From a virus: a stretch of 30,439 bases of DNA. The stretch lies in IMG/VR virus record IMGVR_UViG_3300036908_000235, positions 1-30,439 of that record, one strand, 5' to 3'. Each line of letters opens with the position of its first letter. Within the stretch, counting starts at the first letter, position 1. Below are positions 1-30,439 of this stretch, one piece after another. Position numbers and translations under genes: made by a program. The notes below the pieces were generated by a model. That model was not told where the DNA came from and did no database searches. It saw only the letters and a list, made by a program, of their open reading frames with translations.

Positions 1-2
1 TC

Positions 3-500
3 GTGGATGAATCGCGGGAAGTGATGCGCGAGGACGGAAAGTGCTGGACCGATGACGGGAAAACCGCCGCTGACTTCGAGGGACACCCGCTCTGGCCAAC
101 CCGGTGCGCGTGCGGTTACGAGTTTCAAGAAAAAGATGAGTGGCAACTCTTTGGCTCTCACATCTACCGCCGCGCCGACAACGGCGAGGAAACGACGCTG
201 CGAGATGCCGCGGACGGCGCCATGTGGGACGCGACCTGGTTTCACGGTTGCCCCGGCTGGTGCGGCGCGGATGGCCGCTCCATCATGTGCCGGGTGCCCA
301 CGAATCACGACTGGCACATTGATGGACCATGCAGCAATTGCACGCGTCCGAACCAGCCGCACAAGTGCTGGGTGCGCCACGGCGTTCCGCCCAATTTGAC
401 CGTGGACAAAAACGGCGATACCTGCGCTGCCGGCGCGGGCTCGATCCTTACACCGGCCTGGCACGGCTTCCTGCGCAACGGCGAACTGGTGGCATGCTGA
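3..500 (+). CDS. Conserved Cys-rich phage protein, probably cut by the window edge
   Basis: A reading frame of at least 165 codons is open from the window edge. The first possible start is GTG at 3, but the gene may begin upstream. The protein is rich in Cys, Trp and His: CACGYEF near residue 35, a GCPGWCG pair near 80, a CSNC pair near 110, then CWVRHG, and a final Cys. This suggests one or more structural zinc sites. The pattern (IYRR, TLRDA, AMWDA, HDW, CWVRHGVPPNLTVDK, WHGFL) matches, from memory, an uncharacterised family common beside capsid and portal genes of long-tailed phages. No enzymatic function is known to me. Its stop overlaps the next gene by one base (TGATG), which suggests translational coupling. 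Confidence 0.75.
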   Translation: MDESREVMREDGKCWTDDGKTAADFEGHPLWPTRCACGYEFQEKDEWQLFGSHIYRRADNGEETTLRDAADGAMWDATWFHGCPGWCGADGRSIMCRVPTNHDWHIDGPCSNCTRPNQPHKCWVRHGVPPNLTVDKNGDTCAAGAGSILTPAWHGFLRNGELVAC

Positions 501-1549
501 TGGCCGAGAGTTGCCTCTGGTCGATCCTGATTCTGACCATGCCCGCGCGCGCGGCGCTGTTGGGCCGGCTGCTGGAAGTGTTGCGGCCGCAGCTACCTAA
601 GGTTCCTAAGGTCGAGCTGCTCATCCGGGAATCGGATCCAGCTTTGCCGGTGGGGGAAAATCGCGAGGCTCTGCGGCAGCAGTCGCGCGGGGAATACATT
701 TCCTTCATCGATGACGACGACCTGGTGCCACCGCACTTTGTGGAGCGCATCCTGCCGCATCTCGACGGCGTGGATTACGTGGCCTTCAATCTGGAACAGA
801 GGATGGACGGCCACTTCCTCTGCATCGAGAAGCGATCGCTCGGCTACGGCCGCGTTGGGCGCGATGAGCGCGGCGGCCGCTTCCGCGATATTTCGCACCT
901 GAACCCCATGCGGCGCGAGCTGGCGCTGCGCGTCCCCATGACGGGCTGGCCCTGCGAAGACAACCGCTGGGCCGACGCCCTCCGCGAGTTGCACATTGTC
1001 CGGACGGAACACGTTCTGGACGAAACCCTTTACTACTACCTGACCCGAACCCGCAAGCCGGAATACGCCTCGGCGACATTCCTGGTGAGCGTGGGATCGG
1101 AACCTTTTCCATGGAGCCTTATGCCAAAAATCAAAGTGAAAATGCTGACCTCGATCGCCGGCCTTGCCAACCCCGCCTACGATCTTCCCGAACACGGCTA
1201 CCAGCAGGACGACATCGTGGAACTCCACCCGGTCCTGGCGAACGCCTGGATTGAAGCCGGCATCGCCGAAGCGGTGAAAGAGAAAGACTCGAAAACCGGC
1301 AAGGCCGCGCCAGTTCCGTCAAGGGCGGAAGCGCCAGCGCCGAAGCCCGAAGAGTCACCCGCGGCAAAAAGTTACCATTTTCCTCCCTCAAATGAGGGCG
1401 AAAAACAGGAAGTGGCCAGCGCAGAGCCGCAACCGGCGGCCTCTTCGCCCGAGGCGGCAACAGCAAGCGCTTCCTCCTCGGCCAGCGGCGAGTCGACGGA
1501 AAAACCGGCGCCAAGGTCGCGCCGATCGCCCGCCAATCCCAACAGCTAG
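500..1549 (+). CDS. GT2-like glycosyltransferase fused to a small phage structural-module domain
   Basis: The 349-residue protein starts at ATG 500, in a TGATG overlap with the upstream stop; ATG 494 is also possible. The N-terminal part resembles a family 2 glycosyltransferase. After a hydrophobic first strand, the motif ISFIDDDDLVPPHFVE (Asp run at about residues 71-74) fits the metal and nucleotide-sugar binding DxD region. NREALRQQSRGEYISFIDDD has the usual layout. From about residue 208 the sequence changes to MPKIKVKMLTSIAGLANPAY, then a GIAEAV motif. That resembles a short stand-alone phage protein found between capsid and connector genes. The tail after residue 260 is low-complexity Ala/Pro/Ser/Glu. 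A GGAG lies five bases before the internal ATG at 1121, so the C-terminal domain might also be made separately. The role (glycosylating host surface or virion protein) is inferred. Confidence 0.7.
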   Translation: MAESCLWSILILTMPARAALLGRLLEVLRPQLPKVPKVELLIRESDPALPVGENREALRQQSRGEYISFIDDDDLVPPHFVERILPHLDGVDYVAFNLEQRMDGHFLCIEKRSLGYGRVGRDERGGRFRDISHLNPMRRELALRVPMTGWPCEDNRWADALRELHIVRTEHVLDETLYYYLTRTRKPEYASATFLVSVGSEPFPWSLMPKIKVKMLTSIAGLANPAYDLPEHGYQQDDIVELHPVLANAWIEAGIAEAVKEKDSKTGKAAPVPSRAEAPAPKPEESPAAKSYHFPPSNEGEKQEVASAEPQPAASSPEAATASASSSASGESTEKPAPRSRRSPANPNS

Positions 1550-1592
1550 CAAGCAGGGCTGCAGCCGTGCCGCAGAGAACTGAGAACTGCTT

Positions 1593-2864
1593 ATGGCCTC
1601 CATCCTCGAAGTCAGCCAACCCGTCGTCGATGCTGTCTCCGTGGCGGAGGCCATTGCATTTCTGCGCCAGCCGGTCACTACGCCCGATTCCGGGCTGATC
1701 CAGTCGATTTGGATTCCGGCGGCGCGGCGGTATGTGGAGAGCATGACCGGGCTTACCCTGGCGAAACGCAACTTCGTGCAATACGAGGAACGTTTCCCCA
1801 CCACCCTCTGGCCGTTTTACTTCGACCAGTCGCGCGCGCCCATCATGAACCGGAAAGACCAGCGGGTGCGCCTGCTGCGTTGCCCGGTGGCGGCGGTGCA
1901 GAAGCTGGTCTATGTGGGAACGGACGGCCAGCTCCACGGCATGCTGCCGGGCCAGGACTTCGCCGTCGACTATGCCAGCCGTCCCGGACGCATCACGCCG
2001 CTGGCGGGGCAGACTTGGCCGGCGCTGCTGCTCGGGCAGTTCTGGCCTGAGTTGTATTTCCCCACCGAATTCTGGGCGCCCTCGATCAACGGCCTCAACC
2101 GGGTGCAGATTTTCTTTACCGCCGGGTTCACCTCGCTCTCGACCGATACCGAAGACATCAAGATCGGGGCCCAGTGGCAACCCTATACCGCGTTCGCGCA
2201 ATACTCCTACATCGTCGACGCCAATGGAAACATGGAAGTGCAGATGGCGCCGGCGACTGGCGCGGTGATCCCGCTCTCGGGAAGCGATCCTCCCACCTTC
2301 GCCGCCATCGGCCAGAGCGTCGCGGACGGCATGTGCTCGTGGTTTAATGCCGGGCCCGCGGGCATCTCGACCAAAGTCGACGAAACCGGTGATCAGGACT
2401 CCGACACCGCGATCGCGCCGCCGGCCTATCAGACCGGCCATGTTTACGCCGCGCCCTCGATCGTTCTGGACGGCAACGGGAACATTGAATTCACCCAGGC
2501 GGGACTCACCAGCGGTGGAAGCGCCCCGGCTTGGCCCGCGTCGAACGCTACCATCGGCACAGTCACCCCTGACAACGGCGGCTCCTGGATCTTCTTGGGC
2601 CCGGCTCAGGACCCGGGCCCGGAGTTTGCGGCGGCCATAGGCGGCACTGTGCTGGGCCCCAACCAGCTCGTGGAGTATCAGGGCGACACCGGTATTCCCG
2701 AGGATCTGAAAATTGCCGTCCTAGCCATGGTTTCGCACTTCTACTACAACCGCGAACCGGTGGTGGAAGGCAGGGAAGGCAAGGTGGCGGACGTGCCCCA
2801 CCTGGTCAGCCAGATCTGCTCGAATCATCGGGTGTGGGACTTTGGGGAGGGTTACGAGCCATAG
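1593..2864 (+). CDS. Head-tail connector (HK97 gp6 / phiE125 gp8-like) with inserted repeat domain
   Basis: The ends of this 423-residue protein fit the adaptor ring under the portal. The N-terminus has SVAEAIAFLRQP, IWIPAARRYVESMTGLTL and YEERFP, followed by a beta section ending VQIFFTAGF. The C-terminus has PEDLKIAVLAMVSHFYYNRE near residue 369, the usual final helix. Family members are about 190-220 residues. The extra length lies at about residues 185-360. It holds two degenerate copies of a Trp/Gly-rich module: WQPYTAF..IVDANGN..FNAGP and YQTGHVY..VLDGNGN..FLGP. I know this kind of module from exported and fibre-like proteins, not connectors. No strong ribosome binding site is seen. The fold assignment rests on remembered motifs; the insertion is visible directly. 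Confidence 0.75.
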   Translation: MASILEVSQPVVDAVSVAEAIAFLRQPVTTPDSGLIQSIWIPAARRYVESMTGLTLAKRNFVQYEERFPTTLWPFYFDQSRAPIMNRKDQRVRLLRCPVAAVQKLVYVGTDGQLHGMLPGQDFAVDYASRPGRITPLAGQTWPALLLGQFWPELYFPTEFWAPSINGLNRVQIFFTAGFTSLSTDTEDIKIGAQWQPYTAFAQYSYIVDANGNMEVQMAPATGAVIPLSGSDPPTFAAIGQSVADGMCSWFNAGPAGISTKVDETGDQDSDTAIAPPAYQTGHVYAAPSIVLDGNGNIEFTQAGLTSGGSAPAWPASNATIGTVTPDNGGSWIFLGPAQDPGPEFAAAIGGTVLGPNQLVEYQGDTGIPEDLKIAVLAMVSHFYYNREPVVEGREGKVADVPHLVSQICSNHRVWDFGEGYEP

Positions 2865-2880
2865 CCACAATTGTGGCTAT
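2861..2880. repeat. Perfect 20-base palindrome at the connector stop codon
   Basis: ATAGCCACAATTGTGGCTAT is its own reverse complement, and the connector's TAG stop lies inside it. The AGCCAC/GTGGCT arms recur at 9036-9052, so this is probably a member of a short dispersed palindrome family. It may also work as a transcript-end hairpin, though no T run follows. Confidence 0.8.
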
Positions 2881-3116
2881 CGGTTTCCCGGCTTTGCCCG
2901 GTTTCCCCCACGCTCCGTCAACCATGTTTTACCAAGACCTGCGCAACAGCATGTGGCTGCAAACACAGGGGATGCGCCGATTCCCGCCCGAGCCATAGCA
3001 GCCCTGCAGAGCGCGCTGGGAAAGCCAGCGGGTGGCCCTGACCTTCGTCCGGCGGCCGCCGCGTGCGCCAGCGGGCCGGGAAACGGCCCTAGCGTTCGTT
3101 TTAAGCGAGGTTCCCG
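2865..3116. other. Intergenic stretch with repeat-like hairpins
   Basis: No convincing gene is seen here. The 16 bases AAAGCCAGCGGGTGGC at 3021-3036 recur exactly at 28631-28646, also between genes. At 3073-3089 GGGCCG and CGGCCC form a 6-bp stem around GGAAA, followed by TAGCGTTCGTTTT. That is a weak candidate terminator on the plus strand. A 24-codon frame (2924-2998) is too short to support. Confidence 0.5.
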
Positions 3117-3431
3117 GTGAGAGCCTGCACCGGAGCAGGAGGGCGGTTACGAACCCCCTCCCGTGCGCGAGCACGGGCGGCCGCTCTCCTGGCTTTTGTT
3201 CGTCGAGCCGCTTTAGGTTCGAGCCTTTGGGCCAGAGCTGTTAGACCCCTGCTGATCACCTTGGTCGCCATGGTTGCCACGGGATGCGCGGGCAAACGGC
3301 CGGTGACGGTGTGGCGCTTCACCCACTGCGCCCATGAGAACGGCACGAGCGTCGTTATGGTCTGCGAGTGTTCCAGCTTCCACAAGCTTCTTGACGCCAA
3401 AACCGGGGCGGAAGTGCGGGTTTGTGAGTAA
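3117..3431 (+). CDS. Possible small lipoprotein-like protein
   Basis: GTG 3117 has GAGG seven bases upstream and opens a 104-residue frame. The first 40 residues are Arg/Ala-rich and look like non-coding sequence. The second half looks real: a hydrophobic LLITLVAMVATGC segment resembling a lipobox, then TVWRFTHCAHENGTS, and several Cys residues. A later non-ATG start may be the true one, but none has both a binding site and a full signal peptide. Its stop lies eight bases inside the next reading frame, as in coupled genes. No function is recognised. Confidence 0.35.
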   Translation: MRACTGAGGRLRTPSRARARAAALLAFVRRAALGSSLWARAVRPLLITLVAMVATGCAGKRPVTVWRFTHCAHENGTSVVMVCECSSFHKLLDAKTGAEVRVCE

Positions 3432-3624
3432 AACGCCCACTTTGGAGGCGAGGTACCAGCGTTACACACAGCAGTGTGATGGCTGGGGGGAGCCGCCTCA
3501 ACCCTTCGAAAACTGGAAAGCCTACTGGCTGGTGTTCGCCAAGGACGCGGAGCTTCCGGCCGGAACATTCGCGCAAAAGGTTCCCACAGGAACGTTTGCA
3601 CCTATAATGGTGCAAAAGACATGA
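3424..3624 (+). CDS. Small hypothetical protein
   Basis: This 66-residue frame starts at GTG 3424 and overlaps the preceding stop by eight bases. The segment YQRYTQQCDGWGEPPQPFEN, followed by a Trp-rich stretch, has the composition of a genuine small phage protein. No domain is recognised. Its last codons contain a promoter-like palindrome (3595-3616), so the 3' end also seems to act as the leader of the next cassette. Confidence 0.5.
   Translation: MSKTPTLEARYQRYTQQCDGWGEPPQPFENWKAYWLVFAKDAELPAGTFAQKVPTGTFAPIMVQKT
3581..3616 (+). promoter_or_regulatory. Candidate promoter with operator-like palindrome over the -10 box
   Basis: A perfect -10 hexamer TATAAT (3603-3608) lies exactly between the arms TTTGCACC (3595-3602) and GGTGCAAA (3609-3616), which are reverse complements. 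TTCCCA at 3581-3586 can act as a weak -35 with a 16-base spacer. A second small inverted repeat, GTTCC-CACA-GGAAC, overlaps the -35. A repressor bound to the palindrome would block the polymerase. It precedes the 3862-4612 cassette with the LuxR-type HTH gene. Confidence 0.5.
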
Positions 3625-3861
3625 ATTCAGGCCGACATGCTGAACCGGGAATATCAGTTGCGGGCAGTCCGCAAGGCCGGCGGCGGCCACAGGGTCGCGG
3701 CGGATGCGGCGCTTCGTCTGCCCTGGGGTGGGATCTTCGAACCTGGGGTTAGCCGAGCATGGCGCCCCTACGTCCTGGTGGCGGCGGCTGCTGAGTCAAC
3801 TGGCAGTTCTCCTCGAGCGTTCAAAGCCGGTCGCTCCAAAAAGAGCCAGCGGAGTCGCCAG

Positions 3862-4098
3862 ATGCAGCTCTTCGACGGCAAGCTGCGGGGCGTCCAACTC
3901 GCGCTCTTCCCCGACAATGCTGCGGAAAATTTCACGGCTGCGGGAAAATTTACGGCTGGGGGAAAATCCATGGCGACCAAAAAATCCACGCCTCCCGGCC
4001 TGCTGCCCGCCGAGTTCCCCTCGCCGGCTGCGGTGGAAGTGCCGCTGAGCGACCCGGACCGGCCGCTGTTCGACCTGTTCCCCGACGCTTATCTCTAA
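3862..4098 (+). CDS. Small hypothetical protein with LF-rich motifs
   Basis: The frame is open from ATG 3637, but the first 75 codons look non-coding. ATG 3862 with GGAG eight bases upstream gives 78 residues; ATG 3970 is another option. The protein begins MQLFDGKLRGVQLALFPD and ends RPLFDLFPDAYL. QLALF resembles the QL(S/D)LF pentapeptide that binds the bacterial sliding clamp, but this is only a motif match. An 18-base tandem repeat lies in the middle. The next gene follows after 11 bases with a good AAGGAG site, so the three genes from here to 4612 are probably one operon. Confidence 0.45.
   Translation: MQLFDGKLRGVQLALFPDNAAENFTAAGKFTAGGKSMATKKSTPPGLLPAEFPSPAAVEVPLSDPDRPLFDLFPDAYL
3919..3972 (+). 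repeat. 18-base tandem repeat, three copies
   Basis: Units at 3919-3936, 3937-3954 and 3955-3972 share the core GCTGCGG(G)AAAATTT. Being a multiple of three they keep the frame and encode repeated Ala-Gly-Lys-Phe-Thr-like peptides. The last unit ends in the possible ATG start at 3970. Confidence 0.7.
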
Positions 4099-4109
4099 GG
4101 AGCGATCCC

Positions 4110-4253
4110 ATGCCCGCGACCAACGTTGTGGAGATCCCGCAGCACTTGAAGACGCTCGCCTGCGGCAAGTGCGGGCGCGAGATCAGTGTCAGCAAGAACA
4201 CAATTCTCGCTTACTGCCGGGACTGTTCCGCGAACTTAGGAGTGAAACGATGA
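4110..4253 (+). CDS. Small zinc-ribbon protein
   Basis: The 47-residue protein starts at ATG 4110 with AAGGAG eight bases upstream. It has two Cys pairs in zinc-ribbon spacing: CGKC at 18-21 and CRDC at 36-39. Its stop overlaps the next start (ATGA), so the two are probably translated together. Short zinc ribbons next to DNA-binding proteins in phages are often nucleic-acid or protein-binding adaptors. The exact role here is unknown. Confidence 0.75.
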   Translation: MPATNVVEIPQHLKTLACGKCGREISVSKNTILAYCRDCSANLGVKR

Positions 4254-4612
4254 CGACAGCCCAAAAGGTTGAATTCCTGGTTGACCAGCATTTCGCGACC
4301 GGGGAAAGCATCGACGCTCTGATCGCTCGCGGCCAAGAGCGCCATTGGGAGAGGGTCGATACTCCGATTCGTCACGACACTGAGCGCCCGAAAGGATCTC
4401 GCGCGCTGATCCCAGATCCCCAACCCAACGAGGAAGAACTAGAGATCATCCTTCTTCTGTCGCAGGGAGAAACCGCCGAGGACCTGCGCGCGAAGTACGA
4501 GATCGCTTTGGGCGCGATGCGTACCCGCATTTACCGTATCCGCCAGCTCTTCGGAGTCGATAACAACGTCGAGCTGGTGGCCACGGCTCTGCGGCGGGGC
4601 TGGATCCGCTAG
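4250..4612 (+). CDS. LuxR/GerE-type helix-turn-helix protein
   Basis: ATG 4250 has TAGGAG seven bases upstream and overlaps the zinc-ribbon stop. The protein has 120 residues. Its C-terminal half follows the LuxR-type DNA-binding pattern: NEEELEIILLLSQGETAEDL, an AMRTRIYRIRQLFGV recognition-helix region, and ELVATALRRGWI. The Glu, Gly and Arg landmarks and the final GW are in the expected order. The N-terminal 50 residues have no recognised sensor domain. It is likely a small transcription regulator. The palindromic promoter at 3581-3616 is a natural candidate target, which is inference. Its TAG stop shares CTAG with the stop of the convergent gene. Confidence 0.75.
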   Translation: MTTAQKVEFLVDQHFATGESIDALIARGQERHWERVDTPIRHDTERPKGSRALIPDPQPNEEELEIILLLSQGETAEDLRAKYEIALGAMRTRIYRIRQLFGVDNNVELVATALRRGWIR

Positions 4613-4872
4613 AAGTTCCAAAACCAGCGCCTGCAAAACCTTTCGAAGCGCGCCAGCAGCTCGCGCCGGCGCGATCGCCGCCAGCGTTTGCCATCGCTCA
4701 CCATGACGCGAATGGCACCGGGCGGAATCGGGCCATAGCCGTCGATCTCAACCGGCCCCGACTTGCTGGCCAGCACGACGTGCCCTCCCGCGCAGCAGGC
4801 GGGACTCGGCAAACCAATGTGCGTCACCGGTCCTAGTTGCAGTTCCATCGCAAACACAGTTGTACCACTCAC
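4609..4872 (-). CDS. Hypothetical protein, convergent to the HTH gene
   Basis: GTG 4872 gives 87 residues; ATG 4848 would give 79. Neither has a strong ribosome binding site. The sequence MELQLGPVTHIGLPSPACCA, an ASKSGPVEIDGYGPIPPGAI stretch, then a very basic RRSRRRELLARF tail and WFWNF end looks like a real protein. No family is recognised. The basic C-terminus could bind nucleic acid or membrane. It is one of the few minus-strand genes outside the later operon. Confidence 0.5.
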   Translation of the reverse strand: MSGTTVFAMELQLGPVTHIGLPSPACCAGGHVVLASKSGPVEIDGYGPIPPGAIRVMVSDGKRWRRSRRRELLARFERFCRRWFWNF

Positions 4873-4892
4873 TCAAAACCAAGGAGAATGTC

Positions 4893-5345
4893 ATGAAATT
4901 CGCCCGCAGATCGTTTGCTTTTGTCGCCGTCCTGGTCGCCCTGGCCGGCATCATCACTTTTCTTCCCCTCAACCCGGTGCACGCCACCGGCCCAACCGCG
5001 CTCACTCCGGTGACGGTCAGAATCAACAATTATCAGGTGCAGGCCGGCGATCTCGTTGTCGTCCCCGCCGCCTGCGATGCCGTCAACGGTAACTCCTACA
5101 TTTACACCGGGCAGGAGATCCTGATGGTCTATAACTCCGGAGGCAGCGGCTACACCTACACCGTGACTCCGGCGACCGACGCCTATGGCGCCCAGAACAC
5201 TACGCTCAGCGCGGTGGCCATCGCGGCCGGGGCCTTCGACTTTGTCCAGATGAGCAATCCGCAAGGCTGGATTACTTCGGGGAACCTGATCAACCTCACC
5301 TGCAGCAACGCGGCCGTCAAATTTGCCGTCCTGCGCCACAGCTAA
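4893..5345 (+). CDS. Decoration/spike-like phage protein with signal peptide
   Basis: ATG 4893 follows AAGGAGAATGTC. The 150-residue protein begins MKFARRSFAFVAVLVALAGI, with a hydrophobic core and a likely cleavage site after VHA near residue 31. The mature part (GPTALTPVTV, then NSYIYTGQEILMVYNSGGSG, then VKFAVLRHS) resembles a roughly 115-residue beta-rich phage family normally found without a leader among head and tail genes. It may be a head decoration or accessory structural protein. The added export signal is odd, because capsid parts assemble in the cytoplasm. The signal peptide is seen directly; the family match is from memory. Confidence 0.7.
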   Translation: MKFARRSFAFVAVLVALAGIITFLPLNPVHATGPTALTPVTVRINNYQVQAGDLVVVPAACDAVNGNSYIYTGQEILMVYNSGGSGYTYTVTPATDAYGAQNTTLSAVAIAAGAFDFVQMSNPQGWITSGNLINLTCSNAAVKFAVLRHS

Positions 5346-5359
5346 ACCGAGGTTCTCCG

Positions 5360-5731
5360 ATGCCGCTGCGCCGCATGATCACCACGGACCCCAACTCCAT
5401 CGGTGCCATTAACCGGCAGATCACTGTCTTCGCGCCGGGAACCCGCAATGTCACCGATGGAGGCACTTTGCCGCCCAGCCCACTCTTCACGAGCTGGGCC
5501 AGCATTCGCACGCTCCGCGGCGACGAGCTGGACCGGGCGCAGCAGATTGCCCAGGACGTCCAGCACTGCCTCCGGATTCCCTACCAGTGGGGCGTGCCGG
5601 TGACGGGGGACATGACGGTGGGCTTCGAGAAGCGCACGTTTCAAATCCGCTACATCGCCGATCCCGACGAGATGCACACCTGGCTCGATCTCTACTGCGC
5701 CGAGGTCGGTCAGAACGCGGGAGGATCCTAA
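5360..5731 (+). CDS. Head closure / head-tail joining protein (SPP1 gp16-like)
   Basis: ATG 5360 follows GAGG at a seven-base spacing. The 123-residue length is normal for the family (Phage_H_T_join / Hc1). Typical features are an N-terminal basic MPLRRMIT, FTSWASIRTLRGDELDRAQQ and QVQ-like QDVQHCLRIPYQ, then FEKRTFQIRYIADPDEMHTW. The protein forms the ring that closes the connector after DNA packaging and docks the tail. The TAA stop overlaps the next ATG (TAATG). Confidence 0.8.
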   Translation: MPLRRMITTDPNSIGAINRQITVFAPGTRNVTDGGTLPPSPLFTSWASIRTLRGDELDRAQQIAQDVQHCLRIPYQWGVPVTGDMTVGFEKRTFQIRYIADPDEMHTWLDLYCAEVGQNAGGS

Positions 5732-6126
5732 TGCCGATTACCCATCGCTTTGGCTGCATCATTCCCGCCGGCGGCAATCCCAACAACGTCACCAGCACAA
5801 ACTGGAACGACGGGCATCTGCGGACGCTGCTGCCCACGGCCTACAGCGCCAACGGGAATATCCCCCCTTGGTCGCTGATCGCGGGCGTCGCCAACGTGGA
5901 GCTGGTCGAAGCCACGGGCACGATCACGCTTACTCTTCCGCCGGCCACCGCGATCGCGGGCGGATTTCCGGGAATGAATGTCCGGTTTATCAACATGGGC
6001 ACGGGCACCATCACCATCACTGACGGCGGCAGCTTCACTTACAAACTCACCACACAGGGCCAGACCGTTCATATCTACGCCTCCAGCATTACCGGTGCGT
6101 GGCAAGTCCTCACTCAGGCGGCCTAA
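5731..6126 (+). CDS. Small beta-rich phage protein
   Basis: ATG 5731 overlaps the preceding stop and has GGGAGG nine bases upstream. The 131 residues start MPITHRFGCIIPAGGNPNNV and continue with NWNDGHL and a series of short beta strands rich in Thr, Ile and Gly (GTITLTLPPATAIAGGFPGM). There is no signal peptide. The NVTSTNWNDGH motif is common near the N-termini of phage fibre and baseplate proteins, so it may be a fibre base or adaptor for the large protein downstream. Confidence 0.65.
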   Translation: MPITHRFGCIIPAGGNPNNVTSTNWNDGHLRTLLPTAYSANGNIPPWSLIAGVANVELVEATGTITLTLPPATAIAGGFPGMNVRFINMGTGTITITDGGSFTYKLTTQGQTVHIYASSITGAWQVLTQAA

Positions 6127-6128
6127 CC

Positions 6129-8942
6129 ATGACGAAGAAAAGTATCCTTGGGGTCCTCGTAACGCTACTTTTGCTGGCCGGAGTATCTTTAGGCCAGGCG
6201 ATCCCGGGTGTGGGGACGCGCGTGGCCAACGGCCCCACCCTGCCCACCAACGCGGGCCAGTACACCATGTTCGTGCTCACCACGGGCACGCCCACGCCCT
6301 ACATCTGCAATAACAACCCCTGCATGGTTTCCGGGGATTGGGTTGCCAGCGGCGGCGGCGGCGGAGGCGGAGGCGGCGCGAACACGGCGCTGTCGAACCT
6401 TTCCGGAACGGCCATCAACACCTCGCTGTTCGCGGCCAGCGGCGTGACCCTGACGCTTTCCGGCTTCAACGGAACCTCGTCGCTGGGTGCAACCGGGGTA
6501 ACCATCGAAGGCGGCACCAGCTATTCGGGCGGTTCGCTGGCGGGACCGGGTGTCGTCATCCAAGGCGGCACGGCGGGGGGAATCGGCGGTAACGGCGGCA
6601 GCGTGAGCATCTTGGGGGGAACTGCGCTGGCCGGCGTGGGCGGTTCCATCTTCCTGACAGCCAACAATGGCGCCGGCTCCAATCAAGGCGGCGGCTCTCT
6701 GTTCCTCAAATCGGGTAGTCCGACCGGGACCGGGAATTATGGCTTCCTGAGCGTCGGGCTCTCGGGCGCCAATTACGTGGGATCGTACACGCCGCTCACC
6801 GGCTTTCAGCAGGGCGCCTACTTCAACGTGGGCAATACTCAGCCGGGCGAGATCGATTTCGTCTCCGGAGCCAGCTCGAACGGCGCCATCCGGATTACGG
6901 GCATGAACTTCGCGTTCTCGCCCGACAACACTTACGACTTTGATCTCAGCACCTACCGGCCGCGCAACGCCTGGTTTGGCGGGAACATCAACGCTGGCGG
7001 CTCCGGAACCTTCACCGGCGCGCTCACTTCGGGGGGCGCCATCACGGGAAATTCGGTGGCCACCAACGGCAGCGGGCCCTGGTCGGTGCAGGGTTCCTAT
7101 GGAACGCTCTCGGTGGCGTCGGCGGGCAAAACGCGTTTTGGCTTTGGACCTCTGGGCCCGCAGTTCTCTTTCAATGGCGGCGCGCTCACCTACTTCGCCA
7201 ACCTCGACAGCGCCGGGGTCAATGTGGTGCAGAACGCAAACACGGCCACCAAGCTGGCCACCGCCGGCACGCCCTGCTCGGGAGAATTCTCCACCGGCGT
7301 AGATCAGTATGGCAACGCGCTCTGCAATGTGCCTCTGACCATTCAATTGCAGCAGTACAGCGCCGGATGCTCGACCATCCCCGGAGTTCCCGGCTACGGG
7401 ATCATGTGCTTTGACCCGACCAGCGGGTTGATGACGGACATCAACAATGGCGGCTGGACGCAGTTCGTGCATTCCAACCTGTTCAACTACAACGCCGACA
7501 CAGTGGAAATGCACGACGGGACGGCCCCTCAGACGTTCAACATCTACGAGAGCTGGACCGATTCCACGGCCAACTTCACTCGCATGCGGCTGGGTTGGGA
7601 CAGCGCCGCAAATTCCTTCGTGGTGGCCGCCGAGTACGGGAGTGTCAGCGGAACTGGAGAGCCGCTGTGCATCTATATGGGCTCCTATGGGGCCGGAGCC
7701 GGGTGCCGCTGGAATTTCAGCGCGGGATCGGCGAGCGTCTTCTACCCGGCGGGCAACAGCACCCAGGACGTCGGCAAAACCGCCAACCAGGTGCGCGATT
7801 TCTATCTGGGGCGGTCACTCTATCTGGGCGGAAGCGCGGGAACGTCCGGCCAGTGCCCGATTTCGGCAGGCCCGGGTGTGGCCCCGGCTTGGGGGAGCTG
7901 CAGCACCGGGTTCTCCTATCCAACTGCCGGGGCGGTACTCTCGACGGGCAGCGCATTCACCTCGGTCGCGGAGACGAACAATTACGTTCTCGTAGGCGTG
8001 AGCGGGGCCTGGACCGCGGCGGCGATCACCGGAGCGATGTTGCCGAACCCCTCGGCGTCGACGCTGGGCGGCGTGGAATCGATCACTTCGGCTTCGCACA
8101 ACTGGGTGGCCTATATCGACACCAGCGGCGTGCCGCACCAGTCGCAGCCGGGCTTCGCGGACATTTCGGGGACGATCTCGGCGGGGCAGTTGCCGAATCC
8201 CTCGGCGTCGACGCTGGGCGGCGTGGAATCGATCACTTCGGCTTCGCACAACTGGGTGAGCTATATCGACACCAGCGGCGTGCCGCATCAATCACAGCCG
8301 ACCCTCGCGGACGTTGCCGCGGGAGTCGCGCCCAGCGGGACTTTCGATTTCACCGGCGCCACGCCCAAGGTGCCAACCGGAACCGCGAACAGCAACAATA
8401 CGAATGCGGCCTCCGAAGCCTATGTGGATACCAACTACATGGGGAATTGGCTGCAGATCGGGCCCCCGAGCAGCGTTGGCTCCAACATCACCGCTGGCGG
8501 CAGCAACGCCACGCACGGGAATATGTTCGAGTTCAACATTCCCTCGGCCATCACCACCGGGCACATCGAGGTTGATGTCACCACTGCCGACAACAGCGCC
8601 AACACGTACGACTTCTGCATTTACAGCGGCGCGGCCAGTTCGACCGTGAATCTGCTCGCGCACACGGGCGCGATCGCAGGTAGCTCGATCAACGGCGGCG
8701 CGACCGGTTATACAAATCTAGCGTGGACTTCCACGGCGACATTGGCTCCGGGACGCTATTACCTGTTTCTCTTCGGCAACGAGGCCACGCCCACGCTCAC
8801 CATTGGCGGGACGACGTTCACCAGCTTTTATCACAATTCCAGTCAGGCGATTACCCCGACCGCCGGCGCGTGCTCCGCGACCTTGAGCAGCAGCGCGGAC
8901 AGTCCGGGGCAGCCGACGTTCCCGTGGTTTACGTTGAATTAG
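6129..8942 (+). CDS. Large exported fibre-like protein
   Basis: This 937-residue protein starts two bases after the upstream stop. It has a signal peptide (MTKKSILGVLVTLLLLAGV, likely cut after GQA). A decaglycine hinge lies near residue 75. Gly/Ser/Thr-rich repeats follow (GGSVSILGGT, TFTGALTSGGAITGN, NANTATKLATAGTPC), as in trimeric tail fibres. Two nearly identical 50-residue repeats (SASTLGGVESITSASHNWV) lie near residues 640-730. The end is a compact beta domain (NMFEFNIPSAITTGHIEVDV, APGRYYLFLFGNE) that could bind a receptor. The fibre layout and the leader together are unusual. The protein may be surface-displayed or secreted rather than attached to the virion. Confidence 0.7.
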   Translation: MTKKSILGVLVTLLLLAGVSLGQAIPGVGTRVANGPTLPTNAGQYTMFVLTTGTPTPYICNNNPCMVSGDWVASGGGGGGGGGANTALSNLSGTAINTSLFAASGVTLTLSGFNGTSSLGATGVTIEGGTSYSGGSLAGPGVVIQGGTAGGIGGNGGSVSILGGTALAGVGGSIFLTANNGAGSNQGGGSLFLKSGSPTGTGNYGFLSVGLSGANYVGSYTPLTGFQQGAYFNVGNTQPGEIDFVSGASSNGAIRITGMNFAFSPDNTYDFDLSTYRPRNAWFGGNINAGGSGTFTGALTSGGAITGNSVATNGSGPWSVQGSYGTLSVASAGKTRFGFGPLGPQFSFNGGALTYFANLDSAGVNVVQNANTATKLATAGTPCSGEFSTGVDQYGNALCNVPLTIQLQQYSAGCSTIPGVPGYGIMCFDPTSGLMTDINNGGWTQFVHSNLFNYNADTVEMHDGTAPQTFNIYESWTDSTANFTRMRLGWDSAANSFVVAAEYGSVSGTGEPLCIYMGSYGAGAGCRWNFSAGSASVFYPAGNSTQDVGKTANQVRDFYLGRSLYLGGSAGTSGQCPISAGPGVAPAWGSCSTGFSYPTAGAVLSTGSAFTSVAETNNYVLVGVSGAWTAAAITGAMLPNPSASTLGGVESITSASHNWVAYIDTSGVPHQSQPGFADISGTISAGQLPNPSASTLGGVESITSASHNWVSYIDTSGVPHQSQPTLADVAAGVAPSGTFDFTGATPKVPTGTANSNNTNAASEAYVDTNYMGNWLQIGPPSSVGSNITAGGSNATHGNMFEFNIPSAITTGHIEVDVTTADNSANTYDFCIYSGAASSTVNLLAHTGAIAGSSINGGATGYTNLAWTSTATLAPGRYYLFLFGNEATPTLTIGGTTFTSFYHNSSQAITPTAGACSATLSSSADSPGQPTFPWFTLN
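8041..8311 (+). repeat. Tandem 150-base repeat inside the fibre gene
   Basis: The segments 8041-8161 and 8191-8311 are nearly identical and start exactly 150 bases (50 codons) apart. Both code for the SASTLGGVESITSASHNW block and a following DTSGVPHQSQP. Most differences are single bases near the end of the unit, which points to recent duplication or recombination. Confidence 0.85.
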
Positions 8943-9035
8943 GCCATATTGGGAAGGTGCCGATTCGGGAAGGGATGCGAAATAAAGATCACGAGATCAT
9001 GACGGTTCCACAGGGCTGCACGGTAGGGTGATTCA

Positions 9036-9052
9036 AAGCCACGTAGTGGCTT
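9036..9052. repeat. AGCCAC/GTGGCT hairpin
   Basis: AAGCCAC and GTGGCTT are perfect inverted arms around GTA. They match the arms of the palindrome at 2861-2880. The element lies in the 137-base gap before the next exported protein. Confidence 0.7.
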
Positions 9053-9079
9053 ATCTCAGCAAAAAGGAAAACAACACCG

Positions 9080-10084
9080 ATGTTTCGACGAACCCTCAGT
9101 TCTTCCGCGGTGCTGGCGCTTCTGCTAGCACTATCGAGCTTCGCCCATGCCGGCCTCAGCGAGATCAGGGCCGATTTTCCGAGTCAGACGGCGGCACTCT
9201 CCGCGACGGCGATCTTCTCCGCGCCGTCGAGCAGCGCTAACTACCTGGTTTGCGCCTCACTCCAGCAATCGCCCGCCAATGCCATGACCGCAACCGTGGC
9301 CTGGACGGACGAAAACGGCAACGCCCAGAGTTTCTCTCTCGTGGACTCCCAGGCGGGATGCTCCCTGATCCGCAATGAAGCCAGCACTGCGGCGACGATC
9401 GCTGTGTCCGGTACTCCCTATCCCATTTACTCGGTGTATGTCTTCGGCTTTGGCTTTTGGCCGGGGCAACCCCAGAAGCAGGCGGGCATCACGGAAACGT
9501 TCAACTCCACCATCACCGCCGGTAACAGTTCGGGCTACATCGCGGCTGGCGATACGCTCGTCGCTGTCACCAGCGCATCCGGCAGCGGATGCACATGGTC
9601 GGTCGGCTCCTACCCCTCGAACATTACCGGCATCGGCGTCGGCATCGTCGCCACCAACGAATCCAGCAGCGCCAACGTATTCAGCAACACCAGCTCAGGG
9701 TGCAGCGAGACGGTGGTGGCCCTCAACTTCGGAACTCCGGGCACCGGCTCGGGGCCGCTCACGGATTACGAATACAACTTGATCGGCTGGACCGACGCCA
9801 CGGACCCAAATTACAAGACCGTCTTCACGGCAGGGAGTTCGGGAGCTTCGATCCTCATGGGAGCAAACATTGCCGAGCAGCCAAACGGCGGAAGCGTGAG
9901 CGAAGAGCTTAACACTCCCCTCGGGGACGTGACGGCCGGTCCCGGGGGCGCCCCTGCCAGCGAGACTGTGCCCGGTTCTGTCGCTGCCAATGCCGTGTTT
10001 CAGATCCTCACCCTAAACACTCCGGGGTCGCCCTGGGGAACGGCACCAGCCTACAGCGCAGAGACGGACGTCATTCAGTTCTGA
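9080..10084 (+). CDS. Exported beta-rich protein of unknown function
   Basis: ATG 9080 has AAGGA about ten bases upstream. The 334-residue protein starts MFRRTLSSSAVLALLLALSS with likely cleavage after AHA near residue 24. The mature protein is rich in Ser, Thr, Gly and Ala, with short strands (TATVAWTDENGNAQSFSL, YSVYVFGFGFWPG) and a few Cys residues that could pair outside the cytoplasm. No catalytic motif is recognised. It could be a secreted adhesin or fibre accessory. A strong terminator follows 25 bases after the stop. Confidence 0.65.
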   Translation: MFRRTLSSSAVLALLLALSSFAHAGLSEIRADFPSQTAALSATAIFSAPSSSANYLVCASLQQSPANAMTATVAWTDENGNAQSFSLVDSQAGCSLIRNEASTAATIAVSGTPYPIYSVYVFGFGFWPGQPQKQAGITETFNSTITAGNSSGYIAAGDTLVAVTSASGSGCTWSVGSYPSNITGIGVGIVATNESSSANVFSNTSSGCSETVVALNFGTPGTGSGPLTDYEYNLIGWTDATDPNYKTVFTAGSSGASILMGANIAEQPNGGSVSEELNTPLGDVTAGPGGAPASETVPGSVAANAVFQILTLNTPGSPWGTAPAYSAETDVIQF

Positions 10085-10109
10085 CCACTGGCAACTTTCT
10101 CCCTTCAAA

Positions 10110-10139
10110 GGGCGCTGCTTCGGCAGCGCCCGTTTTATT
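10110..10139 (+). terminator. Rho-independent terminator
   Basis: GGGCGCTGC (10110-10118) and GCAGCGCCC (10123-10131) form a perfect 9-bp stem with a TTCG tetraloop, followed by GTTTTATT. This is the clearest terminator in the window. It splits the exported block between the 9080 gene and the glycosidase, whose GGAG site comes just after the T run. Confidence 0.85.
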
Positions 10140-10149
10140 GGAGCCGTCC

Positions 10150-12054
10150 ATGATCCTTCTGCTGCAACGATCGAAGTTTGGCCCGTGGCTCTTTGGCGCG
10201 ATCCTGTTGCTGTGCGCGTGCTGCGGGCACGCCCAGACGCCAATGAATGGGAGCGCGACGATCTCTGGCTTCGGCGAGTTCGACTCCGGGCCGGGCATCA
10301 TTCCCCCGACTCTGTTTGGGCTGCATTTTTCGCTGACCCGTAATGTGGGATCAGGCTATACCGGGATCCCCTGGCCTAACATTTCCGGGACAAATCTGGT
10401 CTTCGGTTCGCTGCGCCTCTGGGACGCCAACACCAACTGGACGCTGATGAATCAGACAGCCGGAAACTATAATTTTGCTTCGCTCGACAGCTATCTCGCG
10501 GCTGCCAAGACCAACGGCCTCTCTGACGTCGTGCTCACGCTGAGTTCGACGCCCACGTTCATTTCGAGCGATCCCACCAACGCCAACTGCGACTATGGCT
10601 CCGCCTCGGGACTCACGTTTCAGGAAGCCAGCCCGACTACTCTGAACGGCAGTTGCGGAGCGCCTACTGATATAGCGACCAACGGGACCGGGACCGACGC
10701 GACCTGGAAAAGCTTTATCACCAACCTGGGCCAGCACATCGCCGGCCTCAGCACTACCACCTATGCCACGGTGAGCTGGTTCGAGATGTGGAACGAATTC
10801 ACACGCGGCAACACCGGAAGCTGTGGTGAAGTGGAGATTCCGACCTCGTGGGAAGGGACGTGCGCCCAGCTCGTCCGCATGGCGAACGATGCCGACTGCA
10901 TTCTGACCGGACGCGGCACCATCGCGGCGACGGGCGCACCCTGCACCAACCTGGCCCTGCTGCCCAACGCGTTGATGCTCACTCCGGACGCGGTGCCACA
11001 GCAGCCCGATATCGTCTCCTTCGGCACTTACATAGGAACCTTTGGCGCGCTGAGTTATGGGCTGAGCGGCTCGGAAGTGGACAGGATCGCAGTCCATGCC
11101 TATGCCTACTCCGGCCTCGGCACCACCATGCCGGATTCGAGCGCCGCATTCAGCAATACTGGCTCGAGCCTGCCGGCGCAGTGGGGCAATCTGCAGGGCG
11201 TGCTTCCGGGCAACGCTTTTGGGCTTCCGGTCTGGAGCACGGAAGGGAGCTGGGCCAGCGCCGCGAACCTGCCCGATCCCGACATGATGATGGGCTATAT
11301 TGCCCGCTACTATCTGGTGGGTTGGTCTTCGGGCTTCCGGCGGCTCTACTGGTACTCCGCCAACAATTCTTACGGCCGCCTGATCTGGCAGAACGGGGAA
11401 ACCGAAACTTCCGCCACGTCGCCATACGGCGCCGCCGGCACCTGCGGCACGACCGCCGGCTGCCCCGTTCTCAACTCCGCCGGCACACCGGTGGCAAACG
11501 CCTGGATCGCCGTCTACACCTGGATGGTGGGCAATGAGATGACCACCGGCTGCTCGCCCGATGCCACCGGGAACCTGTGGCAGTGTGGATTGGTCACCGG
11601 AGGATCAACGCCGGCGATCGCAGTGTGGGATTCGAGCCAGAGCTGCAATTCGGGGACCTGCACTAGCAGTGGTTTGGCAACGGCGCAGACTGTGACATTT
11701 GTGGCTGCAGTGGGTGGCACAGCTCAGGCGATCGCAGCCTCGGCGAGTTGGGTGACGGCCGGCGCCACGGTTGGAGGCTATGCCTCATTTGTCGGCTCCG
11801 GAGCGCCTTCCGGCACCTTCTTGGTGACGGGCATCACGACGACGACGACGACGAATGACACTCTCCTGCTGGCGGATCCAAAGAGCCTGATCGGGGCCGC
11901 ATCGAGTGTTTCAGTGGAGGCCTTTGCCCCTCTGAATCTGGGCGTCGCACCGGGTTCCTTTGGCCATTACGAAACCTTGGATAACACCCCGACGCTGCAC
12001 GCGCTCACCGGGACAGTCACCATCGGCTGGAAGCCGATCCTATTAGTGCCATGA
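10150..12054 (+). CDS. Exported clan-A (GH39/GH5-like) glycoside hydrolase
   Basis: ATG 10150 follows GGAG at a seven-base spacing. The 634-residue protein has a leader (GPWLFGAILLLCACCGHAQ). A TIM-barrel glycosidase pattern follows: GSLRLWD in the first strands, then WFEMWNEF with the likely acid/base Glu216, IAVHAYAY, and VWSTEGSW with the likely nucleophile Glu365. The NE plus E arrangement is the clan-A signature; the exact family is uncertain. After residue 490 a Thr/Ala-rich segment, including six ACG codons at 11836-11853, seems to be inserted into the C-terminal beta domain. That domain ends LTGTVTIGWKPILLVP. It probably cuts surface or soil polysaccharide outside the cytoplasm. The stop overlaps the next start (ATGA). 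Confidence 0.75.
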   Translation: MILLLQRSKFGPWLFGAILLLCACCGHAQTPMNGSATISGFGEFDSGPGIIPPTLFGLHFSLTRNVGSGYTGIPWPNISGTNLVFGSLRLWDANTNWTLMNQTAGNYNFASLDSYLAAAKTNGLSDVVLTLSSTPTFISSDPTNANCDYGSASGLTFQEASPTTLNGSCGAPTDIATNGTGTDATWKSFITNLGQHIAGLSTTTYATVSWFEMWNEFTRGNTGSCGEVEIPTSWEGTCAQLVRMANDADCILTGRGTIAATGAPCTNLALLPNALMLTPDAVPQQPDIVSFGTYIGTFGALSYGLSGSEVDRIAVHAYAYSGLGTTMPDSSAAFSNTGSSLPAQWGNLQGVLPGNAFGLPVWSTEGSWASAANLPDPDMMMGYIARYYLVGWSSGFRRLYWYSANNSYGRLIWQNGETETSATSPYGAAGTCGTTAGCPVLNSAGTPVANAWIAVYTWMVGNEMTTGCSPDATGNLWQCGLVTGGSTPAIAVWDSSQSCNSGTCTSSGLATAQTVTFVAAVGGTAQAIAASASWVTAGATVGGYASFVGSGAPSGTFLVTGITTTTTTNDTLLLADPKSLIGAASSVSVEAFAPLNLGVAPGSFGHYETLDNTPTLHALTGTVTIGWKPILLVP

Positions 12055-14672
12055 AACGATCTCTTCTCATCCTCGCTCTCGCCCTTCTGGCGATCCCGTT
12101 TGCCCACGCCCAAGTCAGCTACTACGTGGACTGCGCGAACGGATCAAACTCCAATGCCGGCACCAGTCCGGGGACGGCATGGAAGGGCCTGCACGCCGCC
12201 AACTTGGCCGCCTTCAATGGCGGAGACTCGCTCTTCTTGAAACGCGGATGCGTCTGGAACTGGTATCTGGCGCCACTCGTCACCGCCAGCGGGAGCAGCG
12301 TCTTCACCATTGGTGCCTACGGCAATGGCGCGCCGCCCACCTTGCAAAACGAAGTGGCGGTCCCAACTTCAAGCCCTGCCACCGCCTGGGTCACAGTGAG
12401 CGGGCACACCAACGTCTACGCGATCCCGGTGTACTCCCCCAGCGAAGGCACCGGATTTTCGCCTTATCGCATCGATGCGGTGAAACTGAACGGGATCTGG
12501 GGAAACTGCGTGGGCATGAACGATGCCGCCAATGACGATCAATATTGCGGCTCGACCAGCGCCACCACGGGCGTGGCCGCGCTCACCGCGAACGGGCAGT
12601 GGTATTACGACGGGAACTACAGCCAGGGCGGCAGCTATGGCGGCGGCCGGAACTGCACCAGCCAGACCAACCCCACGGGAAACCCCAATGGGGACTGCGG
12701 CAATCTCTACGTTTACAGCTCCACTGGAGTGCCCACCAACGTCACCGTCACGCTGGACGGATCCACGAATCTGATCAAGATTGCGGGGACCAGCTACGTC
12801 ACCATCGAGCATGTGCGGCTGCTGAACTACTCCTGGTACGGGATCGAGGTTTCGGGCGCATCCGACCATCTGATTTTCGACAACATTTTCGCCGACACCG
12901 AAGTGCCCTTCAACTTCCACGGGACTGGCTTCTATCTGCATCCTTCCGGGACCGCGACCAGCATTCAACTTCTGAACACGGAATCGCATCGCGGCTACTA
13001 CGGCTACCAGATCGGGCTTGGCGGTACCACCATGGCCGCGAACGCGGTCACGCTCTCCAACTGCAAAGCTTATTTCAATCGCGATGCGGGGCTGGCCGAC
13101 CTGACGGTCAGCGGGCTTTCCGTGGCTTATGACCACTGCCACTTCTACGGCAACGGGGTGGGATCGCCGATTCCAAACGATATCTCCATCGACCCTAACA
13201 CCAGCGCATGCACCGGCGGCTCACACATTTGCACGCCCGGAGGAACGGCCGGCGCGGGCAACATCGCGCCCAACACCGACCCCAAGGTTATCTCCTGGGC
13301 GAACTACACGCCCCGCTTCACGCTGCAATATCGCGGGCCGGGCTATGCTTTTGGGTCCGATGCTGCGTTGAACCTGCAACTCTCGGCGCTGGGCAGCGCG
13401 CCGCTTTCGATTGGGATTGGGACGAACTATTCCTTCTCGGCGAGTCTGATCCCGCAATTCAACACCTGGCTGGCCGATGGCTACGACCTGAACCTGATGG
13501 GCCTGTCGGCGGCGAGCTACGCCAACAATGGCACCTTCAACGTTCTCTATACGGGGACCTGCACCACGACGGCCCTCACCGTAAACGGTCCTCCAGCCAC
13601 CAGCTTCGCCATCGCCGCCTCCGGTGGCACTTGTCCCGGAGGCGACAGTTTCAGCTTCACGATCACCAGCTCCTCCACGCTCGCGCAATTGAAAGCGGCG
13701 TTGCTGGCCAATGGCAAATACACGGTGGCCTGGGTGCAGCCTTGCGGTTCCTGCGCCTGGGTGGACGGCAGCGCAATGCTGGCGCAAGACCTGGCAACCG
13801 CGAGCGGCGCCTATGTGGGCCCGGTGGGGGGCGGTTTTGTGGCGCCCGGTTATTTCGTGCTCTTGAATCCCGACCAATTTCTCAAAGACGAGACGGGGCT
13901 GTCGCAGGATTGGGTGCAAACCAATTTGACCGGGTGGGGATCCACCTGGGTGTATCTCTATCCCGGAACCCTGTTCAACCCCACCTCTCTCGGGGTAACG
14001 ACAATCGAGCAGGACGTATCCGGCACGGCTGGAGGCACCTACCAGTCGCCCAACTTCGCCGGCGCTGTGGGCGCCAACACCATGCAGCTCGGGCGCGACG
14101 GCCTCTCCGGAGCCTTCGACGCGGTGGCTTCCAACGGCGTGGACGCGCAAGGGCTGACCACCTACTCGCTTTCCGGGTGGAACAATCTTTCGCCCCTGGC
14201 CTTGCAGGCGGCCATTCAGTCGGCGGTAGAGAAGGCCGCGATCTGGGGCGTCCCACAAACCCTCTACTGGCAGTCTGGCGATCTCACCAACCAGCAGCTC
14301 GCGCTGATCGTTGCGGACCTGCAGGCGAGCGGCGCCACGCTGATGACCAACAGCGCGCTGGTGAATTTTCTGACTACTTCTCCGCGGACTCAGGTGGCCT
14401 CGCTTCCCCTGTCCTCCGGCTTCTGTTCCTGCTGGGCGTGGACGCCGGAAACCGGCATCGTCAACTTGCGGCCGACTTATCTGTCACCCACGGTGGGCAC
14501 GGCCAATGGCACAGTCTGCGCGTCCTATCCCGTCGACGTGAACGGCGTGACCCAGCCTCAGACCTGGAGCGCCACCAACGCAAAAACTTCCGCCGTAGTG
14601 AGCAAGACGGGATGCGACATTGGAGCGCAGGCGCTCGTTCCGTCCTTCACCGGCCTCAGACCAGGACACTGA
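12051..14672 (+). CDS. Exported beta-helix protein with degenerate polysaccharide-deacetylase-like C-terminus
   Basis: This 873-residue protein overlaps the glycosidase stop by four bases. It has a signal peptide (MKRSLLILALALLAIPFAHA). The next segment, YYVDCANGSNSNAGTSPGTA, is the typical start of right-handed parallel beta-helix proteins (pectate-lyase and tailspike fold). Helix coils run to about residue 420 (IEHVRLLNYSWYGIEVSG, then further coils). From about residue 450 the order of segments recalls NodB-type deacetylases: FNTWLADGYDLNLMGLSAAS, later WVYLYPG, then ALQAAIQSAVEKAAIWGVPQ. The expected HSxSH metal motif is absent, with NLMGLSAASY in its place, so the domain is probably inactive or a binding module. 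It may act on the same glycan as its neighbour. Confidence 0.7.
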   Translation: MKRSLLILALALLAIPFAHAQVSYYVDCANGSNSNAGTSPGTAWKGLHAANLAAFNGGDSLFLKRGCVWNWYLAPLVTASGSSVFTIGAYGNGAPPTLQNEVAVPTSSPATAWVTVSGHTNVYAIPVYSPSEGTGFSPYRIDAVKLNGIWGNCVGMNDAANDDQYCGSTSATTGVAALTANGQWYYDGNYSQGGSYGGGRNCTSQTNPTGNPNGDCGNLYVYSSTGVPTNVTVTLDGSTNLIKIAGTSYVTIEHVRLLNYSWYGIEVSGASDHLIFDNIFADTEVPFNFHGTGFYLHPSGTATSIQLLNTESHRGYYGYQIGLGGTTMAANAVTLSNCKAYFNRDAGLADLTVSGLSVAYDHCHFYGNGVGSPIPNDISIDPNTSACTGGSHICTPGGTAGAGNIAPNTDPKVISWANYTPRFTLQYRGPGYAFGSDAALNLQLSALGSAPLSIGIGTNYSFSASLIPQFNTWLADGYDLNLMGLSAASYANNGTFNVLYTGTCTTTALTVNGPPATSFAIAASGGTCPGGDSFSFTITSSSTLAQLKAALLANGKYTVAWVQPCGSCAWVDGSAMLAQDLATASGAYVGPVGGGFVAPGYFVLLNPDQFLKDETGLSQDWVQTNLTGWGSTWVYLYPGTLFNPTSLGVTTIEQDVSGTAGGTYQSPNFAGAVGANTMQLGRDGLSGAFDAVASNGVDAQGLTTYSLSGWNNLSPLALQAAIQSAVEKAAIWGVPQTLYWQSGDLTNQQLALIVADLQASGATLMTNSALVNFLTTSPRTQVASLPLSSGFCSCWAWTPETGIVNLRPTYLSPTVGTANGTVCASYPVDVNGVTQPQTWSATNAKTSAVVSKTGCDIGAQALVPSFTGLRPGH

Positions 14673-14680
14673 ACCGAAAT

Positions 14681-14775
14681 CAGCGGGGCGCGCCATCCAG
14701 CGCGGCCCGCAAGCCGCAGGAGCCGACCGACTGGCTCTCGCTCGGAGGAACCGCCGCAAAGCGGTTTTCGAGAAA
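14681..14775 (+). repeat. Dispersed intergenic repeat (family B), leader of the tail terminator
   Basis: The 26 bases at 14699-14724 (starting AGCGCGGCCC, ending CAGGAGCC) recur exactly at 28740-28765. In both places the repeat ends with a GCGGTTTTC block a few bases before an ATGAT start codon. Related copies lie at 18571-18660, 29835-29862 and, inverted, 15342-15369. The repeat makes up the whole leader of the downstream gene. Confidence 0.8.
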
Positions 14776-15291
14776 ATGATAGAAAGCGGACTCTCTATCT
14801 GGGCGCTGGGCAATCCCGGCATCACTCCGTTTCTGGGGCAGACGCAGAGTGACAAGTCGAACGGGATCTACAGCGCTTTTTATTTTTCCTACCTGCCCAA
14901 GGAACCGACCGGGGCCATTCCCGGAATCGTCCTGGACCGGCTCAACTCGCCCGACGCCGAAGACACGATTGATCCCCGCGATGCCCTGCCCGGAGACATC
15001 ATCAAAGGCCGCTTTCAGTTTGGCAGTGTGGCCTCGGACGGCCCGCAGAATCCGAACCAGCAGACCAATGGATATCTGGCGGCCGCCGCTTTGTCGCGCG
15101 CCCTTCGGCGGCAACTCACCGGCCTCGCCACGGGCAAAGCGGTGCTGCCCGACATCAAGGGAAATCCGGCCATCGAGATCTCGAACGTTTACGGCTGGGA
15201 CGAGTTCGACGCCCACTACGAGCTGGGCGGCTACGGCTACCTCATGCGCCGCATCCTGCAAGTCACCATCGAGTTTCAGGAACTCACCTAG
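14776..15291 (+). CDS. Tail terminator / tail completion protein (DUF3168-like)
   Basis: ATG 14776 is chosen because MIESGLSIWALGNPGITPFL is the usual beginning of this family (small tail completion proteins such as lambda gpU or SPP1 gp17 relatives). The 171 residues are somewhat longer than the usual 120-140. The rest includes ALRRQLTGLATG and a C-terminal beta section ending RRILQVTIEFQEL. The protein caps the finished tail tube and makes the joint to the head. Binding-site sequence before the start is weak (GAGAAA), and the leader is repeat DNA. Confidence 0.65.
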   Translation: MIESGLSIWALGNPGITPFLGQTQSDKSNGIYSAFYFSYLPKEPTGAIPGIVLDRLNSPDAEDTIDPRDALPGDIIKGRFQFGSVASDGPQNPNQQTNGYLAAAALSRALRRQLTGLATGKAVLPDIKGNPAIEISNVYGWDEFDAHYELGGYGYLMRRILQVTIEFQELT

Positions 15292-15341
15292 CTTTTTCCC
15301 GAAAAACCGCGTGGCATTCGATCTTCGAGCCAGAGCAATCA

Positions 15342-15369
15342 GGCTCCTGCGGCGCGCTGCGCGGGCTGG
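15342..15369 (-). repeat. Inverted copy of dispersed repeat
   Basis: These 28 bases (starting GGCTCCTGCG) are the exact reverse complement of 29835-29862. They lie in the 152-base gap 15292-15443, with no gene on either strand. Confidence 0.85.
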
Positions 15370-15443
15370 GCCGCCCGCTCCGCTTTTCGGCTGCGGATCG
15401 ATTGCAAATTCGATTCCCACATTCTCTACCACGGAGAAAATCC

Positions 15444-16118
15444 ATGAAGATACGACACGTCGTGCTATTAGGGGCGCTCCTGACGAGCGCTTTTTGTTTT
15501 GCACAAAGCGAGAAGCTGCAAACGCGCAGCGGGATCTCACGCCATTATTCCGGCCACCGAGGAACCGCGGAAGATCTAAGCACGATTCGCATTCGCGCCG
15601 TGCGCGTCCATCACCTGCCGCACTGGCTGCCCTTCAACCAGAAGTGGCTGTCGGTTCCGATGCAGGTGAACATGCACATCGTGGGACGCCATTCGAACGG
15701 CCGGATCTTCGCCGATCGCTGGATTCACAACCTGCGCACGACGGGCGGAGCGGACTGGCAGGCCCTCGCCATGGCCAGCACTTCTACGCCGCCGGCGACG
15801 GTGAACTATATCGCGCTCAGCAACAATTCCACTCCGCCCGCCGCCGGCGACTGCGCCGCCGGGTCCAGCACTTGCACTCTGACCGGCGAGATCGCCACCA
15901 ACGGATTGAACCGGCATCAGGGAACCTTCGCGCACACCAACAGCACGGCCACCTGGACCCTGGCGTGGACCTGGACGGCGACAGGGACGCAATCGGTGCA
16001 GGAGGCGGGCATGTTCAACGCTTCCAGTTCCGGGACAATGGTGTTTGAAGCTTCCTTCTCGCAGGTGAATTTGGTCAACACCGACACTCTGACGGTGACC
16101 TGGACAGTTTCGTATTAG
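15444..16118 (+). CDS. Tail-associated-type protein with signal peptide
   Basis: ATG 15444 has CGGAGA seven bases upstream. The 224-residue protein begins MKIRHVVLLGALLTSAFCFA, a signal peptide with likely cleavage after FAQ or CFA. After a basic segment (IRIRAVRVHHLPHWLP), the body has a pattern known from phage tail-region proteins: TTGGADWQALAMAS, VNYIALSNNSTPPAAGD, LTGEIATNGLNRHQGTFAHT, EAGMFNASSSGTMVFEASFS and TLTVTWTVSY. Relatives normally lack a leader and are probably minor tail components. Here the protein would be exported. Confidence 0.65.
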   Translation: MKIRHVVLLGALLTSAFCFAQSEKLQTRSGISRHYSGHRGTAEDLSTIRIRAVRVHHLPHWLPFNQKWLSVPMQVNMHIVGRHSNGRIFADRWIHNLRTTGGADWQALAMASTSTPPATVNYIALSNNSTPPAAGDCAAGSSTCTLTGEIATNGLNRHQGTFAHTNSTATWTLAWTWTATGTQSVQEAGMFNASSSGTMVFEASFSQVNLVNTDTLTVTWTVSY

Positions 16119-16127
16119 GAGCAAGTT

Positions 16128-16772
16128 ATGAGGACCTCCGGACCGCAAAACGTGAACCTGCAGGAACGCTGGATGGTGGCCTGGCTGGATCACGGCTGCG
16201 TTCCTCTGGGGCTCTTCGGCAGCGATTTCGGTTTCGTGGATCAGCAAATGATTTTCCTGCGCCACGAACACAAACGCTGGGAGCGGCAGCAGGCGATGGC
16301 GGATTATCCCGTGCTCCATCATGTGCGGGTCGCGCTGAGAACCGCCAAAGGCTACCGGATGGCGCGATGGGAGAAAGTTGCGCTGCTGGCCGACTTGCTG
16401 TTGTGGGGCTATCCCCAGAGCATCGCCATTGCCACGGCAGGCGTCGACCCCCAAACCGCCTACAGCTTTCGGGACCGCATGATTCATGTGGGATTGTTGG
16501 GCGAGCACTGCTCTTGCGGGCGGCCATTCAGAAACCACTATGGCGTGTGCCGAGGCAGCGCCATGAGCGCGCGCAACGGCCTAGCCGTGAGCGATGGAGA
16601 AAAGCGGGCATTCCTTTCCGCTCTCGAAGGCGCCGTGCGGGACGCGAGAGGCCGCATCAACCGGCGCGAGTTAGCGAAGCGCCTGGGCGTAACCGAAAAC
16701 CGGGTGAGGCATCTGCAACGGCGGACGCGGGGGACATCATGCTCAAGCGCTTCTTCCTCCTTGGCTGCCTGA
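16128..16772 (+). CDS. HTH/zinc DNA-binding regulator
   Basis: ATG 16128 follows AGGAGC at a five-base spacing. The 214-residue protein has two helix-turn-helix-like parts: ALLADLLLWGYPQSIAIATA with DPQTAYSFRDRM around residues 85-120, and RRELAKRLGVTENRVRHLQR at about 180-200. Between them a possible zinc site, CSCG (residues 128-131) with HYGVC near 141, recalls transposase or phage regulator zinc fingers. It is probably a transcription regulator, for example of late genes. The last 34 bases overlap the start of the next, exported protein in another frame, so the two are tightly coupled. Confidence 0.65.
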   Translation: MRTSGPQNVNLQERWMVAWLDHGCVPLGLFGSDFGFVDQQMIFLRHEHKRWERQQAMADYPVLHHVRVALRTAKGYRMARWEKVALLADLLLWGYPQSIAIATAGVDPQTAYSFRDRMIHVGLLGEHCSCGRPFRNHYGVCRGSAMSARNGLAVSDGEKRAFLSALEGAVRDARGRINRRELAKRLGVTENRVRHLQRRTRGTSCSSASSSLAA

Positions 16773-18019
16773 TCGTGCCGGCGTGGGCTGGGACCCCCCA
16801 CTCCGTCAATCTCAACGAGAACCTGGTCACCAATGATGGCGGCCTGCAACTGCTTTCCGCGGGATACGCCCCCAACGAATTTGCCTGCACCGCGGACGCG
16901 ATCACAACCCAAGGACTGCCAAACCTCAGCCTGAACGAAGGCCCTTCGGTGCTGGTGAACACGGTGGCCGGGCAGCAGAACCAGGCGGGGAACTGGTACC
17001 GGGTCTATCGCGCCACCAGCATCTCAGGCCCCTTCACCCTCATCGCGGATTGCATTTACCTGGGCAACTATCTCGATGCCACGGTGCAGAGCGGCGTCAC
17101 GTACTACTACCAGGTGACGGCGATGCAGTGGGGCGTGGAAAGCGCTCCTTTCGATCAGGCCACGGTAACTGTGCCGGTGTTCGACACGCTGATCGCATTC
17201 CGCGGCCGCAACGCGACGATATCGACTTCCCTGACCACTTCCGACGCCGCGACAAGAGTCCACGGCTATAACCCGTCCTCAAGCGAGAGCCTGACCACTT
17301 CTGACGCGCTGGGCCGGCAAGTGGGCTGGAAGCAGGGTTTGAGCGAAACGCTGAGCACGAGCGCCGCGCTCTCGGCGGTGGATCCGGCGAACGCCTCCGC
17401 CAGCCTCACCGAGGATCTGACCACTTCGGATGCGGCGGCATCGTCGCAGATCCTGACGCGCAGCCTGACCGAGAATCTTTCCACCTTTGCCGCGCTGGGC
17501 GATGTGATCGGGCCGGCGCTGCCGCCATCGGCTCCGTTCCCCACCTTGAACTGGCTCGACGATCAGGGGATGGCGGCGCTGGGGAGTTGCCCCTTCACGC
17601 TGAAAGTGATTGGCGGCAACTTTACCCCGCAGAGCGTGGTGAGCTGGAACGGGGGTACGCGCCAAACCACCTATGTGAGTTCCCAGATTCTGCAGGTTGG
17701 GATCACCAGCGCAGACCTGTCTGTGGGCGGGAATTTCCCTCTCACGGTGACCAATGCACCCGGCACTGTTGGCGGCGGCAAAACGTTTTCCGTGGTGGCT
17801 GGGGCACCCACTGTCACCGGCACCTACGTTCTTGGCGCCACCCTCGTCCTCGACGGGACCAATTTCGTGCCACGCAACACGGTTGTGCTGTGGAACGGAA
17901 CGGCGCTGGCCACGAACTGGTTTTCTGCCACCCGAGTGCAGGCGTTTCTGCCCGCCGGCGTGCGGGCGATCGGCAGCAACGCTGTGACCGTGACCAATAG
18001 CGGCTGTCCGGCGAATTGA
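16739..18019 (+). CDS. Exported protein with Fn3-like and IPT/TIG-like domains
   Basis: ATG 16739 lies 34 bases before the end of the regulator gene. The 426-residue protein has a signal peptide (MLKRFFLLGCLIVPAWAG). A fibronectin-III-like domain covers about residues 75-145 (YRVYRATSISGPFTLIADC, GVTYYYQVTAMQ). Five repeats of about 20 residues with the core SLTTSDAL follow at 165-260. Then come two IPT/TIG-like beta domains (FTLKVIGGNFTPQSVVSWNG; LVLDGTNFVPRNTVVLWNGT). Such a protein is usually a cell-surface or secreted binding protein. In phages, Ig-like folds also decorate tail tubes, and tube genes follow directly. Confidence 0.65.
   Translation: MLKRFFLLGCLIVPAWAGTPHSVNLNENLVTNDGGLQLLSAGYAPNEFACTADAITTQGLPNLSLNEGPSVLVNTVAGQQNQAGNWYRVYRATSISGPFTLIADCIYLGNYLDATVQSGVTYYYQVTAMQWGVESAPFDQATVTVPVFDTLIAFRGRNATISTSLTTSDAATRVHGYNPSSSESLTTSDALGRQVGWKQGLSETLSTSAALSAVDPANASASLTEDLTTSDAAASSQILTRSLTENLSTFAALGDVIGPALPPSAPFPTLNWLDDQGMAALGSCPFTLKVIGGNFTPQSVVSWNGGTRQTTYVSSQILQVGITSADLSVGGNFPLTVTNAPGTVGGGKTFSVVAGAPTVTGTYVLGATLVLDGTNFVPRNTVVLWNGTALATNWFSATRVQAFLPAGVRAIGSNAVTVTNSGCPAN
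17213..17512 (+). repeat. Five ~20-codon repeats (SLTTSDAL type)
   Basis: The repeated CTGACCACTTC-like blocks start at 17231, 17291, 17351, 17417 and 17477, giving spacings of 60, 60, 66 and 60 bases. They encode SLTTSDAA, SLTTSDAL, TLSTSAAL, DLTTSDAA and NLSTFAAL. Confidence 0.75.
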
Positions 18020-18028
18020 GGTTGGATC

Positions 18029-18502
18029 ATGGCGAATCCTGTCTGGTACACCGGCCGCGGCACAGTGCTTTCCTACTCGCTGGACGGCCAGACCTGGGTC
18101 GCTCTGCCGCAGCTCCAGCAGTTCGAGCCCAGCGGCTCGAAGCAGACCATGGTGGATCAGACCAACCTGCAAACTCAGGGCAACTTTACCCAGCCTCAGG
18201 CGGTCCAGGTGGATGCCGGGGAGGTTAGCTTCGCAGGCGTGTATGGTGGCCAGATTCAGCAGCTCCTCCTGGGCCAGTACCACGGCGCGTTGACACTGCT
18301 CTACTGGCAGGCGCAGCTCGTCGATGGCACGTTCTACACCTTCCAGGCCTTCGTGAGCGAGTTCAAACCTTACAGCGTGAAGTGGAACAAGACCTACGGA
18401 TTCAGCGGCAAATTGCGGATCGTGGGCGGCATGGAAAGCCCGCTCTCGGCCTTCCAGCCCAACGCATTCGACCCCAACGCCTTCCAGGTGGTTTTGATCT
18501 AG
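18029..18502 (+). CDS. Major tail tube-like protein, copy 1
   Basis: ATG 18029 has GAGG seven bases upstream. The 157-residue length suits siphophage tail tube subunits. Key blocks are YTGRGTVLSYS, ALPQLQQFEPSGSKQTMVD, EVSFAGVYGG, QAQLVDGTFYTFQAFVSEFK and KTYGFSGKLRIVGG. These match the alternating beta strands of tube proteins polymerising into the tail lumen. Copy 2 at 18679 shares the GRGT, PQLxxFxxSGSK and LVDGT blocks. Confidence 0.75.
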   Translation: MANPVWYTGRGTVLSYSLDGQTWVALPQLQQFEPSGSKQTMVDQTNLQTQGNFTQPQAVQVDAGEVSFAGVYGGQIQQLLLGQYHGALTLLYWQAQLVDGTFYTFQAFVSEFKPYSVKWNKTYGFSGKLRIVGGMESPLSAFQPNAFDPNAFQVVLI

Positions 18503-18678
18503 GAGCTGCCTGATCCGTCACGGTGGCTAGTTTTCTAGCTTTCTAGCCCACGAATTTCCCCACAAGTTCACAGCGCGGGCCGCCCGCTTTTCAGCGGCGT
18601 GCGCGAGCCACAGGAGCCGAACCGCGCTCCCCTGGCCGGAAATGCCAAGCGGTTCAAACCAAACCAAGGAGAACACCC
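18503..18678. repeat. Repeat-filled gap between tail tube genes
   Basis: No gene is seen in these 176 bases. GGCTAGTTTTCTAGCTTTCT at 18525-18544, continuing AGCC, is a CTAG-rich element like the one at 29787-29811. The stretch 18571-18660 is a diverged copy of family B (CAGGAGCCGA, then CAAGCGGTT). The leader AACCAAGGAGAACACCC gives the next gene a good ribosome binding site. Confidence 0.6.
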
Positions 18679-19140
18679 ATGCCAGCAAACCCGGTTTCGT
18701 ATCCCGGTCGTGGTACCACGATCGGATTCTCAGTTCTTCCTCTCGCCAGCCCTGCGGTCTATGTAGCCATGCCGCAACTGGAAAAGTTCGATCGCTCTGG
18801 ATCGAAAACCGAAACTGACGATGTGACCTGTCTCGACACTCCGGGCAACAATAAAACGCCCGCGCCCGTCGTGGTGGATAACGGGAAATACACCGCCGAA
18901 GGCGTGTATGACCCGCAGAATCCCAACATCGTCGTGATGCAGGGCTACCAGCAGAACATGACGCAGCTCGGCTACCAGATCGTGCTGGTGGACGGCACGA
19001 CCCTCACCGGTTTGTGCTACGTGACTCAATTCGAGGCCCCCAAAATCGACCGCTACAAGCGCAACCGATTCAGCTTCGAGATCGACATCTTCGGCGTCGA
19101 AGTGTTGGTCCCGCAGGGCGGCTCTGGCATCAACGAGTAG
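18679..19140 (+). CDS. Major tail tube-like protein, copy 2
   Basis: ATG 18679 follows AAGGAG at an eight-base spacing. The protein has 153 residues. It is a clear paralog of the 18029 product: NPVSYPGRGTTIGFS, AMPQLEKFDRSGSKTETDDV, YTAEGVYDPQNP, QIVLVDGTTLTGLCYVTQFE and RFSFEIDIFGVEVLV. It may be the main tube subunit, with copy 1 a minor one, or both may form a mixed tube. The stronger ribosome binding site hints at higher expression of this copy. Confidence 0.75.
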   Translation: MPANPVSYPGRGTTIGFSVLPLASPAVYVAMPQLEKFDRSGSKTETDDVTCLDTPGNNKTPAPVVVDNGKYTAEGVYDPQNPNIVVMQGYQQNMTQLGYQIVLVDGTTLTGLCYVTQFEAPKIDRYKRNRFSFEIDIFGVEVLVPQGGSGINE

Positions 19141-19167
19141 GGCTGTCCGGTTTGGTTCCATGGGCGC

Positions 19168-19189
19168 GGGGCGGACGCTTGTCCGCCCC
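19168..19189. repeat. 9-bp perfect hairpin
   Basis: GGGGCGGAC and GTCCGCCCC are perfect inverted arms around GCTT. No T run follows, so a terminator is uncertain; it looks like an intergenic repeat. It lies 36 bases before the next start. Confidence 0.7.
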
Positions 19190-19225
19190 CGTCTCCTGCT
19201 ACCATCCCCACCAGAGGCTCCAACC

Positions 19226-19693
19226 ATGAGAAAAACTTTGCTCAACCTGTTCGCCGTGCTGCTGCTGCCGCATGCTCTGGCCTTTGGCCAGGCCTCGGCT
19301 ACGGAGCCGTCGAATCACAAGACCATCAAAGTGCCGGTCCCGGCCGGCGATCACAACCCGGAAGTGGCGGCGCTACAGAAAAACGATGCGACCCCGCCCG
19401 ACTTCACCCTGACCGAACTGCAGCACGCCAAGCTCGATGCCGCCCGGCGCGACATCTGGCACTGGCAGGACAATCTCAACCGGTCGCTGAACGAGTTCGG
19501 CGCCCTGTGCCAGGAAGCGGGCAAAGAAAACAAGTGGCCGCCCATCACCTGTAATTGGGACACGCTACTGGTGACACCGCAACCCAAGCCCCCAGGTCCG
19601 CCCGCTGGAAATCCAGCCCCGGCTGTCAACCCGGCGCCGCCCGCGGCAAAAGAAAATTCTCCGCCGGCCGCGACCTCGCCTCCAAAAAAATAA
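19226..19693 (+). CDS. Exported Pro-rich protein of unknown function
   Basis: ATG 19226 starts a 155-residue protein with a signal peptide (MRKTLLNLFAVLLLPHALAF, likely cut after GQA). A helical middle part (LTELQHAKLDAARRDIWHWQ, ending NKWPPITCNW with two Cys residues) is followed by a C-terminal 40-residue Pro/Ala-rich tail. The arrangement of leader, short helix and proline-rich tail is loosely like a periplasmic outer-spanin, but there is no lipobox and no inner partner beside it. The ribosome binding site is weak (AGAGG about ten bases before). Confidence 0.6.
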   Translation: MRKTLLNLFAVLLLPHALAFGQASATEPSNHKTIKVPVPAGDHNPEVAALQKNDATPPDFTLTELQHAKLDAARRDIWHWQDNLNRSLNEFGALCQEAGKENKWPPITCNWDTLLVTPQPKPPGPPAGNPAPAVNPAPPAAKENSPPAATSPPKK

Positions 19694-19706
19694 CTGGAGT
19701 AATGCC

Positions 19707-20441
19707 ATGAACGCACATCTGCAGCAGGCCCTCACCGGTGCGCCGGTGACGGTGAATCTCGGCGGTAAAGAATACCCTCTCGCCTTTCCGATTGAGGGAG
19801 TGATCCTCTATCAAGAGGAGACGGCCACGCTCGATCGGTCGCGCGCCAAAGGACGCGACCGGCTGACCCGCGCCCTCAAAGACGGCCTGCGGGCGGAGCG
19901 TCTGCAGCTCCTCCAATCAGCGGAAAAGCTGCGTCCCCCCAAGGGCACGAAGAAGTGGGCGGACGACAATCTGGCGCGCTTCGGAGATCTCCAGGACGAG
20001 GCGAACACGCTGAAAGTGCGGCTCGATGAAGATGCCGGCACCGGGGACAGCCTGTACGATTTGTACAATTGGCGCAAGATCAGTCCGCAGGGCGATCCTC
20101 AGCGCATGATTCTGGCCCTGTGGGTGGGACTGCACGTCTTCCAGAAATCGAAAACCGCCGGCGAGGATGATGACTATGTGGAAACTCTCACCCGCCGGCA
20201 ATTGGCCAAGTTCGTCCACCTGGGGAATGGCAACGCACTGGTGGGGGCGGTGTCGAAGGCTCTGGCCTCCTATCTAGTCGATGAGACGGACGAGGGCGAT
20301 GACGATGAGGAAGAAGAAAGCCCAAACCCGCAGCCGCCGGAAAAGCAGCCGGCGGTGATTCAGGCCCGGCCGGAACGGGGCTCACAGCCCCCGGAGGGGA
20401 TGGAGGAACGCCGGCAGACGACGGGGGAACGCGCCAGCTAG
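19707..20441 (+). CDS. Tail assembly chaperone (gpG-like), upstream frame
   Basis: ATG 19707 has GGAG seven bases upstream. The 244-residue protein begins with a beta section typical of this group (VTVNLGGKEYPLAFPIEGVI) and has WRKISPQGDPQRMILALWVG in the middle. The C-terminus is acidic, then Pro/Glu-rich. Tail assembly chaperones coat the tape measure while the tube grows. Position just upstream of the tape measure, and a perfect -1 slip site with hairpin at 20321-20355, support this. Ribosomes that do not slip make this form. Confidence 0.8.
   Translation: MNAHLQQALTGAPVTVNLGGKEYPLAFPIEGVILYQEETATLDRSRAKGRDRLTRALKDGLRAERLQLLQSAEKLRPPKGTKKWADDNLARFGDLQDEANTLKVRLDEDAGTGDSLYDLYNWRKISPQGDPQRMILALWVGLHVFQKSKTAGEDDDYVETLTRRQLAKFVHLGNGNALVGAVSKALASYLVDETDEGDDDEEEESPNPQPPEKQPAVIQARPERGSQPPEGMEERRQTTGERAS
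20321..20355 (+). promoter_or_regulatory. Programmed -1 ribosomal frameshift signal
   Basis: The heptamer CCCAAAC (20321-20327) is read C CCA AAC in the chaperone frame, an exact X XXY YYZ slippery site. After a six-base spacer comes a perfect 7-bp GC stem, CCGCCGG (20334-20340) with CCGGCGG (20349-20355), around AAAAGCAG. In the -1 frame, stops end at 20308, so the frame is open just where the slip must happen and stays open to 20812. Confidence 0.85.
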
Positions 20442-20812
20442 AGCTGCGCGATCCTCCCGACATCCGCCAGCTTTGGCGAATCGCGCGCGTGCGCCTCGGC
20501 ATGAGCGACGGGGAATTCCTCAAGATCAGCCCGGCAGCGCTGAACCTGCTGATGCGCGAGCTGCGCTCTGTCGATCGCAACCTGCTGCTCGGCCCCGCCA
20601 TGATTTGCGCCGAACTGTGGAACTCCGCCGGCATGCACATCGACCGCGAAAAAATGGATGGAGTGTGCGCCCTCGACTTTCTACCGGAACTTCCGGAAGA
20701 GACGGCGCGCCGCGAAGCCGAAGAAGAAGCGGCGCGGAACGCTCCCATCGATCCCACGGCCTTTGCCGCCTTCAAAGCGGGACTGCTGTCGATCGGGAAA
20801 AAGAAGCAGTAG
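20327..20812 (+). CDS. gpT-like extension of tail assembly chaperone (-1 frameshift product)
   Basis: This frame is coding-like well before any start codon: QLELRDPPDIRQLWRIARVR lies upstream of and across the only early start, GTG 20489, which has no ribosome binding site. It is therefore expected as a fusion: about 207 residues of the upstream frame, then 161 residues encoded here, about 368 in all. SDGEFLKISPAALNLLMREL and later acidic/basic helices resemble the T part of G/GT chaperones, which links tape measure to tube subunits. The AAGAAGCAG end leads to the next gene 14 bases later. Confidence 0.8.
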   Translation, partial: PAAAGKAAGGDSGPAGTGLTAPGGDGGTPADDGGTRQLELRDPPDIRQLWRIARVRLGMSDGEFLKISPAALNLLMRELRSVDRNLLLGPAMICAELWNSAGMHIDREKMDGVCALDFLPELPEETARREAEEEAARNAPIDPTAFAAFKAGLLSIGKKKQ

Positions 20813-20826
20813 CGGGAGGCCTGAGC

Positions 20827-21105
20827 GTGAGCCAACCCATTTACGTGTTCGGACTCTCGGCTCTCGCTACCGCGGGCCTTGCCGTGATGTGGGCGATTTT
20901 CTGGCGGGCGGCCGCCAAGCAGGGCGAGAGCATCCGCGGAATTCTGCTCAGTCCGGCGTTTTTTCGCACGGTCACGGTGATGGGCGTCATTGCGGCCACA
21001 GTCGTGTTGAGTCTCGCCGGAGAGTTGGGCGGCAACATGCCGGGAGCCATCTTGAGCGGGATCGCGGGCTACGTGCTCGGACAAGGCGGGCAGCGGAGTG
21101 AATAG
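20827..21105 (+). CDS. Small membrane protein
   Basis: GTG 20827 has GGGAGG seven bases upstream. The 92-residue protein has one clear N-terminal membrane segment (IYVFGLSALATAGLAVMWAI) and a second one (VTVMGVIAATVVLSLAG), then a Gly-rich GAILSGIAGYVLGQGG end. Size and topology are compatible with a holin, but no endolysin or spanin is nearby. A role in membrane attachment or DNA entry is equally possible. Family unknown. Confidence 0.6.
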   Translation: MSQPIYVFGLSALATAGLAVMWAIFWRAAAKQGESIRGILLSPAFFRTVTVMGVIAATVVLSLAGELGGNMPGAILSGIAGYVLGQGGQRSE

Positions 21106-21126
21106 GCAACGACTCCTGGGTCGCGC

Positions 21127-21145
21127 TGGAATATTTTTTATTCCA
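21127..21145. repeat. AT-rich hairpin after the membrane protein gene
   Basis: TGGAATA and TATTCCA form a perfect 7-bp stem around TTTTT. It is unusually AT-rich for this region and also covers the stop of the possible minus-strand gene ending at 21138. It may be a terminator for either strand. Confidence 0.5.
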
Positions 21146-21323
21146 ACTCGACTCGAACCTTTTCCGTGCGAGAAAGCACAATTTTTGTTCCAGTCGGCTC
21201 ACTGACTCGTTTGGCTCTCCCGGTTTTCTCCGTGCCTCTGCTCTGGGGCGAGATCCGCCGCGACTTGATCTCGTCCTCAGCTTCTTCTGCCGTCATCCAG
21301 AACGTGCTTCTCATATCGCGCAT
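21138..21323 (-). CDS. Possible small charged protein
   Basis: A 61-residue minus-strand frame starts at ATG 21323 (or 21314) and ends in the AT-rich hairpin. The protein is strongly charged, with STFWMTAEEAEDEIKSRRIS, then PTGTKIVLSRTEKVRVELE. Codon third positions are less GC-rich than in neighbouring genes, which could mean recent arrival. No ribosome binding site or family is recognised. The plus strand here has no better candidate. Confidence 0.4.
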   Translation of the reverse strand: MRDMRSTFWMTAEEAEDEIKSRRISPQSRGTEKTGRAKRVSEPTGTKIVLSRTEKVRVELE

Positions 21324-21344
21324 TCTAAAACCGGCGCTGGACGG

Positions 21345-21371
21345 CTGGCCACTGGCAACTGGAGCACTGAC
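21345..21371. repeat. TGGCCACTGG repeat (family A)
   Basis: CTGGCCACTGGCAACTGGAG runs into the next gene's leader and provides its GGAG. Related copies lie at 10082-10096, 22230-22262, 26397-26409 and 26579-26590, each at a gene boundary. Confidence 0.75.
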
Positions 21372-21373
21372 CC

Positions 21374-21967
21374 ATGTTGATCATCGCCGATATCGAAGGC
21401 ATTCCCGCGGTCGCCGCGCGCCTGGACAAGATGCAGCAGGCGCTGGCCGGGCCCATGGTCCGCAAGGCTCTTGAAGAGGGTGGCGAGATCCTGCGGGCGC
21501 AGGCGGAAGAGAACGTCCACAAACTAACCGGCACGCTGGCCGCCGACATCGACGTGAAAGTAGGGATTTTCAAGGAGAGCCTGGTGAGCTATGCGGTGAT
21601 TGGGCCGGGGTGGGATCCGACTTCGTTCCGCCGGGTGACCAACCGCAGCGCCCGCAACCGGGACGCGGCGCCCGAGCCTGACCAGACCACCAACCCCGGC
21701 GTGTATGGTTACTTCCTCGAAGTGGGCCATCGCGCGCCCGGCCTGGGACTGGCCCACAATGCGGAGTATCAGCGCGCCGCCCGTTTCTCGCGCAAGCAGG
21801 GCAAGATGTTGAACACCTACACCAACCCGTCCTCGCGCGATTACGGCCACCTGAGCACGCCGCCTTATCCGTGGCTGCTGCCGGCGGCCGAGGAAAAAGG
21901 CGAAGCCGCGATGGAGCAAGTGGGTTTCAGCCTGGGCAAGAGTCTGGAAGCCAGCGAAGGGCATTAG
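21374..21967 (+). CDS. HK97 gp10-like neck/tail completion protein
   Basis: ATG 21374 has GGAG about nine bases upstream. The 197-residue protein shows the family pattern: VRKALEEGGEILRAQAEENV near residue 30, TGTLAADIDVKVG, GYFLEVGHRAPG near residue 115, and PPYPWLLPAAEEKGEAAMEQ near the end. A loop of about 25 residues, with many Asn/Arg/Pro, lies before the YFLEVGH motif, so it is longer than the usual 130-150. Such proteins act at the neck or tail completion. Normally they come before the tail tube gene; here it sits between chaperone and tape measure. Confidence 0.75.
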   Translation: MLIIADIEGIPAVAARLDKMQQALAGPMVRKALEEGGEILRAQAEENVHKLTGTLAADIDVKVGIFKESLVSYAVIGPGWDPTSFRRVTNRSARNRDAAPEPDQTTNPGVYGYFLEVGHRAPGLGLAHNAEYQRAARFSRKQGKMLNTYTNPSSRDYGHLSTPPYPWLLPAAEEKGEAAMEQVGFSLGKSLEASEGH

Positions 21968-22044
21968 TTTGGAAAACCGCTTGGGGCCGCTGCCCTCGCT
22001 GGCAGCACTCAGGCCTCTTGGCGCGCCCGCGCCGCTGTCCGGCG

Positions 22045-22212
22045 TCACGGGCTTCGAACGATCCCCGAATGGTGCGCGTCCCTGTATAGTTCCCGGAAAT
22101 CGCGCACGGCTTTTGCGGCGGCTTCCTCATCCTTCAACGCGCTGACTACAGTCTGTATCGCGCATTGTGCCAAACGATGCAGCCAAAGCTTGTCGTCACT
22201 GGTTAGCGTCAT
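22045..22212 (-). CDS. Small hypothetical protein
   Basis: ATG 22212 opens a 55-residue frame on the minus strand, starting MTLTSDDKLWLHRLAQCAIQ and ending HHSGIVRSP. The sequence is amphipathic and helical, with coding-like composition (SALKDEEAAAKAVRDFRELY). No strong ribosome binding site and no known family. It lies alone between the gp10-like gene and the tape measure. Confidence 0.5.
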   Translation of the reverse strand: MTLTSDDKLWLHRLAQCAIQTVVSALKDEEAAAKAVRDFRELYRDAHHSGIVRSP

Positions 22213-22229
22213 GATTCCGAAATTCTAGA

Positions 22230-22262
22230 ACTGGCCACTGGAAACTGGCCACTGGAAACTGA
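22230..22262. repeat. Double TGGCCACTGGAAAC repeat (family A)
   Basis: ACTGGCCACTGGAAACTGGC continues with a second full copy, CACTGGAAACTGAA, just before the tape measure start. It takes up the place of the ribosome binding site, and no better Shine-Dalgarno sequence is present. Confidence 0.85.
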
Positions 22263-22266
22263 ACCT

Positions 22267-25200
22267 ATGCCGACCATGAACGTCGCACAATTCGCCATCA
22301 AGCTGGGGCTTGATCCCTCGTCGATTCCCGCCGACCTGCAGAAGGTGGTGGTGAATCTGACGTCGGCGCAGCGGCGTCTGGCGAAGGACCGGAAAGCGCT
22401 CGAAGCGGAAATGATGGAGTCCGCGCGGGAATCGGCGGAGCGCACCGTGGCCGATCGCAAGTGGGCGGACGATGCCATCCTGCAGCACGCCACCGCAACC
22501 GCCGCCAAACGCAAAGCGCTGGAAAAGGAGATCCTCGAGGCCACGCGCGCCCACGACCGCGGGGCGGGGACGAGCACTGCGCAAGCGGCCGATCGCGAGA
22601 CGCTTTCCGCATCGCCGCAGGCCGCCAGGCGCGCCCTGGTGGAAGAGCAGATCATGGAGGCCACCAACCTCTACGCCACCGAAGAACTTGCCAAACGCGA
22701 GCAGGTAGAGGAAGAGAAGGCCGTGGCGGTTGCCCGGTCCGCCGCACAACGCAAGCTCCTGGAAGCGAAGATCATGGAGGCCACCAGCCTCTACGCCTCC
22801 GAAGAACTGGCCAAACGCGAGTGGGTGGAAGAAGAGAAGGTCCTGGCCGCGCAGAAATCCGCCGAGGCGCGGATGCTTCTGGAAGCCAAGGTCATGGAAG
22901 CGACGACCCTCCATGCCGAGCAGACGATCGCCAACGAAAGATGGGCGGCGGAGGCGAGGGTCGCTATCAACCGCAAGGCCGATATCCAGCGCTCCGAGAA
23001 CACGATGGCGGAGACGAAGAGAGGCTTCGCCGGCATGATGCTGGCCAGCAACGCCATGGGTGCCGGAGTGCCGTGGCCCCTAGCCCGCGTGCTGAGCCAG
23101 CAATTCCCGATCATCAGCAAGATCACTGGAGCGTTGCTGGGATTTACCGCCGTGGGAGTCGGGATCAGAGTCGTTGTCGACATCTTCGAGCGCCTCGGCC
23201 AGAAGATGCAGGAGGCCAAGCAGAAGGAGCTGGAATACCAGGAGGCGGTGCAGAAAACCAAGATGGTGATTGGCGAAGCCGACGCCGCCAGCGAGATGCG
23301 CTTCGACAAGGCCGTGGCCCGATCCATGCGCGCCAAAGGAGACAAGAACGCCGCCGCCTTCGACGAAGGTCTGGTGAGCCAGTCCGAGGGCGTAGGGGCG
23401 ATGGCGCGCGAAGTGGACAAGCTGGTGGAAGCCGAACTGAAGGAGGCGCGCGCCAAAGCCGCCCAGATGCAAGTGTGGGCGGCAGCGGGACGCGTGATGC
23501 ACGAAGTCTTCAGCTTCGATTCCACGCTGAAGGTCGAAGCCATCAACGACCAGATGCAGAAATTGGGGGAGGAGTTCAGCCTGCGTTCGGTCGAGGATCA
23601 GATTAACCACACCGCGACGGCCTCCGAACTGCTGACCCAGAAAGCCAAGGAAGCCCACGAAGCGGTGACCGCGCTCGAAACCCAGCGCGACAAGATGGCG
23701 AAGATGGACACCGTGGAAAAGGCGGGATTGCCCATCTCCGTGCGGAAGTACATCTCTCAGGAAGAGATCGACGCTGCCAAGACCTACGCCGCGCTTCTCG
23801 ACAGGATCACGGCCTCGGAAGCGAAGAGGCAAAAAGCCACCGCTGCGGAGAAACAGGCTGACATCGACGAGGCGAACAAGGCCAAGGCCAAGGACATCGC
23901 GGAAACGCGCGCCCGCGAAGTGCGCGAGGAGATCGCATCCATTGAACGGCTGATGGCGACGTCGAGCGCGGCCGCCGGCGCCGAGGAATTGTTGGCCTCT
24001 GCCACCGACAAAGGCACAGCGGCCAGCATTCAGAACGCGGCTGCAGCCGAGGCGCAAAAGAGAATTCTCGACGCGATCGCCGAATCGCGCAGCAAGCTCG
24101 ATCCCAGCGGGCGCCCCATCGGGGACGACAAAGGCGTGCAAGCGAAGCTTGCGGAATATGCCGTCGAGGAGCGCAAGAACGCGCTCACTGAACAAACCGC
24201 CAAAGCGACCGGCGAACTCAACAAGCAGATCGCGGAACTGAATACGCGCACCGATGAGCACGTCTCCTCGCTGAATGAGGAAGCCTCGGGCCACAACAAA
24301 GTGTCGATCGAGCAGGCCAAGAATCTCGAACGGCTCATCCCGCTGGAGCAAAGGCTGCAGGGACTGAAAGACCTCTATGCCAGCCTGCCGGCGGCGGACA
24401 AAGTTGCCCCCGTCGTTGGGCCTCCGACAGTGGGGCAGGCATTCGCGCAAAAGACTGCTGGCGATATCGCCCACACCGGGTCTGGGCTTGACGCATTGCG
24501 CGGCAAAATCGGCGGCGAGAACGCGCAGATTCAGGCGGCCGCCTTCGCCGAGGAACTAAAGAAGGTCAAAGAACGGACGGCGGAGATCGCCGGGGCCGGA
24601 GTGTCGCCGTGGGCGAAGATCAATGCCGAAGTCGCGGCCGCGACCGAACGCATGCGCGGCCTGGGGCAAAGCGAGACAGAAGTTGCGGATCAGGCTAAGC
24701 AGTTGCGCGCCGCGCTCTCCGGAGAGCAGCACTCGAAAATCGGCGCCGAGTTCGACAAGCTCACGGAGAAGGCCCGCGAGACGCGCGTCGAGCTGGGCGC
24801 ATTGGCTTCGGGATCTCCGTTCGCCAAATCGATTGCGGAAGCGGAGAAACTTGGGCACGAAATGGGGATGACCGCGTTCGAGATCTCCCTGGTCCGGCAA
24901 CGGCTGATCGAACTGCAGGCCATGCAGAATGCCAGCAAAGCCTGGGAAGGCGCGGACGCGCTGAGCGCCAGCGGCTCCAAGATGTATGAGTTGCAGCAGC
25001 AGATGGCGACTCTGCGCTCGGCCGCGACTACCGGGAAAGTCCGCGACGACAGCGGAGCCGAAAGCACGCTTTCCGCCGACGCACTGGCCGCGGTACACCT
25101 CCGGATGCAGGAACTGACGGAGGAAGAGGACAAGCTCCTGCTCAAGACAGGCGGGATCAATGACGGGTTTCAAGCGTGGCTTCATTCCCTCGACATGGTG

Positions 25201-25959
25201 GAGAGCGAGGGGACGACGGTCTTCAACGCGCTCACCCAAGCCACCAAAGGCTTTGAGTCCACGGCCGCCGATTCGCTGGTGAAGATTCTGGAAACACACG
25301 CCGGCCAGCACCAGAAGTTGATCCACCAACTGCGCCAGATGTGGGAAAGCTTCTTTGCAGGGCTGGCGAAGATGGCGATCCAGCGCGGCCTACAAGGGCT
25401 GTTAGCGCCCATCGCCGGGGCAATCGCCAAGAAACCTCAGAGCGCTGCCGGCACGGTGGACCTGGGCGCGGGAAGCGCCGAGCAATTCGCCAAAGGGCCG
25501 GGGGCGCTGTTCTCGGGATTAGGAAAAGCCGGGGGTGCCGGAGTCGCTGCGCTGCCCGCCAACACGACCGCAATCACCGCGAACACAACCGCGCTGGGAG
25601 CGAACACCGCGGCGCTGGGCACGAAGGCCGGCACCAGCGCCATCCCGATCCCCGGAGCCACGCCGGGGAATGCGGCGGGAACTGACTCCTGGTCTGGCGG
25701 GTCAACCTGGGTTGGCGAGCAAGGGCCGGAAGTGGTGAACCTGCCGCGTGGATCCCAAGTCATTCCGAACGATGCGCTGCAGGCGAACAGCGGCGGAGAT
25801 AGCTACGTCCACAATGATTTCCGGGGCGCGGTGGTGACTGACGATCTGATGCGGAAGTCGGATGCCGTAAAAATGAGCCAACTGTCCGAGGACCGGGCTT
25901 ACTCGCGGGCGGTGACGGCCAGCAAAGAGATCGCGCTGCGAAGCCGGCCCAGCCGCTAG
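22267..25959 (+). CDS. Tail tape measure protein
   Basis: The 1230-residue protein is the longest in the window. N-terminal MNVAQFAIKLGLDPSSIPAD is typical. Five tandem 40-residue charged repeats (about 39-238) are followed by a hydrophobic segment (ITGALLGFTAVGVGIRVVV, about 285-305), then long coiled-coil-rich helices. The C-terminus has WESFFAGLAKMAIQRGLQGL, Gly/Thr-rich ANTTALGANTAALG, and the frequent tape measure motif GEQGPEVVNLPRGSQVIPND near 1150-1170. The protein sets tail length and is ejected ahead of the DNA. By the common rule of about 0.15 nm per residue the tail would be about 185 nm (estimate). The TAG stop shares CTAG with the stop of the convergent minus-strand operon. Confidence 0.88.
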   Translation: MPTMNVAQFAIKLGLDPSSIPADLQKVVVNLTSAQRRLAKDRKALEAEMMESARESAERTVADRKWADDAILQHATATAAKRKALEKEILEATRAHDRGAGTSTAQAADRETLSASPQAARRALVEEQIMEATNLYATEELAKREQVEEEKAVAVARSAAQRKLLEAKIMEATSLYASEELAKREWVEEEKVLAAQKSAEARMLLEAKVMEATTLHAEQTIANERWAAEARVAINRKADIQRSENTMAETKRGFAGMMLASNAMGAGVPWPLARVLSQQFPIISKITGALLGFTAVGVGIRVVVDIFERLGQKMQEAKQKELEYQEAVQKTKMVIGEADAASEMRFDKAVARSMRAKGDKNAAAFDEGLVSQSEGVGAMAREVDKLVEAELKEARAKAAQMQVWAAAGRVMHEVFSFDSTLKVEAINDQMQKLGEEFSLRSVEDQINHTATASELLTQKAKEAHEAVTALETQRDKMAKMDTVEKAGLPISVRKYISQEEIDAAKTYAALLDRITASEAKRQKATAAEKQADIDEANKAKAKDIAETRAREVREEIASIERLMATSSAAAGAEELLASATDKGTAASIQNAAAAEAQKRILDAIAESRSKLDPSGRPIGDDKGVQAKLAEYAVEERKNALTEQTAKATGELNKQIAELNTRTDEHVSSLNEEASGHNKVSIEQAKNLERLIPLEQRLQGLKDLYASLPAADKVAPVVGPPTVGQAFAQKTAGDIAHTGSGLDALRGKIGGENAQIQAAAFAEELKKVKERTAEIAGAGVSPWAKINAEVAAATERMRGLGQSETEVADQAKQLRAALSGEQHSKIGAEFDKLTEKARETRVELGALASGSPFAKSIAEAEKLGHEMGMTAFEISLVRQRLIELQAMQNASKAWEGADALSASGSKMYELQQQMATLRSAATTGKVRDDSGAESTLSADALAAVHLRMQELTEEEDKLLLKTGGINDGFQAWLHSLDMVESEGTTVFNALTQATKGFESTAADSLVKILETHAGQHQKLIHQLRQMWESFFAGLAKMAIQRGLQGLLAPIAGAIAKKPQSAAGTVDLGAGSAEQFAKGPGALFSGLGKAGGAGVAALPANTTAITANTTALGANTAALGTKAGTSAIPIPGATPGNAAGTDSWSGGSTWVGEQGPEVVNLPRGSQVIPNDALQANSGGDSYVHNDFRGAVVTDDLMRKSDAVKMSQLSEDRAYSRAVTASKEIALRSRPSR
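22381..22980 (+). repeat. Five tandem 120-base repeats in the tape measure gene
   Basis: Units start at 22381, 22501, 22621, 22741 and 22861. Each encodes 40 residues with the pattern A-x-R-K-x-L-E-x-x-I-M-E-A-T at the start. Units three and four are most alike (ATNLYATEELAKRE versus ATSLYASEELAKRE), showing recent duplication; the outer ones have diverged. Confidence 0.85.
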
Positions 25960-26213
25960 GCGCTGCCCTCGGCGGCTTTGGCCCGCGAGACTTCCCACAT
26001 GGCGCGCAGCAATTGCTCCGCGTCCGGCTTGGCCAGGACAGCCCGCAGCGGGGGAAAGCGGTCGATCATGTCGGTTTGAAAAGATGCACGCCAGACCTCG
26101 TAATTCTCGCCCTCGGCCAGCCTTTGGCGAATGTTGGGGAGCCAGCGCGAGTCGGCTTGCATGATCGCCGATACCAGCACTTCCGCGACTTGAGTCATTT
26201 CGTCCCGGTTCAC
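25956..26213 (-). CDS. Minus-strand operon, gene 10: hypothetical protein
   Basis: GTG 26213 overlaps the stop of gene 9 (GTGA). The 85-residue protein (MTQVAEVLVSAIMQADSRWL, then EVWRASFQTDMIDRFPPLRA) is amphipathic and helical and looks real. The last base triplet overlaps the tape measure stop in a shared CTAG. Unknown family. It closes the operon, and no terminator is seen before the convergent gene, so the two transcripts may overlap. Confidence 0.65.
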   Translation of the reverse strand: MNRDEMTQVAEVLVSAIMQADSRWLPNIRQRLAEGENYEVWRASFQTDMIDRFPPLRAVLAKPDAEQLLRAMWEVSRAKAAEGSA

Positions 26214-26392
26214 GGCTCCTCCAGGATGAAGATGTGGGGCGCGAACTCGCCCGCCCAGGCGGGCAGAATCAGCATACCTTCCGGGGTCACGCGTTCCACC
26301 AGAAAGTAATTTCCCGGCACGTCGGGCATGTGGGCAAAGCGCACGCGTTTGCCGGCGAACTGAGCTGTGAGCGCGGCGATGTCGGCGGTCAT
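26210..26392 (-). CDS. Minus-strand operon, gene 9: hypothetical protein
   Basis: ATG 26392 overlaps the stop of gene 8 (ATGA). The 60-residue protein has a beta-barrel-like look: AGKRVRFAHMPDVPGNYFLV, then ERVTPEGMLILPAWAG and the end HIFILEEP. This recalls small SH3-like folds, without a named match. Its stop overlaps the GTG start of gene 10. Confidence 0.65.
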   Translation of the reverse strand: MTADIAALTAQFAGKRVRFAHMPDVPGNYFLVERVTPEGMLILPAWAGEFAPHIFILEEP

Positions 26393-26568
26393 AGGTCAGT
26401 GGCCAGTGGAGCACGGTCGCGTACCGCGGGCGAAGTGTGCATGAGAACGATGCCCTCAAATGCTCCATCGCTCGAAACCTGCCACACATAAGTCATCGTG
26501 GCGGGATCGTACCCTTCATGAACGGCGATGATTCCCGCGATCTGGTCGGCATCGAAGCTGATTCGCAT
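26389..26568 (-). CDS. Minus-strand operon, gene 8: hypothetical protein
   Basis: ATG 26568 follows AAGGAG at a good distance. The 59-residue protein reads MRISFDADQIAGIIAVHEGY, then TYVWQVSSDGAFEGIVLMHT. Its last codons run through a family A repeat (CAGTGGCCAGTGG at 26397-26409), so the original C-terminus may have been replaced. The stop overlaps the next start (ATGA). Confidence 0.6.
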   Translation of the reverse strand: MRISFDADQIAGIIAVHEGYDPATMTYVWQVSSDGAFEGIVLMHTSPAVRDRAPLATDL

Positions 26569-26578
26569 TGAACTCCTT

Positions 26579-26590
26579 CACTGGCCACTG
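26579..26590. repeat. Family A repeat copy between operon genes 7 and 8
   Basis: CACTGGCCACTG lies in the only real gap inside the minus-strand operon (25 bases), directly upstream of the AAGGAG of gene 8. Confidence 0.65.
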
Positions 26591-26593
26591 CCG

Positions 26594-26758
26594 TTATCCG
26601 GTGATGCACGCAAAAAGCGGCTGCGGCTGCCCCGGCTCGCGCGAGTGACAGAGCAACAATGCCAGCGTGATCTCATCCGCGCTGGCCTCGCGGTCTGGAT
26701 CCGTCGAGCGCAGAGTGGGGAGTTCGGCGAGTTGCTGTGCTTCTCCGATTAGCTTCAT
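26594..26758 (-). CDS. Minus-strand operon, gene 7: hypothetical protein
   Basis: ATG 26758 overlaps the stop of gene 6 (ATGA) and has GAGG five bases upstream. The 54 residues read MKLIGEAQQLAELPTLRSTD, then EASADEITLALLLCHSREPG. The pattern suggests a short helical protein. No family is recognised. Confidence 0.6.
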   Translation of the reverse strand: MKLIGEAQQLAELPTLRSTDPDREASADEITLALLLCHSREPGQPQPLFACITG

Positions 26759-27012
26759 CGGAGCCTCGCCAGCCGGAGAAAGCGGCACGCGGCCGCCTCG
26801 TCGAGGCTGGTCAGCATCGTGATGTCCTGACCGTCTTTCACCAACAGACCATGCTGTGGATCATTCTTCGCAGGGATGCGGTAAGAGCGCCTATCGGCTT
26901 CGACGTCTTCGAGCACGCGATGCATGAGGCGCATGAGATCGCGGCGTTGGAGATCGGTTAGGGCAAACTTGAACGGGCGGCGGACTCTGGCTCTGGCTCT
27001 AGTGGCTGGCAT
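26755..27012 (-). CDS. Minus-strand operon, gene 6: hypothetical basic protein
   Basis: ATG 27012 starts inside the last 14 bases of gene 5. The frame is open far upstream, but the real protein is the last 85 residues: MPATRARARVRRPFKFALTD, then LQRRDLMRLMHRVLEDVEAD, and a final EAAACRFLRLARLR. It is basic at both ends, so nucleic-acid binding is possible. The family is unknown. Confidence 0.65.
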   Translation of the reverse strand: MPATRARARVRRPFKFALTDLQRRDLMRLMHRVLEDVEADRRSYRIPAKNDPQHGLLVKDGQDITMLTSLDEAAACRFLRLARLR

Positions 27013-27376
27013 CGGGCTTCCCTCGTTTTCCTCGGCAAACTCCGGAGGGCACTTCGCTGCGGAGGGATTCATGTTTTTCCTTGGCGTGGGCCACGGCCAG
27101 CTCGATGCAACTGGTGAGCAGCCGGGGCCGGACGCCCTTGGATTTGAGATCGAAGAAGCGATCGCCACAGGCGGAGCATTCCACCCCGCACCTGCCATCG
27201 GCCTCTTTGACCATGTTGAACGTGATCTTTTCTGGTTTTGAACCGCTTGCGGTTGCGCGGCGAACATTGTGGATGGTCATCGATTCGTGCAAGCCCGTCT
27301 TACAGGCTTCGCCCTCTTTGGCACCGCACTTCTGGCAGGGCACGCTGAGCGCGTCAGGCATGGTTTCAGCTTTCAC
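26999..27376 (-). CDS. Minus-strand operon, gene 5: double zinc-finger protein
   Basis: GTG 27376 follows GGAGGAAATC, a strong ribosome binding site, and overlaps gene 4's stop (GTGA). The 125-residue protein has two candidate zinc sites. The first is VPCQKCGAKEGEACKTG with a His-Arg pair in TIHNVRRATA, a pattern known from small phage and actinobacterial zinc fingers. The second has CGVECSACGDRFFDL and a Cys-His end (SCIELAVAHAKEKH). A nucleic-acid-binding role is likely, and the target is unknown. Confidence 0.75.
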   Translation of the reverse strand: MKAETMPDALSVPCQKCGAKEGEACKTGLHESMTIHNVRRATASGSKPEKITFNMVKEADGRCGVECSACGDRFFDLKSKGVRPRLLTSCIELAVAHAKEKHESLRSEVPSGVCRGKRGKPDASH

Positions 27377-27588
27377 GATTTCCTCCGGGAGAGAGCCTTT
27401 TCGCGGCGGGCCGATTCGGCGGCGATCTCCATGGTGCGATGCAATACCGCATCCCAGGTGATGAAGTGAGTCTGGCGTTCGCGCTTAGCACGAAATTCCA
27501 AACCCAGAGGACGCATCTCGACCGACCATTGACGACGGTCGAAGGTGAGGGGAAGTTCGCGGCGGATGGGAGTTTTCAGTAGAGTCAT
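27373..27588 (-). CDS. Minus-strand operon, gene 4: small basic protein
   Basis: ATG 27588 has GGAGG about five bases upstream and overlaps gene 3's stop (ATGA). The 71 residues read MTLLKTPIRRELPLTFDRRQ, then GLEFRAKRERQTHFITWDAV and a basic end ALSRRKS. The THFITWDAVLHRTMEIAAE segment recalls small phage proteins with a beta-then-helix fold. No function is assigned. Confidence 0.65.
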   Translation of the reverse strand: MTLLKTPIRRELPLTFDRRQWSVEMRPLGLEFRAKRERQTHFITWDAVLHRTMEIAAESARREKALSRRKS

Positions 27589-27983
27589 CGCGCCTCCGCG
27601 TCATATTTGCCGTTCCAGTCGTGGCCGGCGCGCCCGACCCCGAGTTCTTTATAGGCATCGCCTTCGGTGCAGACTCCGCCCATGCCTTGCAGGCCGCCGA
27701 ACATCGCGATCTCGCGCATGGTGGCCGACTCGCGCCCATATCTTCGAAAAAGCAGAGCGCCCAGCAGGCGATGCGCTCCGCAGAAATCGTGGGCGTTGCG
27801 GTCTTCCGCATCGTGATCGCAAAGCTGGACAAGCTCCTCCAGGGTCGCGTCCAGACCCCCGCGGCTGAGAACTTTGGCGTCACCGTAGACTTTGCCGTCA
27901 TAGCTCAGGTAAGGGATCGCTTCGCCTGTCTTGGCGTCGCAAAAGTTGTCGGCGTCCAGAAGCCGGTAGATTTCATGCTTCAT
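27585..27983 (-). CDS. Minus-strand operon, gene 3: hypothetical protein
   Basis: ATG 27983 follows GGAGGCAGC and overlaps gene 2's stop (ATGA). The 132-residue protein has acidic and Cys/His-containing segments: DADNFCDAKTGEAIPYLSYD, LEELVQLCDHDAEDRNAHDF, CGAHRLLGALLFRRYG and the end GHDWNGKYDAEAR. The Cys/His/Asp content would allow a metal site, but no known motif is complete. Confidence 0.65.
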   Translation of the reverse strand: MKHEIYRLLDADNFCDAKTGEAIPYLSYDGKVYGDAKVLSRGGLDATLEELVQLCDHDAEDRNAHDFCGAHRLLGALLFRRYGRESATMREIAMFGGLQGMGGVCTEGDAYKELGVGRAGHDWNGKYDAEAR

Positions 27984-28426
27984 GCTGCCTCCGCAAAATC
28001 AAACACAGCCTGCTCCACGCCATCGTCCATGACCACGACGGTCTTGGCCAGACAGAGCAAACCGTTGACGGTGTAGTTGCAGGGCTTGTGCTTCGCCGGG
28101 TCAAAGGCGCCCTCAGCTCCGGTAAAGCGGCCGATGCAAAGCTGCGCCGCCGTCGCGGGAGTGGCGCCGCGCTCTTTGTATTGCCGGAAGTCGCCGATGG
28201 CCTGAATGTGCCCGCAACTTGGGCACACAAATTTCCAGTCGGAGGGATTCTTCCCGAAGCGACGTTCGCCCTCGGCCAGCCAATCGGCGTGCGTGATCTT
28301 GTTCCATCCCTCGCCGTCGAAGCGGCAGCGGGAGAAATCGAGCAGGTTGAACGTCTGGCCGCCGCGGAAGCTGGCCTCCTGCGGAATCACGCTGACTGTC
28401 CGATCTTTTTTTTCAGGTTGCGTCAT
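27980..28426 (-). CDS. Minus-strand operon, gene 2: zinc-ribbon phage protein
   Basis: ATG 28426 overlaps gene 1's stop (ATGA). The 148-residue protein reads FNLLDFSRCRFDGEGWNKIT, HADWLAEGERRFGKNPSDWK, then FVCPSCGHIQAIGDFRQYKE, with later Cys residues in QLCIGRF and KPCNYTVNGLLCLAKTVVV. CPSCG plus a CNY-type second half resembles zinc-ribbon proteins that I recall from phage genomes with no assigned role. The end reads VEQAVFDFAEAA. Confidence 0.7.
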   Translation of the reverse strand: MTQPEKKDRTVSVIPQEASFRGGQTFNLLDFSRCRFDGEGWNKITHADWLAEGERRFGKNPSDWKFVCPSCGHIQAIGDFRQYKERGATPATAAQLCIGRFTGAEGAFDPAKHKPCNYTVNGLLCLAKTVVVMDDGVEQAVFDFAEAA

Positions 28427-28611
28427 AGCAAGTTCTTGTCCGGCTCGATGCCGCGTTTTTTCGCTTCCTCCAGGATCCACTCGCAACGCGCGAGGTTGAT
28501 GGGCGGTCCGGTCAGCAGGCCGTACTGGTAGCAGCTATCCACAGCCAGACAAAAGTAAGCGGCATCGGCAGCTTCTTGCCACTCGGCCTGAGTCTCAGGA
28601 TCGCGGGCCAT
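28423..28611 (-). CDS. Minus-strand operon, gene 1: small hypothetical protein
   Basis: ATG 28611 opens the operon; its ribosome binding site is weak. The 62 residues (EWQEAADAAYFCLAVDSCYQ, then YGLLTGPPINLARCEWILEE) match, from memory, a short helical family frequent in phages, with the core QYGL-GP-N-RC-IL. Function unknown. The stop overlaps the next start (ATGA). Confidence 0.7.
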   Translation of the reverse strand: MARDPETQAEWQEAADAAYFCLAVDSCYQYGLLTGPPINLARCEWILEEAKKRGIEPDKNLL

Positions 28612-28812
28612 CGAGATCAGACTCTACGCCAAAGCCAGCGGGTGGCGTCAAGCGATCTGAGCCGATCTAGCAAAAAAGATTTGTGCAAAAGCCCAGAACG
28701 GGAATGAGCCCAAACGTAATCAAGCGGGACGCGCCGGACAGCGCGGCCCGCAAGCCGCAGGAGCCAAACGGCTTTCGCCCGGAGGAACCGCGCTCCAGCG
28801 GTTTTCAAGATA
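28612..28812. other. Intergenic divergent region between the minus-strand operon and distal tail gene
   Basis: This is the only divergent gap here, so promoters for both directions are expected. On the minus strand TTGACG (complement of 28646-28651) and TAGAGT (complement of 28621-28626) are 19 bases apart, a weak promoter placed almost at the ATG. The exact 16-base element shared with 3021-3036 lies at 28631-28646. Family B lies at 28729-28807 and includes the exact 26-base match 28740-28765. Confidence 0.5.
28740..28765 (+). repeat. Dispersed intergenic repeat (family B), second exact copy
   Basis: These 26 bases are identical to 14699-14724. As there, a GGAGGAACCGC block and CAGCGGTTTTCAAGATA lead straight into an ATGAT start. 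Confidence 0.85.
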
Positions 28813-29775
28813 ATGATCACTTACCCTCTCAACATTCCCGGTCCGGGCGGCGCCGGTCCCGGCATCGTCTTTCCGGGCACGGACATTCTGGTCCCGTCGA
28901 CGCCCGGGCCGGCCAAAGCAAACCTGAAAAAGTTCGATCCCATCGCCGAGGTCATTGGGCCTTTCGACGGCAGCGCGCAGCAGCAGCAGTATCAGAACAA
29001 TTGGTGGGAGCTGGATCTGGAATGGCCAGAGATGACGTGGGCGCAGTTTGCCCCGCTCGACGCCTTCGCCGGCGCGTTGAAAGGCAAGCTGGGTTCCTTC
29101 GTCTGGGGACCGCCGCTGGCGACCGGTCCGCAGGGGATGGGACTTCTCGCCGGCGTTCCAGTGGCGACCGGGGCCGATGCCGCGGGAAGCAATCAGTTGC
29201 ACACCAGCGCGTGGCTGCCCACGCAATCGGGCATCCTGCTGCCGGGAGACTTCCTTGGCATCCCGCCGAATGCCCTAGTCATCGCGGAGCTGCAAAGCAC
29301 GCTGATCAGCGGTATCTACTACATCGCCATCGCGGGCAACGGCGTCGTTCCTCCGTGGCTCACCTTCGGCGCGAACGTGTGGCTGGCCGGGACCGGATTG
29401 GTTGATGGAGGCCCCTACCAGGTCATCACCAGCCCTATCGTTGTGGGCTCAGTGGGTTGGAACATCACGCTGCAGTCCGCTTCCGCGCTCGCTCAGGGCA
29501 CTTCGACGACGGGGACGATGGGCGAGGCGCCGGGCGCCAGCGCCGTGTTTCCGCGGCTGTATCAGTACGTGAATCCGCTTCCGCTTTTTAGCGACGGAGG
29601 CGGCAATGCCACGCTGGATATTTTTCCCAACCTGCGCGAAGCGCCGATCCCGGGCACGCCGCTGGTGCTGATCAATCCCACGGGAACCTTCCGTCTCGCG
29701 GAAAACCGCCGCGAGGCGGCCGCCATGAAAACCAAGACTTTCAACTTTGCCATGAAGTGCCGCGAGGCGATTTGA
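28813..29775 (+). CDS. Minor tail / distal tail protein
   Basis: ATG 28813 is the first start after the repeat; no clear ribosome binding site. The 320-residue protein has a pattern I recall from tail proteins after the tape measure: WWELDLEWPEMTWAQFAPLD, then DAFAGALKGKLGSFVWGPPL near residue 85, LPGDFLGI near 150, and a C-terminal block SGDGG-like SDGGGNATLDIFPNLREAPI followed by TPLVLINPTGTFRLAENRRE. A Gly/Ile/Val-rich insert (about 155-240) separates the two conserved parts. It is probably a distal tail or tail tip component. It ends KCREAI; the stop is followed by repeat DNA. Confidence 0.7.
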   Translation: MITYPLNIPGPGGAGPGIVFPGTDILVPSTPGPAKANLKKFDPIAEVIGPFDGSAQQQQYQNNWWELDLEWPEMTWAQFAPLDAFAGALKGKLGSFVWGPPLATGPQGMGLLAGVPVATGADAAGSNQLHTSAWLPTQSGILLPGDFLGIPPNALVIAELQSTLISGIYYIAIAGNGVVPPWLTFGANVWLAGTGLVDGGPYQVITSPIVVGSVGWNITLQSASALAQGTSTTGTMGEAPGASAVFPRLYQYVNPLPLFSDGGGNATLDIFPNLREAPIPGTPLVLINPTGTFRLAENRREAAAMKTKTFNFAMKCREAI

Positions 29776-29865
29776 AAACCGCTTCTAGCTCTTAGCTATT
29801 AGCTCTTAGCTCAATCCCAAAACAGAGCGGGCGTCCAGCCCGCGCAGCGCGCCGCAGGAGCCGAT
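29774..29865. repeat. Cluster of repeats after the tail gene
   Basis: GAAAACCGCTT (29774-29784) is the reversed end of family B, also present at 21972-21982. AGCTCTTAGCTATTAGCTCT then TAGCT (29787-29811) is a short TTAGCT tandem. The 28 bases 29835-29862 are the exact reverse complement of 15342-15369 and supply the GGAGC site for the next gene. Confidence 0.75.
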
Positions 29866-30108
29866 ATGCCCTTGCCCACGGCAGTGACCCAGAGCGGTGT
29901 TGACGAAAAGTTAGATCGCTGTGCTCAGGCTGCGTATGCCAGCTTTCTCGAAGACATGCGCGAGCTGGCCTCGCCGCTGATTGACCTGCAGCCGGAGTGG
30001 GCGCCCGCGCCCGGCAGCGGAAAAAAGACCATGCCCGAAACCATGAAGCGGGTGTGGCGCAATTTGACGGCTGCGGCATTGCGCGAGTCCGGCAAAGGCG
30101 ATGTCTGA
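29866..30108 (+). CDS. Small hypothetical protein
   Basis: ATG 29866 has GGAG about six bases upstream, provided by the repeat. The 80-residue protein reads MPLPTAVTQSGVDEKLDRCA, then AQAAYASFLEDMRELASPLI, and a basic ETMKRVWRNLTAAALRESG. It is helical, without a known family. The stop overlaps the next start (TGATG), so it belongs to the distal tail operon. Confidence 0.6.
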   Translation: MPLPTAVTQSGVDEKLDRCAQAAYASFLEDMRELASPLIDLQPEWAPAPGSGKKTMPETMKRVWRNLTAAALRESGKGDV

Positions 30109-30439
30109 TGCCCAGAAACATGAGCCCGGCGGTTCTGGCGCAGACTCTTGCCGGCCAATTACAACCCGCGCTCCTGGTCCGCATCGCCTTCCTCACCGAA
30201 ACGGTTTACCTGTGGAGTGGGCTGGGTTCGATCACGGCGCCGGGGCCGCCTTATGATCCTGCATCTACGTTTCCTTACGGGAGCGCCTTCACCGGCATCG
30301 GCTGGCTGGGAACCATTCGCACTATCCCCGAAGTCACCGACGTGGTGGCATCCAATATCACGCTTGAAATGTCGGGGATCCCCGTCGATCTGGTGACCGA
30401 CGCGATCAACGCCGTCCGGCAAACCGCGATCGCCACGGT
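30108..30439 (+). CDS. Distal tail protein, cut by the window end
   Basis: ATG 30108 starts in a TGATG overlap; at least 110 residues are open to the window edge. The N-terminus reads MSPAVLAQTLAGQLQPALLV, then RIAFLTETVYLWSGLGSITA, GIGWLGTIRTIPEVTDVVAS and NITLEMSGIPVDLVTDAINA. This order (S-P-L-x-Q-L, P-A-LLV, VYLWSG, GxGxLG, LxLSGI) fits phage distal tail/baseplate hub proteins whose role is to join the tape measure complex to the tip. Confidence 0.7.
   Translation, partial: MPRNMSPAVLAQTLAGQLQPALLVRIAFLTETVYLWSGLGSITAPGPPYDPASTFPYGSAFTGIGWLGTIRTIPEVTDVVASNITLEMSGIPVDLVTDAINAVRQTAIAT

Follow-up and report, generated by a model that had tools for sequence, protein, structure and literature searches.

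Why should a soil phage place eight genes with predicted export leaders among those for its neck and tail, when the fibres and accessory virion proteins of tailed phages are taken to be produced, to fold and to be attached within the cytoplasm? The question is raised by the viral record IMGVR_UViG_3300036908_000235, whose whole 30,439-nt stretch of DNA was analysed and is called here the window. A preliminary description of it had suggested that the eight products may be a surface or secreted apparatus, expressed during lysogeny or late infection, rather than as ordinary fibres.

The gene cluster and its leader-bearing products

The window is a siphovirus-type structural gene cluster. An essentially identical contig of 48,172 bp, IMGVR_UViG_3300048824_000135, extends it by 18.4 kb upstream, and this extension encodes – several of them identified by reading and position – the small and large terminase subunits, a portal, a ClpP-like protein and an HK97-type major capsid protein, along with a glycosyltransferase/epimerase cluster. 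Within the window, gene order runs from a head–tail adaptor through 4893 (genes are named by their first position) and Hc1 to a cassette of large genes and a putative tail terminator, and continues with two tail-tube genes, a neck protein, the tape measure and the distal tail protein (Table 1). The cassette and structural genes are separated by gaps of -4 to 152 nt; wider ones precede 16739 (620 nt) and 18679 (about 175 nt).

Table 1. Genes of the window discussed in the text. A slash within a motif marks the predicted cut; cysteines of leader-bearing proteins are those of the mature form.
Feature	Position	Strand	Leader (predicted cut)	Cys	Remarks
Small beta-sandwich protein, 150 aa	4893..5345	+	yes (VHA/TG, at about 31/32)	2	phrog_16194-like; between head–tail adaptor and head closure
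Head closure Hc1	5360..5731	+	no		phrog_25, E 8e-14
131-aa protein	5731..6126	+	no		without family match
Fibre-like protein, 937 aa	6129..8942	+	yes (GQA/IP)	12
Protein, 334 aa	9080..10084	+	yes (AHA/GL)	4	without family match
Glycosidase-like protein, 634 aa	10150..12054	+	yes (GHA/QT)	12	motifs WFEMWNE and WSTEGS
Right-handed beta-helix protein, 873 aa	12051..14672	+	yes (AHA/QV)	18
Putative tail terminator	14776..15291	+	no	0	homologs 5' of the major tail protein in relatives; without family match
phrog_5417-domain protein, 224 aa	15444..16118	+	yes (CFA/QS)	2	inserted cysteine pair, GDCAAGSSTC
Surface-type repeat protein, 426 aa	16739..18019	+	yes (AWA/GT)	4	NCBIfam choice-of-anchor Z repeats; Fn3-like domain
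Major tail protein	18029..18502	+	no	0	phrog_158
Second tail-tube paralog	18679..19140	+	no		phrog_158
Small Pro-rich protein, 155 aa	19226..19693	+	yes (ALA/FG or GQA/S)	2
Tape measure-like protein, 1230 aa	22267..25959	+	no	0	assigned from its size, its position and homologs in relatives
Distal tail protein	28813..29775	+	no		phrog_1302

All eight candidate genes begin with ATG and encode a basic n-region, a hydrophobic core and an AxA/GxA-like site according to a home-made heuristic scorer – not SignalP – on which every leader call made here depends. The scorer recovers the positive control, Lom, as its one call in phage lambda, makes one call in crAss001 and makes none in a Klebsiella phage, Diva, CV-1-33, Tunturi 3 or Tunturi 5. 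Its background is low: leader-like starts were found in 2 of the 806 pseudo-starts at internal Met residues, in 3.7% of N-termini after shuffling and in 2 of the 171 spurious open reading frames (ORFs) of the window. As predictions, the Sec/SPase-I-type leaders of the eight proteins are thus confirmed, and the earlier remark that neighbouring tail genes lack them holds as well, as none of the ten leaderless structural genes in the same window scored.

Two of the eight do resemble families otherwise known without leaders, as had been noticed. Residues 55–148 of the 4893 product match the profile of phrog_16194, a tail protein (E 1.5e-4); its model is a confident beta-sandwich (pLDDT 92) whose fold resembles that of short (about 115-aa) phage proteins, and against the PDB it gave no significant match, the best being a weak carbohydrate-binding module (CBM)-like hit to CBM_E1 at E 0.028. 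The 15444 product is related to the baseplate hub of HFTV1 both in profile (E 1.3e-8) and in fold (E 1.6e-5), with weaker matches to connector and fibre-adaptor chains. In HFTV1 the hub protein gp44 (9h4p; PMC12494034) carries two copies of the homologous domain within a 954-aa virion protein, whereas 15444 is small, separate and leader-bearing, with an inserted cysteine pair.

For the large exported proteins, Pfam and NCBIfam searches yielded little. By its architecture 6129 appears fibre-like, sharing N- and C-terminal parts with its homologs in two relatives (L044 and L045) around a variable middle. The 10150 product is distantly related to a leaderless GH39-like 'beta-1,4 xylanase' of Caulobacter phage Cr30 (22% over 356 aa, E 4e-10) and may work like a GH39 enzyme, though it is not assigned to that family: Pfam gives no match, and the link to GH39 and clan GH-A is transitive, through the Cr30 protein. 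A weak match to lacto-N-biosidase was obtained for 12051. Single-sequence tblastn searches with 4893, the major tail protein and 6129 found no match among INPHARED phages.

Leaders and cysteines in related phages

Alignment-based scans with 4893 and Hc1 retrieved about 30 related IMG/VR contigs, and in some 20 of these phages leaders are kept on homologs of the window genes, as the preliminary description had suggested should be checked. The leader is present on 20 distinct homologs of 4893 and on 6 members of the 15444 family, and likewise on homologs of 6129, 16739 and 19226 – the last again in L044 and L045; for 9080, 10150 and 12051 no homolog was found among the related phages retrieved. 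Start sites downstream of the leaders, named earlier as an observation that would count against export, find no place in the five families with homologs, and a start-site artefact is ruled out because these homologs retain their leaders. Leader codons, moreover, have a pN/pS of 0.45, which indicates purifying selection. Seven more distant homologs of 4893 are leaderless and begin exactly where the mature protein starts.

Leader-bearing genes also keep company with one another. Almost all leader-bearing phages have, between Hc1 and the tail terminator, one to several extra leader-bearing genes, mostly non-homologous to those of the window. In the 15444 family, leader genes make up 10 of 23 neighbours beside leader-bearing members versus 2 of 227 beside leaderless ones. 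The first cassette gene, 280 aa (cut by a contig end) to 1070 aa long, combines in most of nine phages a common leader and N-terminal domain of about 150 aa with mosaic C-termini, while L048 has mainly the leader in common with the others; the same plan of a conserved N-terminal region and variable distal modules is seen in 6129.

Cysteines offer evidence of a different kind. Mature counts are even in all eight proteins of the window, with 15.8 cysteines per 1000 aa compared with 4.0 in its leaderless genes (pooled across phages, 21.1 versus 9.1). In the 4893 family, where the other cysteine is mostly ancestral, a second one is present in 20 of 20 leader-bearing but 0 of 7 leaderless members. 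A scan for the 15444 family, which is separate from and unrelated to the first despite the kinship within each, gave 80 loci; here the pair in the inserted loop occurs in 6 of 6 leader-bearing and 0 of 46 distinct leaderless members. When leader proteins from the clade and from the Tunturi phages are counted once per cluster, mature cysteine numbers are even in 34 clusters and odd in 4 (p 6e-7), compared with 21 even and 21 odd among leaderless neighbours (Fisher p 2e-4 between the groups); under a crude fixed cut the bias weakens to 29:8 (p 7.5e-4), and all these p-values overstate the significance, since the sequences are related and not independent. We take the gain of cysteines together with the leader, and their mostly even number, as a sign that folding is oxidative and happens outside the cytoplasm. 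As a sequence signature, an even number of cysteines following a leader may also help to detect exported phage proteins that have no homologs.

A parallel is provided by Tunturi 1, 2 and 4, cultured phages of Acidobacteriota (PMC11924767), which are either podoviruses or unrelated siphoviruses but resemble the window phage in bearing leaders on spike/fibre-like genes: gp12, 13, 14, 16 and 17 of Tunturi 1 and 2 – of which gp12, 13, 14 and 17 are the spike/fibre-like ones – and gp113/114 of Tunturi 4, all cysteine-rich except gp16. Phold annotates several of them as tail spike, tail fibre, pectin lyase, tail protein or virion structural protein. The excerpted text of PMC11924767 on these phages makes no mention of leaders and reports no virion proteomics. 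Some of their leader-bearing domains recur in exported proteins of the window phage's relatives, which is the main, though indirect, hint that its host is probably an acidobacterium; the sole match in a scan of genome contigs was leaderless and from Nocardioidaceae.

From probable export to possible docking on the virion

Conserved and unusual leaders, together with the independent cysteine evidence for an oxidising compartment, make export of the eight proteins very likely, as far as sequence can tell. Virions are assembled in the cytoplasm, and exported proteins encounter them only after lysis. Our leading explanation, for and against which we find the case evenly balanced, is that the structural cluster encodes a set of Sec-exported proteins that fold with disulfides in the periplasm, are released by lysis and dock onto the virion. 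The cassette would be expressed late with the structural genes, as their tight same-strand packing suggests; the host Sec pathway would export the eight proteins, whose leaders would be cleaved; and in the periplasm they would acquire disulfide bonds that the cytoplasm would not allow. Lysis would then free them alongside the virions that the cytoplasm has produced, and – in the least certain step – at least the fibre-like proteins, plus 4893 and 15444 as small beta-sandwich or adaptor-like proteins, would dock on the outside of progeny particles. The resulting appendages would be stabilised by disulfides, bind saccharides and carry glycosidases, which would suit EPS-rich soil hosts. Docking is favoured by the virion-type ancestry of 15444, the fibre architecture and the leader-bearing candidate spikes of Tunturi 1, although we know of no other case in which exported proteins dock onto virions after lysis. 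Receptor binding need not rest on the exported set, since the relatives also encode leaderless LamG-like and baseplate proteins (e.g. L003 6436-7542).

The exported apparatus of the preliminary description is upheld as to export, through the leaders and cysteines, but not as something other than ordinary fibres, several of the proteins being built like fibres. Given the fibre-like modular build of several of the eight and the kinship of 15444 to a virion baseplate-hub domain, exported versions of fibres or of accessory proteins of the virion are a better fit than a separate apparatus of secreted proteins.

A broader proposal, which we put forward tentatively and would not yet bet on, is that a group of tailed phages of soil bacteria divides the building of its virions between two compartments, with capsid and tail made in the cytoplasm while Sec export lets the disulfide-bonded fibres, adaptors and glycosidases form in the periplasm; the two sets would be joined only after lysis, ancestral virion proteins having been rerouted by gaining a leader and a cysteine pair together. 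If true, Sec-exported fibre- or depolymerase-like proteins would break the assumption of cytoplasmic fibre assembly and would explain the secreted-enzyme scores that such genes receive in soil viromes. Tunturi 1 and 4 would offer a test system for assembly across two compartments.

The simplest interpretation of a Sec leader is that the proteins are secreted enzymes or adhesins, exported late and left free in the periplasm or medium with none on the particle, where they might degrade the host polysaccharide layer and so aid release or open the way to neighbouring cells. The glycosidase-like 10150, the beta-helix of 12051 with its weak lacto-N-biosidase likeness and the weak CBM-like matches of 4893 all suit this alternative, which we consider less likely than the leading explanation but its main and serious rival. 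It sits less well with the origin of two of the eight in families of small phage proteins that otherwise lack leaders (a virion domain being related to one of them), with a conserved N-terminal module and mosaic C-termini that resemble a docking architecture, and with the leaders on the candidate spikes of Tunturi 1 themselves.

Expression during lysogeny, as a moron-like coat or exclusion apparatus altering the host surface, has a precedent in Lom, an exported protein from the lambda tail region, and one relative (G004) encodes a tyrosine integrase, so the group can be temperate. Against this, each phage has many such genes, most of which are packed tightly or overlap in runs with structural genes, and two of them are modified virion-type families; a sigma-70 scan of the window found nothing promoter-like on the coding strand, although the consensus may not describe the host's promoters. 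This part of the preliminary description thus gained no positive support, and we regard it as improbable.

That the leaders stay uncleaved as membrane anchors, tethering tail components to the inner membrane while they are assembled, is suggested by hydrophobic N-terminal extensions of 35–50 aa on a tail-tube paralog and a small upstream gene in some relatives; with SPase-I-like sites and short cores in all eight, cysteine gain and parity placing the bulk of each protein outside the cytoplasm and the anchored tail-tube type absent from the window, it is a very improbable reading. Least credible of all is that the leaders are annotation or chance artefacts or functionless relics of host exported genes: GC-rich DNA does yield many start codons and some domains are of host surface-protein type, but leaders persist in five families over a low background, their codons are under purifying selection, and the 4893 and 15444 families gained leaders rather than inheriting them from exported host proteins.

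Known systems and further features of the locus

Tail fibres and tailspikes with depolymerase activity are usually synthesised in the cytoplasm without an export signal. The window proteins resemble them in their beta-helix and glycosidase-like modules, conserved N-termini, variable C-terminal modules and location among tail genes, and differ in their Sec leaders, their high and mostly even cysteine content and the position of the cassette, which follows head closure and precedes the tail terminator. Lambda Lom and comparable morons of the tail region are likewise exported, yet Lom is a single outer-membrane protein with no mature cysteine, compared with eight fibre- or enzyme-like, cysteine-rich genes here. 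Agrobacterium phage Milano (PMC10491603) also uses cysteine extensively, in neck, collar, capsid and tail proteins, but its bonds lie largely between virion subunits, and the excerpted text of that report does not mention leaders; in the window, the leaders and the mostly even number of cysteines in each protein suggest instead that proteins are oxidised singly, in an exported compartment. Phages with one exported protein encoded in the tail region (Lom), or with virions rich in cysteine (Milano, PMC10491603), are thus already known, while the literature searched held no description of exported neck- or tail-module proteins, nor of a multi-gene, cysteine-paired exported set inside a structural cluster.

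Several other features of the locus and its relatives deserve mention. One cassette-protein leader is unusually conserved, reading LLFFxLCLVPxGxAQ and persisting even on proteins with dissimilar mature domains (L004:1595, L025:1414, L046:10420, L048:10423 and others); the L046 and L048 proteins agree at 85% over their first 27 residues and have different mature domains. The homologs of 15444 and 16739 are neighbours in L024 and L048, and in the window a 214-aa ORF (16128-16772), without a match in an NCBIfam search, lies between the two and overlaps the start of 16739. The hydrophobic extensions of the second tail-tube paralog and of the small gene upstream of the adaptor usually end in (L/F)FGT (L004:5771-6331, L005:10445-11023, L031:8043-8645 and L048:15661-16224; also L026:8069, L027:7771, L046:7777 and L048:5091); the two tail-tube cases checked have no ATG start at the domain boundary, and the window paralog 18679 lacks the extension.

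Glycosyltransferase, NAD-epimerase-like and further glycosyltransferase genes lie between the capsid and adaptor genes (L011:13984-15704; window 329-1549), where modification of virion or host glycans is a possible role. At L011:7744-11367, the ClpP-like protein runs on into an ORF of 1207 aa that contains cysteine-rich and Ala-rich coiled-coil repeats. A strong terminator-like hairpin (9 pairs, TTCG loop) stands at 10110-10131, between 9080 and 10150. Finally, an intergenic repeat is dispersed through the window at 14682-14780, 18576-18626 and 28723-28817 (+), 15329-15384 (-) and 29834-29875; an exact 23-mer of it was found in this phage and in none of the other viral contigs searched, and in two copies there is a hairpin (GAACCGC...GCGGTTTTC) between GGAGG and the start codon.
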